Assembly (NCBI GenBank): GCA_009676745.1
Contig: CP046062.1
Span: 1,411,501-1,475,500, forward strand
Origin: Leuconostoc mesenteroides subsp. mesenteroides
GTDB taxonomy: Bacteria > Bacillota > Bacilli > Lactobacillales > Lactobacillaceae
DNA: 64,000 nucleotides
Reading direction: 5' to 3'
Under the pieces are notes generated by a model. It saw only the letters and a program-made list of their open reading frames with translations, was not told where the DNA came from and searched no databases. Position 1 is the first letter of the stretch, and the number at the start of each line of letters is the position of its first letter. Positions 1 to 64,000 of the stretch are shown here, one piece after another. A program made the position numbers and the translations under genes.

Positions 1-831
1 AATAATACAATCATATTTACTATTTTTGTTTCACGTTTTTTTAAATTGTTAGAAAAGATGCATGTAAGCCAAGCTGAATTTGAATTCTTACTTCTGGAAA
101 ATAATGAGAACTATTTATCTAAACGTATCAAATTAATTGATAACCAAGCAATTACTAAAAAATTGATTCAAGATTTTTATAAAACAATAAAAAAAGACCA
201 AACAGAAAAATGTGGAGATAATACGCCCGAATTTCTATTAATCTTAGCGAACAGTCTACTTTTGCTGTTAAATCAGGAGGTTAAGGAATGGCCTAGCCAT
301 GAATTATATGTGTTAGCTAAACCAGTACGGGATTATTTACTTGGTGTTGAAACCTGGGGTATTTATGAATTACAAATATTCACATTAACATCATTCATGT
401 TGCCAGCTGATATTTTATATTTATTAACAAAGTTAGCGATTAAACGAGTACAACTTTATGAACACTCATTATTAAACATTCAAACACGATTAATGCATGT
501 CGTTTGGACATCATTTTCGACGTTGGTATATGAGCAGCCCGCATCAGCATATAAATTAATTAATATTGCCGAAAACTATTTAATGAATCATGTAGATGTA
601 ACTGAAAAAATTACATTAATCTTCAATAAAGGTTGGTATGACATCGAGACTGGAAATATCACAAAAGGCGTTCGCCAATCTAATACAGCTATAGATATTT
701 ATAATTCATTGGGTTATACGGAAAAAGCTAACAGTTTACGTACACAGCTAGAACATCATATAAAAAGACAAGAGGATAAAAAGCAAGGGTATAAATCTGA
801 TGGATCACGAGTAATTTCAATATTCATTTAA
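1..831 (+). CDS. Rgg/GadR/MutR family transcriptional regulator, C-terminal part (5' end cut by window edge)
   Basis: The frame is open to the first base of the window, so the gene starts upstream and the N-terminal helix-turn-helix domain is missing. The TTG at 46 is unlikely to be the real start. The visible part begins with a residue pattern (VSRFFKLLEKMHVSQAEFEF) typical of the junction after the XRE-type HTH in Rgg proteins. About 230 helical residues follow, resembling the TPR-like Rgg C-terminal domain that binds short hydrophobic peptides or mediates dimerisation. In this family such proteins activate neighbouring genes, often in quorum sensing. No peptide pheromone gene is visible in the window and the target would lie outside it. 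A weak hairpin at 852-876 follows the stop. The family call is fairly secure; the function is inferred. Confidence 0.75.
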   Translation, partial: NNTIIFTIFVSRFFKLLEKMHVSQAEFEFLLLENNENYLSKRIKLIDNQAITKKLIQDFYKTIKKDQTEKCGDNTPEFLLILANSLLLLLNQEVKEWPSHELYVLAKPVRDYLLGVETWGIYELQIFTLTSFMLPADILYLLTKLAIKRVQLYEHSLLNIQTRLMHVVWTSFSTLVYEQPASAYKLINIAENYLMNHVDVTEKITLIFNKGWYDIETGNITKGVRQSNTAIDIYNSLGYTEKANSLRTQLEHHIKRQEDKKQGYKSDGSRVISIFI

Positions 832-952
832 AACATCTTTATTTAATTTTTAAAAAACGGCTAATAGCTTTTTTTATATTTCAAACTAATCTGTGAAAAA
901 AGTAAAAAATTCACCAAATTGAACAAAATATCACTACAAGAGAGGAAATTAA

Positions 953-1005
953 AAAATTAACCTGTGTAGACCCCGATAAAGCTCGAATCTACACAGGTTA
1001 ATTTT
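953..1005. terminator. Long perfect hairpin, likely bidirectional terminator of yjdF
   Basis: Arms at 953-970 and 988-1005 are perfectly complementary over 18 bp, with a 17-base loop and A/T runs on both flanks. It lies just past the yjdF stop codon (read leftward) and faces the end of the Rgg-like gene, so it could stop transcription from both sides. Confidence 0.8.
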
Positions 1006-1010
1006 GTGTA

Positions 1011-1439
1011 CTAATGACCTCTGCGTTTTTCTGATTTCTTTTTCTGCGATAATAAGTAACGTTGCTCTTTTATTTCTTGATGTTTTAATGATTTATGTTT
1101 CTTTTTTTCAAGTTTTTTAGCAGTCTGCGCTAGTTTAATAGCTTCTTGTGCTTTAGTGCTAAGCCCGGCTGTTAAAGCTTTCTTTGCTAAACGCTGCATT
1201 CTTTTAGGGCTGACCTTTTTTTGAATTCGCTCGTTATTTGCTATAGTCACTGTTTTAAAGTGAACATGATGCCAGTTTTTAATTAAAAGTTCATAAATTA
1301 AACTGTCTCGCGGTTCTGAAGTACCTAAATTTATTTTTGAAATTTCATAAATATCGCCAGTTCGTTGTTCAAAAATTCCAACATAAAAAGGTTGATCAAA
1401 AATAATGGTCAACGATAAAGAATTACTATTTTGGTACAT
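1011..1439 (-). CDS. yjdF: YjdF family protein (DUF2992)
   Basis: The protein has 142 residues. An N-terminal beta-rich part of about 60 residues (LTIIFDQPFYVGIFEQ) is followed by the family hallmark, a very basic C-terminal tail with SPKRMQR, STKAQEA and a run ending EKRRGH. This is the normal length and layout of B. subtilis YjdF, whose biochemical role is not established. I place the start at 1439 because an AAGGAG lies 7 bases upstream; the longer frame to 1481 would run into the RNA leader. In other Firmicutes yjdF genes are controlled by the yjdF RNA, a riboswitch for azaaromatic compounds, and a matching leader lies directly upstream here. A role in tolerance of such aromatic compounds is therefore an inference. 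It is transcribed alone and ends at a strong terminator. Confidence 0.85.
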   Translation of the reverse strand: MYQNSNSLSLTIIFDQPFYVGIFEQRTGDIYEISKINLGTSEPRDSLIYELLIKNWHHVHFKTVTIANNERIQKKVSPKRMQRLAKKALTAGLSTKAQEAIKLAQTAKKLEKKKHKSLKHQEIKEQRYLLSQKKKSEKRRGH

Positions 1440-1580
1440 GATTTTTCTCCTTAATTTACCGATAGAAAGAAGGACAACCAAGGAGGAGGTTTACTGAAAA
1501 CTATACATTTATGTCCGGACTACCAACCGCACAGTGTTTTTACTTTCTGGTTGTTATTATAACACTGAAGATAAGTTAAT
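1440..1580 (-). promoter_or_regulatory. yjdF-type riboswitch leader with anti-Shine-Dalgarno
   Basis: Read leftward, the leader contains a CAACC...GGTTG helix (1535-1555 area), a TAGTCCGGAC segment and then AAACCTCCTCCTTGGTTG before the gene. These blocks resemble the yjdF RNA motif as I remember it. CTCCTT (1480-1485 on the plus strand) is exactly complementary to the yjdF ribosome binding site AAGGAG (1447-1452). This suggests translational control: the ribosome binding site is masked by the anti-SD, and ligand binding would free it or hold it. I could not run a covariance model. Confidence 0.7.
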
Positions 1581-1713
1581 CATATTTTTTTATTAAAAAT
1601 ATAAAAATTATTCAACAAAATAAGTAGAACAATAATGGCACAATCATCCTAGTTTTCAAATTTCAAAGAACGATTATTTATCAAAATCAGAGATCACTCA
1701 GGTGATGCCAATC

Positions 1714-1759
1714 AAAAAAACTCAAGCAAACTGTTTCAATAGCAGAGTAGAGGCTTGAG
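1714..1759 (-). terminator. Rho-independent terminator of the SDR gene
   Basis: CTCAAGC (1721-1727) pairs with GCTTGAG (1753-1759). Read leftward, the stem is followed by seven T residues (1714-1720), downstream of the gene ending at 1807. Confidence 0.7.
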
Positions 1760-1806
1760 ATCAATCAAAATTTGTTATATACATTTTTTTAAATAAACTA
1801 GTTTAA

Positions 1807-2442
1807 TTACAGGCTAGATAATGCATCAGCAATCGGTGTGTTACCGTCGCTCATTCTAAAAACTTTTTTAATTGTTGAATCATGTTCAATCACATTAGCA
1901 AGTGTCCAAGCCACATTTTCAATTGAATTTTTAGATTTTGAAGCTGTATCGATGCTAATTTTGCCAGTTGCGGGACCATCAATTAAAGCTGTAGCTTGTA
2001 CAATCGTATATTTCAATTGTGTCTGATTAATTAAGTAATTATCTGCAAAAAATTTAGCAATATTATAGTTCAATAAGCTATTCATTTCAGGACTTTGCCA
2101 TTTTTGGGGTTCTAAGGAATAGGAAGAACTAAGCATAATAAAACGCGAAGCACCAATATTTTCAGCGACCGCCATTGATTTTACGGCACCAAATGCATCA
2201 GTTTGTAGTAAGTCCTTTCCCCGAGATCCAGCTACAAAATAAATAACATCAATTCCTTGCAATTGTGCAGATAATTCTTCAACACTATCGTGCAAATCAA
2301 AAGGGATTGCGTCAATATTTTTTAGTTTAGGTGACGATTTAGGGTGACGTAATCCAGCTAAAACTTTGTGATTCTGATTTGATAAGTATTTAACTAATTT
2401 TTGACCAACACGTCCATTTGCACCAATAACTAATATTTTCAT
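1807..2442 (-). CDS. NAD(P)-binding SDR family oxidoreductase (NmrA/YhfK-like)
   Basis: This 211-residue protein is an atypical short-chain dehydrogenase with one Rossmann fold. The dinucleotide motif GANGRVG is at residues 7-13, right at the N-terminus, and the length suits the NAD(P)H-binding (NmrA/YhfK/YwnB) group. The segment FIMLSSSYS is the strand before the usual active-site region; a clear YxxxK pair is not obvious except NYNIAKFFAD, where Tyr and Lys are suitably spaced. Members often act as redox sensors or small-molecule reductases; no substrate can be assigned. An AAGGAG lies 6 bases before the ATG. It has its own terminator, so it appears to be a single-gene unit. Confidence 0.8.
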   Translation of the reverse strand: MKILVIGANGRVGQKLVKYLSNQNHKVLAGLRHPKSSPKLKNIDAIPFDLHDSVEELSAQLQGIDVIYFVAGSRGKDLLQTDAFGAVKSMAVAENIGASRFIMLSSSYSLEPQKWQSPEMNSLLNYNIAKFFADNYLINQTQLKYTIVQATALIDGPATGKISIDTASKSKNSIENVAWTLANVIEHDSTIKKVFRMSDGNTPIADALSSL

Positions 2443-2647
2443 TATTTCTCCTTTAGTGTTTCAACTACTAACTATTAATTAGTATAGCACAATGGCGATA
2501 TTTATCATGTTTGACTCTTCTATCATTGGTTCAAAAACATAGTATTGGTAAGAAGTACAGCAATAACTTATTTGTGAAATATATAAATACTGCTATTAGT
2601 TTCATTGTGTGACAAAAATTATGTTAACAAAGACTATGTTAGTTGAA

Positions 2648-2681
2648 AAAAAAGAAACTTTAAATTTTTAAAGTTTCTTTT
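2648..2681 (-). terminator. Terminator overlapping the end of the GNAT gene
   Basis: AAAGAAACTTTAAA and its complement form a hairpin around the stop codon of the leftward gene, and leftward there is a run of T residues. It is a compact terminator that includes the last codons. Confidence 0.6.
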
Positions 2682-3129
2682 GCATTTTTATATCAGTAAT
2701 ATCGTAATTATTTTTTTGATAAACATGTATTGCTCGTTGATTACTACCAAACACGTGTAAGCCAATGGTACTAAATCCCATATTTTTTGCTTCTTGTTCA
2801 GCTAATATGATAGCTTTTGATCCAAGGCCTTTGTTTTGATATTGCTTATAAATTTCAAAATCAAAAATGAAGGCATTTGATTCATTTTCGCTATCAGTGC
2901 CTACCCATATATAGCCCACAATATTACGATCATCATAAATCGAATAAAAATAATTGCCAGATGTTTCAAGACCGTTTGGCAATAAACGATTATATGTTTG
3001 TTCAGAATATGCTAAAGCATTATTTCTTTGCCAGGTTCCAGCTTCAATTTTTTCTTCAGCATATTCGTTTACCGCAAATGATAGATATTTTTGAAATTCA
3101 TCTAATTTCATTGGCCTAAGTTGTAGCAT
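2668..3129 (-). CDS. GNAT family N-acetyltransferase
   Basis: The 153-residue single-domain protein has the Gcn5-related fold. Strand beta4 (NAFIFDFEIYKQYQNKGLGSKAI) carries the acetyl-CoA pyrophosphate loop QNKGLG, and the C-terminal part IGLHVFGSNQRAIHVYQKNNY is the classic motif B with N-x-x-A-x-x-x-Y. Such enzymes transfer acetyl from acetyl-CoA to an amine on an antibiotic, polyamine, peptide or protein; nothing in the sequence gives the substrate. The ATG is preceded by AAGGAG at 7 bases. The gene is monocistronic and one of three GNATs in the window. Confidence 0.85.
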   Translation of the reverse strand: MLQLRPMKLDEFQKYLSFAVNEYAEEKIEAGTWQRNNALAYSEQTYNRLLPNGLETSGNYFYSIYDDRNIVGYIWVGTDSENESNAFIFDFEIYKQYQNKGLGSKAIILAEQEAKNMGFSTIGLHVFGSNQRAIHVYQKNNYDITDIKMQKKL

Positions 3130-3318
3130 TGTGTGACTCCTTGGTAAACTAGTTAGTCCACCAAGTATAGCATAGTTTAAAAATAAATAGGCGGATTAGA
3201 ATATTCTTGCTTATGTCTCAATTAGATTTTGTGAAAACTACAAAAGGGTTATGTGGATTTCAAAGAATATAATTTTCATGCCTATATTCTAAAGTAAAAT
3301 GTATCCAGATAAAAGATA

Positions 3319-3346
3319 TTATTTCAAGTAATCTAACTTGAAATAA
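3319..3346 (-). terminator. Hairpin downstream of the serine hydrolase
   Basis: TTATTTCAAGT and ACTTGAAATAA form an 11-bp stem just past the leftward stop at 3355. The following T-rich tract is imperfect. Confidence 0.45.
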
Positions 3347-3354
3347 AACTAAAT

Positions 3355-3894
3355 TCACCAGCACGATTGAATATATTTCAAAATTTCTGGGAATGTTACC
3401 ACACCATCTGCTGCACGAAAATGAGCGCCCATAGGAAAAAGAATAAATGGAATTTTAAGTTTTTCTGCTACTTCCTGGCTGTAATGAAAGGGTATGATTG
3501 GGTCATTCATACTACTAATTATAATGGATTTATTTGAATCAATATTTAGGAGTTCTGGAGATACATGTACAAAAAAATCATCAAATATGTCAAAACCAGG
3601 AATATGTTGATTAAACGGAGAAACGAATATAATGCCTTTAGGTATTCTTTTAGTATTGATTAAATAACGCAGTAAAGTAATACAGCCTAAGCTATGACAA
3701 ATAAAATAAGACGATTCCACTTGGTTGATTTGGCTAACTAAGGCATTATCAAATTTTTTAACCTCTGGTATGTCCGGCTTGTCAATAAAAATTTTGTTAA
3801 TTTGAAATCTATTTTCAAGATTATCACCAATCCAATCAAGCCAATTGATAGTAGGCGAACCACCATAGCCATCGATTAAAAATAGTTTTTCCAT
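3355..3894 (-). CDS. RBBP9/YdeN-type alpha/beta serine hydrolase
   Basis: The 179-residue protein is a small alpha/beta hydrolase of the RBBP9/YdeN family. The nucleophile elbow is CHSLG with Ser68, and the other triad members fit Asp131 (SMNDPIIP) and His158 (GAHF). The N-terminal LIDGYGGSP and the INWLDWIGDNL segment are typical of the family. In vivo substrates of this family are mostly unknown. AAGGAG precedes the ATG by 10 bases. A second member of the same family lies at 38315-38884. It is the downstream neighbour of a glutamine amidotransferase on the same strand, 54 bases away, so the two may be co-transcribed. Confidence 0.8.
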   Translation of the reverse strand: MEKLFLIDGYGGSPTINWLDWIGDNLENRFQINKIFIDKPDIPEVKKFDNALVSQINQVESSYFICHSLGCITLLRYLINTKRIPKGIIFVSPFNQHIPGFDIFDDFFVHVSPELLNIDSNKSIIISSMNDPIIPFHYSQEVAEKLKIPFILFPMGAHFRAADGVVTFPEILKYIQSCW

Positions 3895-3947
3895 TGTGTT
3901 AAAACTCCTTCAAATGTAATGCAATTAATATCTTAGATGCCTATAAA

Positions 3948-4619
3948 TTACAAAGTTATAAAATCTAAAATTGTGTACATTATTTCTTTATTTAATGAAG
4001 GAACTGGCCAACTAAGTATTTCATCCGCTGATTGTTTAAGGGCGTTATTAACTGAAGTATATGAATAATCATTAACTACGACTTCATTAACATCACTTTG
4101 TTCAGGTTCAAGATGAAACTGTAGCCCAATAACATTTGTATTATAAAGATATCCTTGATTTTTTACTAATTCACTACTAAAAAGCAAGGTGGCTTTTTCT
4201 GGTATTTCAAACATATCCTCATGCCAATGTAATACAGATAATTTGTCCGGAAGGTTGGGGATTAAGTTATTTTGCTTAATAACATCTGCCCAGCCGACTT
4301 CTTTAAAAGGTGATTTAATGATTTCAGATCCGAGTACTTTGGCAATCTGCTGTGCACCATAGCAAGCACCAAAAATTGGTTTGTTTTCCCTTAAAAGTTC
4401 TTTGATTAGGTTTCTTTCCTTTATTATCCAAGGCAATTTATCATTAGGACTCATTGGTCCACCAAGAATAATCAGTAAATCTGTTTCAGATGCCTTTGGT
4501 AGAACACCATCAAAATAGTATGGATGATAAACGAACAATTCGTGACCACGAGAAAAAGCCCAAGAGGCGATGCTTCCCGGACCTTCGTTTGGAGTGTGTT
4601 GAAGAATATTAATGCGCAT
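3948..4619 (-). CDS. Type 1 glutamine amidotransferase (class I GATase-like)
   Basis: The protein has 223 residues from the ATG at 4619; the longer frame to 4670 has no ribosome binding site. It carries the GATase1 nucleophile Cys86 in GACYGAQ, and His169 and Glu171 in LQFHLEPE, so the Cys-His-Glu triad is complete. An oxyanion strand GGPMSPND lies at about residue 53. The domain stands alone, like the YfeJ/GuaA-like free amidotransferases, with no synthetase domain fused. It would hydrolyse glutamine or a gamma-glutamyl compound; the partner or substrate is not evident. The gene is probably transcribed with the downstream serine hydrolase. Confidence 0.8.
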   Translation of the reverse strand: MRINILQHTPNEGPGSIASWAFSRGHELFVYHPYYFDGVLPKASETDLLIILGGPMSPNDKLPWIIKERNLIKELLRENKPIFGACYGAQQIAKVLGSEIIKSPFKEVGWADVIKQNNLIPNLPDKLSVLHWHEDMFEIPEKATLLFSSELVKNQGYLYNTNVIGLQFHLEPEQSDVNEVVVNDYSYTSVNNALKQSADEILSWPVPSLNKEIMYTILDFITL

Positions 4620-4823
4620 AAAAAAGCCTTTCCATCGACGGCAATGTTTATATAGGTATCGCCTGCACATCCCTATTCTTTTTTATTACTTTATATCACA
4701 ATAGTCGGTTTGTCAAATTATAATTTTTAATCAATAGGTAAAAAATAATCAAAATTGATGTAGCGTTGTTTTATACAAGGTGTGATATGCTAACATAAGC
4801 TGGTGTAACTATTTCAAATATGG

Positions 4824-5783
4824 TTAATTAAAGCTACCTGTCCATTGTTTAGCTTGACCATAAGCATCATTTGTCTGTATGTCTGGGACAATTGGATCAT
4901 TAATATATAATTTATTTTTGCTATCTTTTACTCCAGCAGTCGTTAAGTACATGGTTGTCCCTGTGTATAATGGGACAGAACGATTAACACTAGTAAAGCT
5001 GGCACTGTTTTGACCAAAATACTTAACGTTTGAGACTTTTTTAAGGGCTAGGGCAGTTAGTTCTCCTGAACTAGCAGTTTGTTTGTTGATAATTACCGCA
5101 ACAGGTATTTTTGCTAATTTTATATTATGATTCAAATCAATTGATGCTCCTCCAGCATTGATCATACCGTTTTTCAAGGATATCTTCTCGGTTGTACCGT
5201 TTTGGGAAACAAAAGAAAGGATATGGCCATCTGGTATGATGGATGCAATACCTAGTATCATAGGAGCCATATCACCGCCGTTGTTATTACTCAAATCAAT
5301 AATAACACTTTTAATTTCGTCCTTATATTTAAATAAAAAATCATTGATTTTGTTAGCATATTCATTGGCTTGTTGCGTATTTCCCTGAAATTGGGGTTCA
5401 TGAATTGTAACTAAACCATCATTGTTAGTGATGGTTGGTTCTTCATATTGCGCCGCTTCTGTAGTAATTTGCTTTGTGGTCATAATTTGAGAATGTTTTC
5501 CTCCTGCAATTTTTATAATTTTTTGAAGGATTGCATCAGCTTGACCGTAATTATGTACGGTGTTCATATCTTCTAAAGCTTTTTTCTTAGCTTTCTGCCA
5601 CTTGTCACTTTTAGTGAAGTAACCATAACGATCCATTTTCTGTATTGCGATTTTTCCATATTTTTTTGGTGAAGGAGGCAACAGATAAACATTGATATTA
5701 GGACCATAGATGTAAATTACCAATATAACTGACAGAATGAAACAAGCAAAAATACTTGCGATTATTGTGAACCATTTTTTCAT
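4824..5783 (-). CDS. Membrane-anchored S41 family peptidase (C-terminal processing protease-like)
   Basis: The protein has 319 residues when started at 5783, where MKKWFTIIASIFACF begins a clean N-terminal membrane anchor (about residues 4-27) behind AGAGGG; the frame extends upstream without signals. The outside part contains an S41 tail-specific protease domain: IDLSNNNGGDMAPM, the nucleophile loop TASSGELTALALK with the catalytic Ser, and the final YGTTMYLTT-like region ending VPDI. There is no PDZ domain, so this is a short form. It probably cleaves a secreted or envelope peptide. The operon context is absent, since the next gene on each side has its own spacing and a terminator lies upstream at 5961-6008. 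Confidence 0.75.
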   Translation of the reverse strand: MKKWFTIIASIFACFILSVILVIYIYGPNINVYLLPPSPKKYGKIAIQKMDRYGYFTKSDKWQKAKKKALEDMNTVHNYGQADAILQKIIKIAGGKHSQIMTTKQITTEAAQYEEPTITNNDGLVTIHEPQFQGNTQQANEYANKINDFLFKYKDEIKSVIIDLSNNNGGDMAPMILGIASIIPDGHILSFVSQNGTTEKISLKNGMINAGGASIDLNHNIKLAKIPVAVIINKQTASSGELTALALKKVSNVKYFGQNSASFTSVNRSVPLYTGTTMYLTTAGVKDSKNKLYINDPIVPDIQTNDAYGQAKQWTGSFN

Positions 5784-5960
5784 GTATAAAATTCCCTCTT
5801 TTTGAAATGTAAGTGCTTTTAAAGCACTAAATTCTAATTTTAACACTAAAACCATTGACATAAAACACTTTACGCTACATCGTGATAAAAAATCGGCTGC
5901 TTTGCACAATCAACAAATCTTAAAATAACTAATTAGATTTCAATAAAAAATAATTTTTAA

Positions 5961-6008
5961 GACTAAAAAAGATGAATTAAATCAACTTAATTCATCTATA
6001 GTTTTTTT
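5961..6008. terminator. Bidirectional terminator-like hairpin
   Basis: GATGAATTAA (5971-5980) and TTAATTCATC (5988-5996 region) pair around a short loop, flanked by CTAAAAAA on one side and GTTTTTTTAG on the other. It overlaps the stop codon of the decayed acetyltransferase. Confidence 0.6.
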
Positions 6009-6145
6009 AGTTATTTCGCATGTCATCAAATAATCTATGTTTCTAGTAATCCATTCAATATCTTTATTCCACCAAGCTATTTCTTGTAATTGTGAAATGA
6101 TATCATCTGAAAATCTTTTCCGACTCAATTTTAGAATCACCATGT
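5982..6145 (-). pseudogene. C-terminal remnant of a CatB/Vat-type xenobiotic O-acetyltransferase
   Basis: Read leftward, an open frame encodes RKRFSDDIISQLQEIAWWN and continues KDIEWITRNIDYL before a stop at 5982. The pattern RF(S/D)xxxIxxLxxIxWWxxxIExI is the signature C-terminal helix of hexapeptide-repeat acetyltransferases of the CatB/Vat group (chloramphenicol and streptogramin acetylation). The left-handed beta-helix repeats that should precede it are missing and the frame is closed by stops just upstream. It is too short to be functional. The identification rests on this one motif. Confidence 0.55.
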
Positions 6146-6297
6146 CCGTTCAGTATATTAACATAACTGAATAAATAATTATAGTGAGGATAACGCTTTT
6201 TAATAACCAAGAGAGCAATTATGTTGTTTCATATCAATATTGGTTGTTTAAATAGTCTGCTTATGACAATCAAGGTACTGTAGCATTAGTTTCTATA

Positions 6298-6810
6298 TCA
6301 GATTTTTTTAGACATCAATAAATCAGTCTGAGCATCAGTACCTAAATTAAACGTATGTTCACCAACAACTTCAAAACCTAGATGCGTATAAAATGATTTA
6401 GCATTTTCATTGAATTCCCAAACACCTAGCCATATTTGTGTTTTGTTTAATTCAAATGCCTTGTTGAGAGCCAATTCAAACAGTTGACGACCTAATCCCT
6501 TTTTTTGATAGCATTTCTGAATATATATACGCTCAATTTCTAAAGCATTATCAAAATTATCCTCCGACTGGGCGTTATTAACATTTAATTTTAAGTAAGC
6601 CATTTTTTCATTATTATCACTATAAAAAATATAAAAGAAAGAATTGGTATTTTCAATTTCCTTCCCCAATTTTTCAATTGTATAACTTTCTTCTAAGTAC
6701 TGTTTTAAATCATTTATATTACTTTGACTACTATATGTATTTGTAAAAGTTTCTATACTAATGTCTTGTAATTCTTGTACATCAGATGTTGCTAATTGTT
6801 TAATTATCAT
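6298..6810 (-). CDS. GNAT family N-acetyltransferase (PaiA-like)
   Basis: This is a 170-residue GNAT protein from the ATG at 6810. Strand beta4 ALEIERIYIQ is followed by the acetyl-CoA loop QKKGLGRQLF and the motif B segment IWLGVWEFNENAKSFYTHLGF. The FTNTYSSQSNINDLKQYL insert and the WLGVWE signature are typical of the PaiA/YjaB-like group, which includes spermidine/spermine acetyltransferases. Polyamine acetylation is a reasonable but unproven guess. It is a single gene; the 420 bases between it and crtN hold no gene. Confidence 0.8.
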   Translation of the reverse strand: MIIKQLATSDVQELQDISIETFTNTYSSQSNINDLKQYLEESYTIEKLGKEIENTNSFFYIFYSDNNEKMAYLKLNVNNAQSEDNFDNALEIERIYIQKCYQKKGLGRQLFELALNKAFELNKTQIWLGVWEFNENAKSFYTHLGFEVVGEHTFNLGTDAQTDLLMSKKI

Positions 6811-6849
6811 AGTTTCTATTCCTTTGATTTTAACTAAGTTCTTACACAA

Positions 6850-7269
6850 TAATATTTAAGTCCGCTATAAATACGTATGTATAAAAATACATTTTATCAC
6901 AAAAATATAGATATTCAAAATTTTTTAATAAAGAGAACAGTCTATGAAATACTATGTACTTAAAAAGTGATGACAGATGAAGAACAGGTCAAGCCAAGAG
7001 TGTTTATCTGTGTTCTAGGTATAACATAATATTGTTTACATTTATCATGACTAGTGTGAAATTATTTATACCCATATAGAGGTATTTGTTTGTCAAAGAA
7101 TTTGCACACAAGAATTTTTACAAGTGTAAAAATGGAAATACACGCAATGGGGTACTAATTTGGGATAACACTTTCTAACTGATAAAACTGAATAATAATC
7201 CAAATATCAGTAGAATAACGACGACAAAATTGAATTAATCATCTACAATGGAAAGAAGGAGAATAAAAA
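6850..7269. other. Intergenic region between a GNAT and crtN (no gene seen)
   Basis: About 420 AT-rich bases separate the divergent GNAT and crtN. I see no open frame of note or strong hairpin. It must hold the promoters of both genes; an AAGGAG ribosome binding site for crtN lies at its right end. Confidence 0.5.
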
Positions 7270-8754
7270 ATGAAAAAAATCTCGATAGTTGGAGCAGGGG
7301 TTGGGGGTCTAACTTCTGGAATTTATTTACAGAATCAAGGATATCAAGTGACTATTTATGAAAAAAATAGTCGACCTGGTGGAAAAATGGACATTATAGA
7401 AGCGGCTGGGTTCAAATTTGACACTGGCCCAACAATAGTTATGATGCCTGATATTTATAAAAAACCGTTTTCAGACAGTGGTGTTGATTACAAAAATTAT
7501 TTTGAAATGGAACGTATTAATCCATTTATGGATATTGTGACCCATAATAAAAAAATTGCTTTATCTTCTGATCTTGTAGATTTGGCAAAGGAATTTGAAG
7601 CCTATGATGAGTCAGAAATGCTTGGCTTTTTGAAATATTTAACAGACATATATAGTAAGTATATAAATGCCAAAAATAATTTTATTTATAAGAGTTTCCG
7701 AGGACCGAGTGACTTTTATAATATCAAAACACTCTGGAACGCTTATAAATTGAAAACATTTTCGTCCTCTTTTGAAGCTATTCAAAAAAATATCAAAAAT
7801 ACAGATTTGCAGTATTTAATGTCATTTCAGACATTATATATTGGTATTTCACCTTTTAGTGGCCCTTCGATATATAATATTATTCCCATGATTGAGCTAA
7901 TCTATGGCGTTTGGTTTATAAAAGGTGGTATGTTTCAATATGCAAAAGCATTGGAAAAACGCTTTTTAGAGTTAGGCGGAAAAATAGTTTACAATTCAAC
8001 AGTAGAAAAGATTATCGTCGAAAAAAACAAGCACGTCAGTGGATTGCTTATCGATAATACGTTAAAAGAATGTGATGCCGTAGTTGCAAATGCGGATTTT
8101 CCTTACACAATGACACATTTATTAGACATGGACGATAATCAGAAAGGAAAATACCAAAAAAAGCATATTGAAAAAATGGATTATTCTATGTCATGCTTTT
8201 TATTGTACTTGGGCTTAGATAACAATTATGATCAACTAAATCTACATACCATAAAGATGGCTAATAATTTTGAAACTAACGTTCACGATATTGATAACGG
8301 CATTGTACCTGAGGATCCATCATTTTACGTTTATAATCCTAGTGCAGTTGATAATAGCTTTGCACCCAGCGGGCAATCTGCTTTATACGTTCTAGTACCG
8401 GTTGCTAATTTAAAAGAAAATAGTAATTGGTCCGAAAATGATATTGATAAATTCACACATAAAATAATTCATAAAGTCGAAACGGAACTCAATTTAGATC
8501 ATTTAAATGAACATATTGTTTTGAAAAAAATTCATACGCCGAAAACTTTTGAGACATACTATAATAGTTTCTATGGCGCAACATTTGGCCTGAAACCAAC
8601 ATTAAAGCAAAGTAATTATTTCCGTCCGCACAATAAACATGCTAAGATAGACAATCTTTATTTTGCGGGTGCGAGTGTGCATCCTGGCGCTGGAGTTCCG
8701 ATTGTTATCACTAGTGGTGAATTAACGGCGAAAGAAGTGATGAGGGACTTTTAA
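7270..8754 (+). CDS. crtN: Dehydrosqualene desaturase (4,4'-diapophytoene desaturase)
   Basis: This 494-residue flavoprotein desaturates 4,4'-diapophytoene (C30) in steps to 4,4'-diaponeurosporene, a yellow membrane carotenoid. The N-terminal FAD dinucleotide motif GAGVGGL is at residues 8-14 and is followed by YEKNSRPGGKMD. The C-terminal substrate/FAD segment NLYFAGASVHPGAGVPI is the standard end of CrtI/CrtN enzymes. The length is normal. The ATG has AAGGAG 8 bases upstream. crtM begins at the base after the stop codon, so the two are translated as one unit. The same pair occurs in pigmented lactic acid bacteria and staphylococci, where the pigment protects against oxidative stress. No crtO/P/Q genes follow, so the end product would be diaponeurosporene and not staphyloxanthin. 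Confidence 0.95.
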   Translation: MKKISIVGAGVGGLTSGIYLQNQGYQVTIYEKNSRPGGKMDIIEAAGFKFDTGPTIVMMPDIYKKPFSDSGVDYKNYFEMERINPFMDIVTHNKKIALSSDLVDLAKEFEAYDESEMLGFLKYLTDIYSKYINAKNNFIYKSFRGPSDFYNIKTLWNAYKLKTFSSSFEAIQKNIKNTDLQYLMSFQTLYIGISPFSGPSIYNIIPMIELIYGVWFIKGGMFQYAKALEKRFLELGGKIVYNSTVEKIIVEKNKHVSGLLIDNTLKECDAVVANADFPYTMTHLLDMDDNQKGKYQKKHIEKMDYSMSCFLLYLGLDNNYDQLNLHTIKMANNFETNVHDIDNGIVPEDPSFYVYNPSAVDNSFAPSGQSALYVLVPVANLKENSNWSENDIDKFTHKIIHKVETELNLDHLNEHIVLKKIHTPKTFETYYNSFYGATFGLKPTLKQSNYFRPHNKHAKIDNLYFAGASVHPGAGVPIVITSGELTAKEVMRDF

Positions 8755-9627
8755 ATGGGCACTATTTCAAAAATACCACCCAAAGTTCTGGAAAATTTTT
8801 CTAGCAGTAAGGCAGTAATCAAGCAAAATTCGTCATCATTTTATTTTGCTTTTTCAAAATTAGACAAAGATCAGGCTTATAGTATTTTTGTTATCTATGA
8901 TTATTTGCGTCAAATTGATGATGCTGCTGACAATCATGACAGATTAACTTTTAACAAATTGATTTCGTATTGGAAAAAGGCTTGTGATAACAAAGATATT
9001 GTCATTAACAAAAAATCAAATATTGCCGATAAAGTAGCTTATGTTTTTAATCATTTTTCTATTGATTACGAGCTAATGACTGATATGATTCAAGGACAAC
9101 TTCATGATCTTAATAATATTGAAATTAACACGCTAGCAGAACTAGAAAATTACTGTTATCAAGTAGCAGGAACTGTTGGATGTATGATTTTTTGTATATT
9201 ATCTACAGAATCTATTGAAGATAATCGCGAAGCTGTCATAAATGTTGGCATAGCGCTACAGTTAACTAACATTTTAAGAGATATACATGAAGATGCCATG
9301 GCGAATAAATATTTTATTCCTAACCACCTGATATCACAATACAATGTCCCCAAAAAAAATTTTTTGGAAGATAAATCTACATTGCAAACACAGGATTTAT
9401 TGATGTATTTGGCAAATTTAGCACTTTCTAAGTATGATCAAACTGATTACATTACTAATCAAATTTCAAATAAAAAAAATAAAATAGCATTAAAATTATC
9501 CATAGTTGTTTACAAACAAATTCTGATAAAATTAATTAAAAATGGTTTTGTCGACCTATCAAAACGAATTTATGTGACACGCCAAGAAAAATTACTGATA
9601 TTATTAAAGACTGTTCTCACCACATAA
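8755..9627 (+). CDS. crtM: Dehydrosqualene synthase (4,4'-diapophytoene synthase)
   Basis: This 290-residue trans-isoprenyl diphosphate synthase of the squalene/phytoene synthase family joins two farnesyl diphosphates head to head to make 4,4'-diapophytoene. Both aspartate-rich Mg-binding motifs are present: DYLRQIDDAAD near residue 55 and LTNILRDIHEDA near residue 175, followed by KYFIP. The length matches CrtM. It starts directly behind the crtN stop and has no strong ribosome binding site of its own apart from GAGGG within the end of crtN, which implies coupled translation. It supplies the substrate of CrtN. Confidence 0.93.
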   Translation: MGTISKIPPKVLENFSSSKAVIKQNSSSFYFAFSKLDKDQAYSIFVIYDYLRQIDDAADNHDRLTFNKLISYWKKACDNKDIVINKKSNIADKVAYVFNHFSIDYELMTDMIQGQLHDLNNIEINTLAELENYCYQVAGTVGCMIFCILSTESIEDNREAVINVGIALQLTNILRDIHEDAMANKYFIPNHLISQYNVPKKNFLEDKSTLQTQDLLMYLANLALSKYDQTDYITNQISNKKNKIALKLSIVVYKQILIKLIKNGFVDLSKRIYVTRQEKLLILLKTVLTT

Positions 9628-9813
9628 TAGGATATACTTTCAAACAACTTTGAGTGCATCAATACCATTACAGGTAAAAATTAGAAAAGTACAGGTGAGA
9701 GTGGGTGCAATGTGTTTTTAACAAAGAATTAGCTTATACGGCACAAGATTTGGCTTTATATTGCAATTTGAATTTAATAATTACTTGTATAATTTGGTAC
9801 AAATAACTAAATC

Positions 9814-9842
9814 TTGACAAATGAATTCAAATAAGGCATAGT
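9814..9842 (+). promoter_or_regulatory. Likely sigma-70-type promoter of fabI
   Basis: TTGACA (9814-9819) and CATAGT (9837-9842) are 17 bases apart, about 40 bases before the fabI start. The -10 is imperfect. The spacer contains the partly symmetrical AAATGAATTCAAAT, which might be a regulator site, but I do not recognise a clear FabT or FapR box. Confidence 0.4.
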
Positions 9843-9884
9843 TTGTAGTTATACTTAATAAAATATTTAGAGGAAGACAATAAG

Positions 9885-10640
9885 ATGGGAATTTTAGATA
9901 ATAAGAAAATAATTGTTATGGGCGTGGCAAATAAAAGTAGTTTGGCGTTTGGATGTATGGAAGCAATTCTCAATCAGGGCGGTCAAGTTATTTTGACTTA
10001 TCAAAATGATCGTATGAAGCGTAGTTTAGACCGATTTGTTGACGAGTCAGTATTAAAAGTAGAATGTGATGTTTCTACACCAGAAAATATTCAAACTGCC
10101 TTTAAAAAAATTGTAGACAAGGTGGGGAAAGTTGATGGTATTGTACATGCAATTGCCTACGCTGAAAAAAGTGATTTAGCTAATAAATTAACCGATTCAA
10201 CACTAGAAAGTTTTGCAACTGCTCAAAATATTAGCGTGTATTCACTCATCGCTGCCGCTAAATATGGTTATGACATAATGAACAAAGGTGGTTCGATTGT
10301 GACGTTGTCCTACATGGGATCTGAAAGAGCTATTCCCAACTACAATGTTATGGGTGTTGCTAAAGCCGGCCTTGAATCAGCTGTTCGTTATTTAGCACGT
10401 GATTTGGCAGAAAATAATATTCGAGTAAATGCCATTTCTGCTGGAGCGGTTAAAACTTTAGCTGTTACTGGTGTTAAAAACCATAATGATTTGATTCAAA
10501 TGTCTGATGAACGCACTGTGGATGGTGTGGGTGTCACTATTGAAGAAGTTGGAAATACAGCTGCCTTTTTGTTGAGCCCCATCGCAAGTGGCATAGTTGG
10601 AGATATAATTTACGTTGATAAGGGCACGCATCTTATATAG
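9885..10640 (+). CDS. fabI: Enoyl-[acyl-carrier-protein] reductase FabI
   Basis: This 251-residue enzyme carries out the last, NADH- or NADPH-dependent reduction in each round of fatty-acid elongation. The N-terminal cofactor loop GVANKSSLAFG starts at residue 13, and the active-site residues Tyr143, Tyr153 and Lys160 (YMGSERAIPNYNVMGVAK) have the FabI spacing. The end SGIVGDIIYVDKG is also typical. FabI is the target of triclosan and several synthetic inhibitors. Because it stands alone, away from a fab cluster and among accessory genes, it may be a second copy that provides inhibitor tolerance or membrane adjustment; that is inference. It is followed by a strong terminator. Confidence 0.93.
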   Translation: MGILDNKKIIVMGVANKSSLAFGCMEAILNQGGQVILTYQNDRMKRSLDRFVDESVLKVECDVSTPENIQTAFKKIVDKVGKVDGIVHAIAYAEKSDLANKLTDSTLESFATAQNISVYSLIAAAKYGYDIMNKGGSIVTLSYMGSERAIPNYNVMGVAKAGLESAVRYLARDLAENNIRVNAISAGAVKTLAVTGVKNHNDLIQMSDERTVDGVGVTIEEVGNTAAFLLSPIASGIVGDIIYVDKGTHLI

Positions 10641-10675
10641 GATTTATTTTTTATAACCATTCAAATAATCAGACC

Positions 10676-10714
10676 AAAAACGCAAAGCACATATTAGTGC
10701 TTTGCGTTTTTTGT
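10676..10714 (+). terminator. Strong rho-independent terminator of fabI
   Basis: AAAAACGCAAAGCAC (10676-10690) pairs with GTGCTTTGCGTTTTT (10697-10711) around a six-base loop, ending in a T run. Confidence 0.9.
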
Positions 10715-10851
10715 GACATAATTTCAGCATACTGAATTTAAGTTAATATGCTGAAATTAAAAGACAGGGTAAAGCTGTAATAAGCATATAAGATTTGATT
10801 TATGTTATAGTCATAATAACAAAGACTTTTGAATTAAAAAGGGGGAATTTA

Positions 10852-11634
10852 ATGAATAATCATGTATCAATTCTGGGGTGTGGTGAAATTGGTGAAACAA
10901 TTTTGCTTGGTGCTATTAATGGTGGATTAGACAAGAATCAAATATCTGTATCGGCACATAGTGAGAAAAGAGTAAACTACTTGATTGAGAAATATGGTGT
11001 AGATGGAAGTACAGATAGTAATATCGCTATGAAAAATACCGACATAGTTATTTTATCTGTGCCTTACACGGCAGTTGATGATGTATTAAATAAAATAGTG
11101 CCAGATATGCAACCCAATACAATCATTGTCTCTTTGATTGCTGAACTTAGTTTAAATGACATACAAGCAAAAATCCCTAATCATTCTGCTATAGTTAGGG
11201 CGATGCCAAGCATTGGCTCTAGGGTCGGCTTTGGTTTGACGCTATTGTCATTCGGAAATAATATCTTAGATACTCAAATTAACAATGTCGAAGCATTTTT
11301 TTCTTTGTTCGGAAAGAATATAGTTGTTTCAGATGAACAACAACATAATATGGCACCACTAAGTAGTAGTGGATTATCTTACGTTCTGTATATGACGGAT
11401 GCATTAATTGAAGGTAATGCAGTACGAGGAATATCTAGAGATGTTTCTTTGCAAATGATGCAAAATATTTTATCCGCTGCAAGCGCGTTACTAGATCAAA
11501 AAAATGGCCAAAATATTGCAGATTTACTACATAGTATGTGTTCCCCAGGTGGAACAGGTATTAAAAGAATTGCTAACCTAGATCGAAAAGGGGTTAAATC
11601 AGCGTTTATGGATGCCATATCTGAGGATATTTAG
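10852..11634 (+). CDS. Pyrroline-5-carboxylate reductase-like protein (ProC/F420-type Rossmann)
   Basis: This 260-residue protein starts at the ATG at 10852, which follows a GGGGGA ribosome binding site; the longer frame from 10795 lacks one. It has an N-terminal Rossmann domain (ILGCGEIGETILLGAINGG) and the ProC C-terminal dimerisation domain with SSSGLSYVLYMTDALIEG and SPGGTGIKRIANLD, which match the substrate-binding helices of pyrroline-5-carboxylate reductases. No proA or proB is nearby. It lies 34 bases before a UvrA-like ATPase gene, with no terminator between, so they probably form an operon. Its real substrate may therefore differ from that of housekeeping ProC and relate to resistance or detoxification. 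Confidence 0.75.
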   Translation: MNNHVSILGCGEIGETILLGAINGGLDKNQISVSAHSEKRVNYLIEKYGVDGSTDSNIAMKNTDIVILSVPYTAVDDVLNKIVPDMQPNTIIVSLIAELSLNDIQAKIPNHSAIVRAMPSIGSRVGFGLTLLSFGNNILDTQINNVEAFFSLFGKNIVVSDEQQHNMAPLSSSGLSYVLYMTDALIEGNAVRGISRDVSLQMMQNILSAASALLDQKNGQNIADLLHSMCSPGGTGIKRIANLDRKGVKSAFMDAISEDI

Positions 11635-11668
11635 ACGAATAATTTATATTTGGTGAAAGGAAAAAATA

Positions 11669-13921
11669 ATGGATAACAATTGGATAGAAATTGTCAACGC
11701 AACACAGAATAATTTAAAAAATGTGTCTACTAAGATACCTAAGCATCGATTAACCGTTGTTACAGGTGTTTCAGGTTCTGGCAAATCTTCGTTGGTGTTC
11801 GGCACTTTAGCCGCCGAATCAAGACGAGAATTGAACGATACTTTCTCTAGTTATATACAAAAAATGTTACCAAAGTACGGTCGCCCAAGTGTAGAAAAAA
11901 TTAATCACCTGCCGATTGCTATACCAATCGAACAAAAAAAATTATCATCTAATTCTCGTTCTACTGTAGGAACTTATACAGAACTATATACTTTTCTAAG
12001 ATTACTTTTTTCTCGAATTGGTGTCCCATTTGTGGGCTACTCAGACAGCTTCTCATTCAATCATCCTGATGGCAAATGTCCAAAATGTGATGGCCTAGGC
12101 ATTGTAACAACTATTGATATTCATAAATTGATTGACTTTGACAAATCGCTAAATGAAAGTCCTATTGATTTCCCTACGTTTGGCTATGATGCCTGGCGTT
12201 GGAAACGTTATGCTTATAGTGGTTTGTTTGATTTAAATAAAAAAATTAAAGATTACACAGATGACGAACTATCAAATCTGCTTTATGCGCCACAACAAAA
12301 GCTTAAAAATCCAACTAACTTATGGCCCAAAACCGCTTTATACGAAGGTATTGTACCAAGAATAGAACGTAGTATTTTGCACGCCGATGTTGGAAAAAGA
12401 CATGCTAAACAACTCAATATGTTTGTTACGACCCAAGAATGCCCTGATTGTCAAGGAACACGTGTCAATGAAAGAGTAAGGTCTTGCAAAATAGATGGTC
12501 AAAGCATAGCAGATATCGTAAAATTGCCTCTAGTTGATTTGTATCAATTTATTCAAAAAGTTAGTTCACCTCTGAGTCAAGACATCAAAATAGAGATACA
12601 AAAAAGGCTGCAAGCATTAATAGATATCGGTCTTGGCTATTTAACTTTAGAACGCGCAACCGAAACACTGTCTGGTGGTGAAGCACAACGTGTTAAAATT
12701 GCTAAATATATCAATAATGCACTCAATGATGTGATGTATATACTGGATGAACCAAGTGCTGGCCTTCACCCTAAAGATATTGAGCGTATTACAAATGCAC
12801 TTTTAACTTTAAAGCGCAAGGGAAATACAATTATTCTAGTGGAACATAATCCGCAAATTATAGCTATCGCAGACTATATAATTGATATTGGGCCAAAATC
12901 AGGTGAACAAGGTGGTACAGTTCAATTTTCTGGTACTTATAAAGACTTTCTTGAGCAAAAAACACCAACCAGTGTAGCTCTCATGAATCGAACACAAATC
13001 ATTCAGAATACTAGACAGACTCAGCAATGGTTAAATGTTGTTGATGCGCAAGAACATAACTTAAAAAAGGTGTCTACAAGGGTTCCCCTCGGTATTTTGA
13101 CCGCATTGTGTGGTGTTGCCGGCTCCGGAAAATCATCTTTATCTCAAGCTATTCAAGAAGCAGCAAAAGATGCTAATTTGGAGGTCATATCAATCTCACA
13201 AAAAAATATTGGCATTAACTTGCGCTCAACGCCTTTAACTTACATGAATATTTTTTCGCAAATTCGACAACTGTTTGCTAAGAAAAACCAAGTCAGTGCG
13301 TCTCTATTTAGCTACAATTCGAAAGGCGCTTGTCCCCATTGCCACGGTAAGGGTGTCATTATTTCTGAGATGTCGTTTATGGATGACATTGTGACTACCT
13401 GCGAAGTTTGCCATGGTAACCGCTATAAACCTGAAGTATTAAAATACACATACCAAGGTAATACGATAGTTGATATTTTAGACATGACAGTTCAGGAAAG
13501 TAATCATCTTTTTTTGCATGAAGATTTCGCAAATGAATTATCAACATTAGTAGAGGTAGGTTTAGGTTATTTAAGACTCAATCAATCACTAACAACGTTA
13601 TCTGGTGGAGAACTCCAACGATTAAAGCTTGCTAGCCACTTACATAAAAAAGGTGCTCTTTATGTACTGGATGAACCCACTGATGGCTTACACTTGCTTG
13701 ACGTTAAAAATTTGTTAAAACTGATTAATAGTATTGTGGATGAGGGCAGTACAGTTATCGTAGTTGAACACAATATTGAGGTTCTTAAGCAAGTTGATTG
13801 GCTTATAGAAGTTGGTCCAGAAGGAGGAGAAAATGGCGGTGAGTTAGTCTTCCAAGGCACACCTGCACAACTTTCCTTATCAAATGATCATATTACTAAA
13901 CCATATTTGGAAAAATATTAG
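11669..13921 (+). CDS. UvrA-like ABC ATPase (class II UvrA/drug-resistance type)
   Basis: The protein has 750 residues and is about 200 shorter than housekeeping UvrA. Two ABC ATPase modules are present: Walker A GVSGSGKSS at 33-41 and GVAGSGKSS near 483, with signatures LSGGEAQR and LSGGELQR. Each half carries a CxxCxG zinc-knuckle (CPKCDGLG near 137, CPHCHGKG near 554). The UvrB-binding insertion seems reduced, which is the pattern of UvrA2/DrrC-like proteins linked to tolerance of DNA-binding drugs rather than general nucleotide excision repair. It is the second gene of a likely operon with the ProC-like protein. A second member of the same group lies at 29542-31788; the two share layout but differ widely in sequence. 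Confidence 0.85.
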   Translation: MDNNWIEIVNATQNNLKNVSTKIPKHRLTVVTGVSGSGKSSLVFGTLAAESRRELNDTFSSYIQKMLPKYGRPSVEKINHLPIAIPIEQKKLSSNSRSTVGTYTELYTFLRLLFSRIGVPFVGYSDSFSFNHPDGKCPKCDGLGIVTTIDIHKLIDFDKSLNESPIDFPTFGYDAWRWKRYAYSGLFDLNKKIKDYTDDELSNLLYAPQQKLKNPTNLWPKTALYEGIVPRIERSILHADVGKRHAKQLNMFVTTQECPDCQGTRVNERVRSCKIDGQSIADIVKLPLVDLYQFIQKVSSPLSQDIKIEIQKRLQALIDIGLGYLTLERATETLSGGEAQRVKIAKYINNALNDVMYILDEPSAGLHPKDIERITNALLTLKRKGNTIILVEHNPQIIAIADYIIDIGPKSGEQGGTVQFSGTYKDFLEQKTPTSVALMNRTQIIQNTRQTQQWLNVVDAQEHNLKKVSTRVPLGILTALCGVAGSGKSSLSQAIQEAAKDANLEVISISQKNIGINLRSTPLTYMNIFSQIRQLFAKKNQVSASLFSYNSKGACPHCHGKGVIISEMSFMDDIVTTCEVCHGNRYKPEVLKYTYQGNTIVDILDMTVQESNHLFLHEDFANELSTLVEVGLGYLRLNQSLTTLSGGELQRLKLASHLHKKGALYVLDEPTDGLHLLDVKNLLKLINSIVDEGSTVIVVEHNIEVLKQVDWLIEVGPEGGENGGELVFQGTPAQLSLSNDHITKPYLEKY

Positions 13922-13990
13922 TTGAAAATGTAATATATACTGTTTTATATATAAAAAATGTTATTAAGACAATACATGTAATAATAATGT

Positions 13991-14479
13991 TCATCGTTGA
14001 TTCAAAAGTAAATTAAATTGTTGACTATTCTTTTTTAGAGATAAATCGATAAAATAAGGTGTCTGCCAGGATTGTGTTTTGACGGCTGTATTATTTAAAT
14101 CGGTTTCCCAACTTGGATATACTCTAAATGCCATTTTACCTTTAATTACGCCACTATTGAGAATTTTTTGCTTTATTAGAATCGACTTTGGAAAGATGAA
14201 TAGACCAGTATTTGCTTGATCTATAATGCTAATCATCAATAGAGCAGGACTATCTTCATTATCAAATGGTTTGTTTTGATTAAATCCATCTTTTTCCCAC
14301 GCCACCACAAAATATCCTTTTTTGGTCGGCGTTTTTTTTGCTAAACGACTGCGTACACTGTGTTCACCAAATGACAAAACTAGTCCCTCATAATCACTGT
14401 TTTGTTTCTCTTCATGCACTTTAGATATGACGATATTGTTCTGGTTTGCTATTTTTTCTAGTATTTCTAAAGATTTCAT
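13991..14479 (-). CDS. MepB family protein
   Basis: This 162-residue protein resembles the MepB family, small cytoplasmic proteins of unknown activity that in Staphylococcus aureus are encoded beside the MepA multidrug pump. The recognisable parts are YEGLVLSFGEHSVRSRLAKKTPTKKGYFVVAWEKD, of which only the SVRSRLAKKTPTKKGYF core is needed, the FDNEDSPALLMI strand and the GLFIFPKSIL and AFRVYPSWE segments. The length is normal. GAGGAAG precedes the ATG. It converges on the UvrA-like gene. No mepA or mepR homologue is adjacent, so the regulatory link known elsewhere is missing. Confidence 0.8.
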   Translation of the reverse strand: MKSLEILEKIANQNNIVISKVHEEKQNSDYEGLVLSFGEHSVRSRLAKKTPTKKGYFVVAWEKDGFNQNKPFDNEDSPALLMISIIDQANTGLFIFPKSILIKQKILNSGVIKGKMAFRVYPSWETDLNNTAVKTQSWQTPYFIDLSLKKNSQQFNLLLNQR

Positions 14480-14774
14480 TGGAACTTCCTCTATACATCA
14501 GATTTTATTCCATTTATTGTATCACATGCTCTGTCACCTATGTATTACGTCTGAATAAATTGCTAGGATCTTGTGGCATGGAAGTATTATCCCCTAATTT
14601 TCAAAAAGATGCATAATTAATATTCAGATAAGAAAAATTTTCTAAATATGATCACTATTAAAATCATTTGTCTATTATGACAGTATTTGAACAAAAAACA
14701 TAGTTTATACCTTGTTTAACACTGAAAGTAAAAAAATTAATTTGCAGTAGTATTCAATGAATTAGTATCTTATC
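14480..14774. other. Intergenic region between mepB and the XRE regulator
   Basis: About 300 bases hold no open frame that I can support. The left end must carry the mepB promoter; the right end leads into the XRE promoter described next. Confidence 0.4.
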
Positions 14775-14826
14775 TTGACTTTTCTATTAGGTAATATATA
14801 ATTTACATAAGTAATATATACATTAC
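14775..14826 (+). promoter_or_regulatory. Promoter with two palindromic operator half-copies 20 bp apart
   Basis: TTGACT (14775-14780) and TATAAT (14797-14802) are 16 bases apart. The sequence GTAATATATA occurs at 14791 and again at 14811, exactly 20 bases (two helical turns) later. The second copy is part of a perfect GTAAT-N6-ATTAC palindrome (14811-14826), and the first forms a near-palindrome over the -10. This is a typical autoregulation site for the XRE repressor that follows. Confidence 0.7.
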
Positions 14827-14844
14827 TTGAAAAGGATGTTTACG

Positions 14845-15069
14845 ATGCTTACAAATAATGTCAAAAAATTTAGAGTTGCAGCTGGAATATCTCAGAGAGA
14901 TCTCTCCTATGCTGTCGGCGTTACTCGTCAAACAATGAGTTTAATTGAAAAAGGTGAGTACAATCCAACAATTAGTCTATGCTTGAGAATTTGTTATGGA
15001 CTGAATAAGACGCTTGACGAAGTTTTTTGGTTAAATCAGGGGGATTTTAAAAATGAAAAAAGTCGTTGA
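14845..15069 (+). CDS. Small XRE-family HTH transcriptional regulator
   Basis: This 74-residue protein starts at the ATG at 14845, chosen because AAAGGA is 8 bases upstream; the in-frame ATG at 14827 has none and lies in the operator. It is a single helix-turn-helix (VKKFRVAAGISQRDLSYAVGV then TRQTMSLIEKGEYNPTISL) with a short C-terminal tail, like the YozG/YgzD-type regulators of Firmicutes that pair with small membrane proteins. The gene overlaps the next by 17 bases. The two palindromes over the promoter suggest it represses itself. A relative with the reverse gene order occurs at 28549-28749. Confidence 0.85.
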   Translation: MLTNNVKKFRVAAGISQRDLSYAVGVTRQTMSLIEKGEYNPTISLCLRICYGLNKTLDEVFWLNQGDFKNEKSR

Positions 15070-15460
15070 TGAACGTTTAAAGCTACAGTTAATAAAAAAT
15101 TTTAAAATAGCCTTTCTCGTTGAGAATGCTGTTATTATATTAATGTTAATTTATCAAAGCTTTAAAAATATGGACAAAGCAATTAGTGCCATTAATCCGA
15201 TTTGGACTGCGTTCATGGTCGGTACAATGACATTATCACTGCTATCAGTTAATGTCACTGCAAGTATAGAAGATAAGCCAAAAAGGTCACACTTAAAACT
15301 ATTATTTTATTTCTTGATTATATTTACTATTGGCAGTTTATTCTTTATGGTTACAATGCCAAAGCATATTTTACTGGCATTACTTTGCGGGATGTTAATC
15401 GCAGTAGTTGTATCAGGTATTTTGATTTATGAAAACCACTACCGATACCGAGATAATTAA
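15053..15460 (+). CDS. Small membrane protein paired with XRE regulator
   Basis: This 135-residue protein has four hydrophobic segments, near residues 17-35, 48-64, 81-100 and 104-125, separated by short charged loops. A GGGGGA site precedes the ATG inside the end of the regulator gene, so the two are translationally coupled. I do not recognise a named family beyond the general pattern of membrane partners of YozG-type regulators (DUF3796/DUF2178-like). By analogy with such pairs the membrane protein may sense envelope stress or modulate the regulator, but this is inference. Confidence 0.75.
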   Translation: MKKVVDERLKLQLIKNFKIAFLVENAVIILMLIYQSFKNMDKAISAINPIWTAFMVGTMTLSLLSVNVTASIEDKPKRSHLKLLFYFLIIFTIGSLFFMVTMPKHILLALLCGMLIAVVVSGILIYENHYRYRDN

Positions 15461-15563
15461 ACATTGCCAATTGCTTTTCAAGTCTATACACTATAATAGT
15501 GTTATCTGTTCGATAATATGGTAATTTAACATGAATTGCGCGTCTTAATTTTGGGGGACATTT

Positions 15564-15776
15564 ATGACTGATCAAACGCAAATAATCATTATGGTCATTC
15601 TTATCATGATTTATATTATAGGGGTGACAACCTATACAAAGTTACACTATAAACAAAGCATACGCAAAACTGGCGTTGATGTTTCAACTAAATCATCAAG
15701 AGAGTTACGTAATTTGTTTATCAAGCATTTACTAATTAACTTAATTTTTCCAATTATTTGGTGTTTACCAATCTAA
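15564..15776 (+). CDS. Small one-to-two-helix membrane protein, unknown function
   Basis: This 70-residue protein has an N-terminal transmembrane helix (IIIMVILIMIYIIGVTTY) and a C-terminal hydrophobic stretch LLINLIFPIIWCLP, with a basic middle. GGGGGA precedes the ATG by about 7 bases. A possible -10 TATAAT is at 15492-15497. It is followed by a terminator, so it is probably its own transcript. I do not recognise the family. Confidence 0.6.
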   Translation: MTDQTQIIIMVILIMIYIIGVTTYTKLHYKQSIRKTGVDVSTKSSRELRNLFIKHLLINLIFPIIWCLPI

Positions 15777-15796
15777 TCATTTAATTCAAACACTAT

Positions 15797-15834
15797 AAAA
15801 TACCTTTACAACTGTTGTTTAAGGTATTTTTATT
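15797..15834 (+). terminator. Rho-independent terminator
   Basis: AAAATACCTT (15797-15806) pairs with AAGGTATTTT (15821-15830) and is followed by T-rich sequence. It separates the small membrane protein from the SOS operon. Confidence 0.75.
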
Positions 15835-15896
15835 TGCGCTCAATTTAATAAAAATAGTCAAAAAATTATAATAAACTTATTTCACTATTTTTACTC

Positions 15897-15925
15897 TTGC
15901 TAAACAGAACATTTGTTCGTATAAT
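15897..15925 (+). promoter_or_regulatory. SOS promoter with LexA box
   Basis: TTGCTA (15897-15902) and TATAAT (15920-15925) are spaced 17 bases. Between them lies GAACATTTGTTC (15907-15918), a perfect GAAC-N4-GTTC palindrome that matches the Gram-positive LexA/DinR box. LexA bound there would block the promoter, and DNA damage would release it. Confidence 0.85.
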
Positions 15926-15956
15926 GAATTATACACACTTGTTTTGGAGAAAGTCT

Positions 15957-17279
15957 ATGGTAGACCTGCAAAAAACTGAATATGACTATACACATGAAGA
16001 ACGACGTGTGATATTTATGATCGACTCTAAAAGTTTCTATGCCAGTGTTGAGTGTGTGGAACGTAACTACAATCCATTAAAAGCATTGCTTGTCGTGATG
16101 TCAGAACAAGAAAATACAAATGGTGGTTTAGTGTTAGCGTCTTCACCAATGGCTAAGAAAATACTGGGTATTACTAATGTAACCCGACAACGTGATATTC
16201 CTGTTTGTCCGGACCTAGTAATTGCTCATCCGAGAATGAATCTTTATATTCAAGAAAATTTACGTATTAATAATATCTATCGACGATACACTGATGACGC
16301 GCACTTATTGCCATATTCCATTGATGAATCTATCCTTGATATGACACATTCTTGGCAGTTATTTGGTAAAACACCAGCAGAAGTTGCTTTCAAAATACAA
16401 CAACAAGTTCGGGCAGAAACCGGCATCTATTTAACTGTTGGTATTGGTGATTCACCAGTCTTAGCTAAATTAGCACTAGATATTGAAGCCAAACATGCGA
16501 AGAATTTAACGGGCATTTGGCATTATGAAGACGTACCAAATAAATTGTGGCCAATCACACAACTCACTGATATTTGGAGCATTGGTTCACGGACTGCTCG
16601 TAAGCTCAATTTGATGGGCATTCATTCGATGCATGATTTAGCGCATCAAGATCCATATGTCTTTCGTTCGAAACTGGGATTAATGGGTGAACAATTACTA
16701 GCTTTGTCTTGGGGTATTGACCGTTCTGATTTGGCTGAAAACATTAAACCAAAAAGTAAGTCTTATAGCAATTCGCAAGTATTACCACGTGATTATAGCC
16801 AACAAGATGAAATTGAACTTGTCATTCGTGAAATGGCTGATCAAGTCGCTACAAGAATTCGTGCCCACCAAAAACAAACAGGCTTAGTTAGTTTGTTTAT
16901 CGGTTATTCTTTTACCGAAAGTGAGCAACAAGGGTCTCATGGTTTTCGGAAACAGTGCCGGATTAGTCCGACCAATGATACCAATACCTTAATGGCTGTT
17001 ATGGTTGACCTTTTTAGAAAGCATTGGCATGGCGAAGTAATTAGACACATTGGGATTGATTATGGTGGTTTAGTTGATGACACTGGTATACAGCTTAATC
17101 TTTTTGAACAACCTGAACATCTTCTTAAAACAAATAAAATTGACCAGGTTGTTGATGAAATTCGGCAACGTTTTGGCACGACTGCTTTGATGCGAGCTAT
17201 GTCCAAAGAGGATGGGGGAACAGCTATTAATCGAGCTACCCTTGTGGGGGGACATAATGGAGGTAATAGTTATGATTAA
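15957..17279 (+). CDS. Y-family DNA polymerase (UvrX/ImpB/MucB/SamB type)
   Basis: This 440-residue translesion polymerase is of the mobile-element UvrX/UmuC-like group. The catalytic carboxylates are in MIDSKSFYASVE at the N-terminus and YSIDESILD around residue 120, the family motifs for Mg binding. An HhH-like region (TDIWSIGSRTARKLNLMGI) and a little-finger domain follow. The start at 15957 is preceded by GGAGA at 6 bases; the TTG at 15897 is the promoter -35. A LexA box sits in the promoter, so it should be induced by DNA damage and raise mutation. The downstream SAP, YolD-like and small proteins follow with short gaps and probably form one SOS operon. Such cassettes are common on lactic acid bacterial plasmids and prophages. 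Confidence 0.9.
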   Translation: MVDLQKTEYDYTHEERRVIFMIDSKSFYASVECVERNYNPLKALLVVMSEQENTNGGLVLASSPMAKKILGITNVTRQRDIPVCPDLVIAHPRMNLYIQENLRINNIYRRYTDDAHLLPYSIDESILDMTHSWQLFGKTPAEVAFKIQQQVRAETGIYLTVGIGDSPVLAKLALDIEAKHAKNLTGIWHYEDVPNKLWPITQLTDIWSIGSRTARKLNLMGIHSMHDLAHQDPYVFRSKLGLMGEQLLALSWGIDRSDLAENIKPKSKSYSNSQVLPRDYSQQDEIELVIREMADQVATRIRAHQKQTGLVSLFIGYSFTESEQQGSHGFRKQCRISPTNDTNTLMAVMVDLFRKHWHGEVIRHIGIDYGGLVDDTGIQLNLFEQPEHLLKTNKIDQVVDEIRQRFGTTALMRAMSKEDGGTAINRATLVGGHNGGNSYD

Positions 17280-17297
17280 AAGAAAGGGTATTTGCTC

Positions 17298-17930
17298 ATG
17301 GCACGACCTGATTTTAACAAAAACATGCGTATTAAAGACTTTCAGAGCTACTATTGGTACAAAACGGAACTGCAACAAATTTGCAAAAAGTATAGTCTAC
17401 CAACCACTGGAACAAAGGCTGAGTTAACAGCTTATATTATTAAATTACTTTCTGGTGTACCAGTATCAAACATTAAAGTAACCAGAAAAATACGTCGTAA
17501 AGGCACTCTAAAAGCCGGTTCAATTACACCCAATACAAATATATTAGCGTCCGGTTTTAGTTTGAATAATGAAGCGCGAGCATTTTTTAAATTATATTAT
17601 GGACTAAGCCAATTTAGTTTTAAAAAATCGATGGCTGTTAAGATGCGAGCAATTGAAACGACACAAGACAAAACAGCCACAGTCCAGGACTTGATAGATG
17701 TTTACGAGCACCCCGATAAAAATTTATCAAATAATACTGAGGAACAGACATATCAATGGAATAACTTTGTCAAAACATTTATGGCTGATGATGCTACCAA
17801 ATTTTACCATGAACGAATGACAGTCGCTTCAATTTTATGGGCGAAGGTTAGAGACTCTAATCAACCAAAACAATACACCAAAGAGTTATTGAAACAGTAT
17901 CAATCAGCTATTCGACAGTACTCATCTTGA
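17298..17930 (+). CDS. SAP domain-containing protein
   Basis: This protein of about 210 residues starts at the ATG at 17298 with AAAGGG upstream; the TTG six bases earlier is less likely. The N-terminal part (SYYWYKTELQQICKKYSLPTT and GTKAELTAYIIKLL) is a SAP-type helix-loop-helix that binds DNA. The C-terminal 120 residues (ARAFFKLYYGLSQFSFKKSM, then a charged helical part) resemble the DUF6434 region often fused to SAP. It is the second gene behind the damage-induced polymerase, 18 bases from its stop. A role in damage tolerance or in guiding the polymerase to DNA is possible but untested. Confidence 0.75.
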   Translation: MARPDFNKNMRIKDFQSYYWYKTELQQICKKYSLPTTGTKAELTAYIIKLLSGVPVSNIKVTRKIRRKGTLKAGSITPNTNILASGFSLNNEARAFFKLYYGLSQFSFKKSMAVKMRAIETTQDKTATVQDLIDVYEHPDKNLSNNTEEQTYQWNNFVKTFMADDATKFYHERMTVASILWAKVRDSNQPKQYTKELLKQYQSAIRQYSS

Positions 17931-17964
17931 TAATATCGATTCATGGTGGAAATGGAAAGGTAAT

Positions 17965-18336
17965 ATGGCCGATAAAGAAAACTTCAGTACCATAATCAAT
18001 CGCTATTTTCAAAATGATTATCGCGAACGTGGCAAAGTCAAGTGGAATGGTTACTTTTTATCTGACCACACTTCATCTTTGGTTAAAGAGGACGTTCAAC
18101 GCAATCAGAAAACGCATAAATTACCAAAAATACCACTAAATGAGGTGCAAAAGATTTTACAACACTCTTGTGTGAATTACCACATAGTGACTGTACAACA
18201 AAATATTGAGACGACTGATGGCTATCTAATTCCTAATGTAACTGGTTTAGTCAATGGTTTTACAGCAATAGGCGTCTATATCAATCAACAGTTTATCGCT
18301 TATGAAGACATTAGGACGGTTATCAGAGAAAAATGA
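17965..18336 (+). CDS. YolD-like family protein
   Basis: This 123-residue protein belongs to the YolD-like family. Recognisable features are RYFQNDYRERGKVKWNGYFL at the N-terminus and a C-terminal beta-rich half ending YINQQFIAYEDIRTV. YolD-like proteins are typically encoded next to UvrX/YqjW-type Y-family polymerases and have been proposed as functional equivalents of UmuD. The gene order here fits. GGAAAGG precedes the ATG. Its stop overlaps the start of the next gene (ATGA). Confidence 0.8.
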   Translation: MADKENFSTIINRYFQNDYRERGKVKWNGYFLSDHTSSLVKEDVQRNQKTHKLPKIPLNEVQKILQHSCVNYHIVTVQQNIETTDGYLIPNVTGLVNGFTAIGVYINQQFIAYEDIRTVIREK

Positions 18337-18587
18337 ATCTAATTGAAGACATAATTACAACTATTCAAACACTGTTCACCAAACAACCTAATACGATTTA
18401 CGAAGTACGTATCGTGTACCAACAATATGCCAAAAAAGTTAATATCTTCTTTGAATACCATAAAATTGGGCAAGCTAGACGCTCACAACAAATTGGCCGT
18501 CTTGATGATGACTATCGATTACAAATACCAGCGTTAGCGAAACAAATTTATCAAGCCACTGGCTTAACGGTTCGTATGAGTACCTAG
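18333..18587 (+). CDS. Small protein of SOS operon, unknown function
   Basis: This 84-residue protein begins inside the stop codon of the YolD-like gene (ATGA), so translation is coupled. It is basic, has no membrane segment, and has a likely beta-alpha pattern: YEVRIVYQQYAKKVNIFFEYH, then RLQIPALAKQIYQATGLTV. I do not recognise a family. Its position makes it the last gene of the polymerase operon. Confidence 0.65.
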   Translation: MNLIEDIITTIQTLFTKQPNTIYEVRIVYQQYAKKVNIFFEYHKIGQARRSQQIGRLDDDYRLQIPALAKQIYQATGLTVRMST

Positions 18588-18740
18588 TCATATTAAGTAA
18601 GACCATAAGCATGATAAAGCAATCAAAATATTAAAGTACCTGCATCTAAAACGGCGTTACATTTTACCAGAAAATGGGCTGCAATTTTAAAAAAAATGTG
18701 GATAAAGTTGATACCTAAGAATAATATTGTTTAGAAAAAA
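18588..18740. other. Gene-free stretch with a coding-like remnant
   Basis: A short open segment on the plus strand (about 18610-18690) reads KHDKAIKILKYLHLKRRYIL before a stop. I cannot assign it. It is best seen as debris in a region of broken mobile DNA. Confidence 0.3.
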
Positions 18741-18825
18741 TTAACTAATAGACTCAGTGGTAAGTTTCCGATATTGAACCGGTGCCAGACCATTGAGTTT
18801 TTGTTTGATACGATAGCTATTTTAA
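18741..18825 (-). mobile_element. C-terminal remnant of an IS3-family transposase
   Basis: Read leftward, the segment encodes SYRIKQKLNGLAPVQYRKLT and ends at a stop codon at 18741. The pattern (R)IKxKLxGLxPVxYR is the hallmark C-terminus of IS3-family OrfB transposases. The catalytic DDE core is absent. The segment is bordered by unrelated remnants, so the IS is dead. Confidence 0.7.
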
Positions 18826-18831
18826 TCTTAG

Positions 18832-18915
18832 TCATGCGACAATAACAACATTCAGTTTAAAATCGCGGTGCTGGGCAAGGCCTAAAATTAACGGTATCTC
18901 AGCATATGATTGTTT
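18832..18915 (-). pseudogene. Short coding-like remnant, unknown family
   Basis: Read leftward, an open segment encodes SKQSYAEIPLILGLAQHRDF followed by KLNVVIVA and a stop at 18832. The composition looks like a true protein C-terminus, but the upstream part is missing and I do not recognise the family. Confidence 0.3.
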
Positions 18916-18949
18916 TGAGAAATAATAATTTTGAATATTTAGACATAAA

Positions 18950-19004
18950 GAACCCAATAACTTGCTAAACAGAATAAAAAACTGTTTAGTCAGTTATTGG
19001 GTTC
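18950..19004. terminator. Long imperfect inverted repeat, likely terminator
   Basis: Arms at 18950-18972 and 18982-19004 (23 bases each) pair with about three mismatches around an A-rich loop. It follows the HxlR gene in its reading direction. The high stability and the nearby IS debris leave open that it is an IS-derived end. Confidence 0.5.
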
Positions 19005-19057
19005 ACTTCATTTCGTCCGTTAGACTTTTATTTTTTCTAAAACAATTAATTTCATCG

Positions 19058-19357
19058 TTAATGCTCCCCATACCATTTTGTAATTTCGGGAACAAGTTTG
19101 AATAAACGTAATGCCTTATCCGTAAAATGATAGGCAATTTGTGGCGGATTAGTCGATAAGCGTTCTCTTGTAATAAGGCCGTTTGATTCGAGATCTTTTA
19201 TTCTCGTTGCTAAAATTCTTGGATTAATATCAGGAATACGCTGTTTCATCATACCGTAGTGATTATGCCCGTCGTGAATAGCCTGTAAAATCTCAACGGT
19301 GAATTTTCCCTTAACGATATTAATCGTGGATTGTACAGGACAATTAGCTGTTGACAT
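19058..19357 (-). CDS. HxlR-family winged-helix transcriptional regulator
   Basis: This 99-residue HxlR-type regulator begins CPVQSTINIVKGKFTVEILQAI, with the Cys that senses redox or electrophile stress in several members (Cys6). The recognition part is MMKQRIPDINPRILATRIKD, followed by the wing (GLITRERLSTNPPQIAYHFT). It is divergently transcribed from an ABC transporter operon across an 80-base gap and is the obvious candidate to control it. The real inducing signal is unknown. Confidence 0.85.
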   Translation of the reverse strand: MSTANCPVQSTINIVKGKFTVEILQAIHDGHNHYGMMKQRIPDINPRILATRIKDLESNGLITRERLSTNPPQIAYHFTDKALRLFKLVPEITKWYGEH

Positions 19358-19437
19358 AGTATACTTTTTTTCCCTTCTTGTGGAGAGTTAATAATTGTTT
19401 ATCATATTAAATATATCACAAGGGAGATAATAAGCAA

Positions 19438-20190
19438 ATGCCAAACAACAGTATCATTACAGTACAGCAGTTGTCTAAACACTATGACAATCACAAAATT
19501 TTAGAAAATGTGAATATAGATATTTTCGAGTCAGATTTCACTGTTATTATGGGACCATCAGTTGCGGGAAAATCAACATTATTACAAAATATTTCGACCA
19601 TGGATAAGCCAACTAACGGCAAAGTGCTTTTCAATCAACAAGATTTAACGCAATTTACGGATAAAAAACTATCACAATTTAGAAAAAAAGAGATTGGGTT
19701 TATTTTTCAATCATTTAACTTGATTGATCATCTAAGTGTTTTAGAAAATGTTTGTCTGCCAGGATTCCTGCTTCACTCAAAGTCTAAGCAACAAGTGGTC
19801 AAGTGTGCGCGGCAGTTACTTACTAGCTTAAGGCTTAGTGATCAAATAGATCAAGCCATTACGCACTTATCTGGTGGTCAAAAGCAGCGTGTTGCTATTG
19901 CTAGAAGTTTAATTAATCAACCTAAGCTGCTGTTTGCTGATGAACCAACAGGCGCCCTAGATTCAACCGCTGGTACCGAGGTACTTGATAGTCTGACGTT
20001 AAACAATCAGAATGGCCAAACAATCGTCATGGTTACCCATGATTTAAAAGCTGCCCTTCGTGCCGATCGTATTTTGTTTATTAAAGATGGGAAGATTTTC
20101 GGAGATAGAAAATTTTCCCCTTATGATAACGATCAAATTGAAACAAGACGAACAGAAATTACCTCTTGGTTAGAAGAAATGGGGTGGTAA
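19438..20190 (+). CDS. ABC transporter ATP-binding protein (MacB/LolD-type)
   Basis: The 250-residue ATPase has Walker A GPSVAGKST near residue 39 (with Val where Gly is usual, which keeps the GxxxxGKS pattern), Q-loop FQSFNLIDH, signature LSGGQKQRVAIARSL, Walker B LLFADEPTGALDS and the switch His in MVTHD. It belongs to the MacB/FtsE/BceA branch, which works with FtsX-like permeases. GGGAG precedes the ATG. The permease gene starts 1 base after its stop. Such pairs pump or sense antimicrobial peptides and other amphiphiles in Firmicutes; no two-component system is next to it. Confidence 0.9.
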   Translation: MPNNSIITVQQLSKHYDNHKILENVNIDIFESDFTVIMGPSVAGKSTLLQNISTMDKPTNGKVLFNQQDLTQFTDKKLSQFRKKEIGFIFQSFNLIDHLSVLENVCLPGFLLHSKSKQQVVKCARQLLTSLRLSDQIDQAITHLSGGQKQRVAIARSLINQPKLLFADEPTGALDSTAGTEVLDSLTLNNQNGQTIVMVTHDLKAALRADRILFIKDGKIFGDRKFSPYDNDQIETRRTEITSWLEEMGW

Positions 20191-20191
20191 T

Positions 20192-22408
20192 ATGCGGAAA
20201 ATCATCAAATCACTCATTTTAGGGCAGAAAACCTTTATGATAACTATTGCTTTATTAATTTTTCTGTCGGCGCTGACAAGTATGACCATAATAACTGCTT
20301 ATCGTGCTAATATTTCTCAATATCAATCAGTTTATCGTAGAGATAAATTACCTGATGTAATCGTCAAAGTAGACAATGATCATGATATAACAGCTAATCT
20401 AAAAAAACTTACAAACGTTAAAGGCGTTGTGTCTAATGCAGGCATCGTATCACAAGTCATGGACAAAAATAACGAAAATGTTGCGTTATTTATTTCGAAT
20501 AAGAGCACAAATATTCATTTAAAAACGCCGGATAAGCATAAAATAATATTATCTTCCTATCTCAAATCAAATGGTGCTTTTAAAGTTGGTGACATTTTTT
20601 ATATTGGACAACAACGGCTAATGGTACAAGGCTTTTATGATGATTATTTACTCGGCAGTCCATTGTTCAAATATAAGCAAGGGATTGTATCTCAAGAGAC
20701 TTTACAAACTTTACAGCAACAAAAGGGACAACAGAAAAGTCAATTGACGTATGTCAATGTTCTGAAAACGACTAAAAACAGTAATGCGGTATTATCAGAT
20801 TATCAGGACCGATTACAAACGGATATTATCTATAATAAAAATTATATTCAAAAAGCTTATACAATGTTACCAACAATTGTAGCCCTCGTCATTATTTTAG
20901 TAGCAATGTTTTTATTTGGGATTTGTTTATTTGTTATGCGCTTTGCCTTACTATCAGGCATTGAAAAAGATCGTCAGAAGATTGCAACATTCAAGACGCT
21001 CGGGGTAACTAATCAGCAAGTTAACTTGGCATATATTTTGTCTTATTTAGGCAGTAATCTTGTTGGGCTAGTTGTCGCTACGTTGGTTAGTTTTTGGACT
21101 AGCAATCTTGTATTCAGGTTTTTCTGGCAGTTAAATGGTCTGACGCATGCACAGCATGTGTCGATTAATATTGCCGTTGTATTAGTCATTGCAATGATTA
21201 TGATGGGATTCTCAATAGCGATTATTTTATTATCACTCAAACCAATTAAATCAATTTCACCGACAGCAGCTTTTCAAGGTGGTCAGAGTAAAAATGCACC
21301 AAGTAGTAGGGGCCATTTAAGTTTGACTAAAAGTAGTATGCCACTACAAATAGTTTTAGCATTTAAAGACTATAGACAAAAAGTTGGTCATTATATGACT
21401 TTCACTTTAGTGATTAGCTTATTTGTGTTTTTGAGTTTAATGATTATGACGCTCAATCAAGGGTTTAAAGGAAAAACTAATGATTTATTGGGTTTGCCGA
21501 CTGTTGATTTGATGATGCGCACGCCAAACAATAGCGTGCGAAATGAAGTATTAAAAAATATAAGTACGGTAACACCAATTAAATCCAGTGGTTATAACCA
21601 AGAAACTAAAATTCTTCTCAAAGATGAAGCCGTACCAGTACATCGATATAGTCAAATACCGCATGAAATAAAGTTATTAGCAGGACACCAGCCTAAACAA
21701 CCAAATGATCTATTGATATCAAATAGTCTCATGAAAACATTACATCTCAGTATTGGTCAAACTGTTCGCGTCAAAACGGCAACCGTTAATAATAAACAGC
21801 TGACAATCGTTGGTACGTATCAAACAATTAACAACTTAGGACAAGAAGCCTACGGGTTGATCGATACAAGCTTACCAATAACATCAACCTATATTAATTT
21901 AAAAAATACAACTAACAAAGATAAATTACTAAATCGTTTTTCACATGGTAATGTACAGTTGATTGATACAAGCGCAAGCACACAAAATTTAACTACGAGT
22001 GTTCAACGTGCAGTAGAAGTGTTGGCTAATGTCATTTTATTGCTAACACTTATTGTTTCTGGTTTGTTTGTTTATCTTGTCAGTTATCTGACGATTGAAA
22101 CAGAAAAACGTCAATTAGCGTTGAAAAAAATGTTAGGCTTCACCAACAAGGAATTAAGGAGTCAGTATTTACTCAGAGCAGGATTTGCATTGACTTTAGG
22201 TATTGTTCTGAGCCTTATGCTTAATAAACTTATTGGGTCTACCTTATTAAACAAATTAGTGAGCTTAGGTGGACTAACAAAACTCAACGTACAATTACCA
22301 TTATCATATAATCTATTCATTATTGCATTGTTGATTTTTGAAAGTAGTTTGATTGTTTTAGTCGCAAGCCGACGAATAACAAAGATTGAAATTGGAGATT
22401 TTTTATGA
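20192..22408 (+). CDS. FtsX-like ABC transporter permease
   Basis: The 738-residue membrane protein has an N-terminal helix (MITIALLIFLSALTSMTII), an extracellular region of about 170 residues, then two FtsX cores. The first (VALVIILVAMFLFGICLFV and following) and the second at the C-terminus (LANVILLLTLIVSGLFVYLV, then MLNKLIGSTLL) carry the usual three-helix bundles, giving about 8-10 helices. A soluble loop of about 180 residues lies between them. It forms the membrane part of the exporter with the upstream ATPase. The last 4 bases overlap the next gene (ATGA). Confidence 0.85.
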   Translation: MRKIIKSLILGQKTFMITIALLIFLSALTSMTIITAYRANISQYQSVYRRDKLPDVIVKVDNDHDITANLKKLTNVKGVVSNAGIVSQVMDKNNENVALFISNKSTNIHLKTPDKHKIILSSYLKSNGAFKVGDIFYIGQQRLMVQGFYDDYLLGSPLFKYKQGIVSQETLQTLQQQKGQQKSQLTYVNVLKTTKNSNAVLSDYQDRLQTDIIYNKNYIQKAYTMLPTIVALVIILVAMFLFGICLFVMRFALLSGIEKDRQKIATFKTLGVTNQQVNLAYILSYLGSNLVGLVVATLVSFWTSNLVFRFFWQLNGLTHAQHVSINIAVVLVIAMIMMGFSIAIILLSLKPIKSISPTAAFQGGQSKNAPSSRGHLSLTKSSMPLQIVLAFKDYRQKVGHYMTFTLVISLFVFLSLMIMTLNQGFKGKTNDLLGLPTVDLMMRTPNNSVRNEVLKNISTVTPIKSSGYNQETKILLKDEAVPVHRYSQIPHEIKLLAGHQPKQPNDLLISNSLMKTLHLSIGQTVRVKTATVNNKQLTIVGTYQTINNLGQEAYGLIDTSLPITSTYINLKNTTNKDKLLNRFSHGNVQLIDTSASTQNLTTSVQRAVEVLANVILLLTLIVSGLFVYLVSYLTIETEKRQLALKKMLGFTNKELRSQYLLRAGFALTLGIVLSLMLNKLIGSTLLNKLVSLGGLTKLNVQLPLSYNLFIIALLIFESSLIVLVASRRITKIEIGDFL

Positions 22409-22833
22409 AATTATTACACAGCATTTTTTTGAGAATTGCACTTAGTATGGGAGTTATCATGTATTTGGCTTATGCGATTCCAACGAGTCAGTACACTAAT
22501 CGTTATTTAATCGGCACTAGCATATTTACAGCGCTATTTTTACCTATATTTACATTTGTTAGTACCTATTTGGAACAACAAACGTTCAAACTGACTGCCT
22601 CGATGTTTGCTAGTAAGTTTACTAAATTTGTGTGGCAAAGTCTTTATAATCTTTTTGCTCTTGGACTGCTTATCAAAGGGCATGTCATCGATGAGACTGA
22701 TTTACGAATGGTTGGTGGTTTAGTAGGCGCAGTATGTTTAACTTCTTTAGCTTCACAAGGTTTACAATATCTTGCCATCATGATGAGCAACCATGCTAAA
22801 GGTAATCGATTTGCTAATATTTTTTTGCTTTAA
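22405..22833 (+). CDS. Membrane protein of the ABC operon, possibly frameshifted at its end
   Basis: This 142-residue protein has four hydrophobic segments (FLRIALSMGVIMYLAYAI, LIGTSIFTALFLPIFTFV, FVWQSLYNLFALGLLI, LVGAVCLTSLASQ) and overlaps the permease gene by 4 bases, so it belongs to the same operon. The family is unknown to me. It ends ANIFLL-stop within a run of seven T (22820-22826). Adding one T would fuse it in frame to the next gene, whose N-terminus is two further hydrophobic helices. Either the two proteins are separate, or one membrane-nucleotidyltransferase protein is broken here. Confidence 0.6.
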   Translation: MKLLHSIFLRIALSMGVIMYLAYAIPTSQYTNRYLIGTSIFTALFLPIFTFVSTYLEQQTFKLTASMFASKFTKFVWQSLYNLFALGLLIKGHVIDETDLRMVGGLVGAVCLTSLASQGLQYLAIMMSNHAKGNRFANIFLL

Positions 22834-22841
22834 GTTTTAAT

Positions 22842-23645
22842 GTGATTATTAGTGCATTAGCTGCAATAGGCTATACAAAAATCCAGATAATTTTTATCAT
22901 ATTGGGACTATTACTTGGTACTATTGGCATATTTATAAGTTTAATAACAGACATTTGGGGCCTCATACCTTCTAAAGGTGGTGTCGGTTTATTTCTTGGT
23001 ACATTTAATCCTGTGCACAAATCGTATATTGCCATATTAAAACAATTTATAAATGAACGTCAGTTGGATAAGGTATATATTCATCCGACCGTTATTCCAA
23101 AAATGCATCAATATCTTTTAGATAAAGGTATGATTGAAATTGTTAAAGAGGAAGCGGGTAAGCGCTATTATGAAAAGTCTGCATCAGCTGACCCATTAGT
23201 TAATTTTTTTCCTACTGGCAAAGTTTTTTACGAAGCTGAAAATCGCGTATATATGCTAAAAACGGCGATTGAAGAGGCTGGTATAGCGAAAAAAGTAGAA
23301 ATCTTGTTTGAACCACAACTTTATCAAGATGATGGCTTTTACGCTATTATCAAAACTATTCGGCAAAAACATCCACATATGAGATTGCACGGTCTTCTCG
23401 GTACAGACAAGGGAGGAATGTTGCTTCATGACATTTACGATGAAACAGGTGTCAAACCCTACGTCGTTTTAAGGCGAGACAATATCTCGGATTCCGCCAT
23501 AAGAAAAGGAGTGCAAGGTATGACGATGCCAAAAGTCACCGAAGTATTAAACTTTTTGACTAATTTCAAAGAAGGTCACAGTGGCATATTACTGGGTAAG
23601 AAAGTAAATATTATAAATAACCGTTTGGAGGTTGTTGATGATTGA
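22842..23645 (+). CDS. Nucleotidyltransferase (NadD/NMNAT-like) with N-terminal membrane helices
   Basis: This 267-residue protein is read from a GTG at 22842. Two hydrophobic helices (IQIIFIILGLLLGTIGIFISLI) are followed by an adenylyltransferase domain. GTFNPVHK at residues 53-60 is the (G)xFNPxHxGH-type HIGH motif, with Lys-Ser replacing the second His region, and SDSAIRKG near 225 is the ISSTxIR-like motif. The domain is of the nicotinate/nicotinamide mononucleotide adenylyltransferase type. A GTG with no strong ribosome binding site, plus the open frame extending upstream to 22818, supports a frameshift joining it to the preceding membrane protein. Membrane-tethered NMNAT-like proteins are unusual. 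Confidence 0.6.
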   Translation: MIISALAAIGYTKIQIIFIILGLLLGTIGIFISLITDIWGLIPSKGGVGLFLGTFNPVHKSYIAILKQFINERQLDKVYIHPTVIPKMHQYLLDKGMIEIVKEEAGKRYYEKSASADPLVNFFPTGKVFYEAENRVYMLKTAIEEAGIAKKVEILFEPQLYQDDGFYAIIKTIRQKHPHMRLHGLLGTDKGGMLLHDIYDETGVKPYVVLRRDNISDSAIRKGVQGMTMPKVTEVLNFLTNFKEGHSGILLGKKVNIINNRLEVVDD

Positions 23646-23787
23646 TCCAAATAGTATTAACTTGGGTCGAGGTCATAAGCTAATTGTAATAAAGGGTATG
23701 GTTCAATCACAACGTGTGGCTATGATAATTACTAATGTAAAGACCTTATTATTATTATTCAAAGAGCCCTTAAGAGTTTACATGTAA
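23638..23787 (+). CDS. Possible small protein downstream of the nucleotidyltransferase
   Basis: A 49-residue frame starts at ATG 23638, overlapping the preceding stop, with TTGGAGG upstream at a good distance. It begins MIDPNSINLGRGHKLIVIKG. I do not recognise it. It could be a real small gene or the broken C-terminal part of a longer one. Confidence 0.35.
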   Translation: MIDPNSINLGRGHKLIVIKGMVQSQRVAMIITNVKTLLLLFKEPLRVYM

Positions 23788-23942
23788 TTAGTAAATTATA
23801 AAATAATCAGTAGTAAAAATACTGATTAAAGCTTTTATCATCAGAAAAACTATAAAATTATGAACACTAGGATATGATTCTTGGTAAAAACCTCTTTCAT
23901 GCTACAATTGAAGATAAGCAAGAGAGGAGAGATTTATTTACT

Positions 23943-25007
23943 ATGGGAAATATTTTTGATTATTATCTCAGCTACTCAATATTTTTTATTGTGATATCAA
24001 TTGTGATGTCGACAATAACTTTTCTTTTAATCAAGAAAAACCGTTATAGGCTTTTATGTGGTATGGCAACCATTGCAACTATTGTTAGTTATTTTGTCTC
24101 ACTATCCATGATTGTTATCCAGATCAATAACAAAGTGTTAACTTATGTCTATTTAGCCATTCTGGTATTGGTTTTTATACCCGTTTTTTTATTGACATTT
24201 TTAAGCGCATTCCTATTTATCTGGAATGGTATCATAGTTTGGCGACGTGAAAGTCACTCAATTGGCAATATGTTAACTTTAATTATTGGTATTTTACTGC
24301 TAATAATTCCAGTTGTCTTTAGAATTTTGAACCGATATATTCCAAACAATAAAATTATTGATTTTATTGAAAATGTTTCATATAGTTTTCAAAATTATTT
24401 ACTTTTTTGGGTTTTGACGTTTCTCGCATCTTATATGATTACAAAAATAGTTCGTCCAAAGTTTAATAAGGAATATGCTATTATTTTGGGCTCTGGGTTA
24501 ATCAATGGCGATACAGTTTCACCATTGCTAGGCTCAAGAATTATGGTAGCTGCCAACTTTAAAAAACGACAATTCCAGAAGAATAAAGTGCCTATGAAAC
24601 TGATTATGTCTGGTGGTCAAGGTCGAGATGAATTATTGCCGGAAGCGGAAGCTATGAGAGCTTATGCAATTAATCAAGGGGTACCAGAATCTGATATTCT
24701 AGTAGAAAATCAGTCAAAAAATACCTATCAAAATATGCTTTTTTCTAAACAAATTGTTGAAGAAAATGGATTTGATTTACAAAAAGGAATTTTTGCAACA
24801 AATGATTACCATGTGTTTAGAGCAGCTGGGTTTGCACATTTAGTTGGCTTAAACATTGAGGGTATAGGTTCTAAAACAAGTAAATATTTTTTGCCTAACG
24901 CTTTAATTCGGGAATATATAGCTATTCTTTCTAATCATAAACGGTTTCATATAGCTTTTATGTTGATCATTGTGATTATTAATGCATTACCAGTTTTTAT
25001 CGATTAA
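23943..25007 (+). CDS. YdcF/SanA-type membrane protein (DUF218 domain), copy 1
   Basis: This 354-residue protein starts at ATG 23943 behind GAGGAGAG; the frame extends upstream without need. The N-terminal half has about six transmembrane helices. The C-terminal half is a DUF218 domain (YAIILGSGLINGDTVSPLLG, IMSGGQGRDE, NTYQNMLFSK, IFATNDYHVFRA), as in YdcF/ElyC/SanA proteins linked to envelope or lipid-carrier metabolism. It is nearly identical in layout and close in sequence to the protein at 58539-59603, and the next gene is duplicated with it. The segment before it, TAAAAACCTCTTTCATGCTACAAT, split here as TAAAAACCTCTTTCATG and CTACAAT, is also found before the second copy and is likely its promoter (-10 TACAAT). 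Confidence 0.85.
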   Translation: MGNIFDYYLSYSIFFIVISIVMSTITFLLIKKNRYRLLCGMATIATIVSYFVSLSMIVIQINNKVLTYVYLAILVLVFIPVFLLTFLSAFLFIWNGIIVWRRESHSIGNMLTLIIGILLLIIPVVFRILNRYIPNNKIIDFIENVSYSFQNYLLFWVLTFLASYMITKIVRPKFNKEYAIILGSGLINGDTVSPLLGSRIMVAANFKKRQFQKNKVPMKLIMSGGQGRDELLPEAEAMRAYAINQGVPESDILVENQSKNTYQNMLFSKQIVEENGFDLQKGIFATNDYHVFRAAGFAHLVGLNIEGIGSKTSKYFLPNALIREYIAILSNHKRFHIAFMLIIVIINALPVFID

Positions 25008-25027
25008 CACACTTGAGGAAATATAAC

Positions 25028-25426
25028 ATGAAAAAGATTAGTTTAATCATTGCAGGCGTATTGACATTAAGTTTAGTGATTGGTCTAGCAATACAGGCAG
25101 GTAATTATTATAACAACACTTACCAGACATCAAAGGCGTATACAAAGGCTCCATTAAAGGTTCCTGATCGTGAAGAAACAAAAGATGACAGTGGCAAGGT
25201 AATTAAAGGGTCTTACAGTTATCAGTACCATTTTGAATTTGTGACCACTGAAGGTACTAAAAAAAGCATCGCTTTTGAACTCTCTGGAGAAAATGTGACA
25301 CCATTTAAGCCAGGGGAATTTTTAGAAGCGGAGGTATCGAATACCAGAGTTGTATATGGTCCGAATGGAATTAAACAAAGTAAAATCCCAAAATCAGTGT
25401 TAAAAAAGATTTCAGTAATTGAATAG
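25028..25426 (+). CDS. YxeA family secreted protein (DUF1093), copy 1
   Basis: This protein has 132 residues from ATG 25028, preceded by GAGGAAA. A signal peptide or anchor (ISLIIAGVLTLSLVIGLAIQ) is followed by the YxeA/DUF1093 beta-rich domain with YSYQYHFEFV and a repeated K/E pattern. The role of the family is unknown; it occurs often next to YdcF-like proteins or ABC exporters in Firmicutes. It lies 20 bases from the YdcF-like gene and is followed by a terminator. A close copy is at 59626-60024. Confidence 0.8.
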   Translation: MKKISLIIAGVLTLSLVIGLAIQAGNYYNNTYQTSKAYTKAPLKVPDREETKDDSGKVIKGSYSYQYHFEFVTTEGTKKSIAFELSGENVTPFKPGEFLEAEVSNTRVVYGPNGIKQSKIPKSVLKKISVIE

Positions 25427-25477
25427 CATTTACAGACATTTAAGATAAACATTTGAAATAGTAATGCGAAATGATAT

Positions 25478-25509
25478 ACACTCGTATTGTTTGTGAGTGT
25501 TTTTATTTT
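25478..25509 (+). terminator. Terminator of the YdcF-YxeA operon, copy 1
   Basis: ACACTC (25478-25483) pairs with GAGTGT (25495-25500), followed by TTTTATTTT. Confidence 0.65.
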
Positions 25510-25616
25510 GGAGAGAAAAGTAAAATGAAGAAACGATTGGTAATTTTTTAAAGAATTCTGTATACTAATCTGAACAAAGTGACGATTGAAATCATGATGA
25601 ATGGAAACAAATAATA

Positions 25617-26258
25617 GTGGTCGATGTATATGTTGTAAGTGCTTTTAGTAAGAACAATGCTGGCGGCAATAAAGCTGGGCTTGTTTTCGATAGACCTGAT
25701 TTAACTTCTGCTCAAAAAATGGCAATTGCCAAAGAATTAGGATATGCCGAAACGGCTTTTATAACTGAATCAAGGTCAGCAGACTTTCGTTTAGAGTATT
25801 TCACACCTACGGAAGAAGTACCACTTTGTGGACATGCTACCATTGCAACATTCGCTTTTCTGAACTTGACAAATAAACTATCTAAAAGTGACTATACAAT
25901 AGAAACAAAGTCGGGTATTTTATCTATGAAAGTTGACACTGACGGCAGGGTATTTATGGAACAAAATGTACCTACTTATTCCAAGGAGCTTACATCAGAT
26001 TCATTTAATAAATGTTTAGATATAGACTCAATTGACTCAAAACCTGATTTCAAAGTTATGGCTGCCTTAAGTAAAGAGCAAAATGTAGTTGGTGTTCATG
26101 CATTCTCACTTGAAGCAAGTGAGAGCAAAATTACTACGATTTGTAGAAATTTTGCACCTCTTTATGATATCGATGAAGAATCAGCAACAGGTACATCTAA
26201 TTGTGCTTTGGCTTGTTATCTATTTAAATATGTAGAAAAGAAATCAGTATCAGTTTAA
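25617..26258 (+). CDS. PhzF-like isomerase, C-terminally truncated
   Basis: This 213-residue protein is of the PhzF/YHI9 family (diaminopimelate-epimerase fold). The N-terminal half is intact, with NNAGGNKAGLV and the active-site GlU/His region AETAFITE and PLCGHATIATFAFL. The usual size is 260-300 residues. Here it ends at SATGTSNCALACYLFKYVEKK, just where the second half of the C-terminal domain should continue, so about 50 residues are missing and activity is doubtful. The start is GTG at 25617 with GGAAA upstream. A terminator follows at once, so the truncation is old. The substrate is unknown. Confidence 0.7.
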   Translation: MVDVYVVSAFSKNNAGGNKAGLVFDRPDLTSAQKMAIAKELGYAETAFITESRSADFRLEYFTPTEEVPLCGHATIATFAFLNLTNKLSKSDYTIETKSGILSMKVDTDGRVFMEQNVPTYSKELTSDSFNKCLDIDSIDSKPDFKVMAALSKEQNVVGVHAFSLEASESKITTICRNFAPLYDIDEESATGTSNCALACYLFKYVEKKSVSV

Positions 26259-26284
26259 ATTATTAATTAAGAGAAATAGAAACA

Positions 26285-26313
26285 AAAAGCACATACTTAC
26301 GTGATGTGCTTTT
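26285..26313. terminator. Terminator after phzF-like gene
   Basis: AAAAGCACAT (26285-26294) pairs with ATGTGCTTTT (26304-26313). It lies between convergent genes and can work in both directions. Confidence 0.8.
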
Positions 26314-26359
26314 AAACATTGATATTGTGTTATTTTGTATAGCAAAGATTATGTTAATA

Positions 26360-27547
26360 CTAATCAGTATAGTCATGAATAATTTTAAACCTAATTGTAA
26401 AAGTAAGAAATGTAGCTAGAGCTAAGATTATAGCAACAAATATATAAGGCAAATTACTATTAAGATCTAACAGAATGCCCCCGAGAATGGGTCCAAAAAT
26501 ATTTCCTACACTAGTTAAAGACATATTTAGTCCATTAATAAATCCTTGTTGAGAATTGCTAATATGAGATAAAAGCGTTGTTATCGCAGGACGTAAAATA
26601 TCAAATCCAACGAAAACTATCAATGTTGCAACGAATACTTCCCACTTTTGTTGTGCAACTAAAATCCAAATAATTGAAATAAACCCTAAAAGAAAGCTGA
26701 GCCTTATAATCATTAATTCGCCCATCAATTGTACCAGCTTATCGAAGAAAACAACTTGGAAAATAAGCGATAAAAACCCATTAACAATTAGAAAAAATGC
26801 TATCTCGTTAAGATTAAATCCGCGCACGTCATGAAAATATAGACTAAACATATTTTCAAAAGCTGCTAGTCCAAAGGAAGAAACTAAAATCATAGTGAGC
26901 AACATAACTAAAGCTAAACTCCAAAAATTATTTTTTGGAGTTTTTGTATGGTTAGAGACAGTATCTATTTGTTTATTGCGTAATTGATTTTCTTTCGGCA
27001 TGAAGATAATAAAAATTAGAAAAGAAATAGCTCCTAAAATAGCAGATCCAAAAAAAGGTAATTTATGGTCAATATTCGCTAAAACCCCTCCCACGCCAGG
27101 GCCTAAAATAATTCCACCACTAAAGGCGGCTGATAACCAACCAATAACCTTGGCACGATTTGAACTGGTAGTCATGTCGGATGCTAATGCAGTAATAGAA
27201 GGGATAGACAATGCAGCAGCTAGGCCACCCAAAGCTCGTGCCACATTTAAATGCCAAAGAGCATGCCCTATTCCTAAAGCAAATAGTCCCTCAGAAATAG
27301 AGAAAAGTAACAATCCAATAGCGATTAAGGGAACACGAGCAAATTTGTCTGACAGGCGGCCAATGATAGGCGAGGCTATGAATTGCACAGCAGCAAATAA
27401 TGCTGCCATGACTCCCATATCTGTGGCAGTGAGTCCCATATCTTCTTTAATATATGGCTCCACAGGAATGATTAATCCGATTCCTAACATGATTAAAAGT
27501 TGTGAACCAACAAGTAATGTCAAACCTCGTTTTTGAAGCGACGTCAT
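26360..27547 (-). CDS. MFS multidrug transporter (NorA/LmrP/YfiS-like, 12 TM)
   Basis: The protein has 395 residues from ATG 27547. It is a 12-helix major facilitator with the drug:H+ antiporter-1 motifs: motif A AGRLSDKFARVPLI-like (IGRLSDKFARVP) in the loop after helix 2, and motif C GPGVGGVLA in helix 5. The N-terminus QKRGLTLLVGSQLLIMLGIGLIIPV is typical of the DHA1 NorA/TetA-like group. Export of fluoroquinolones or dyes is possible; the substrate cannot be read from the sequence. The gene has a 120-base leader with its own promoter and a terminator-like hairpin just before the start, suggesting induced expression by attenuation. Confidence 0.85.
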   Translation of the reverse strand: MTSLQKRGLTLLVGSQLLIMLGIGLIIPVEPYIKEDMGLTATDMGVMAALFAAVQFIASPIIGRLSDKFARVPLIAIGLLLFSISEGLFALGIGHALWHLNVARALGGLAAALSIPSITALASDMTTSSNRAKVIGWLSAAFSGGIILGPGVGGVLANIDHKLPFFGSAILGAISFLIFIIFMPKENQLRNKQIDTVSNHTKTPKNNFWSLALVMLLTMILVSSFGLAAFENMFSLYFHDVRGFNLNEIAFFLIVNGFLSLIFQVVFFDKLVQLMGELMIIRLSFLLGFISIIWILVAQQKWEVFVATLIVFVGFDILRPAITTLLSHISNSQQGFINGLNMSLTSVGNIFGPILGGILLDLNSNLPYIFVAIILALATFLTFTIRFKIIHDYTD

Positions 27548-27586
27548 AAGAATACATACCTCTCTAATTTTTTGAAAAAAGTGCAT

Positions 27587-27626
27587 AAAAAAGAGGGCAT
27601 CGCATTGACAATGTCCAATCTATGCC
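27587..27626 (-). promoter_or_regulatory. Attenuator-like terminator hairpin in MFS leader
   Basis: Read leftward, GGCAT...ATGCC (27596-27626) forms a two-part stem with inner ATTG/CAAT, followed by CTCTTTTTT. It lies between the promoter (27685-27713) and the MFS start at 27547, so transcription would stop before the gene unless the hairpin is avoided. This is a classic arrangement for drug-inducible efflux or resistance genes. Confidence 0.6.
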
Positions 27627-27684
27627 ACTTATGTAGGGCTATCACAGATGTTTTTTAAATCATCGATATTTTAACTTACCTAAG

Positions 27685-27713
27685 AATTTAACATCAATAG
27701 GAAAGTTTGTCAA
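27685..27713 (-). promoter_or_regulatory. Promoter of the MFS gene
   Basis: Read leftward, TTGACA (27708-27713) and TAAATT (27685-27690) are 17 bases apart, giving a strong sigma-70-type promoter that directs a leader of about 130 bases. The -35 overlaps the start of the rightward small gene at 27714. Confidence 0.75.
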
Positions 27714-27975
27714 ATGAACAAAATCATTGAACAAGTCGACAATAAGTATTCAAATTATATTAGTTGGTTTTTAAGTAGGGAAGATAAAAAGAAATCAAAT
27801 ACCACACTAGAGGTTGAACGTTTAGTATCTGTGTTTAACTTTGCTGTTAGTCCAATGCTTACCACCTTATTTCGCTGAACTACTCAAGAATTTATGTTTT
27901 GTGTTGCAGGCACACGATATTAATCGTACGAAAGACATTGAGGATCTTTTGAAACAATTGTCACATATCAAGTAA
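27714..27975 (+). pseudogene. Frameshifted small ORF, four-helix type (possibly bacteriocin-immunity-like)
   Basis: ATG 27714 with AGGAAAG upstream opens a frame for 54 residues (MNKIIEQVDNKYSNYISWFL to SPMLTTLFR). A second frame then continues from about 27865 with YFAELLKNLCFVLQAHDINR, a KDIEDLLKQLSHIK end and a stop at 27975. Joined, they give a protein of about 87 residues, all helix, the size and pattern of small class IIa bacteriocin-immunity proteins, but no signature motif proves this. A single shift near 27865 breaks the gene. No bacteriocin gene is seen. Confidence 0.4.
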
Positions 27976-28106
27976 TCAACACCAGTAGAGGAGGTTTAAA
28001 AAGGTAAAAATGTTGCAAGCGTCAACCCAATATAGGAAACAAATACCGGTATGAAGCCGTTTAAAACAAAAAATTTCGGTTTGAAACCATTAAAACCACA
28101 ATATTA

Positions 28107-28165
28107 TTGACATGCTATTCTAAATGAGATATATTTATATCACAAAGAGATAAATATATCTCATT
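28107..28165 (+). promoter_or_regulatory. Promoter with 16-bp inverted-repeat operator
   Basis: TTGACA (28107-28112) and TATATT (28130-28135) are 17 bases apart. A perfect 16-bp inverted repeat (28123-28138 and 28150-28165, core GAGATATATTTAT) covers the -10 and the transcription start region. It is a strong candidate operator for the XRE regulator encoded downstream. Confidence 0.8.
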
Positions 28166-28181
28166 AACGGAGGAATAAATT

Positions 28182-28546
28182 ATGTCAAAAAAATAACACG
28201 ATTCAGTTGGATATTGGGTTTTATAGGATTTTCTGGTTTTGTAGGTTTATATAGTTATCCGCAATATTTCCTTTTGTTCGCTTTGTTTAGCGGTTTTCAA
28301 AATTTTTGGTGGTATAAGCTTGGATCGCAAGATGATGAGCGACTTATTAAAAATCGTTTAAAAGCGGGTCTTGATGCTTTTAAAATAGCCATGATGTTGC
28401 TTTTCATTGCTACAATCATTTTGAGTTTGTTTGATTTAAGTTACTTCTTGTTATATAAATTAGAACTGTTTATAATTGGTATAACATTTGCATTAGGTAC
28501 AAATTTGTGGGCATACTTGACATATAAATATGATAGAGATAATTAA
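28182..28546 (+). pseudogene. DUF3796-type membrane protein, frameshifted in an A7 run
   Basis: An ATG at 28182 with GGAGGA upstream stops after five codons in a run of seven A (28187-28193). With eight A the frame would continue as MSKKITRFSWILGFIGFSG into the open 110-residue frame (28214-28546), which has four hydrophobic helices. The N-terminal ITRFSWILGFIGFSGFVGL and the (S/Q)DDERLIKNRLKAGLDAF core match the small DUF3796 family encoded with XRE regulators. It lies 2 bases from the XRE gene. The A7 break may be a real phase switch, a mutation or a sequencing error; the rest of the gene is undamaged. Confidence 0.7.
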
Positions 28547-28548
28547 CT

Positions 28549-28749
28549 ATGGCCCTAGTAAAGACAAATATAAAAACATATAGAACCATTAAAGACTTAA
28601 CACAAGAAGATTTAGCAAATCTAGTAGGTGTTCGTCGGGAAACAATTATGCGATTAGAAAATGCGAAGTACAATCCGTCGCTAGAATTAGCTGTCAATAT
28701 TGCTAAAGAACTCGATACCACAATTGAAAAATTGTTTTATTTTGAATAA
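28549..28749 (+). CDS. Small XRE-family HTH regulator (YozG-like)
   Basis: The protein has 66 residues with a single [44 protein letters not shown] and a short tail ending [11 protein letters not shown]. This is the standard size of Firmicute YozG/YgzD regulators (about 65-75 residues). It is the partner of the upstream membrane protein, 2 bases apart, the same pairing as 14845-15460 but in the opposite order. The palindrome over the promoter suggests autorepression. Confidence 0.9.
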
Positions 28750-29066
28750 TATTTTAATTGAGATCTGTTGTGAGTAAATAACAATAGATTTTTTAATTTG
28801 CTAGGAAAAGAGGAAATAAGGTACCTATAAAAATATAGTTAAAACCAGAACAATTAGAGTGGTGTATAAATTGAGTAGAATGATTAACTTTCTAAAGCCT
28901 GTTTTGTTTGTGAAATCTTTTAATTCACAAACGTCTACATTTTAGACTAATTACCACTAAAAATTGATGTCGACTCATTATCCAAGTGTTCGATTTAACT
29001 TCACAGTCTGGTATATCAGCTTTTATACTGCAAAAAATAAGTGAATTGACAACTTGATTTATAATT
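28750..29066. other. Intergenic region with no gene seen
   Basis: About 317 AT-rich bases lie between the XRE gene and the MarR operator. I see no frame with a start signal and no strong hairpin. Confidence 0.4.
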
Positions 29067-29110
29067 TCAAAAAGCATATAGTTTCTATATAGAAACTATA
29101 TGCTTTTTGA
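29067..29110 (+). promoter_or_regulatory. 44-bp perfect palindrome (MarR operator)
   Basis: Two perfect 19-bp arms (TCAAAAAGCATATAGTTTC and its complement) flank TATATA. The palindrome ends 10 bases before the MarR start codon and overlaps a possible -10 TATAGT (29077-29082), with TTGATT (29055-29060) as -35. Such symmetry and position suggest autorepression by the MarR protein. Confidence 0.75.
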
Positions 29111-29120
29111 AAGGATTATT

Positions 29121-29555
29121 ATGGATAACAAATTAAAAAAAATACTCTCAGAGTTACAGTGTGAATTAGTGGCTGAAAGGAACCTAGTGAACCCTGAAGC
29201 AGTAAGTTGGTTACAATATGATGTTCTAAGCCTTTTGCGAACAAAAGCTTACTTGCCAAAAGAACTTAGCAAGCATTTGGGTATATCCAAATCGAAACTT
29301 TCTAAAAATTTGGCTGGATTGCATACTTTAGGCTACATTAGTCAAAAGCCCGATCAAACCGATAGACGTGAAATGATTACGGAATTAACGGAAAAGGGTC
29401 AAAATTTTCTGACAGAAACCGATAATAGACACAATGAATTACTTGTTGACGCTCAAGCCAGTTTGACAAGTGAAGAACAACAATTATTCGCACAGTTGTC
29501 TCAAAAATTTGTATCCGAACTCAGAGAAAGAAGGTTAAGTAATGACACAAAATAA
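29121..29555 (+). CDS. MarR-family transcriptional regulator
   Basis: This 144-residue protein starts at ATG 29121 with AAAGGA upstream. The winged helix (YLPKELSKHLGISKSKLSKNL, AGLHTLGYISQKPDQTDRREMI) has the conserved D-x-R wing motif DQTDRRE. It overlaps the UvrA-like gene by 14 bases, so the two form an operon. It likely responds to a drug or small molecule and represses its own operon through the palindrome. The ligand is unknown. Confidence 0.9.
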   Translation: MDNKLKKILSELQCELVAERNLVNPEAVSWLQYDVLSLLRTKAYLPKELSKHLGISKSKLSKNLAGLHTLGYISQKPDQTDRREMITELTEKGQNFLTETDNRHNELLVDAQASLTSEEQQLFAQLSQKFVSELRERRLSNDTK

Positions 29556-31788
29556 CATTATTGTTAAAGGTGCTCAAACGAATAATTTAAAAAATATAGA
29601 TGTTGAGATTCCAATTAATCAGGTAACGGTGATAACTGGTGTCTCTGGATCAGGGAAGTCATCATTAGTATTTGATACACTAGCATCAGAAAGCCAAAGA
29701 GAAATAAACAAAAATTATAGTGCTTATATTCAACAACTACTCCCAAAATATGATAAACCAAACGTTGACACGATTAAAAATTTGCCTTTCTCCGTTGTTG
29801 TTGATCAAAAAAATATTAGTGGCAATGCACGGTCTACTGTTGGTACCTTCACAGAAATTTATACAGCACTGCGCTTATTATTTTCTAGAAAGGCACAACC
29901 ATTTATCGGATATTCAATGGCTTATTCATTTAATAATTCATCCGGCATGTGTCGTGATTGCCAAGGATTGGGTTATATTCAAGAAATTGATAAGGATAAA
30001 CTTTTGAATACCAATTTATCTTTAAATGAAGGAACTATTCAGTTTCCAACGTTTCAACCTGGTGGCTGGCGTTTGACACGCTATACTGAATCTGGTTTTT
30101 TTGATAATGACCTACCGTTGAAAGATTGGTCAAGAGATACGTTGCAATTATTTTTATATGGAGAAGAACAAAAGCCCGACCACCCTACTAAATTATGGCA
30201 CAAAACAGCCAAATATCTAGGCCTCATACCACGTATAAAAAAAGCATTTTTTCACCAAGAAGATGGTAAATATAGTAAAGAAATTGATACCATTACTCAA
30301 ACAATTAGTTGTCCGACATGTGGTGGCACGAGACTTAATGAAGCGGCTCGTACAGCTATTCTTAATGGTAAAACAATTGCCGAATGTAGTGCGCTGTCTC
30401 TTGTTGATCTTAAAAAATGGTTGGGAAAAATCATTGATAGGGATATCCAGTCTGTGCTAAAAGATTTGAATTTAAAAATTGATAATTTAATAGCGGTTGG
30501 ACTTTCCTATTTAAGCCTAGATCGCCGTACGAGTACACTGTCTGGTGGCGAAGGACAAAGAATCAAACTGGCTAATCATCTCAATAGCGCTTTGTCAGGC
30601 GTATTATACATATTTGATGAACCAAGTGTCGGATTACATCCACATGATCTAATTGGTATTAACGAGATTTTTAAATTACTTGCTCAGAAGGGTAATACAG
30701 TTGTCATTGTTGATCACGACCCAGATGTTATCAAAAAGGCAGACAATATTATTAATTTAGGTGAAGAGGCTGGTGAAAATGGTGGATATCTGACATTCAC
30801 GGGTACCTATCAAGAACTACTTACTAGTGACACAATAACCGGAAAAAGTCTTAGTAATCCAGGGTTGGTAAATAATCAAAGTTTACTGAAAAAAAATTTT
30901 GTTAGCTTACGTCATTTAAATATTCATAACTTGGTTGATGTGAGTGTAGACATACCTCAAAAAGCACTTACAGTGGTATCTGGACCAGCTGGTTCAGGTA
31001 AAAGTTCATTGTTACATGCTTTTATTAAATCACAGGATGCTGTCACAGTATTAGATCAAAAACCAATTCATACAAGCAGTAGGTCAAATATTTTAACTTA
31101 TTTAGACAAATTTGATCAATTAAGAAAATTATTTTCAAAAATCACTGGTTCTTCTCAATCACTGTTTTCGTATAATGGCAAAGGAGCTTGCCCAGTATGC
31201 AAAGGTCTAGGATTTGTGAAATTAGATTTGGCTTATTTGGGTGACGAAATTTCGGTTTGCGAGGCTTGCCATGGCACCCGTTATTCAGAGGAGACTTTAT
31301 CTTTGAGAGTGAAGGGATATAATATGCACGAAGTGTTGAATTTTTCTGTAGATAAATTTTCCAGCGTTTTCCCTGAATTTTGTAATGTAACCGCAATACT
31401 TCAAGAATGTGGGCTTTCCTATATACACATAGGTCAAACACTAAATACGCTTTCAGGCGGGGAATTACAACGACTCAAATTAGCAAAAAATTTACTGGAA
31501 AACACAAGTAATACCATTGTACTTGACGAACCAACAAGCGGTTTACATGAATCAAATATTCAACAGATCATTAATTTACTCAAAAAACTTATTGTGAAAC
31601 GCCAAGTTACTATTATTGTGGTGGAGCACAACTTGCGTTTTATTGGACAAGCCGACTGGGTAATTGATATGGGTCCAGGAGCTGGTTATGATGGTGGGAA
31701 AGTGCTTTTTGAAGGTTCACCGTATGCACTCATGAATCATCATCAAACAGACACATCGATTGCTATGAGAGCGTATTTTTCTCATTAA
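29542..31788 (+). CDS. UvrA-like ABC ATPase, second copy
   Basis: The 748-residue protein has the same layout as 11669-13921: Walker A GVSGSGKSS at 32-40 and GPAGSGKSS near 480, signatures LSGGEGQRIKLA and LSGGELQRLKLA, CxxCxG knuckles CRDCQGLG and CPVCKGLG, and Walker B FDEPSVGLHP and LDEPTSGLHE. It is short relative to housekeeping UvrA and lacks most of the UvrB-interaction insertion, which is typical of class II/drug-resistance UvrA-like proteins. Operon control by MarR suggests an inducible response to DNA-damaging or DNA-binding compounds. Confidence 0.85.
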   Translation: MTQNNIIVKGAQTNNLKNIDVEIPINQVTVITGVSGSGKSSLVFDTLASESQREINKNYSAYIQQLLPKYDKPNVDTIKNLPFSVVVDQKNISGNARSTVGTFTEIYTALRLLFSRKAQPFIGYSMAYSFNNSSGMCRDCQGLGYIQEIDKDKLLNTNLSLNEGTIQFPTFQPGGWRLTRYTESGFFDNDLPLKDWSRDTLQLFLYGEEQKPDHPTKLWHKTAKYLGLIPRIKKAFFHQEDGKYSKEIDTITQTISCPTCGGTRLNEAARTAILNGKTIAECSALSLVDLKKWLGKIIDRDIQSVLKDLNLKIDNLIAVGLSYLSLDRRTSTLSGGEGQRIKLANHLNSALSGVLYIFDEPSVGLHPHDLIGINEIFKLLAQKGNTVVIVDHDPDVIKKADNIINLGEEAGENGGYLTFTGTYQELLTSDTITGKSLSNPGLVNNQSLLKKNFVSLRHLNIHNLVDVSVDIPQKALTVVSGPAGSGKSSLLHAFIKSQDAVTVLDQKPIHTSSRSNILTYLDKFDQLRKLFSKITGSSQSLFSYNGKGACPVCKGLGFVKLDLAYLGDEISVCEACHGTRYSEETLSLRVKGYNMHEVLNFSVDKFSSVFPEFCNVTAILQECGLSYIHIGQTLNTLSGGELQRLKLAKNLLENTSNTIVLDEPTSGLHESNIQQIINLLKKLIVKRQVTIIVVEHNLRFIGQADWVIDMGPGAGYDGGKVLFEGSPYALMNHHQTDTSIAMRAYFSH

Positions 31789-31905
31789 TGGAATGCTACG
31801 TTGATGACGATACCGCATTAGACTCACATGTAGTATCTTAGTTTAGAGTTTGGGTCAAAAATCAATCAAACACAGTACGAATAATTCACAATGAAACTTT
31901 ACATT

Positions 31906-32469
31906 TTATTTTGCTTTTAGAAATTCTAAGATTAAAGTTTGTAAGGTATTTAAAGATACAATTAGTTTTTGGTTCGTTTTACCTTGAAGACTATATTTAA
32001 TAAAAATAGTAGCATTAGCTGCATATAATTCTGATAAATAAGTTACTGGTATATCTCTGATGGACGTATTAGAATACTGGCTAGCTATATAATTAGAAAA
32101 TTCAGTTTGAAGCAGGTTTTTCAGTTTATCTTCCAAACAACTTTGATTCTCCATTTGATTAATCTTGAAAAGTTGTTCAAAGTTTCCAGCATCATTTTCA
32201 AGAAACTCAGTCATTTGAAGTAGTATCCTTGAAATATCTTTTTCGTGCAAACGTTGCTCAATGTATTTTCGTAATACATTGATTTGGTCATTATTAATGC
32301 TTTCTAGTAATTCAAACTTATCGGAATAATGACGATAAAATGTGATACGACTTATATTTGCTGCATCACAAATCTGATTAACCGTTACTTTATAAAATTT
32401 GTTAGTTTGCAATAAAGATAGAAATCCTTTTTTAATTGTTTGATTAGTGAGCTCGAATTTTTCTGTCAC
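31906..32469 (-). CDS. TetR-family transcriptional regulator
   Basis: The protein has 187 residues from GTG 32469, which has AAAGGAGG about 10 bases upstream. The ATG 42 bases further up lacks a good site, so GTG is preferred. The N-terminal HTH is IKKGFLSLLQTNKFYKVTVN and QICDAANISRITFYRHYSDKF, typical of TetR/AcrR, with a variable helical C-terminus of about 130 residues. It is divergent from an alpha/beta hydrolase 115 bases away, which is probably its target. The effector is unknown. Confidence 0.85.
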   Translation of the reverse strand: MTEKFELTNQTIKKGFLSLLQTNKFYKVTVNQICDAANISRITFYRHYSDKFELLESINNDQINVLRKYIEQRLHEKDISRILLQMTEFLENDAGNFEQLFKINQMENQSCLEDKLKNLLQTEFSNYIASQYSNTSIRDIPVTYLSELYAANATIFIKYSLQGKTNQKLIVSLNTLQTLILEFLKAK

Positions 32470-32584
32470 AGTAGATAAACCTCCTTTTGATAGCTGTTCA
32501 GAATGTGACATTCCAGTATTGATTGTAACTCGTTTTTCTTTTGTTGACCAACTATAGTGTTAATTAGAAAAGGAGATTATAGTT

Positions 32585-33706
32585 ATGTATAAAAATTATC
32601 ATAAAAATGAACAGTTTAACTTTCAAATTAACAGGTTTATTGAACCCTTTTACCACGACGAAACTGTTCAAAAAGAAGTTTATCTTGCTTCGAAGCAAAT
32701 TAACAATGTCAAGAGTTGGATTTCAGTTTGGACTGATTTAGGTGAAAAAGCCGCTCTTGAAAAGAAATATGCACTCTCATCCGCTTATTATCAGTTAGCA
32801 GATTTCTTTATGGGTGAGGATGATCCAATGAAGGAACAAATTTATCAGTTATTTAAATCAAATTTTTATAAATCAATCGATACTTCCAATATTGAATTTG
32901 ACAAAATTCATTATTCAAATGGTGAAATGCCAGTTGCAATTATTCGCCAAAGGAGTGCCACAAAGACTTTGATTTTTCATGGCGGATTTGATTCTTATTT
33001 AGAAGAGCTCATTCGTTTAGTATTGACACATTGCATTACTGTTTTACCCGACTACAATTTTTTACTTTTTGAGGGTCCCGGGCAGGGAATGGCGTTAAAG
33101 TCTGGTTTGTCAATGACGTATCAATGGGAACTACCCGTAAGCGCTATACTGGATCATTATAACATCAAGACGGCTTATTTAATTGGTATGTCTTTGGGAG
33201 GCTACTTATCGATGCGAGCAGCTGCCTTTGAACCAAGAATTGAAAAGGTTATTGCATTCGATGTTTATTATAGTATGATGGATTCGTTAACTATGAAGTT
33301 GCCAAGCAAAGCCGTATCAGCAGTAAACAAAATTGATAATTCGATTATTGCAACATTAGTCAATCGCAAAATCATGACAGCAGTCAAAAATGATGTAGAC
33401 TTAGAATTTAAGATTCGTAAGGGCAATGAAGTCATGCACACAGACAAACCGTCAAATTTAATTAAATCTATTTCCAAGTTTACTATGGCTGGTATTGAAG
33501 ACAAGATTACCCAAGACGTGTTATTACTGGCTGGAGATCATGATATGTACGTACCAACCGAAACAATAAATTCAGTAAGAGACTCACTAGTGAATGCAAA
33601 TTCTGTTGAAATCTATTTGTTTGATCAAGCTAGTGGTGGTGAAAGACATTGCCAAGTGGGCAACAAACAGATTGCTTTTGACAAGATTAGTGCATTTCTT
33701 AGTTAA
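32585..33706 (+). CDS. Alpha/beta hydrolase (FrsA/YqiA-like, acyl-ester type)
   Basis: The protein has 373 residues. A helical N-terminal part of about 110 residues precedes the alpha/beta hydrolase core. An HGGFDS oxyanion-type motif follows TLIF; the nucleophile elbow is GMSLGGY, with Asp in LLAGDHDMYVPT and His in GGERHCQV. This layout fits the FrsA/DUF1100 or dienelactone-type hydrolases with an N-terminal helical cap. The substrate is unknown. AAAAGGAG precedes the ATG by 9 bases. It is controlled most likely by the divergent TetR protein and ends at a strong terminator. Confidence 0.8.
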   Translation: MYKNYHKNEQFNFQINRFIEPFYHDETVQKEVYLASKQINNVKSWISVWTDLGEKAALEKKYALSSAYYQLADFFMGEDDPMKEQIYQLFKSNFYKSIDTSNIEFDKIHYSNGEMPVAIIRQRSATKTLIFHGGFDSYLEELIRLVLTHCITVLPDYNFLLFEGPGQGMALKSGLSMTYQWELPVSAILDHYNIKTAYLIGMSLGGYLSMRAAAFEPRIEKVIAFDVYYSMMDSLTMKLPSKAVSAVNKIDNSIIATLVNRKIMTAVKNDVDLEFKIRKGNEVMHTDKPSNLIKSISKFTMAGIEDKITQDVLLLAGDHDMYVPTETINSVRDSLVNANSVEIYLFDQASGGERHCQVGNKQIAFDKISAFLS

Positions 33707-33751
33707 TATCAATCAAAAAATTCATACAAATTCTATTATTAAGTAACGTTT

Positions 33752-33793
33752 AAAACTAAACCGATTTGTTCATTAAATTGGTTTAGTTTTTTA
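33752..33793 (+). terminator. Terminator after the hydrolase
   Basis: AAAACTAAACCGATTT (33752-33767) pairs with AAATTGGTTTAGTTTT (33774-33789), followed by T residues. Confidence 0.85.
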
Positions 33794-34014
33794 GTCAATT
33801 AAACAGTCAAACTAAAATTTTACTAAAAAATGATAAAAATAAGTTAATTGATGTATTACATTTAATACTAAGAAATGCACAAAAAAGCAATCACCTAAAC
33901 GAATTATACTTATTAATCAATAGCGTATTGCCAACCATCTTATTATTAGTGGCTGGTCTTTATTTTATCCTGAAAGTATCAATATATTTTCAAAATAATG
34001 ATGTGAAAGAGTGA
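33787..34014 (+). pseudogene. Remnant encoding a membrane helix, no start codon
   Basis: An open frame of 75 codons without ATG or good start runs to TGA 34014. It contains NKLIDVLHLILRNAQKSNHL and SVLPTILLLVAGLYFILKVS, a single hydrophobic helix near the C-terminus. The arrangement looks like the tail of a lost gene. I cannot name the family. Confidence 0.35.
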
Positions 34015-34087
34015 TATATATATGTACAAGCCATGATGTTTAACAATGTTGATTGCTCATATTGTTAAAAGGTCTACCTTAAAGTCT

Positions 34088-34424
34088 TTTCGCACAATGT
34101 TTTGAATTTCAATCATGATGATAAACAAATGTCTGAACTGTTAAGTCATGAAAAAAATAGCGACTAAAACAGTAACATAGGACAAACTAAAATCGAATCT
34201 GGCTCTCTGGAGAAACAAATGTCTCCCCCACCCCCAAGACGTTGAGTAACATTGTACATCCGAGTTCAAAGAACGTCGGTGATCAGATGCCAGTGAACGA
34301 CGGTTCATTTAATAAAAATAGTCGCTTGTTTCGGCAAGACATTCGTGCCGAAACAAGCGTAGAGCGTCAATTCTTAAGAAATCAAAAGAAGATTGAGCAA
34401 GAACGGGCTCAAGAAGAGTATTAG
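34088..34424 (+). pseudogene. C-terminal remnant of a MobP2-like relaxase
   Basis: The stretch matches the 3' end of the relaxase at 45230-45584 in DNA and protein. In frame from 34242 it encodes MSNIVHPSS then GSFNKNSRLFRQDIRAETSV and ERQFLRNQKK, very close to GSFNKISRLWRQDIRAETIA and ERQFLRNQKQ at the relaxase C-terminus. Similarity begins around 34088, but stops and shifts break the upstream part. The catalytic domain is absent. It shows that a second copy of this relaxase gene once lay here. Confidence 0.75.
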
Positions 34425-35172
34425 TCACAACTATCAAGAAAATGTAAAATGACAATCATATTATGACATCAACTGAGTAGTTAAGGATTTACACAAGTGG
34501 TAAAGAGGGTTATTATCATCATCTACAACCATAAGATATTGTGATTAAAACTTCTCGCATGCTTTTAAAAATTGGCGAATAAATTTAACATGACTGTGCT
34601 TATTAATTCATTGTTTATAAGTTTAATGTATGTAGATAGTTGTTTTTTCTAATACTAGCCAGGACAGCAATAGTGTAAAGTAAACTAACCGCTACATTTT
34701 TCAACTTTTTGGTGCATATAAATATGAATAATTACTTTACAATATTGGAACATTACGTCTACTTTTAAATAAAAGCAAAAAAGTACCCTTAATTTAAAAA
34801 TTTCTCTCGATGTACAATTAAGGGTTTTATTGTATTATTTTCAATATAAATTAACTTTTTTGATGCGAGATATACGGAATTAATTATTTATAGCATATAC
34901 ATAAATGTAACAGCAGACAAGAAAATCTAAATACGCATTTTTCAATTTGTGAAGTAAGTCTATTTTAAATTAATTTCTAATATTACGTCCAATACATTGA
35001 AATTTCTTCGGATCATGAAATATCATCAAATTGTGCAACGAATATTTTTATTAACTCGAAAAAGGTGATTAGACATATATTGAATAAAAATTTTATATAT
35101 CAATATATTTATCATTGAAAAATAAAAATAGATGATGTATCATGTATTTATCAATAAAAAGGAAATGAGGAT
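34425..35172. other. 750-base stretch without a gene; one terminator-like hairpin
   Basis: I find no open frame with a start signal. A hairpin at 34785-34825 (ACCCTTAATT / AATTAAGGGT) followed by TTTTATTG may be the terminator of a lost gene. The rest is AT-rich and featureless to me. Confidence 0.4.
34785..34835 (+). terminator. Orphan terminator-like hairpin
   Basis: ACCCTTAATT (34785-34794) and AATTAAGGGT (34816-34825) are separated by 21 bases and followed by a T-rich tract. No intact gene ends just upstream. Confidence 0.5.
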
Positions 35173-36050
35173 ATGTTAAAAAAGTTTAGGTACACAGAAA
35201 TTAGAAATTTCATCAATTGTAATAGGTTTCATGAATATAAGTAGCATGTACAGTCGCGTTGATGATAAGGAATCAATTGCGTCAATTAAGCAGGCGCTCG
35301 GTCGCTAATGGCATTTCCATATTTGACACTGCAAATGTTTATGGTAAATGGTAACGGTCATAATGAAAAATCATTAGGAAAAACGCTTAAAGGCGCTGGA
35401 CAAGCAAGTGACAATGGCAACAAAAGTAGGCATTGAAGAAATGTAATTGAACCAAAAATAGTCCACGGCCGCCCTAATTATATTAGATTTGTATTATCTG
35501 CATCGAGTGGATCCAGATAGTACAAATTGAAGAGGGTAAAGTTAAGCACATTGGAATATCAGAACTTTCTTTGTCAACGATTAAAAGAGCTCATCAAACA
35601 CATTCTATAATTGCGGTTCAAAGTGAATATTCATTATGGAGTCGTGGTATTGAGAAAGAAATAATGCCTTATTTACAAGCAAATAAAAATGGGTTTGTAG
35701 CATACAGTCCATTGGGCAGAGAATTTTAGTTTGGATGCGTCAAAAGAAGACTTACGACGATATTTGCCTAGGTTTCAAGGTCAAAATCTCACTGCTAATC
35801 AGGAAGTATTTAAAGTAATTCGTAATGAATGACACCTTCACAACTAGCCTTGGCATGGTTATTGCAAGAGAACAGCAACTTAATAGCTATCCCAGGAAGT
35901 AAATCAATTCAGCACATTAACGAAAATATTGCATCAAGTCATATTGAGCTTGATGATAAAATAATTCATATTTTAGATAAAACATTTGATGAATCTAATG
36001 CACATGGCAGTCATTATCCTAATATGTTAATGGGTGAATTGGAAAATTAA
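35173..36050 (+). pseudogene. Aldo/keto reductase pseudogene (multiple frameshifts)
   Basis: ATG 35173 follows a GAGG site, but the frame shifts soon. The segments LGTQKLEISSIVIGFMNISS, then VDDKESIASIKQALGR and later frames with FDTANVYG-like and ATKVGIEE-like pieces, HIGISELS and the C-terminal 73-residue frame (MTPSQLALAWLLQEN, AIPGSKSIQHINEN) line up in order with the AKR family (LGxxGLEVSxIGxG to AIPGxKxxxxxxEN). At least four frame changes are needed. It converges with a MarR gene and lies 570 bases from an intact aldo/keto reductase of a different type. Confidence 0.8.
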
Positions 36051-36088
36051 AATAGATTCATCAAGTTAATGATGAATCTATTTTAATT
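36045..36088. terminator. Bidirectional terminator between AKR relic and MarR
   Basis: Two perfect 19-base arms (36045-36063 and 36070-36088) lie between convergent genes, with A and T runs on both sides. Confidence 0.85.
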
Positions 36089-36531
36089 CTTTTTTCAATT
36101 TTTTGTTCACTCTCTGTACCATTTATTTGATATCTCAAAACAGAAATAAAGGTTTTAATATCAATCGAGTCAGGTAAAGAGGAGAGGTTATATGCATTAA
36201 ATAGGTTTTCTTTCTCCTTGATGCTAGGTATTAACTTACGGCCCTTAGAGGTCAAATGTAGGACTGATTTTCGATTATCATCAATGGCTTTACTTTTATA
36301 GATGAAACCATTTTCCACCAATCGTTGCACTAATCTACTAGGACTTTTACTTTCACAAATTAATAGATGACCTAACTCTTTTAATGATAAAGGTTCTTTT
36401 TTTGACAAAACTTGTAATACCTCACTTTGATTAGGTGTTATACCAAGAGGAGACAAGAACTCGGCATATTTTCTCTGACCTTCTTTTTGGACAGCGTTGA
36501 TAAGATATCTTAATAAATCAGCATCATTCAT
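36061..36531 (-). CDS. MarR-family transcriptional regulator
   Basis: The 156-residue winged-helix regulator contains the HTH (GITPNQSEVLQVLSKKEPLS, LKELGHLLICESKSPSRLVQRL) and the wing with DDNRKSVLHLT, i.e. the conserved DxR. The C-terminus is longer and more charged than usual. It is divergent from the intact aldo/keto reductase, 90 bases away, and is its likely regulator. AGGATG is upstream of the ATG. Confidence 0.85.
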   Translation of the reverse strand: MNDADLLRYLINAVQKEGQRKYAEFLSPLGITPNQSEVLQVLSKKEPLSLKELGHLLICESKSPSRLVQRLVENGFIYKSKAIDDNRKSVLHLTSKGRKLIPSIKEKENLFNAYNLSSLPDSIDIKTFISVLRYQINGTESEQKIEKRIKIDSSLT

Positions 36532-36621
36532 TTTTTCATCCTAATTAAATGTATTTTTATCTAATAGTAGTATACTACACAACCATTGTACGATTAAAAT
36601 AAAAAAGGAAATAAAATAACC

Positions 36622-37596
36622 ATGAATAAAACTAGACAATTAGGGCAAACTAATCTGTTTTTATCACCACTGGGACTAGGTACCTGGCAATATAGCACAA
36701 AAAATAGCAGTGGATCCTCAATGTGGGGAAATACCGAGATGGAGACGGTTTATGAAATTATCAAGTATTCTTTTCAAAATGGAATGAATTGGATAGACAC
36801 TGCTGAGATTTATGGCAATGGGACTTCTGAAACATTTATTGGGGAAGTGACACAGCGCTTGCAAAGAGAAAAAGCTTTAAGAGCCAATCCTTTAATCGCT
36901 AGTAAATGGTTTCCTTTAGCTCGTTCGGCGTCATCAATCGCCAAAACAATTGATGACCGATTAAAATATCTACAAGTACCTACCATTGATTTATATCAAA
37001 TTCATCAACCGACATCTCGATCATCTTTAAGAAAGCAAATTGAGGCTATGGTATCGCTTGCAGAGCAACACAAAGTGAAACAGATTGGGGTAAGTAACTT
37101 TTCTGCTAAACAAATGGTCAAAGCCCATCATTTACTTCAAGAATATGGGATGACACTTGCTTCTAATCAAGTTAAATATAATTTACTACACCGTAATCCT
37201 GAGAAAAATGGCACACTAGAAGCCGCTAAAGAATTAGGGATAACAATAATTGCTTATTCACCCTTACAACAAGGATTATTAACAGGGCGCTTTCATGAAC
37301 AACCCGAATCTTTATCAAAGGTGAGTCGTTTCAGAAAGCTACAGTCTAATCTGTCTACCAAAACATTGCAAAGAACTGAGCCACTTTATCAAGAACTAAA
37401 GAGATTATCACTAAACTATGGGGTGACAATTTCTCAGATTTCTTTAAACTGGTTGATTAATGCTCAAGGGGATACAGTTTTAGCTATTCCAGGTGCGTCT
37501 AAGATACAGCAAGCACAAGAAAACGTAGGAACTTTGAATTTTGATTTGTCTAACAAAGATATTGAACGACTAAATCATATTTCAGCAAATTTATAA
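36622..37596 (+). CDS. Aldo/keto reductase
   Basis: This 324-residue NADPH-dependent TIM-barrel reductase has the AKR catalytic Asp-Tyr-Lys-His: WIDTAEIYG (Asp, Tyr), SKWFP (Lys) and DLYQIHQP (His). It has the HTSSN-type cofactor loop VKQIGVSNFS and the NADP pocket AIPGASKIQQAQEN. Substrate specificity is not clear, but members reduce aldehydes or ketones during stress or detoxification. It is preceded by AAGGAA and controlled probably by the divergent MarR. Confidence 0.9.
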   Translation: MNKTRQLGQTNLFLSPLGLGTWQYSTKNSSGSSMWGNTEMETVYEIIKYSFQNGMNWIDTAEIYGNGTSETFIGEVTQRLQREKALRANPLIASKWFPLARSASSIAKTIDDRLKYLQVPTIDLYQIHQPTSRSSLRKQIEAMVSLAEQHKVKQIGVSNFSAKQMVKAHHLLQEYGMTLASNQVKYNLLHRNPEKNGTLEAAKELGITIIAYSPLQQGLLTGRFHEQPESLSKVSRFRKLQSNLSTKTLQRTEPLYQELKRLSLNYGVTISQISLNWLINAQGDTVLAIPGASKIQQAQENVGTLNFDLSNKDIERLNHISANL

Positions 37597-37852
37597 TGCT
37601 TTTTCATTTATTGAACAATAGACAAGATATGAAGGATATTAAAAGATATTATTCCTATACTAAAAATTGTCTATTATTTTACTTTAAGACCAAATTTTTA
37701 CAAATTAGCAAAAACAAAACTCTATTCTAAAAAAACAAATTAACTATTGTTTAGCACTTGAATAAATTTTTCATTGTCTTCGTGATTTTTAATGGCTATT
37801 CTATGAAAGTTGCTATTTTGAATTATATTCAAGGTCTAGGGGGTTAAGGTGT

Positions 37853-38149
37853 ATGTATAATTACAGACGAGTTTACACGAATTCGGCTAAGTGCAAAACG
37901 ATTTATGGCGATTTCAAGTTACCAGTTTTTATTGATACTCGAATTGCTAGCGCTTTGGCAATTACAGCAGTGATCCATGCCGTAATTATTTTTTTGTTCA
38001 AACTTTATACTGTAAACAATGGGGCTTCAACATGGAGGTTTGCTGTATTAGTTGGCACCTTAGTTGGTGTTTATCAATTAGACAAGCTACTCAAATTTGA
38101 TGATTTATCATTTGAGACAACGCTTAAATATGCTGTAACGCATTATTAG
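37853..38149 (+). CDS. TcpE-like conjugal transfer membrane protein, probably truncated
   Basis: The 98-residue protein starts YNYRRVYTNSAKCKTIYGDF and KLPVFIDTR, then two transmembrane helices (ASALAITAVIHAVIIFLF, WRFAVLVGTLVGVYQLDKLL). The N-terminal (Y-K-Y)...IYxxxxxKLPxP pattern and the two-helix hairpin fit TcpE/PrgI-type proteins of Gram-positive conjugation systems. After the TAG the same frame continues RCWFQKKQLYQDKHLNTNN, as if the original protein ran another 25 residues. Together with the nearby TcpA remnant it is a relic of a transfer operon. AAGGTG lies before the ATG. Confidence 0.5.
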   Translation: MYNYRRVYTNSAKCKTIYGDFKLPVFIDTRIASALAITAVIHAVIIFLFKLYTVNNGASTWRFAVLVGTLVGVYQLDKLLKFDDLSFETTLKYAVTHY

Positions 38150-38234
38150 CGTTGTTGGTTTCAAAAGAAACAGTTGTATCAAGATAAGCATTTGAACACT
38201 AATAATAAACGCTATCAAATTTTATAGTCTTTAA

Positions 38235-38258
38235 AAAGCATGTTTTCACACATGCTTT
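38235..38258. terminator. Hairpin after TcpE-like gene
   Basis: AAAGCATG (38235-38242) pairs with CATGCTTT (38251-38258). The flanking T tract is weak. Confidence 0.4.
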
Positions 38259-38314
38259 AACCATCTTATCGCCAATTAAAATAGGGCAGTTCCAGCGGAT
38301 AACTAAAACAAATT

Positions 38315-38884
38315 TTAATTGTGATTCAACATATTTTGTAATTCCTCATAAGCACTAGGCAGCTCAAATATATTATCTCGATCAATAAAATGCTTTCCAC
38401 TGGGTAAGAGAACAAGTTTGCAATTTAGATGCCTAGCTAATATTTGGGAATAATGAGAAGGGACAATATCATCATCAATTGCTGAAATCACAACTGCATT
38501 CTTTATTTTTGGTAATGTAATATCCATATCAAGCGGAGAATCAGTAAATTCATGTAATTGCGGTAGTGTATTAGTAGTTTCATCAAATCCAGAAACTAAA
38601 ATTAAATTAACATTTGACACATCGTGCTGTGAAACAAATCTAAGTGCTTCAATACAGCCTAGGCTATGACCAATAATCGTAATATTAGTTGATGTGTCAA
38701 TAATTTCGTCTACTTTTTTGTCCCACTCTTTAACTTTAGGATTGTCGGAGTTAGGCATTTTTATAATGTTAATCGGAATGGAAAAATTTTGTTTCGATTT
38801 ATTGTTGAGCCAAGGGAACCAATTGTCTTCTGGACTTGCTGTGTAACCATGAATTAAGTAGATTTTGTTTTCTGATTGTTCCAT
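38315..38884 (-). CDS. RBBP9/YdeN-type alpha/beta serine hydrolase (second copy)
   Basis: This protein has 189 residues from ATG 38884, whose TGGAG site is 7 bases upstream; the ATG at 38890 is too close to it. The nucleophile is Ser74 in GHSLGC, Asp is in SAIDDDIVPS and His in SGKHFID. It has the N-terminal IHGYTASPEDNWFPWL typical of the family and is homologous to 3355-3894. It is inserted between transfer relics, probably as acquired cargo. Confidence 0.8.
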   Translation of the reverse strand: MEQSENKIYLIHGYTASPEDNWFPWLNNKSKQNFSIPINIIKMPNSDNPKVKEWDKKVDEIIDTSTNITIIGHSLGCIEALRFVSQHDVSNVNLILVSGFDETTNTLPQLHEFTDSPLDMDITLPKIKNAVVISAIDDDIVPSHYSQILARHLNCKLVLLPSGKHFIDRDNIFELPSAYEELQNMLNHN

Positions 38885-39174
38885 CTTCATTCTCCAGATA
38901 TTTGTTTCAATTAATACTATAGTTGTTCATGATTATAACAGAGTTCATAGTTTTTATCCCATGCAAAATGGTCGTTACTAAAAAATATAGAAAAGTAGGG
39001 GTTGCAAAGATTGGAAAATGAATTTTAACACAAATATGTTTATAAATTACAACGTAAGTATGATATAGCAATTATCATGATGTTATTGTAGTTAACATTG
39101 TTCGAATGAAATGAGGCTCATCAATGTTACTATTACTATAAAATACAATTTGGAAAAATTAGTGGAGTATATCT

Positions 39175-39636
39175 ATGGAAATTAAGAAAGTAAATACTAC
39201 AGACCAGGATTTTAATAGACTGGTTCAGATTCTTGACAATACATTATCTAATTTTAACAATGGTATTCAAAATACAGAAAAAAATGAATATCATGTATTT
39301 AACTCGGTTAGTGATTTAACAGATGTTTTTATTGCTTATAATCTAGGACAGGCCCTTGGTTGTGTGGCAACCAAAATCTATTCCGAAGACGCATTAGAAA
39401 TGAAAAGATTATTTGTGGATCCTATAGCTAGAGGCACTGGTATAGCAACTAAATTAATTAGCAAGTTAGAGTCCCAAGCTTATTCAAATGGTTATAAAAA
39501 AATCATTGTGGAAACCGGTAGAAATAATAATGAAGCAATTCGACTCTACACGAAAATGAATTATCAGTTAATCGATAATTATCCACCCTATGACGGACTA
39601 AGCAATTCGGTTTGTATGTCAAAATATTTATTATAA
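39175..39636 (+). CDS. GNAT family N-acetyltransferase
   Basis: The 153-residue GNAT has strand 4 ALEMKRLFVDPIARGTGIAT with the acetyl-CoA loop ARGTGIAT (the R/Q-x-x-G-x-G/A signature) and the C-terminal VETGRNNNEAIRLYTKMNY. The latter (N-x-E-A-I-x-L-Y) is typical of YjgM/PhnO-like GNATs. The substrate is unknown. GTGGAG precedes the ATG by 8 bases. It lies in a cluster of transfer-gene relics and is probably cargo. Confidence 0.85.
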   Translation: MEIKKVNTTDQDFNRLVQILDNTLSNFNNGIQNTEKNEYHVFNSVSDLTDVFIAYNLGQALGCVATKIYSEDALEMKRLFVDPIARGTGIATKLISKLESQAYSNGYKKIIVETGRNNNEAIRLYTKMNYQLIDNYPPYDGLSNSVCMSKYLL

Positions 39637-39659
39637 TAATGATTTAGATAGGAGCATCA

Positions 39660-40374
39660 TGTTTAAAACAATTAAATATAGTAATCAGTATTTAGCAAAG
39701 GCTTTATTTAAAAGTACTTTGCTTTTTGGTATTTGAATATGTTTCAATTGTTGATGCAAGGACAATATAGTTGGTGGTAATTGTCGCCTATTGTTTTAAG
39801 TATTCTGTTGATTGGTTTGGTTTTACAAGAACTATGCCCCAGAACATTCTGATTTTATTTCAAAGTACCTGAAAACAGTTAAGTTGCGCCAAATGATAAG
39901 ATTGAAATTTAGTAAGAATAAAATGGTTAGTACTTTTGCTTTTGACCTAATTAAGTTTAGGCGACAATTAGAAGAGTTGAAACCCCCAAAAGGGTTATTG
40001 CAGATTTCAAAAGGTATTGATTCACAGCAATGTCTAATTTGAATGATATAGTGATATTAGGACGTTAACTTGGTTTTTATATTTTGATTAGTATGCAAGC
40101 TGATCCAGATTCTTTGCCAATGACAGTCTGTAACCAATTAAATATGCGTATTAACATGGGTGTGCCAACACCAGAAATTGAAAAAATGGTGTTTCCTGAT
40201 AATGAAAAACAGTTGCGCCCTTTGTCTTCACATTTGAAAGGGTGGGGCTTTATTAAGATTGGGGATAGTCAAGTTAAGTCGTTTTTTGCACCAGAAGTAC
40301 CAAAAGATTTTAATTTACATGAATATATGCGTGAAAATATCGCAAAGTACCAGGTAAAGCAAAATAAAAAATAA
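39660..40374 (+). pseudogene. Decayed TcpA/FtsK-like conjugation coupling ATPase
   Basis: ATG 39660 with AGGAG upstream opens MFKTIKYSNQYLAKALFKST, but stops appear after 25 codons. The reading resumes in pieces, and from about 40055 it encodes ILGR-stop-LGFYILISMQAD, PDSLPMTVCNQLNMRINMG and GWGFIKIGDSQVKSFFAPEV. The last part is the C-terminal ATPase segment of TcpA/FtsK-type coupling proteins (GRxxGFxLIxxxQ, LPxxVRxQxxxRIxxG). The Walker A region is deleted, so the gene cannot work. It supports an old transfer operon here. Confidence 0.65.
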
Positions 40375-40388
40375 TTGACTATCAAAAA

Positions 40389-40411
40389 AAGCAGTTTATA
40401 GTAAACTGCTT
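40389..40411. terminator. Terminator between TcpA relic and ASCH gene
   Basis: AAGCAGTTTA (40389-40398) pairs with TAAACTGCTT (40402-40411) and is flanked by an A run on the left. It serves convergent genes. Confidence 0.65.
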
Positions 40412-40460
40412 CATGCTGATCAATTTGTATATATTAGTCTACTTACTTAAATAATAATTA

Positions 40461-40910
40461 TCATTGTACAGGGTACACAACGTGAAAATTTTCAAGAACC
40501 ATTTTAGCATCTTGCTCTTTGAACACAAGCCCTTCTAGTTGGTATTCGTTGATAAAAAATTCATTATGAACATGACGCCAGTATTCTAGGCTTCGGTCTC
40601 CTTCGCCTTCAAGATAGGCATGTTTTTCACTAACGTCTAGGTAGTTTTTAATCTCAACATTATCACTTTGTATGACACAAATGGCTTGATTTTCACTGTC
40701 TAACACCACATCATAGGCACCTAGTTGCGGTAGAGATTCATCTTTTTCGTATAAGTCTAGTGAACTTGTGGTTGCTGTTTTTTGACCACTTATGACCAAA
40801 TCTGCCAGTTCATCAGCGGAGACACCAAATTGAAAAGCTGATTGCAATTTTGCATCGTGGGGTACAATATTAGATTCTTGTGCTTTTTTAAAAAGTTCAT
40901 TCGGTGTCAT
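40461..40910 (-). CDS. ASCH domain-containing protein
   Basis: This 149-residue protein has the ASCH fold (PUA-like beta barrel): QFGVSADELADLVISGQKTATTS matches the conserved ExxxxxxGxKTxTxS, followed by LPQLGAYDVVLDSENQAICVIQ and ending in the charged AYLEGEGDRSLEYWRHVHNEFF signature of YqfB-type ASCH proteins. ASCH proteins bind nucleic acid or act on modified nucleosides (YqfB hydrolyses N4-acetylcytidine). This subfamily with EGEGDRSLxxWR is widespread in Firmicutes as a stand-alone protein. The function here is not proven. Confidence 0.85.
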   Translation of the reverse strand: MTPNELFKKAQESNIVPHDAKLQSAFQFGVSADELADLVISGQKTATTSSLDLYEKDESLPQLGAYDVVLDSENQAICVIQSDNVEIKNYLDVSEKHAYLEGEGDRSLEYWRHVHNEFFINEYQLEGLVFKEQDAKMVLENFHVVYPVQ

Positions 40911-41139
40911 TTTTGATTTCTCATTTTTTAGAAATTATCTTAATACTTAATTAATTATATCACTTTGTAATTTTTGTTCAGGAAATAATTTTTAAAAACT
41001 ATATTATAGATTGTTTTGAATATTGTGCAAGTAAAAAATGGGTCTGAATTTAATTGACTTGTGAAAGATTTTGAAAATGACCTGTTTTTTAGTACCTTTA
41101 AACGTTGATATAACTTAACTTTGTATAATTCGAAATTAT

Positions 41140-41770
41140 GTAAACCCTGATTGATTTGGTACTTTGAACAAGACTGCTAGCCTGACAAAGAGTGTTTTCA
41201 ATAAAAACAATGATGTATTGAAACTGCATTTTACTGCCATGACTGATTATGGTGGTAGTCAATTCACAGGTCGTGTCATTGCCTACTTCAAATAATACGC
41301 TCGTGGTCCAATTCAAAAACCTAAGTCACAACTTAAATACTGTAACACTAACTGCTCATGATAAGAGCATCAACACGGCAACATTTGAAGCACCAAGTAA
41401 CGTAGTTGCTGATAGTTCACGTACGAAGAAAACATCGGCAAATAGCAATACAGCAAACGGTAAATCCATCATCAATCGTGACAAAGTTTCTAAGTTAGGT
41501 ACGTTAACCTTTGCTAATCAAAAGGAACTCGAAGTTAACGAAAGTGAAGCAAAAATTGCGACACAACAAAAAATAGTTGCCCAGTCTGATGACTCTGATA
41601 CACAAACTAGTATTGATAATGCGCGTGATGCTATTACTCAAATACGAACACAAATCAGTGATGCACAAAAAAATATTCAACGTGCCAAGACAAATATTAG
41701 TCAATATGAAAAGACAAAAAAGCAAGTTCAAAAAGGCAAATCGTTGTTGCCAAAACCAACCGATTTGTAA
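41140..41770 (+). pseudogene. Frameshifted protein of a transfer region (family unknown)
   Basis: The first frame (about 41140-41291) encodes TLNKTASLTKSVFNKNNDVL, HFTAMTDYGGSQFTGRVIAYF and ends; the second from 41249 reads NNTLVVQFKNLSHNLNTVTL, then a Ser/Thr/Asn-rich linker and a long coiled coil (DNARDAITQIRTQISDAQKN). Joined they make a beta-domain plus coiled-coil protein whose start is missing, because an N-terminal part is not seen. I do not recognise the family; it may be part of the relic transfer operon. A terminator follows. Confidence 0.45.
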
Positions 41771-41774
41771 TTCT

Positions 41775-41813
41775 AAATAGTCCAAGAAATTCCCTAATGG
41801 GCTATTTTTTATA
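41775..41813 (+). terminator. Rho-independent terminator
   Basis: AAATAGTCC (41775-41783) pairs with GGGCTATTT (41799-41807) through one G-T pair, followed by T residues. Confidence 0.75.
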
Positions 41814-41861
41814 GCAAAGCCCGGTTACAGATAGTGTTGTGACTGGTAATCTCTTGAAATG

Positions 41862-41893
41862 CCCGCATGGCGGGATTAAAACCACAAGGTTTT
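41862..41893 (+). promoter_or_regulatory. Two adjacent hairpins before the mobilisation genes (possible oriT)
   Basis: CCCGC-ATG-GCGGG (41862-41874) and AAAACC-ACAA-GGTTTT (41878-41893) are two compact inverted repeats just upstream of the RHH protein and the relaxase operon. An oriT usually has such structures and sits here. A TTAACCTG segment (41901-41910) could hold the nick site, but I recognise no known nic consensus. Confidence 0.4.
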
Positions 41894-41943
41894 CCTTTCC
41901 CCTTAACCTGTTCCAAATTCACTAAATATTATATGGAGGTTGT

Positions 41944-42321
41944 ATGAAGGGTATAACAAAAACAATTAAAAATATTGATGAACATGCTTTGAAAATCATT
42001 GAAACACAAGCATCAAAAGAAAATGTCTCGTCCAGTCAATTAATTCGCGAACAAATTGAAGATTATGCTAAGCGACTTGAGGAAGATAACGCAGCAAAAA
42101 TATTGCATAGCTATCTTGACGATTTAATCATGGCTAACAACAATTTTGTGCATGGATTAAATGACAATACAATTGCGATAGGTGAAATGTTTAAAACAAT
42201 TCTAGTGCGTCTTGAAATGTATTTTCCAGACTTAAATGATGAGGTTGAACGAATTCAAAAAAACGCTTGCCCTCAGGAAAAAAATTTGCCAAAGTCAATC
42301 GACTTTGATGAGTTTGAATAA
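41944..42321 (+). CDS. RHH-type relaxosome accessory protein (MobC-like)
   Basis: This 125-residue protein starts with a ribbon-helix-helix: TIKNIDEHALKIIETQASKE and VSSSQLIREQIEDYAKRLEE, the size and layout of RHH mobilisation accessory proteins. A helical part of about 60 residues follows. GGAGG lies 4-5 bases before the ATG. It is the first gene of the mobilisation operon and probably binds the nearby inverted repeats to help the relaxase open oriT. It may also repress its own operon. Confidence 0.75.
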   Translation: MKGITKTIKNIDEHALKIIETQASKENVSSSQLIREQIEDYAKRLEEDNAAKILHSYLDDLIMANNNFVHGLNDNTIAIGEMFKTILVRLEMYFPDLNDEVERIQKNACPQEKNLPKSIDFDEFE

Positions 42322-42336
42322 ACAGAAGAGGTTCAA

Positions 42337-43122
42337 ATGAAAAATTATAAACGTGGTCTCTTTGCGAGAAAAATTTTATTGGTCTTTGTCATATTGATAG
42401 GTTTTGTGTATTTAAACCGTGTGTCAATTTTACAAAAAATTGTAGCCATTGGTTCCCAATCACAGATCGTTAATATTGATAAACAAAGTAGCTCACCAAC
42501 AAAAAATGATGAGCTAGTTAACTTGAAATATACTGGTCAAACAGTTGTAGAGGTCAACCATAATCAACCAACATTTACACAAGATGATTTACAAATAAAA
42601 CAGGGTGGATGGCAAAAAATTTCATCACTAGATTGGCTAGGTAGACCTCAGGTTGCTAATGCATTGCTTAACCAAAAATTGATGCCGCCCTCTCAAAAGT
42701 ATAAAGCGCGTGAACGATTAACAATCAAAACGCCAGGTTACCATGCCATCAAAACGGGAACGAATAATACAGACTGGCTATACAACCGTAGTCATCTAAT
42801 TGGGTATCAATTTACTGGCCTAAACAATGAAGCCAAAAATTTGATCACAGGGACACGACAATTAAATGCAGATAGTCGAGTGAATGCAAAAAGTATGGTG
42901 ACTTATGAAACAGAAATTGCTGATTATCTACATCAGTCAAAAAATAATTATGTGCGATACCAGGTGAAGCCAATTTACAAAAATGTTGAGTTAGTTCCTC
43001 GTGGTGTTCATATGATGGCACAGTCAAATGACAATACTTTGAAATTTAATATCTATGTTTTTAACGTTCAAGATGGCTGGACAATCAACTACTTAAACGG
43101 TAATGCTGAAAGGAGTGAATAA
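42337..43122 (+). CDS. Membrane-anchored DNA/RNA non-specific endonuclease (EndA/Spd-like)
   Basis: The 261-residue protein has an N-terminal membrane anchor (FARKILLVFVILIGFVYL) and a beta-beta-alpha-metal nuclease domain. The active-site region DWLYNRSHLIGYQFTG matches the (D/N)RxHLIGxxxxG motif of EndA/Spd-type nucleases; His is the general base and NLITGTRQLNADSR carries the metal-binding Asn. The gene is between the RHH protein and the relaxase. Nucleases of this kind are found in some Gram-positive mobilisation regions, where they could act at the cell surface. The link to transfer is inference. Confidence 0.85.
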   Translation: MKNYKRGLFARKILLVFVILIGFVYLNRVSILQKIVAIGSQSQIVNIDKQSSSPTKNDELVNLKYTGQTVVEVNHNQPTFTQDDLQIKQGGWQKISSLDWLGRPQVANALLNQKLMPPSQKYKARERLTIKTPGYHAIKTGTNNTDWLYNRSHLIGYQFTGLNNEAKNLITGTRQLNADSRVNAKSMVTYETEIADYLHQSKNNYVRYQVKPIYKNVELVPRGVHMMAQSNDNTLKFNIYVFNVQDGWTINYLNGNAERSE

Positions 43123-43820
43123 ATGAAAGATGCAATAGAATTCAAAACAAGTCAAATGAAGGCACTCATCAAAAGAAGAAATATGAGACAACGTTACCCG
43201 AAGATATTCCTTTAAAAGTGAAATCAGAACTGGATTTTATTGACAAACTTTTGCAAGAGTTCGAAATTGATGAGGAAATTTTTGCAAAGCAAGGTAAGAC
43301 AATTAATATCAAAAATTCACGAGATAAAGAATGGTATTTTCAACAAATGAAGCATTGGACTGAAGGACATCCAAAGGCTACAAATGGACAGTTTGGTAAA
43401 AGCACACTGTATAGATTTGCTTTGCATTTCTTCGTAGAAAATATTGCGCTTAATGCCAACAATGCACGTCTCAATTACTCGGAACTAGCCCAGAAGGTAA
43501 ATGATGCCAACTCCACAAAAAGTGATTCAAAATTGACTGCACAATTGGCAAATGTTGAGGATTTATTAGGCTTTCTTCTAACCATGCAGCAACGCCAACT
43601 TGAGTATATTCCAGAAGGTGTTAATTTAGAAAATGGTTTTGTTAAATATGCCATCAACCCAATTAATCCAACAGAGTTCCAACAATTTGGTACACCAACA
43701 GAACTCAATCCAAACAATGAATTGGCACAATCTTATGAAGAATATAAAAAAATTCGGAGTCGCGATAAGCAGCTGATCAAAAAATATCACCAAACAGGAG
43801 GACAACTTGATGACGACTAA
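43123..43820 (+). pseudogene. Mobilisation-region protein, frameshifted near its start
   Basis: ATG 43123 has a strong AAAGGAG site but its frame ends after 30 codons. A second frame is open from about 43140, runs through YETTLPEDIPLKVKSELDFI without a good start, and continues to 43820. Joining them near 43150-43165 gives a protein of about 230 residues. The body contains EIDEEIFAKQGKTINIKNSR and WTEGHPKATNGQFGKSTLYR and an acidic, helical rest. Its likely function is in mobilisation, by position between the nuclease and the HTH protein, but I recognise no family. The shift may be a sequencing error. Confidence 0.55.
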
Positions 43821-44124
43821 AAAGCACAATCAAAGAAAAACACAACTAACAAAGTATTTAGAACAACTTGATGAGTTCAATTGGCATCATCCGACGCAAG
43901 TTAGTGAGATGGCTGACAGTCAACATGAACGCGATAATCGCACGTACTATTTGGCTCAGATAAGTTTAATTCTGTTTAATAACTATCAACAATCCTACAT
44001 GCAAATTGCTCAAATGCTGAACATGTCCTCCAAAACAGCCCGTCGTTTGACAATTGAATATGAACAAGACTTTGGTAGTTTAGAAGAGATTATGGAGGAA
44101 TTGCAAAATGGCGAAGACTGGTGA
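43810..44124 (+). CDS. Small HTH protein of the mobilisation operon
   Basis: The 104-residue protein starts at ATG 43810 behind AGGAGG and overlaps both neighbours. The C-terminal half has a helix-turn-helix: SYMQIAQMLNMSSKTARRLT. The N-terminal part (KKHNQRKTQLTKYLEQLDEF) is basic. It is probably a DNA-binding accessory or regulator of the relaxase gene, with which it overlaps by 17 bases. I do not recognise a named family. Confidence 0.7.
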   Translation: MTTKKHNQRKTQLTKYLEQLDEFNWHHPTQVSEMADSQHERDNRTYYLAQISLILFNNYQQSYMQIAQMLNMSSKTARRLTIEYEQDFGSLEEIMEELQNGEDW

Positions 44125-45584
44125 AATTGCTGCATTTGCCCTGGGTGAAAAAAAGACGGCAATGGTCAATTTACCAGCGCAGTTTGTCACGTCTAGTACA
44201 GCAGATATGAAGGGACAAAAATACTCAGATTTAGTTGACTATGCTAATAATTCGGAAAAGACAAACGATCTTAATAATGAGTCCATGAACGATTTAATTG
44301 ACTTAAAGGAACAATTTAGCAAGCCTGGCTATGCTAACCGCAATTCTGCGGTAACAGAAACGCATCCAATATTTGGTAGCGAAAAACTAAATTATGAGAA
44401 TCACGATATTTCTGTATTGAGAAGAAATTTGGATGAGGCACAAGAAAATGGAAATAATATCCATGAACTCGCTTTCTCAATCAGAGGTGATTGGTTAGTT
44501 AAAAACAATCTCTATGATCCCGAAACCCGTATGATAGACCAAAATAAGTTGAAGCATGCAGAACAAGAGGTTGCTAAGACGCTAATTAACAAAGGATTTA
44601 ATTTACCTTTGGGAGAAAATGAAAGTGATGTTGTTTGGTTTGGTGTGATTCATCAGGATACTGACCACCTGAACATGCATCTGTGGTTTGCTAAAAAAAG
44701 CCGAGAAACACGACAAGAAATGTTAAAGCAAGAAGGTAAGTATAAAAGGACAGCCAATCGGGGTAATCCCCTTAGAAGTGATTGAACAAGCCAAACGGCA
44801 GTTTAGAAAACAGTTAATGTCATCGCAGGAACTAATGCGTCATCAGGAAATATTGAAAGGTGTTGGCGGATTTAAAAAAGAGATCGTTGAGATAGCAACC
44901 GCAAATCTATTAAATGATCGTCATGCCAAAGCCATTAAACAAATTTATGATGCTTTACCCCAAGACATGAAAGGTCGGTGGCAGGTTGGTAACGCTCATT
45001 TAACATCAGAAAAAGGCAAGATGACAAGAGCAAATCATTTAACAAAGCAACTGTTAGATGATTTGTTCGCAAGAGAGCTAAAACCGGAATACGAAGGATT
45101 TAAGTCGTTAGCACAAGAATATGATGCCATTAATATTGAAGACCAGGGTGTGATGCATAAGGGGCAACCCAAGTGGTCTGAGAATAAGGAAGATGAACTA
45201 AGAAAACGCTTAGCGAATCAACTCTATAAACATTTAGCACAAATTGAAGACACCTCAATAAATGATATTGTCCAACAAATGTCTGGACTGCTAAGCCATG
45301 TTCAAAAACGTGATAAAGGCGATAACGCAGACAAAACTAAAATCGACTCTAGCCCTCAGGAAAATAAGTTCCCTTCCAAGTCGTTGAGCAACACTCCAAA
45401 TCCGAATCACAAGCACATAAATGCTCAAATGTCAGTGCGAGGTGGCTCGTTTAATAAAATTAGTCGTTTGTGGCGTCAGGACATTCGTGCTGAAACAATC
45501 GCAGAACGTCAGTTTTTAAGAAATCAAAAACAAAATGAACGAGAGAAGACTCAAGAAGAATGCCATTCCAAAATAGCAAGATAA
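44108..45584 (+). pseudogene. MobP2-like relaxase, split by one frameshift
   Basis: The first frame (44108-44785, 225 residues) starts behind GGAGGAATTG and contains the N-terminal relaxase domain: FSKPGYANRNSAVTETHPIF and the metal-binding triad HQDTDHLNMHLWF. The second frame begins upstream of 44778 (GVIPLEVIEQAKRQF, SSQELMRHQEILKGVGG) and ends at 45584 with a helical C-terminus. The two overlap, and one base near 44757-44765 (GGGG run) would join them into about 490 residues, the normal size of MobP2/MobL-type relaxases. The enzyme would nick oriT and pilot the strand. The break may be a sequencing error. A copy of its C-terminus is at 34088-34424. Confidence 0.75.
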
Positions 45585-45656
45585 GATTCTCAAGGTTTTT
45601 TAAAAGGAATCATAATTTGGTTCTATTATTTCATCAATTACGGTGATTAATATTCT

Positions 45657-45687
45657 AATTGTCAATTGAAGTTGACAATTGTATAAT
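45657..45687 (+). promoter_or_regulatory. Promoter with inverted repeat for the SIR2-HerA operon
   Basis: TTGTCA (45659-45664) and TATAAT (45682-45687) are 17 bases apart. AATTGTCAA (45657-45665) and TTGACAATT (45672-45680) form a perfect 9-bp inverted repeat that covers the -35 and spacer, so a repressor could shut the promoter. Its start codon is 33 bases downstream. Confidence 0.75.
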
Positions 45688-45720
45688 CAGTCTAGATAAA
45701 CTTGAAAGAAAAAATCTTAT

Positions 45721-46806
45721 ATGAATGATAAAAAAATACCAGAAGAGTTACTAATACATATCCAGAGTTTCATTTCTACTGATTCACTTTTATTTATTGG
45801 GTCAGGCATTTCGGCAGCAGAAGGTATTTCTGGAATGCCAGGGTTAGCTCAGGAGCTTAGGAAGTCTGTGCCTCAAGTAATAGATCAGTCTTGCGACAAA
45901 TACAATCTGGCACAAAAATGGAAGCCTATTGAGCAAAAGCTTTCTTCTGGAGAGGGTTTGGAAAGTGTTTTATTAGAAGAAATGAATGATAATGGCCCAT
46001 TAAACGAAGAAATTCTCAGCATAATCAAAAATATTTCGTGGTCGTTAATTTTTAAAGATGATCAAAATGTTTTAAATAGTGTTTTAGAAGGCTCTAAAAC
46101 ATTACGTTTATCAACTTTTATGGACAAATTCAACCACAAAAATGGTCAATTATGCATTATAACAACAAATTATGATCGACTAGTAGAATACGCATTAGAT
46201 GATTTAAATATTACTGTCAATACTTTATTTACTGATGGTGCGCTGCCGCGTTTTGATAAAAATTCTGCACTGGAACGCGGACAAACATACAGCGTAGTTG
46301 ACCGTAAATATAGACAACAGAAGCGTAATGATTATGCATTGCTTTTAAAGCCACACGGGTCGATAAGTTGGATGAAAAACAAGAAAAATGGTTCCATAGT
46401 TTCTTCTTTGAGTTTATCTAATAAAAGTCCTTGCATTATTACACCTGGAGGTACGAAATATATACAAGGATATAATTCTCCATTTAATGAAATTATTCCA
46501 CTAATGAACACAGAAATAAATGAAAGAAATAAGTATATATTTATAGGTTATGGTTTTAATGATGCTCACCTCGAAAATCAGCTCAGAAATCCACAAAACA
46601 GAAGAAAACCATGTTTGATTATTACTAAATATTTATCAGATACTCATGAAATTTTGAATCTATTAGAAAACTACGTTTTAATTAAAGAATCTACAAGCGA
46701 TGAAAAGTCAACTACTATTATTTATAAAAAAGACAAAAATGTAAAAAAATTCAAAAGTGAGGATACATTGTGGGATATACAATGTCTAGCAGAAAAGATA
46801 TTATGA
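45721..46806 (+). CDS. SIR2-family NADase, defence protein
   Basis: This 361-residue SIR2-fold protein has the NAD-binding motifs FIGSGIS (25-31), TTNYDRL (148-154), the catalytic-His segment KPHGS (210-214) and FIGYGFND (274-281). In prokaryotic defence systems such SIR2 domains cleave NAD+ when phage infection is sensed, starving the cell. Its stop overlaps the start of a HerA-type ATPase by 4 bases (ATGA), so the two are one operon. A SIR2 + HerA pair is the Nezha-type system, in which the two proteins form a large complex. The promoter has an operator-like repeat. No sirtuin zinc-finger or deacetylase signature is seen. The system call is based on this pairing. Confidence 0.85.
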   Translation: MNDKKIPEELLIHIQSFISTDSLLFIGSGISAAEGISGMPGLAQELRKSVPQVIDQSCDKYNLAQKWKPIEQKLSSGEGLESVLLEEMNDNGPLNEEILSIIKNISWSLIFKDDQNVLNSVLEGSKTLRLSTFMDKFNHKNGQLCIITTNYDRLVEYALDDLNITVNTLFTDGALPRFDKNSALERGQTYSVVDRKYRQQKRNDYALLLKPHGSISWMKNKKNGSIVSSLSLSNKSPCIITPGGTKYIQGYNSPFNEIIPLMNTEINERNKYIFIGYGFNDAHLENQLRNPQNRRKPCLIITKYLSDTHEILNLLENYVLIKESTSDEKSTTIIYKKDKNVKKFKSEDTLWDIQCLAEKIL

Positions 46807-48473
46807 CAAATAAATTTGATAAAGAGGGTAACACCTCAATAGGAAAAGTTGTTTACGTGGATTCAGAAAATGTTCTTGCTCAACTTACAACTGAAAATTT
46901 TGACTCTGTGCATGTTGGAGCAATGGTCGGCATATATACAAGTTTTGGGGGTGTTTATATAATTGGAACAGTTTCAAAAATAACAAGTCAGTTTGATGAA
47001 AGCGAAGATAATGACAAAATATCATCAAACCAGTTTAAATTAAATATAGTCGGGACTTTTTATGAAAAAATTGGAGAAAAAAATAATATTTTGAGAAAAG
47101 GTGTCTCTATATACCCTCGTCTTAATGATGTTGTATTTGCTTTTTCACAACTAAATCTAACTTTATTAATGACAAGCTCATCATCAAACGTGAGTGCCGA
47201 AAAGCAACTTGATATTGGTTCTTTTTCAATTAATGACACTTCTAGAGCAGTTTTAGATGGAAATAAATTTTTTCAAAAACATGCTGCAATAGTTGGAAGT
47301 ACGGGGTCGGGTAAAAGTTGGACTGTAGCTACATTATTGGAAAAAGCTTCCAAATTAAATTATGACAACATTATCGTATTTGACATTCATGGTGAGTATT
47401 ACCCTTTAGCCGAAGGAAAAGAAAAAATAGCCGATAAATTATCATTGGGACGTGATAGTGACTTTCAATTGCCATATTGGCTTCTAAATAGAAGCGAATT
47501 GTTATCCATGTTTGTAGATCATGGTGACAATGATGCTCCAAATCAAATTTCACGTTTTACGAAACATATTCTAGATTTAAAAAAACAATCTATAAAATGT
47601 GATGAATTTAATGATATAACTGTCGACTCTCCAATTCCATTTAATATTAAAAATGTTGTTGAATTACTAAAAAAAGATGATGAGGATATGATTCCCACAA
47701 GTGGGAGTAGAACCAAAAAAGGCATTTGGAATGGTAAGTTAACGAGGTTTATTTCTAGACTGGAAACAAAGATGAATGATGCTCGTTATGGTTTTATGTT
47801 TAATCCAAAAGAGGAAACTATGGAACCAAGCTGGCTCCTTGAATTTTACTCCTCATTGTTAAGTAACAATATTGAAAGAAAAGGTATCAAAATTATTGAT
47901 TTATCCGAAGTTCCATCCGATATTTTACCCACTGTTACGGGTACTCTAGCCCGATTATTATTTGACTTTCAAAGCTGGACTTTGTCATCTGATAGAACAC
48001 CAGTTGCGATTTTGGCCGACGAAGCACATCTTTATATTCCTCAAAATGGAAATTCCTCAGAAAAGCAGGCAACGCGAAATTTTGAAAGAATTTCTAAAGA
48101 GGGTAGAAAGTATGGAATGTCTCTGGTGATTGTAAGTCAACGACCTTCTGAAGTAAATGCAACTGTACTTAGTCAGGCTTCTAACTTTGTAGTATTAAGA
48201 TTAAATAACGAAAGTGACAAAAATAGAATTAAAAATCTCCTACCAGATAATATGAATGATACTTTAAGTCAATTACCGCTTTTAGAATTGGGCGAGGCTA
48301 TAATCATTGGAGATTCAATAATTCTTCCTAATAAAATTAAAATAGATACACCCACATTAAAACCAGATAGTAATACGATTGCTTTTTGGGATGATTGGGA
48401 AACAAAGGCAGTCACAAATAATCATCTTTCTAGGACCATAAAAAATATTTTAAGTCAATCCTTTTTGCCTTGA
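46803..48473 (+). CDS. HerA-type ATPase/helicase, partner of SIR2
   Basis: The 556-residue protein starts at ATG 46803 within the SIR2 stop (ATGA); the frame upstream adds 11 residues without a ribosome site. An N-terminal HAS-barrel (SIGKVVYVDSENVLAQLTTE) is followed by a FtsK/HerA RecA-like fold with Walker A GSTGSGKSWT (about 163-172), Walker B VAILADEAHLYIP (about 401-413) and the SQRPSEV sensor segment (about 442). HerA proteins form hexamers. With SIR2 it makes a defence complex in which HerA senses or processes phage DNA and activates or restrains NAD cleavage. No NurA nuclease, the usual repair partner, is present. Confidence 0.85.
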   Translation: MTNKFDKEGNTSIGKVVYVDSENVLAQLTTENFDSVHVGAMVGIYTSFGGVYIIGTVSKITSQFDESEDNDKISSNQFKLNIVGTFYEKIGEKNNILRKGVSIYPRLNDVVFAFSQLNLTLLMTSSSSNVSAEKQLDIGSFSINDTSRAVLDGNKFFQKHAAIVGSTGSGKSWTVATLLEKASKLNYDNIIVFDIHGEYYPLAEGKEKIADKLSLGRDSDFQLPYWLLNRSELLSMFVDHGDNDAPNQISRFTKHILDLKKQSIKCDEFNDITVDSPIPFNIKNVVELLKKDDEDMIPTSGSRTKKGIWNGKLTRFISRLETKMNDARYGFMFNPKEETMEPSWLLEFYSSLLSNNIERKGIKIIDLSEVPSDILPTVTGTLARLLFDFQSWTLSSDRTPVAILADEAHLYIPQNGNSSEKQATRNFERISKEGRKYGMSLVIVSQRPSEVNATVLSQASNFVVLRLNNESDKNRIKNLLPDNMNDTLSQLPLLELGEAIIIGDSIILPNKIKIDTPTLKPDSNTIAFWDDWETKAVTNNHLSRTIKNILSQSFLP

Positions 48474-48785
48474 TTTTTCATATCAAAGAGAACAGATTAG
48501 AAGTCTCACAAATTAATTAGTCAGTTTTCTAATCTGAAAGCAAAAAATATCATAGTCAGCATACTAAAAATTCGATTGATGAACCCATCATGCTTGCATA
48601 TTTTTAATTCAAAATTTTATTTGTTATATAAAACATGAACAAAATTGTATGGTGTAAATATAGTTTATGGCATCTAGTAATTAAACTTAAAAAAGATACT
48701 GGACATTTACTATTTTTAAAAACTGCTAGTTTTTGTGACAATCTGACTGCTGAAAAGACACTATTTACAGAAACTGAGATAGGTA
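48474..48785. other. Intergenic region after HerA, no gene I can support
   Basis: About 310 AT-rich bases. A 69-residue frame at 48635-48844 overlaps the DUF3800 start in another frame, has no ribosome binding site and no recognisable content, and I take it as chance. Confidence 0.4.
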
Positions 48786-50094
48786 ATGTTGAACATAAAT
48801 ATATATTTCGACGAAAAGGGTCCAACAAAGACAATAAGGGGTAACCTAAATCCTGGACAGCCAAAATTTAACTTCTATTCTAAATCCAGTGATAATGTTC
48901 CTGCTTATTGTGGCGTATTTGTTGTAGTTCCGAAGAAGAACCAGAAATCATTTGATACAGACTATCAACGCATAGAACAAAATTATCTGAAAAATCATAA
49001 CAATAAACAAATGAAAGAGATAAAAGGTAAAAATATCTTCAAATCTAAAAATTTTCCTTTGAACGAAATACGTGATTCCAAAGCAATTTTTTTAATCAAA
49101 TATTGAATTTACTTGAGATAAATGATTGTTTAGTACAATTAAGTATTTTTGATAAAAGTCAGGTTTTAATTGTCGATAGGTTGTCTGAGTGGCTTTTTTA
49201 CTTGAAAATTCAAATTTTTTTAAAAATAAAAGTAGAGGAATATCAGTAAATCTGGTCCTTTACGTTTTAACAAAGTTTATTCATAATGAAGATAAGAATA
49301 AAATGGCTTTAGATTCTCTATTGAACGAAAATTTGACTACTTATCAAATACTTAGACGAATCAAAGGCGAAATGATAGATTTTATTCAAGAAAATAAAAA
49401 TAATAAAAAAATGAAACGACAACTGTCAAGCTACAAGGAAATCATTAAATTTATTAATAATTCAGGGAATTTGAACAAAAAAACTAGCTGTTCTTTTCAA
49501 TTCCCCGTTAATCAAATTGCCTATGGACTGGAATTGTGGCTTTCAGAAATTGATGATAGTTCGGACTTTAGCTATGTTAGTTTATTTTTAGATGAGGATG
49601 CTCCAAAAGTAGGATATGTTGATATTAATGCTAATAACATACATGAGAATTGTAGGTCTCAAGAATTTCAAGGAATTAGAGCAGCAGACCTACTAGCGAG
49701 TCTCTTTGGAAAATTACTGAGTTCTTTTGAGAAAAATAGCGAGTACGATAAAGGTGAACCCCAAAAAATAAAAAAATTACCAAAAAATTTTTTTAAGAAA
49801 CTATCTGTTGAACAAGAAAAATTAGTTGCAAATTTAAATAGGCTGCTTATTGAAACTCCATACAATTTTAGTATTGTGCACAGTGAGTACGCTGATTATT
49901 TGTTTACAATGTTATCATGGTTTGAATTATCAACTGAATCCGACCACTTTGATTCAGAGAACCATCTTTATTTGACACTATCAAAGATGGATCAATACTT
50001 TATTCAGATGGGAACACAAGGGAATTTAGTCCGTGCGGCCGGATTTTCAAACACAAAAGAAGCTATAGAAAGCAAATTGTTAAAACCGTTCTGA
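48786..50094 (+). pseudogene. DUF3800 protein, broken by two frameshifts in T runs
   Basis: ATG 48786 starts MLNINIYFDEKGPTKT, the N-terminal (Y/F)xDESG-type strand of DUF3800 with FDE kept, and runs to 49106. The frame then changes in a T7 run (49087-49093): QILNLLEINDCLVQLSIFDK, SQVLIVDRLSEWLFY. It changes again in a T6 run (49194-49199) into the long frame to 50094, which holds the DUF3800 C-terminal Asp motif FQGIRAADLLASLFGK. Repairing both runs gives about 435 residues. DUF3800 is an RNase H-like predicted nuclease family found in defence islands. It follows the SIR2-HerA pair on the same strand, 312 bases away. It may be inactive, phase-variable or mis-sequenced. Confidence 0.65.
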
Positions 50095-50364
50095 AACCGG
50101 AATAATAAAAAATTATAATTTCAAATATTCAATAAACCACAAGCACTAATTGAACCGAATATAGTTACTTACAAAATTAGAAAACGAAACAAAGTAAAGT
50201 GATATAACAGGTTCATGCTACTATTGTGTAATGAGTAAAACTATAGGCTCTAATTTCATTAGGTATTTCGAAAAGCAAAAACGTTATTGTGTTTTTATAA
50301 AATAAAAAAATCTATTCAATTAATATTTCATAATAGCTAAAACTTAATTTACTCAAGGGGAAAA
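50095..50364. other. Intergenic region before the GmrSD-like gene
   Basis: About 270 AT-rich bases with no open frame. It should hold the promoter of the DUF262 gene; I cannot choose a clear one. Confidence 0.4.
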
Positions 50365-52230
50365 ATGATCAATTCGTCTGATGAAAAACAAATAAATAAA
50401 ATCCTGAAGTCTCCAGAACAGTACATCGTTGCGAATTTTCAACGTTCATATGTTTGGAATAATAATGAACAGGACGTTTTGATTAATGACTTTATAAATC
50501 ATATGAAAACGTCCCAAAATGGAGAATACAAATGTACTAATTTTTTTCTAGGAACCATTTTGTCATATAAAGAAAAAAATAAATATTTTATAATCGATGG
50601 TCAGCAGAGGTTAATTACCATTGCTATTTTGTTGACAGTGATTCGGGATTTGGCCTTTCCAATGGCAAAGTTCAAAAGAAATGCAGAGCACTCTCAGAAC
50701 TTACAAACAGAAATCAACGATTTATTAACCTTGGATTCTAATTCCTACAGAATTCTGCCAAATCAAAACTACGGACAAAACTTTTTTATCAGCGTTCTTT
50801 ATAGCGAAGATAGTGAAAACAACATGATTGCCTATAGTCTCAATCCCAGACAATCTTTAAATCCAGCGAAAGATTATTTTTGGCGCATTTATCACCAAGC
50901 TTACTTAAATATCAATAAAACATTAAATAATGCTTTTGAACCCAAATGGACGAAAAGCAAGCAGCTTATTTTTTTGAGCGGTTTATTAAATCAAATAAAA
51001 AACTCAAGCTTCGTTGATTTAAATGCAACAAATAAAGACGATGCATACAAAATATTTGCTGATATTAATTTTAAGGGAAAGAAATTAGTTCCTGTAGACT
51101 TAGCAAAAAATTTGATTTTTTCATTTATTCGGGATGAGGATACCTCTTTCATTGACAACCTAAACGATCAGTGGGCCACTTTTTATAATTTTGCCGAACA
51201 ACATACATCTTTCTCATTTTCCGAATTTTTTAAGTATATCTGGTTTGTTTTTTTTCCTAAAAACCTAAATGCTGAGCTTTTAACTGATGATAGTTATATC
51301 GGAGATAGCATCTCAGAATTTTTAGAAGATTTCGAAAACCATCGACCAAGAAGCACCAAAATTAAATATATTGAAACTGCCGTAAAGTCAATGCGCAATA
51401 TAGTGGAAGTATATAATGAATTACAAACCCCCGAAAATATAAGTGTTTTCAAAAGACACAACTGGCCAAACTACAAAATTAAGTTGCAGTTAATTTCTAA
51501 AACGGCAATAAGTCACTCTTTAAAAAAATATTTGTTTTTGCTTTTAAGGATACACATGCTATTTTTAAAAAGTCCTGAGTCTATCAAGGTTGAATATAGA
51601 CAATTAATTGATATTGTAGCAGATATCGTTATCCTGCATAATGCTATAAGTGAATCTGACGAATTAGCAAAAATAGACGTTCTTATGTTAATCGAGGAAG
51701 AACTTGACCAATTGTTTATTCAAATTCTTACAACTGATAAAAACACAAGGTTAGATTTTGTGATTTCGAATTTTCTAAAATCTTTTGATTCAAAAATCAC
51801 ATCTGATGTAGAACAATTAATGATTGAATCATTATCAAAGCTTACCTACAGCAAACATTCAGATGAATTAATAAACTTCACTACGAAACTTTTTTTGATG
51901 CGTTTCAACGAAAGCGAATATAAAACAGAAAATCCAACGATTGAGCACATTTTTGACGAAAGTAGTCCAAATAAAGTTGTGTTGCAAATTGGTAATTTGA
52001 TTATTTTGGAAGAAAACTTGAATAAAGAATGTAATGATTTAAAGAATAAAAATACTGGTACTTTTTCACTAAAAGATAAAAGCGAAGTTTACGATAAAAG
52101 CCACTATCAAAATGTTATCAAGTTTCAAAACGATTTTGAAAAATTAAATTTGTTTGACATAAATCAAATCAATAGTAGAGGTCGACAAATGGGGGAATCG
52201 TTTATCAGGAAAATGTTTTATACAGACTGA
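50365..52230 (+). CDS. DUF262/DUF1524 fused type IV restriction-like protein (GmrSD family)
   Basis: The 621-residue protein begins with a DUF262 (GmrS, ParB/Srx-like) domain: NFQRSYVWN at 24-32 and the catalytic IIDGQQRL at 76-83, with the DGQQR motif fully kept. The C-terminal third is DUF1524 (GmrD, HNH nuclease) with NPTIEHIFDE near 524-533 and NLIILEENLNKECNDLKN; the classic ExHxxP is EHIFDE, so the proline is lost but His is present. Such fusions cut DNA carrying modified bases (for example glucosylated hydroxymethylcytosine) of phages, using nucleotide hydrolysis. AAGGGG precedes the ATG. It stands alone between intergenic regions in the island. Confidence 0.85.
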   Translation: MINSSDEKQINKILKSPEQYIVANFQRSYVWNNNEQDVLINDFINHMKTSQNGEYKCTNFFLGTILSYKEKNKYFIIDGQQRLITIAILLTVIRDLAFPMAKFKRNAEHSQNLQTEINDLLTLDSNSYRILPNQNYGQNFFISVLYSEDSENNMIAYSLNPRQSLNPAKDYFWRIYHQAYLNINKTLNNAFEPKWTKSKQLIFLSGLLNQIKNSSFVDLNATNKDDAYKIFADINFKGKKLVPVDLAKNLIFSFIRDEDTSFIDNLNDQWATFYNFAEQHTSFSFSEFFKYIWFVFFPKNLNAELLTDDSYIGDSISEFLEDFENHRPRSTKIKYIETAVKSMRNIVEVYNELQTPENISVFKRHNWPNYKIKLQLISKTAISHSLKKYLFLLLRIHMLFLKSPESIKVEYRQLIDIVADIVILHNAISESDELAKIDVLMLIEEELDQLFIQILTTDKNTRLDFVISNFLKSFDSKITSDVEQLMIESLSKLTYSKHSDELINFTTKLFLMRFNESEYKTENPTIEHIFDESSPNKVVLQIGNLIILEENLNKECNDLKNKNTGTFSLKDKSEVYDKSHYQNVIKFQNDFEKLNLFDINQINSRGRQMGESFIRKMFYTD

Positions 52231-52541
52231 TATTACTTTATCTTTCAAATTTTTTGAAAAAAAAGTTTGCATGTTTGTATGATTTGAAGAAATAAATATC
52301 GCTTTTTCTGAATGAGAAACACTGATAAAAAAATAAAATGGATTTCCGAATAAAGGGTACTAATAATTGATTACAAACCTAACACATTATCAAAAAGTTT
52401 GACAGGTTGCGCTCTACGGCATACATGTGATTCTAGCTATTTCTTCAAAGAAAATAACAAATGGAAAATGATAGATCGTAAAAAAAAGAAAATGTTTTTA
52501 ATTGTAATTGTCCAAAAAAAACAATAAAGGAACTGCAACTT
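52231..52541. other. Gap after GmrSD-like gene
   Basis: About 310 bases with no supported gene; AT-rich with an A-rich end leading into the IS30 remnant. Confidence 0.35.
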
Positions 52542-53060
52542 ATGATTGGTTTATCATCTCAAGAACACACTACGATTCAAACTTTGCCGAAATCAAATTA
52601 TCCGGTTCGTAGCTATGTGCATTTCATTACGCGATCGCTGCGATTTCCGGACTTCTCAGTTGAAATTTAGCAAGTTATGACCTATAAAGTTAATACGCGA
52701 CCAATGGGTTGGCATAAAAAATCTACATGGCCGCCAAGACTATCAAACATCAACTACCGCTGCTTTTCTCACTGATCACATCGATATTTTGAAGTAATCA
52801 CCAGAAACTACTGATCGTGTTCTGGGATTACCCTTCAAAACAATTTAGAATTTTATTAATGTGGATTGGCTCAAACTTACAGCACTTTATTTACTAAATA
52901 AAGGAATTCGCCAAACAGGGTCAAACCGATGCTAGACGACAAATATTTGTTCATGGTCGTTCCATTGAAATGAGGTTCAATAGTGTTTAAAAAGGACAAA
53001 TCTTTTGGTCATTTGAAGTTGACACTATGTAACTTGTTACGAAACATGACGATGTTGTGG
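52542..53060 (+). mobile_element. Degenerate IS30-family transposase remnant
   Basis: Several frames on the plus strand together follow the IS30 transposase order. LSSQEHTTIQTLPKSNYPV is the start (helix-turn-helix), VNTRPMGWHKKS the linker, LTDHIDILKSSPETTDRVLG the middle, and SIEMRFNSV with GQSFGHFEVDTM-like and LVTKHDDV the DDE core around GHWEVDT. At least five frameshifts and stops break it, and no inverted repeats are recognised. It is old debris and possibly the reason the ApeA-like gene beyond it is cut. Confidence 0.7.
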
Positions 53061-53284
53061 AGCCAATTAATGAAAACTAGCACGTCGACATATTGTTAGA
53101 CACGTAAGTGTAAACAATAGTCTGTCAGTGGCGCCAGGCGTCCCAGTCCGTTTTGATCCATATTCACTGGGGTAGGAGAGAAATGAAATATTAAATTAAT
53201 ATTCGCGTCTTTTCTACCAAAAGAGCGCAAAATTGAAAAGGTAAATAACAAAAATCAAATCAATTATTTGTGAATGCATGACCA

Positions 53285-53662
53285 CTAAGAAATTAAATTG
53301 ACAATCCCAAGATTTATTCCATCTCTAGATAAATCTAAATAGTGATATTTGTATTGAAAAATGCTATCAAGTATTTTTGATTCAAAGTTTATCGAATTAA
53401 TTTTTTTGTCGGAATCCACTCTGTTTATAATAAAGCATGTCAAATAACATGTATTTCCCATTGAACTTTCAACTAATAAGGTTATAGGTCGAGGCATGTT
53501 GACACCAATAAAGCATTGACCAGTTAGGATATACTTTTTCTTGAAATTGTATTCTTTTGCAAATAGAGAAACTAATTCTTCCTCTGAAAATAAGCTCATT
53601 CGATAATCGTCTATTACAAATGGTATTTTCCCATTTTGATAATTAATAACACCCTTAAACAT
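53285..53662 (-). CDS. ApeA N-terminal-domain-like protein, short
   Basis: The protein has 125 residues from ATG 53662, behind TAGGAG; the frame continues to 53698 but lacks a site. It reads MFKGVINYQNGKIPFVIDDY, LVSLFAKEYNFKKKYILTGQ, and then a beta-rich part with RPITLLVESSMGNTCYLTCF. This resembles the N-terminal domain of ApeA, an anti-phage HEPN protein. Full ApeA is about 500 residues with a C-terminal HEPN nuclease that is missing here. The reading frame ends about 230 bases before the IS30 remnant, so the gene may have been cut by it. The match rests on memory of the family and is tentative. Confidence 0.4.
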   Translation of the reverse strand: MFKGVINYQNGKIPFVIDDYRMSLFSEEELVSLFAKEYNFKKKYILTGQCFIGVNMPRPITLLVESSMGNTCYLTCFIINRVDSDKKINSINFESKILDSIFQYKYHYLDLSRDGINLGIVNLIS

Positions 53663-53756
53663 ATTTATCACTCCTACTATTTTAGTATATAAATTCATCT
53701 TAACTTATTATCATAAGGGACTACAATACAAATCCCATAAAGATAAGGTATCTATT

Positions 53757-53802
53757 TTGTTCTCATACTAAAAAATAGTCCATTTTTTTAGTATGAGAAC
53801 AA
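53757..53802. repeat. Perfect 19-bp inverted repeat between divergent genes
   Basis: TTGTTCTCATACTAAAAAA (53757-53775) is complementary to 53784-53802, with an eight-base loop. It has A and T runs like a bidirectional terminator, but no gene ends here: both neighbours start away from it. It might be an orphan terminator of a lost gene or an IS or MITE end. Confidence 0.55.
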
Positions 53803-53960
53803 CCAAGCTTAAAAAAAATTGATAATGAACAACACGAAATTTTTAAAGAAACAGACTTAACTACCAAGATTTTCAAATAATGTATCTAGTATCTTTTTCT
53901 CAAGTTTTGCCGTAAAATGTTAATAACACATTTGAAATATAATTATGCCTGAAGAGAAAT

Positions 53961-54842
53961 ATGCCACAAGCAAAAGATATTATAGAAATTTATGACAAAT
54001 TCACAAAAAAAATGGGAATACCCATTGTAAACATAGTAAACATAATTTTTGTGATTGATTTATTGATTCTTTGGAAACCGCAATACAGATCACTATTATC
54101 GGTCAATAGCTGGCCTGCTAAGTCAATTCAATCTTTTATTATAAAATCGATTACAGTATTTAATAGTTACTACTTATTTTTTCTGATATCAATATTCTTA
54201 TTTGCAACTATTATACTTCTATTACATTTTTGGACTCCTGTGTTTAATTTATTGCCCGAAGATGTTGAAATGAATGATGACACTGTGGTGGTGTGGAACC
54301 AGGTAACTGCATTTCGCAGATTGCTCAATTTATTATTTATTTTACTGACAAGCATTTGGATATATTGGTTGACTATCAATATCATACTAAATCCATTTGA
54401 TTTTATAAAAGAATTTCATAATTACGTCTTTGTCGAGAATAAGTTATTAATTAATCACTACATATCTCTCAACATGTTGCATGCTAGTCACCTGTTAATT
54501 CTCCTCAACGCATTCATCACAATTATTTGGGTACTGAAGGCTTTATTCCAAATTCGAATTCCTATTTTTGACAAGACTATCAAATCAAGTGATTTAATTC
54601 TTTATACTGAACTTAACTCATTTAATTATAATGAAAACTCCTTACACAATCAAACGATGATACTTAAAAAAACTATTAAAAAAGAGGAGCATTATTATCT
54701 AGTTTCTGGTCATTCTAAACCCCAAAAAAGATTTTTTTATAATAATTATATTGATAAATACGAGATATTGAATAAGTCATTAAATTTTACAGAAATTCAA
54801 TACCATTTTGACACACTAAAGTCAAAACACTTACACGATTAA
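53961..54842 (+). CDS. Membrane protein of unknown function, four to five TM helices
   Basis: The 293-residue protein starts behind GAAGAGA. Hydrophobic helices are seen near 20-38 (IPIVNIVNIIFVIDLLILW), 70-92 (LFFLISIFLFATIILLLHFW), 122-142 (LLNLLFILLTSIWIYWLT) and 176-195 (LLILLNAFITIIWVLKALF). A soluble C-terminal domain of about 95 residues (SDLILYTELNSFNYNENSLH, EEHYYLVSGHSKPQKRFFYN) is rich in Lys, Tyr and Asn. I recognise no family. It lies between the ApeA-like fragment and a HEPN-like gene in the defence island, and could be a membrane effector; that is speculation from position. Confidence 0.65.
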   Translation: MPQAKDIIEIYDKFTKKMGIPIVNIVNIIFVIDLLILWKPQYRSLLSVNSWPAKSIQSFIIKSITVFNSYYLFFLISIFLFATIILLLHFWTPVFNLLPEDVEMNDDTVVVWNQVTAFRRLLNLLFILLTSIWIYWLTINIILNPFDFIKEFHNYVFVENKLLINHYISLNMLHASHLLILLNAFITIIWVLKALFQIRIPIFDKTIKSSDLILYTELNSFNYNENSLHNQTMILKKTIKKEEHYYLVSGHSKPQKRFFYNNYIDKYEILNKSLNFTEIQYHFDTLKSKHLHD

Positions 54843-55227
54843 CGTGGTCTATAGACGTTTGCGTTTAAAATTAAAATCTATCATTTGTATTTCACAATTG
54901 AAGGGAATTTTTATTAAAAATACAAATAAAAAATTCTACATTATCGCTATAATCGGATATATTTGAAATTGCTAGAAAAAGCTTGAGTCATAAATTATTT
55001 TTAACGCTTTCATTTGAATAAGATAAATTGTAAAATCAGACTGATTCCTTGAAAAAAAGCAGCGACTTTAATTGTAATCGTCTCAAGTATTTCTCAAGCA
55101 AATGCTGAACATGACTAGTCTATTATGTGCTATATTTCTAGCTTTGCTGGAATTGAATGACGCAGGCGTCTCTGATGTGAAGAGCCATACAAAAATTTTT
55201 AATCAACACTGAGGCGGAAGAAAAACC
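54843..55227. other. Gene-free gap before the HEPN-like gene
   Basis: About 385 AT-rich bases. I find no supported frame or strong structure. Confidence 0.4.
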
Positions 55228-55833
55228 ATGGAAGACAAGACAACCCCAGAATTCAAAATGATCTATAAGGACATTGAGAAAGAAGTTATTGACCTATCTT
55301 ATAAAATAACGTTTGATGAAACTCAAAAGAATGTATACTCAACCTTCATAGCTGAGTTGGAATTACGAATATTCGCACTAATTGAATCAGTTGCAAAATT
55401 TTATGGTTCAGAAAAACAAGGTGATCAATATGATTATTTTTTTGGTAAACTTTACGTATCTGAGAAGAATAGACCGCATGTCCTAGTGACTATGAGTGGA
55501 TATAAATTAAATAAGAAGGATTATAGTGATGTATTCGAAAAAAAGGAAGACAAAGTAATTATGGTTGATAAAGAAAGGAAGGTACACTATGACCCAAAAG
55601 GCAATAATAATTGGAAATACAACAACGCTTACCAAAATCTACGTCATAATTTTGTGGATTCTTTACCAATCTACGGAACTCTTGAATATTTATTAGAGTC
55701 ATTAGCAGTTCTTTTTGTAGTTTTAGATACGAAAGATTCTCAAATATTTTCAACATATGAATTTACTGACGACGGAAGAAAAAGTTATTGGCATTACCAG
55801 GGAAGCGGAATGGCGGTACGGAAAAGTGAATGA
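55228..55833 (+). CDS. HEPN-like protein of unknown function
   Basis: The 201-residue protein is helical at its ends, with a basic middle. Near residues 133-165 it reads NAYQNLRHNFVDSLPIYGTL then EYLLESLAVLFVVLDTK; this AYxxLRHxxxxS...LxxALAxLF pattern is common in HEPN-domain ribonucleases and their relatives in abortive infection and toxin systems, in which Arg-His pairs are catalytic. The rest (EDKTTPEFKMIYKDIEKEVI; ELRIFALIESVAKFYGSEKQ) could form the rest of the helical bundle. GGAAG precedes the ATG. No antitoxin of the MNT type is next to it. The domain call is tentative. Confidence 0.5.
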   Translation: MEDKTTPEFKMIYKDIEKEVIDLSYKITFDETQKNVYSTFIAELELRIFALIESVAKFYGSEKQGDQYDYFFGKLYVSEKNRPHVLVTMSGYKLNKKDYSDVFEKKEDKVIMVDKERKVHYDPKGNNNWKYNNAYQNLRHNFVDSLPIYGTLEYLLESLAVLFVVLDTKDSQIFSTYEFTDDGRKSYWHYQGSGMAVRKSE

Positions 55834-55971
55834 ATTTGATCGGAGTATGTAAAATTATAAGCATAAGGTTTGATATGGAAGTTGAAATACCTCTGTAACA
55901 TACCTTGTGCTTATTATTTTGTAGAAAAGGCTTATATTATTAAGAAAACCTAAAGAACACAAAATAAGCAC
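55834..55971 (+). other. Gap after HEPN-like gene with a long hairpin
   Basis: AAGCATAAGGT (about 55859-55869) and ACCTTGTGCTT (about 55903-55913) pair with one G-T and are followed by ATTATTTTG. It is a plausible terminator of the HEPN-like gene. Confidence 0.45.
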
Positions 55972-56120
55972 AAAAAAAGACCAGCCAATGGCTAGTCAAT
56001 TTGTACATTGAAAACTTAATATTGATTGACACATAGTTAATGCCCCACCACGGTTATTAAATAGTGCAGAATATAATGTTTCAATACATTTATTATACTG
56101 TATTTTTGAAAAGTGTTCAA
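55972..56120 (-). ncRNA. Candidate small RNA with its own promoter and terminator
   Basis: On the minus strand TTGAAC (56115-56120) and TATAAT (56092-56097) are 17 bases apart. About 95 bases downstream a hairpin GACTAGCC-ATTGGCTGGTC (55979-55997) is followed by seven T (55972-55978). The predicted transcript is about 115 bases and holds no reading frame longer than 12 codons. It might be an antisense RNA of a type I toxin-antitoxin system or a regulator, but no toxin peptide is recognised. Confidence 0.5.
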
Positions 56121-56566
56121 TCCGGAGACTGTAAACAGTAAGAGAGAAAAGTCTAGAAAAATTGAGTTAGTCACAATTTCCGCTCCGATATCAAAAATAC
56201 AACATGTCGAGAAATGTAAAGTGCTAGATTGCATTTCGGAAATGGGCAGAGCCTAAGAGTGTTGCTTGAATGTCCTACTTATGAAGTAGGCGACTTTAAA
56301 ACATTTGAGAATTTAGCATAGTTAATCATAAGGACGGATATAGTCAAAATAGAATTATATCCCGTGAATTAGAAAACGTTAGTAAATATTTATTGTATAT
56401 TTTTACAAACAGTATTGATATTAGCAAAATCAGGCATTTCTGTTTTTGCTTTTTTGATTATAAAATTCTTTATTTTCGATTGTTCGTGAACATTATTCGG
56501 AGATAATAGAATTTTTATTATTTAGTTTATTTGTTAGGGCAGGTTTTATGATATATTGATAATGAG
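56121..56566. other. Gene-free gap upstream of a membrane-anchored protein
   Basis: About 445 bases. A 65-residue frame on the minus strand crosses the sRNA promoter and has no ribosome binding site, so I reject it. A small hairpin CCTACTTATGAAGTAGG lies at about 56273-56289. Nothing else is seen. Confidence 0.35.
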
Positions 56567-57229
56567 GTGGCTGACTTGGTTAATATTGCATTGCACTTTT
56601 GGGAATTTATACATCCTATAATATCTTATATTTTAAAACAAACTACGCTTGTTAGTTTAATTGCTATTTACGTTGGAAGTAAAAATGTGGCAAAGCAAAT
56701 TAGAATATCACGACAGCCACTATTAGTATTCAAAATACAAGATGCAGAAATTAATAATGAAGCGAAGAATATTGACGGAGAATCTCAGTTGGTTGAAAAT
56801 GTAGGCGTAAATACTGCGGTCAATGTAAATATTTTTAGATGTTTTTTAGATATAACCCAAGAGTCTTTTTGGTACAAACATATACACGAACATCTTCCTA
56901 ACTTTATAAAGAAACGAAATAACAAAAATCAATATCCATTTGCAACAGTGACTTTGGAAAAAAGCCTAGGAACTATAAAAGCTGATGGGCAAAAAAATAT
57001 TGGTTTATTGCCATATTCAAGTAGTTATGAAATTTTTATTGTACAGTATCAAGATATGCTAGGTAACTATTATCAAACATTAATGCGCCCACAAAATGGT
57101 AGGGGAGATTTTGAAAAAGTAGTTCCTCCAAAAAAAATCTGTTCAAGAAATAGAATTGAAAATACGTTTATTGGACACACTGAGAAATTTAGGCTGTCAC
57201 GCTTTTTGAAAAATGGTTACAACATATAG
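56567..57229 (+). CDS. Single-TM membrane-anchored protein, unknown function
   Basis: The protein is up to 220 residues long. The start is uncertain: GTG at 56567, or TTG at 56576 preceded by GAGGTGG. A membrane helix (ISYILKQTTLVSLIAIYVGS) lies near residue 20-38; the rest is soluble, beginning KNVAKQIRISRQPLLVFKIQ and with a beta-rich middle including NVGVNTAVNVNIFRCFLDIT. The arrangement of a short N-terminal anchor and an exposed inner domain resembles several small defence-island proteins, but I recognise no family. A strong terminator follows. Confidence 0.55.
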   Translation: MADLVNIALHFWEFIHPIISYILKQTTLVSLIAIYVGSKNVAKQIRISRQPLLVFKIQDAEINNEAKNIDGESQLVENVGVNTAVNVNIFRCFLDITQESFWYKHIHEHLPNFIKKRNNKNQYPFATVTLEKSLGTIKADGQKNIGLLPYSSSYEIFIVQYQDMLGNYYQTLMRPQNGRGDFEKVVPPKKICSRNRIENTFIGHTEKFRLSRFLKNGYNI

Positions 57230-57296
57230 TTAGGTTTAAGAACTATATAATTATTTTCAATGCTTAAATTCAAACACAATATGCATTCCACATTAA

Positions 57297-57333
57297 AAAA
57301 CACAGAAATCAAATGATTTTTGTGTTTTATTTT
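57297..57333 (+). terminator. Rho-independent terminator
   Basis: AAAACACAGAAATC (57297-57310) pairs with GATTTTTGTGTTTT (57315-57328), then T-rich sequence. It marks the end of the AT-rich defence island. Confidence 0.85.
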
Positions 57334-57359
57334 ATAAAAGAAAGTAGAGGATTTACATT

Positions 57360-58154
57360 ATGGTTAATAAGTTTGGTAGTTTATCACTACAAGGAAAAAG
57401 TATCGGAAAGCTCACATTTGCTGGGCGTAATTTAGTTGGTGCTAATGCTGATGTGGCAGTGGCAATGTTGAATGTGAACAACACATTGAACACTGAAAAT
57501 GTTACACCACAGGCTGGCTTTGATTTTAGTATGCCTTTTGGCACAGCGTTGAAACTGATTGATGCAAAAATTATTGCTGGTACTGCTCGCAGTAACCAAA
57601 GAAATGGCGCTCGTGTTGCCACTAAGACAGGAACTTTGTTACCTATGTCTGATGCTAAAACAGACACTTTGCCAGAAGAAGAATATGATGCTGTATTCGT
57701 ATCAGGTAAAGACAAGACACCACATGGACGTGTGCGTAGTGCTGATGCGTTTGATAGTCATGATTTAGTTTTGTTTAGGGTTACACCTAATTATAAAACT
57801 GATAATCGTGGCGAAGTTGCCCGTGATGATTATGATGAACCAATTATTTCAAATTATCAGTTCAACTTTATCCAACAAAGCAAGTCAGGCGATGTTGGCA
57901 ATGATGATAACATTGTCCGTATTTTGGTTGACCCAGCAGAAAGTGAACGCTTGCAAGCTGGTTTGAAGCCGGGGGACAAGTTAGTGCCACAAGGTTTGAA
58001 GTTTGCATTTGCTGGTAATGATGCCACTGATTGGACAGTGTATGCTGACACGTTAGTTGCACTTGATGAAAAGGCAACCGAAAAGGCAACCGAAAAGCCA
58101 GCATCAAATCAAAGTAAGACAACGACTAATCAAGCTGACAAAGCAAAAGGTTAA
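57360..58154 (+). CDS. Conjugation-region protein, unknown family
   Basis: This 264-residue protein, with AGAGGA upstream, opens MVNKFGSLSLQGKSIGKLTF. The body is a beta-rich soluble region (GQKSIGKLTFAGRNLVGANA, TPQAGFDFSMPFGTALKLID, DDNIVRILVDPAESERLQAG, TDWTVYADTLVALDEK). The C-terminal 30 residues are Lys/Thr/Glu repeats (ATEKATEKPASN) of low complexity. There is no signal peptide. I recognise no family. It opens the conjugation-like region and differs from the AT-rich defence genes in composition and codon use, with frequent GTT, GCA and GCC. A role in transfer is inferred only from position. Confidence 0.65.
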   Translation: MVNKFGSLSLQGKSIGKLTFAGRNLVGANADVAVAMLNVNNTLNTENVTPQAGFDFSMPFGTALKLIDAKIIAGTARSNQRNGARVATKTGTLLPMSDAKTDTLPEEEYDAVFVSGKDKTPHGRVRSADAFDSHDLVLFRVTPNYKTDNRGEVARDDYDEPIISNYQFNFIQQSKSGDVGNDDNIVRILVDPAESERLQAGLKPGDKLVPQGLKFAFAGNDATDWTVYADTLVALDEKATEKATEKPASNQSKTTTNQADKAKG

Positions 58155-58183
58155 TAGCATCATAATATAGTAGAAAGGTTAAA

Positions 58184-58209
58184 GGCCGATTAAACAATTG
58201 GTCTTTTTT
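58184..58209 (+). terminator. Rho-independent terminator
   Basis: GGCCGATT (58184-58191) pairs with AATTGGTC (58196-58203) with G-T pairs, followed by TTTTTT. Confidence 0.7.
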
Positions 58210-58219
58210 AGTTGTTACA

Positions 58220-58426
58220 ATGGCACAAAAAATGATTTATTTTGGCTTTATGTTTGGAGTTTGGCTCGTCTATATTGGGTCTATGCTCCCTATATTTTTA
58301 CTCTTTATGAGTTTGGGTCAATCGCTACATGTTGCTATGGCTGTTGCTAGTGTGCTGACCTTTTTATTTATTATCGTTCAAAGAACCTTTACAGAGTTAC
58401 ATGTAATCAATCACACAATAACATAA
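58220..58426 (+). CDS. Small membrane protein, unknown function
   Basis: The 68-residue protein has two transmembrane helices (YFGFMFGVWLVYIGSMLPIF, HVAMAVASVLTFLFIIVQRT). The ribosome binding site is weak, and the ATG at 58220 lies only 10 bases past the preceding T run. It precedes the YdcF-YxeA pair. I recognise no family. Confidence 0.5.
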   Translation: MAQKMIYFGFMFGVWLVYIGSMLPIFLLFMSLGQSLHVAMAVASVLTFLFIIVQRTFTELHVINHTIT

Positions 58427-58488
58427 ACTCTTGTCATCAAAAAATTTTAAGAAATTTTGAGCAATAGTTTCTGCTTTTTTTGTAAAAA

Positions 58489-58520
58489 CCTCTTTCATGC
58501 TACAATTGTAGTTAAGTAAG
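58489..58520 (+). promoter_or_regulatory. Promoter region shared with the first YdcF copy
   Basis: GTAAAAACCTCTTTCATGC followed by TACAAT (-10) is also found at 23882-23908 before the first YdcF gene. A TTGGTA- or TTTTGT-like -35 lies 16-17 bases before. The shared block suggests the duplication copied the promoter. Confidence 0.6.
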
Positions 58521-58538
58521 AGAGGGGATTCATTTATT

Positions 58539-59603
58539 ATGGGCAATATTTTTGATAACTATTTTAGTTATTCTATATTTTTTATTGCCGCATCAGCTGT
58601 GATGTCGTCAATAAATTTTCTTCTAATCAAGAAAAACCGTTATAGACTTCTGTGTGGTATGGCAACCATTGCAACCATTTTTAGTTATTTTGTCTCACTA
58701 TCTATTATTGTTCTCCAGATCAATAACAAAGTGTTGACTTATGTCTATTTGGCTGTGTTGGTATTGATTTTCATACCCATTTTTTTATTGACATTTTTAA
58801 GCGCATTCTTGTTTATATGGAATGGCATCATAGTTTGGCGGCGTGAAAGTCATTCAATTGGAAACATGCTAACTTTAATTATTGGCATTTTACTGCTACT
58901 AATTCCAGTTGTCTTCAGTATGTTGAATAGATATATTCCAAACAACAAAATTATTGATTTTGTGGAGAATGTTTCATACGGTTTTCAAAATTATTTACTT
59001 TTTTGGGTTTTGACATTTCTTGCATCTTATGTGATTACAAAAGTGGTTCGTCCAAAATTTAATAAAGAATATGCTATTATTTTGGGATCCGGTTTGATTA
59101 ATGGTGATACGGTTTCACCATTGCTCGGCTCAAGAATCATGGTAGCTGCTAACTTCAAAAATCAACAATTCAAGAAAAATAAAATGCCTATGAAATTAAT
59201 TATGTCTGGTGGCCAAGGGCGAGATGAGTTGTTGGCCGAAGCTGAAGCTATGAGAGAATATGCAATTAATCACGGGGTGCCAAAATCTGATATTCTAGTA
59301 GAAAATCAATCAAAAAATACTTATCAAAATATGCTTTTTTCTAAACAAGTTGTTGAAGAAAATGGATTTGATTTACAAAAAGGGATTTTTGCAACAAATG
59401 ATTACCATGTTTTTAGAGCAGCGGGTTTTGCACATTTAGTTGGCTTGAATATCGATGGTATAGGCTCTAAAACAAGTAACTATTTTTTGCCTAATGCATT
59501 AATTCGTGAATATATAGCAATTCTTTCTAATCACAAAAAATTTCATATAGCTTTTATGCTAATCATTGTGATTATTAATATATTGTCCATATTTATCTCT
59601 TAG
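58539..59603 (+). CDS. YdcF/SanA-type membrane protein (DUF218 domain), copy 2
   Basis: This 354-residue protein is a close paralogue of 23943-25007: MGNIFDNYFSYSIFF against MGNIFDYYLSYSIFF at the start, and the same six-helix N-terminus and DUF218 domain (YAIILGSGLINGDTVSPLLG, MSGGQGRDELLAEAEAM, ATNDYHVFRAAGF). Most differences are conservative. GAGGGG is upstream. Its neighbour downstream is also duplicated. The pair sits right at the transfer/surface module, so its function may be linked to envelope changes needed there, though family roles are unclear. Confidence 0.85.
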   Translation: MGNIFDNYFSYSIFFIAASAVMSSINFLLIKKNRYRLLCGMATIATIFSYFVSLSIIVLQINNKVLTYVYLAVLVLIFIPIFLLTFLSAFLFIWNGIIVWRRESHSIGNMLTLIIGILLLLIPVVFSMLNRYIPNNKIIDFVENVSYGFQNYLLFWVLTFLASYVITKVVRPKFNKEYAIILGSGLINGDTVSPLLGSRIMVAANFKNQQFKKNKMPMKLIMSGGQGRDELLAEAEAMREYAINHGVPKSDILVENQSKNTYQNMLFSKQVVEENGFDLQKGIFATNDYHVFRAAGFAHLVGLNIDGIGSKTSNYFLPNALIREYIAILSNHKKFHIAFMLIIVIINILSIFIS

Positions 59604-59625
59604 AATACAGGAGGAAAAATATAAA

Positions 59626-60024
59626 ATGAAAAAAGTCAGTTTAATCATTGCAAGTCTATTGACAATAAGTTTAGTTATTGGCCTAGCAATTCAGGTCAGA
59701 AATTATTATGACAACACCTATGCAGCGTCCAAGGCGTATACTAGGGCGCCCGTAAAAGTTCCTAATCGTGAAGAAACAAAAGACGACACGGGCAAGGTAA
59801 TTAAAGGATCATACAGTTATCAGTATCATTTTGAATTTGTGACCGCTGATGGTACTAAAAAAAGCATTTCTTTTGAGCTATCAGGAGAAAATGTCAAACC
59901 ATTTAAACCAGGCGAATTTTTGGAAGCGGAAGTATCGAACACTAGAGTTTTATATGGTCCAACTGCCATTAAACAAAATAAAGTACCAAAATCAGTGTTA
60001 AAAAAGATTTCAGTAATTGAATAA
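59626..60024 (+). CDS. YxeA family secreted protein (DUF1093), copy 2
   Basis: The 132-residue protein is a close paralogue of 25028-25426, with the same N-terminal anchor (VSLIIASLLTISLVIGLAIQ), the YSYQYHFEFV strand, and end KSVLKKISVIE. AGGAGG precedes the ATG. It lies 22 bases from the YdcF-like gene, as in the first copy. Confidence 0.8.
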   Translation: MKKVSLIIASLLTISLVIGLAIQVRNYYDNTYAASKAYTRAPVKVPNREETKDDTGKVIKGSYSYQYHFEFVTADGTKKSISFELSGENVKPFKPGEFLEAEVSNTRVLYGPTAIKQNKVPKSVLKKISVIE

Positions 60025-60054
60025 AATTTACAGACATTACTCTGTGAAAATGAA

Positions 60055-60082
60055 AAGTTTCCATTCGGAGGCTTTTTTTTTT
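60055..60082 (+). terminator. Terminator of YdcF-YxeA copy 2
   Basis: AAGTTTCC (60055-60062) pairs with GGAGGCTT (60067-60074), followed by a T run of ten. Confidence 0.75.
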
Positions 60083-60127
60083 GAAACTACACGATTGTGT
60101 TAGAAATACTTTATAAGGAAGGGAAAG

Positions 60128-60156
60128 AAAGGCTACCTAATATGTAGTCTTTTTAT
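60128..60156 (+). terminator. Terminator-like hairpin just before the adhesin gene
   Basis: AAAGGCTAC (60128-60136) pairs with GTAGTCTTT (60144-60152), followed by TTATTT. It ends about 10 bases before the adhesin start codon at 60167, where a ribosome binding site should be; the only GGAAGGGA lies upstream of the hairpin. It may be a leftover terminator or a control element. Confidence 0.55.
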
Positions 60157-60166
60157 TTAGAAAATT

Positions 60167-62311
60167 ATGGAAAATGTAAAAAAATATAAGTTGTACAAGT
60201 CAGATAAGTTGTGGGTAATCGGAGCTGTTGCAGTAACTGCTGTTGCTGTGAGTGCTAATATCACACATGTCAGTGCTGATACTGTTTCAAATGCTGATGC
60301 ACATGCTGTTAAAACCACTGATGCCACGCAAAATGACAAGCAAGTTCAATTAACTGCTTCATCAACTGGTACAGCTACGGACAAAGCGACAACTGATGAT
60401 GCCACTAAATCTGCAACTGTTTCTTCAACTGCTGAAAAAAGCACAGTGCCAACAACTGCCGGTTCAAGTGTGACACAAGACCAAGCAAAAGATGCGGTCG
60501 ATAAAGCACAAGATACTGTTAAGAGTGGTGCAGACACCGCTTCAAAAGCTGGTGTTGATGTGACGACTGGTAAGACAACTGATGTCACAATCAATGATGA
60601 CAACGCTTCATCAAAAACAAATGAAGTCTTATCAGATTTGAATAAGCAAGACCAAGCGGTTAAAGATGCCACGGCAAAACAACAAGCAAACGATCAGGCT
60701 TATCAAACGGCAACTACTGAACAAACAGATGCCACTAAGCAAGGTCAAGCTGATTTGGACAATGCCACATCAGACCTTGATAAACAAGTTGATACTACTG
60801 AAAAAGCTGGTATCAAAGTCAACGTTGAAGTCGCTCAATCTTCACCCGAATATAAGGACTTGTCGGGACTAGAGGGACAAGATTTGTTAGATGCAATGGC
60901 TTATAACATTAACTTGTATAAACAAGCAATCGCAGACGGTGTGGCAAGTGAAAAAGCTGATACTGAAACATTGGCTAAATTGACGGCTGAATACCAACAA
61001 AAGCAAGCTGATTACGCCAAAGCTAATGCAGACCGTGATGAAGCGGTTGAAAAAGGACAATCAGATTTGAACAATGCGACATTAGACCTTGATAAGCAAG
61101 TTGAAGCAAGCAAAAATGCTGGACTTGATGTTAGTGTTGAAGTTTCAAAAGTTTCGCCAAAGTACAAAGATTTGACTGGCTTAGAGGATCAAGATTTATT
61201 AGATGCAATGGCTTATAACCTTGATTTGTACAACAAAGCAGTAGCTAGTGGTGTGGCAAGTGAAAAAGCCGATACTGAAACATTGGCTAAATTGACGGCT
61301 GAATATCAAAAGCAAGTGGCTGACTATGAAGCACAAAAGGCAGCGGTTGATAAGGCAAATGCTGATAAAAAAGCAGCCTATGAAAAAGCGCTTGAAGACT
61401 ATATGAATGGGACTAACCATACGACAAGCATGACAGCCCAAACGCAAACTGATGCGTCATCTGGTCAATATCAAACCTTTATGAATGCCACTGTTGACCA
61501 AACAACAGGCGAATTCACATTGGAACACGATATGAACGACGGTGTACACATCATTGGTCATGGTGTTTTGAAAGGTAAAATCAATTGGAAGATTGTTTCA
61601 AATGGTGACGGCACAGAAACCGTGACGATTTCATCAATTGAATTGTATTCATATACGTATACCAATGCTTATCAAAACCAAGCGGTTAACCAAAATATCA
61701 ATTTCCACGTCTATGACAATGACGGCAACGAACTATTTTCGGTTTACCATGACGGCAATACGACATTCTCAAAAACAATCAATAAGACTGCGCAAATTAA
61801 CAAAACATTCAAAATCTCACCAAATGAGACTAGTCCCCTAACACAGGTTTTGGTTGTTGATGATAACTGGATATGGAATACACACGGTCAAGTATCAACG
61901 CAAATTAAGAATACTAATGTAGCGCCAAAGGCACCAACTTATGAGCAAGACCCTGTGAAGCCTACGGCACCGAAAGCAACAGTACATCATGTACAAGTTG
62001 TCGCACCTGCTAAAGGTCAAGAGCTTGCTGTACCAGTTGCTAGTGTTAAAAAGGTAACGGTTGCGGATATGCCAAATGCTGATAAGCCACAACCACAAAA
62101 GGTTGCAGTGCATTATTACAACATTAAGAAAACACCAAAGGTTGAAAAGACAGCCACACCCGAAACGCCAAAGGCAGTTGAAACGGCAAGTATTTTGCCA
62201 ACAACGCATGCTAATGAAAATCAGGGTGGCGTTTTGTTAAGTGCATTGGCAGGGTTAGCTAGTCTTGGTTTGGCTTTTGGTATCTCAAAAAAAGGTAAAA
62301 AGCAAAACTAA
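60167..62311 (+). CDS. Antigen I/II-like cell-wall adhesin, LPxTH-type sorting
   Basis: This 714-residue surface protein starts with a KxYKxGKxW-like signal (KKYKLYKSDKLW) and a hydrophobic stretch to about residue 36 (VSAD). A Thr/Ser/Asp/Lys-rich region follows. Two tandem repeats of about 103 residues each (SPEYKDLSGLEGQDLLDAMA...; SPKYKDLTGLEDQDLLDAMA...) have helical, Ala-rich features of antigen I/II A-repeats and of conjugative aggregation proteins such as PrgB. Then comes a folded region of about 150 residues (ATVDQTTGEFTLEHDMNDGV; NAYQNQAVNQNINFHVYDND) like the GbpC/agglutinin V-type domain, and a Pro/Lys-rich wall part. The C-terminus LPTTH (677-681) plus a hydrophobic helix and KKGKK is a sortase signal with His where Gly is usual. 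Confidence 0.85.
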   Translation: MENVKKYKLYKSDKLWVIGAVAVTAVAVSANITHVSADTVSNADAHAVKTTDATQNDKQVQLTASSTGTATDKATTDDATKSATVSSTAEKSTVPTTAGSSVTQDQAKDAVDKAQDTVKSGADTASKAGVDVTTGKTTDVTINDDNASSKTNEVLSDLNKQDQAVKDATAKQQANDQAYQTATTEQTDATKQGQADLDNATSDLDKQVDTTEKAGIKVNVEVAQSSPEYKDLSGLEGQDLLDAMAYNINLYKQAIADGVASEKADTETLAKLTAEYQQKQADYAKANADRDEAVEKGQSDLNNATLDLDKQVEASKNAGLDVSVEVSKVSPKYKDLTGLEDQDLLDAMAYNLDLYNKAVASGVASEKADTETLAKLTAEYQKQVADYEAQKAAVDKANADKKAAYEKALEDYMNGTNHTTSMTAQTQTDASSGQYQTFMNATVDQTTGEFTLEHDMNDGVHIIGHGVLKGKINWKIVSNGDGTETVTISSIELYSYTYTNAYQNQAVNQNINFHVYDNDGNELFSVYHDGNTTFSKTINKTAQINKTFKISPNETSPLTQVLVVDDNWIWNTHGQVSTQIKNTNVAPKAPTYEQDPVKPTAPKATVHHVQVVAPAKGQELAVPVASVKKVTVADMPNADKPQPQKVAVHYYNIKKTPKVEKTATPETPKAVETASILPTTHANENQGGVLLSALAGLASLGLAFGISKKGKKQN
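60728..61345 (+). repeat. Two tandem ~310-bp repeats within the adhesin gene
   Basis: Unit 1 (about 60728-61030) and unit 2 (about 61037-61345) encode the antigen I/II-type A repeats. The stretch GTGTGGCAAGTGAAAAAG starts at 60939 and recurs at 61251, 312 bases later. Confidence 0.75.
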
Positions 62312-62399
62312 TTTAAAAATTGATCTCGTGACGTTATCACAGAATATAACCAAATGGGGTGTGAAGCCCAATCAATAAAATTGTTAGGAGACAATAAAC

Positions 62400-63356
62400 A
62401 TGTTGCAAAAACAACTTTTAATCGCTGGGTCTGTTTTAGGGGCTTTAGCATTAGGTCATCAAGCAGTTAGTGCTGATACTGTACCAACAACTGATACTAG
62501 TACAGCACAATCAGTACAAGCAACTGCTAAGGTGTTGCCACAAGTTAAGGCGGTTGTCTTAAGTGCTACAACTGATGTTGTGAGTGATGCCAATTCTAAC
62601 GTAGATGACGGTACGACAGTGGGTGATGGTGGTACATCAACAGATGACGGTACCAGTGTTGATAACGGTGGTTCTGGTTCTTCAACTGATGACGGCGGTG
62701 GTTCTTCATCTACTGATAACGGTTCCGATGTTGATAATGGTGGTTCCGGTTCTTCAACTGATGACGGTAGTGGTTCTTCATCTACTGATGATGGTACCAG
62801 TGTTGATAATGGTGGTTCTGGTTCCTCAACAGAAGACGGTAATAGTTCGTCAACTGATAATGGTGGTTCAAGTTCATCAGAGGACAATGATAGTTCAAGT
62901 TCTTCATCAGATAACAATGGTTCTTCATCAAATGGTGGCGGTACGGATAGTTCAACGACTGGTGACAATGGGGCATCAAGCGAAGATAATACCGTGCCAC
63001 TGACACCAACTACACCTGATACAAACAATCAAGGCGAAGTCAATCATGTCAAGCCAGTTGAAGTAACACCTGATAATTCTGGTAATGTTGTTGATGTGCC
63101 AACACAAGTTGCTAGTGTACCTAGCGTTGCTCGTGCAGTTGAAGCCTATAATCAAGCGCTAACTGCTAATGACAAAGATGCGACAAAGGCACCAGTTGTT
63201 GAAGCTAAGCAAAAACTTGATGATGCCGTAGCTAAGGCATTGCCATTAACACATGCCACAGAAAAGTCATCTATGGGTGGTAATGGCATCTTAGCATTGG
63301 CAGTGTCTGGTTTAGTTGCTTTGGGTGGTTTGATTTACAAGCGTAAGCATCTATAA
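62400..63356 (+). CDS. Ser/Asp/Gly-rich cell-wall protein, LPxTH-type sorting
   Basis: The 318-residue protein has a signal peptide (QLLIAGSVLGALALG, cleavage near VSA-24) and a low-complexity middle of about 130 residues made of Ser, Asp, Gly and Asn, with 24-residue repeats (DDGTSVDNGGSGSSTDDGGG). A Thr/Pro-rich segment, a short helical part (VARAVEAYNQALTANDKDAT) and a C-terminal LPLTH (281-285) with hydrophobic helix and YKRKHL follow. TAGGAG precedes the ATG. Acidic SDG repeats often make a flexible stalk. The same non-canonical LPxTH signal occurs in the adhesin before it, which suggests one sortase handles both. It precedes the TcpC gene by 30 bases. Confidence 0.75.
   Translation: MLQKQLLIAGSVLGALALGHQAVSADTVPTTDTSTAQSVQATAKVLPQVKAVVLSATTDVVSDANSNVDDGTTVGDGGTSTDDGTSVDNGGSGSSTDDGGGSSSTDNGSDVDNGGSGSSTDDGSGSSSTDDGTSVDNGGSGSSTEDGNSSSTDNGGSSSSEDNDSSSSSSDNNGSSSNGGGTDSSTTGDNGASSEDNTVPLTPTTPDTNNQGEVNHVKPVEVTPDNSGNVVDVPTQVASVPSVARAVEAYNQALTANDKDATKAPVVEAKQKLDDAVAKALPLTHATEKSSMGGNGILALAVSGLVALGGLIYKRKHL
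62640..62855 (+). repeat. 72-bp tandem repeats encoding a Ser/Asp/Gly stalk
   Basis: The motif GTTGATAAYGGTGGTTC begins at 62658, 62730 and 62802, a period of exactly 72 bases (24 codons). About three copies are present with small changes, followed by shorter, less regular repeats. Confidence 0.75.
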
Positions 63357-63386
63357 TGGTTTAAAAATAGCGAAAGGGGGTGTGAA

Positions 63387-64000
63387 ATGCGTGGTCTCCC
63401 AAAACTCAAAGTGAATTTTGAGTATGAAAAAAAGCAAAAGGAAAAAGCAGTAAAAATACCTAAAGCTCACACAATGAATTTAGGTAAGGTACGTAAGATA
63501 GTTCTATTATTTCTAATAGGGCTTTTTATTTACTTTAGTTATGTATTGGTACTTGCTAATGCGATCGCTCAAAAGAATAAAACGTTGCGTGCAACGGTCA
63601 CAACTTTAAGCAAAAAATTGGATAAAGCAAGTGCTGGTACAACCAGTTACAACCCTGTTGTCGGACAATATCTTGCCAACTTTTTGACACTTTATTATGC
63701 TTCATCAGATAGTAACGCTGATAGTCGTTCGCAACAATTAAGTAAATATTTGGCGAGTAATATCACACTACCTAACAACGTTGGCAATTCCAAAATGAAG
63801 TTAGATAGTGCTAAATTAAATGGCATCTTCACTGTGGATAGTGTCAAAACAGCACAGTATAGCTTGGTGGTTGAAGCGGACGGCAAACAAAGTGATATGA
63901 CGGTTAATGTACCGTATGCGCAGGAAAATGAAAAACTAACCGTGATTGGTTTGCCTTATGTTGCCAACACAATTGATAGTGTCGGACACATAGGGACTGC
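63387..64000 (+). CDS. TcpC-like conjugal transfer protein, cut by window edge
   Basis: An open frame from ATG 63387 (behind GGGGG) runs to the window end without a stop; about 204 residues are visible. It begins with a basic region (MRGLPKLKVNFEYEKKQKEK), has one transmembrane helix (KIVLLFLIGLFIYFSYVLVL) and then a NTF2-like periplasmic-type domain (SYNPVVGQYLANFLTLYYAS; KTAQYSLVVEADGKQSDMTV). That order and the LPYVANTIDS end fit TcpC/PF12642 proteins of Gram-positive type IV secretion systems (Tn916 Orf13-like). It forms part of the transfer channel in the membrane. Its presence says that the conjugation operon continues beyond 64000. Confidence 0.7.
   Translation, partial: MRGLPKLKVNFEYEKKQKEKAVKIPKAHTMNLGKVRKIVLLFLIGLFIYFSYVLVLANAIAQKNKTLRATVTTLSKKLDKASAGTTSYNPVVGQYLANFLTLYYASSDSNADSRSQQLSKYLASNITLPNNVGNSKMKLDSAKLNGIFTVDSVKTAQYSLVVEADGKQSDMTVNVPYAQENEKLTVIGLPYVANTIDSVGHIGT

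Follow-up and report, generated by a model that had tools for sequence, protein, structure and literature searches.

The 64-kb stretch of DNA analyzed here, referred to as the window, contains two adjacent genes encoding a SIR2 NADase-type protein and a HerA-type ATPase. The question raised by this locus is whether the two genes form an anti-phage operon, how such an operon would act, and on what kind of element it resides. In the reading we favor, to which a probability of roughly 0.88 is assigned, the pair is a two-gene SIR2-HerA anti-phage operon, which acts via the loss of NAD+ and was brought into the chromosome as cargo by an integrated conjugative element that has since decayed.

Gene structure and family assignment

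The SIR2 gene occupies positions 45721-46806 of the forward strand as an ORF of 361 aa and is followed on the same strand by the HerA gene at 46803-48473, which encodes 556 aa if translation starts at ATG 46803. The motifs that the initial annotation had described as intact, namely FIGSGIS, TTNYD, KPHGS, GSTGSGKS, and ILADEAHL, are all found in the translations of the two genes in the ORF list of the window. The 4-base overlap of the genes, which had also been pointed out, holds for a HerA start at ATG 46803 but not for the alternative in-frame starts at GTG 46770 and ATG 46782, where the GAGG before GTG 46770 is, as read by eye, a possible Shine-Dalgarno sequence. The start at ATG 46803 is plausible because a start codon is present in frame at the position of the 4-base overlap in 54 of 79 relatives, and overlapping gene ends appear to be a common trait among the relatives.

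In the Pfam profile searches, which the initial annotation had proposed together with structure prediction, the SIR2 protein matched PF13289 and the HerA protein matched PF01935, both above the cut-off. The scores on the NCBIfam models SIR2_antiphage (NF042942) and HerA_antiphage_2 (NF042944) were 31.9 and 326.6 bits, below the respective cut-offs of 500 and 850 bits. All 54 relatives compared for SIR2 keep the NADase residues N150 and H212, and all 12 compared for HerA keep K171, D406, and E407, which belong to the Walker A and B motifs. Among solved structures, profile searches place the SIR2 protein nearest to the SIR2 subunits of SIR2-HerA systems. The comparison of predicted folds gave the same picture, as its ten best matches are SIR2 proteins of SIR2-HerA systems, with the tenth tied with ThsA.

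The systems listed among the closest to the window pair are PsSIR2/HerA (PDB 8w9l, 8wld, 8wiv), which we take to be from Paenibacillus, and the SIR2-HerA complex 8yhx. The E. coli Nezha/Sir2-HerA system (PDB 8j4u, 8su9, 8uae) and V. cholerae Nezha are alike in that a SIR2 protein with the catalytic N and H is followed by HerA. The label "Nezha-type" given initially is thus acceptable in a loose sense; in a strict sense it does not fit, since E. coli Nezha (8j4u) is remote, with identities of 16% for SIR2 and 22% for HerA. The HerA of the HerA-DUF4297 complex (PDB 9c1m, 8ziq, 8zit; 8xav/8xau are presumably this defence complex as well) is as close to the window HerA as that of the SIR2-HerA systems, or closer. 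However, its partner is a DUF4297 nuclease, whereas the partner in the window is a SIR2 protein, and assignment to the HerA-DUF4297 type was rejected on this basis. The SIR2/HerA pair of the Streptococcus thermophilus GAO_19 system likewise occurs in a lactic-acid bacterium, a likeness drawn from its published description; it adjoins restriction-modification (R-M) systems, whereas the window pair sits behind the relaxase gene mobL.

Among the candidates, 363 of 3252 for SIR2 and 7844 of the 8000 scored for HerA pass an E-value of 0.001. Four close relatives (P0002-P0005) show identities of 68-87% for SIR2 and 77-93% for HerA, and the SIR2 and HerA hits are probably the same pairs, since three of the four match in contig size between the two lists (4800, 9187, and 24226). 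Beyond these four, the identity among the best 120 listed per gene is at most 37% for SIR2 and at most 49% for HerA. In the best 80 of 500 confirmed genome loci, whose records come from many phyla, HerA is immediately preceded by a SIR2 gene in 79; the 80th locus is truncated by the end of its contig.

The family models, the profile and structure matches, the catalytic residues, and the pairing in 79 of 80 loci identify the gene pair as a defence operon of the SIR2-HerA type (GAO_19, loosely "Nezha"), as the initial annotation had claimed. It is an ordinary, well-supported addition to the already known SIR2-HerA systems, contributing one divergent branch from an apparent food lactic-acid bacterium, and known homologs protect against different phages.

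The opposite view, that a housekeeping DNA-repair HerA merely lies beside a sirtuin and has no defence role, is very improbable. The repair HerA 4d2i does outscore some defence HerA proteins as a relative of the window HerA. However, the top-scoring relatives by both sequence and fold are defence HerA proteins, and the partner is a SIR2 protein of the SIR2-HerA kind, set apart from ordinary sirtuins. The grouping with sirtuins or repair HerA, which had been named as evidence against a defence operon, is therefore not seen for SIR2 and is seen for HerA only in the rank of 4d2i. The distribution also argues against a repair role: the operon DNA is absent in 18 other genomes of the genus save for a 58-base stretch in one (E = 1.5e-5), HerA has one partial match among 300 other Lactobacillaceae genomes (E-value threshold 1e-30), and a NurA-type family was not found among the neighbors scanned. 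Judged from these genome comparisons, the SIR2-HerA pair is accessory.

Proposed mode of action

In the SIR2-HerA defence reading, both proteins would be made from one transcript starting at the sigma-70-type promoter at 45659-45687, and the overlapping gene ends suggest translational coupling of SIR2 and HerA. By analogy with the solved relatives, the products would assemble into a SIR2 dodecamer and a HerA hexamer. The binding of HerA would open the active site of SIR2, and the complex would hydrolyze NAD+ after phage infection. The resulting loss of NAD+ would stop growth or kill the cell ahead of phage release.

NAD+ depletion with abortive infection is our best guess for the mode of action because of the activity data on known relatives. 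Complexes of 12 SIR2 and 6 HerA subunits, and the opening of the NAD+ pocket by HerA binding in the S. aureus system, are described in PMC12198126. In V. cholerae Nezha, replacing SIR2 N168 or H227 or deleting HerA abolished immunity (PMC11559045). Two S. thermophilus SIR2/HerA pairs are protective according to PMC11514479, one acting against sk1 and, to a moderate degree, SW13 and c2, and the other against three streptococcal phages. Two S. thermophilus homologs, both active, share identities of only 17.9% (SIR2) and 22% (HerA) (PMC12322248).

It is also conceivable that the main activity of the pair is not NAD+ depletion and that it attacks the DNA of phages or plasmids as a nuclease or translocase complex. 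The closeness of the window HerA to the HerA of the DUF4297-nuclease complexes and the nuclease activity of Sir2-HerA reported in PMC11559045 and PMC12198126 are consistent with such a role. However, neither protein matched a nuclease family in the profile searches, the NADase residues are invariant, and the loss of defence in V. cholerae upon their replacement (PMC11559045) points to NAD+; we consider the nuclease mode improbable.

Promoter region and possible transcript end

The promoter at 45659-45687 on the forward strand consists of a -35 element, TTGTCA (45659-45664), a 17-nt spacer, and a -10 element, TATAAT (45682-45687), with 11 of 12 consensus matches. The scan of 3.8 kb gave 26 promoter-like sites, compared to 18.9 expected in shuffled sequences, and this one ranks first. 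The perfect 9-bp inverted repeat described earlier is present at 45657-45680 as AATTGTCAA-N6-TTGACAATT (arms 45657-45665 and 45672-45680) and covers the -35 element. This repeat may be an operator, in which case a DNA-binding protein would repress the operon and keep it silent until infection or excision of the element.

The position of the repeat on an 11/12 promoter favors such repression, as does the fact that its 7+7 core, TTGTCAAN6TTGACAA, has a single perfect site in the whole genome. However, the 64-kb window contains 27 perfect 9-bp repeats, whereas 20 first-order Markov sequences averaged 6.95 (spacer 0-12, overlapping repeats merged), and as a chance event the repeat is only moderately unusual. 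Any perfect 8-bp repeat within 150 bp upstream is found in only 5 of 79 relatives, and these five have no sequence in common; the 79 regions include L026, L040, and L064, in which the SIR2 ORF is split or short and the stretch scanned is therefore not the true promoter. The three genome sites with one mismatch to the core also argue against an operator, as two of them lie inside ORFs and one between ORFs. With up to two mismatches, the core has 49 sites on one strand of the whole genome, compared to 18 for the reversed-pattern control; an operator regulon was rejected as a reading of this excess, since the core is a palindrome that includes the -35 hexamer.

In agreement with the earlier reading of the sequence, no adjoining regulator gene was found. 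The nearest candidate that looks HTH-like to the eye is an ORF of 105 aa within the mob module (43807-44124), and this ORF has no Pfam match. The earlier statement that the repeat implies regulation is weakened by these results, and repression of the operon at this site seems unlikely.

A stem-loop lies just 3' of HerA at 48493-48536 on the forward strand, with an 11-bp outer stem and no U-run. In the fold of 48470-48570, its energy is −15.1 kcal/mol with a z-score of −2.32. The consensus scan gave no terminator call for it, and it is a possible transcript end of the operon.

Chromosomal location and the decayed element

The window corresponds to G000:C1:1411501-1475500 and is part of a 1,777,316-bp contig, which places it in the chromosome. 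The plasmid location assumed by the initial annotation was rejected on this basis; the idea of a mobile element was right in kind, with the element being a chromosomal, decayed remnant of a conjugative element. A search of mobL against 72,556 plasmid records gave no match at E 1e-20. Seventeen plasmid records, all from Leuconostoc, resemble positions 40-64 kb of the window, with the best place in each at 80-87% identity and mostly in the adhesin gene uasX.

The decayed mob module lies at 41230-45581 on the forward strand, and a self-comparison matched it to L005:1774-2115 (84% nt) and L005:2194-6256 (88% nt). The mobL gene at its end is split in two forward-strand ORFs at 44108-44785 and 44778-45584, of which only the first matches PF18555, and the operon starts 136 bp past its end. 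In the second copy, 44.6 kb further along, where 2194-6256 of L005 is 88.2% identical to 41567-45581 of the window, mobL is intact as a single ORF of 493 aa. Upstream of this copy are a VirB4-like ATPase (PF12846, 332 bits), a Rep_trans protein, a CHAP/lysozyme protein, and an SSB, which would be expected of an integrated conjugative element; no site-specific-type integrase was found among the proteins scanned. Pieces matching a 458-aa ORF of that element (L004:10465-11841) precede the mob copy of the window at 39660-39900 and 40024-40345. Based on these pieces and the 88.2% match, the window copy looks like a shortened, decayed remnant. A further remnant of the mobL 3' end is located at 34111-34464 on the forward strand (75% nt to L005:5936-6281).

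The cargo behind the split mobL also includes a second defence-like gene at 50365-52230 on the forward strand, encoding a 621-aa DUF262/GmrSD_N protein (PF03235, 92 bits), which matches the PADLOC HEC-06 and Orf5 models with E-values down to 1.6e-29. Between HerA and this gene are two consecutive ORFs without a Pfam match, at 48786-49106 and 49189-50094, which are perhaps, as judged by eye, the halves of one broken gene for a DUF3800-like protein.

Behind the second mobL copy are an ApeA-like HEPN gene (L005:8224-9537), a second SIR2-HerA pair (L005:9677-10939 and 10893-12593, about G000:C1 1505177-1508093), and a DUF4365 protein, with an FRG-domain protein beyond a further mobL-like remnant. 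The two pairs are 48 kb apart and are not duplicates, since the second scores 85 and 66.5 bits on the profiles where the first scores 467 and 946, and its SIR2 is 28% identical to the first over 211 residues. The genome has four SIR2_2-domain ORFs in total, and the other two lie at G000:C1:412001 and 1548847, in frames of 533 and 1072 aa. Two sister genomes have frames of 1063 aa, which is close to the length of the longer one.

The mobL 3' end as a possible cargo site

Among 20 stretches taken from 16 related genomes, eight have genes with matches to defence families that start 0.2-4.3 kb behind mobL (L188, L192, L193, L195, L196, L198, L199, and L202; the mobL of L195 is located at the end of L194). 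The families are DolAB (Dodola), HamAB (Hachiman), IetAS, type I R-M, type II and III methylases, and DUF262 with TmtA; behind one mobL is an REase-like gene and, further on, an HKD/Snf2 helicase. The cargo of L197 is a DinG-type helicase only, and that of L190, L191, L194 (first copy), L200, L203, and L204 appears metabolic or other, as judged by eye from N-terminal sequences; L189, L201, L205, L206, and L207 belong to the 20 stretches but lie outside the judged set. Of 20 ORFs tested from behind mobL, 17 gave PADLOC matches at E 1e-5, which is not a frequency because these were drawn from 22 ORFs picked by eye as large or defence-like. As a control, none of 10 ORFs in the 20 kb upstream of the window (10 of the 14 with at least 180 aa) had such a match.

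Of 19 genomes of the genus, 12 contain mobL, whole or in pieces (E 1e-6), and six of these have 2-5 pieces, some being parts of one split copy. Ten DUF262 genes are found in the 19 genomes, five of them within 6 kb behind mobL, including three in one cluster, while two further ones (G293) cannot be placed, as their contigs have no mobL match. Two of nine SIR2_2 genes are within this distance, both in the genome of the window. These counts are descriptive because both families were chosen after being seen behind mobL. In many comparisons between copies, the homology stops no more than some tens of bases from the mobL stop codon, and no more than 15 bases from it for the window copy. The exceptions are L193, L196, L197, L198, and the 34-kb remnant of the window, where roughly 40-220 more bases are common in some pairs, as well as L190, L191, and L201, which have one flank in common.

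The mobL 3' end may be a recurrent slot for defence cargo, which is a proposal of this analysis. Defence-gene hotspots of mobile elements are known in general (for example, PMC9122126), whereas searches of an open-access literature collection showed no report that links a defence slot to mobL in Leuconostoc. A possible, still tentative scheme for the integrated conjugative elements of this genus is that new elements recombine with old mobL copies at this landing slot, which would generate arrays of mob and defence genes, such as the two unrelated SIR2-HerA pairs here, while decayed copies persist as homology sockets. If the slot is a standing one, unknown genes found there in other species would be candidates for defence systems, and the accumulation of defence genes in small genomes could be followed in the arrays. 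The mobL location is a more useful lead than the pair itself.

Additional features of the window

A gene for an ImpB/MucB/SamB-type DNA polymerase is present in two copies of 460 aa each, at 15897-17279 of the window and at L005:17235-18617 downstream of the cargo of the second element, with 73.5% nt identity; it is perhaps an element gene and a hint of more element remnants across the window. Positions 23696-25440 and 58311-60038 form a duplication of 1.75 kb (84.7% nt) that includes a DUF218 gene. Next to the second of these copies is an adhesin-like gene (KxYKxGKxW signal, BspA_v), which resembles UasX of Leuconostoc plasmids. At 7270-9627, an amine-oxidase/desaturase-like gene adjoins a squalene/phytoene-synthase gene, and the two presumably belong to a C30 carotenoid pathway.
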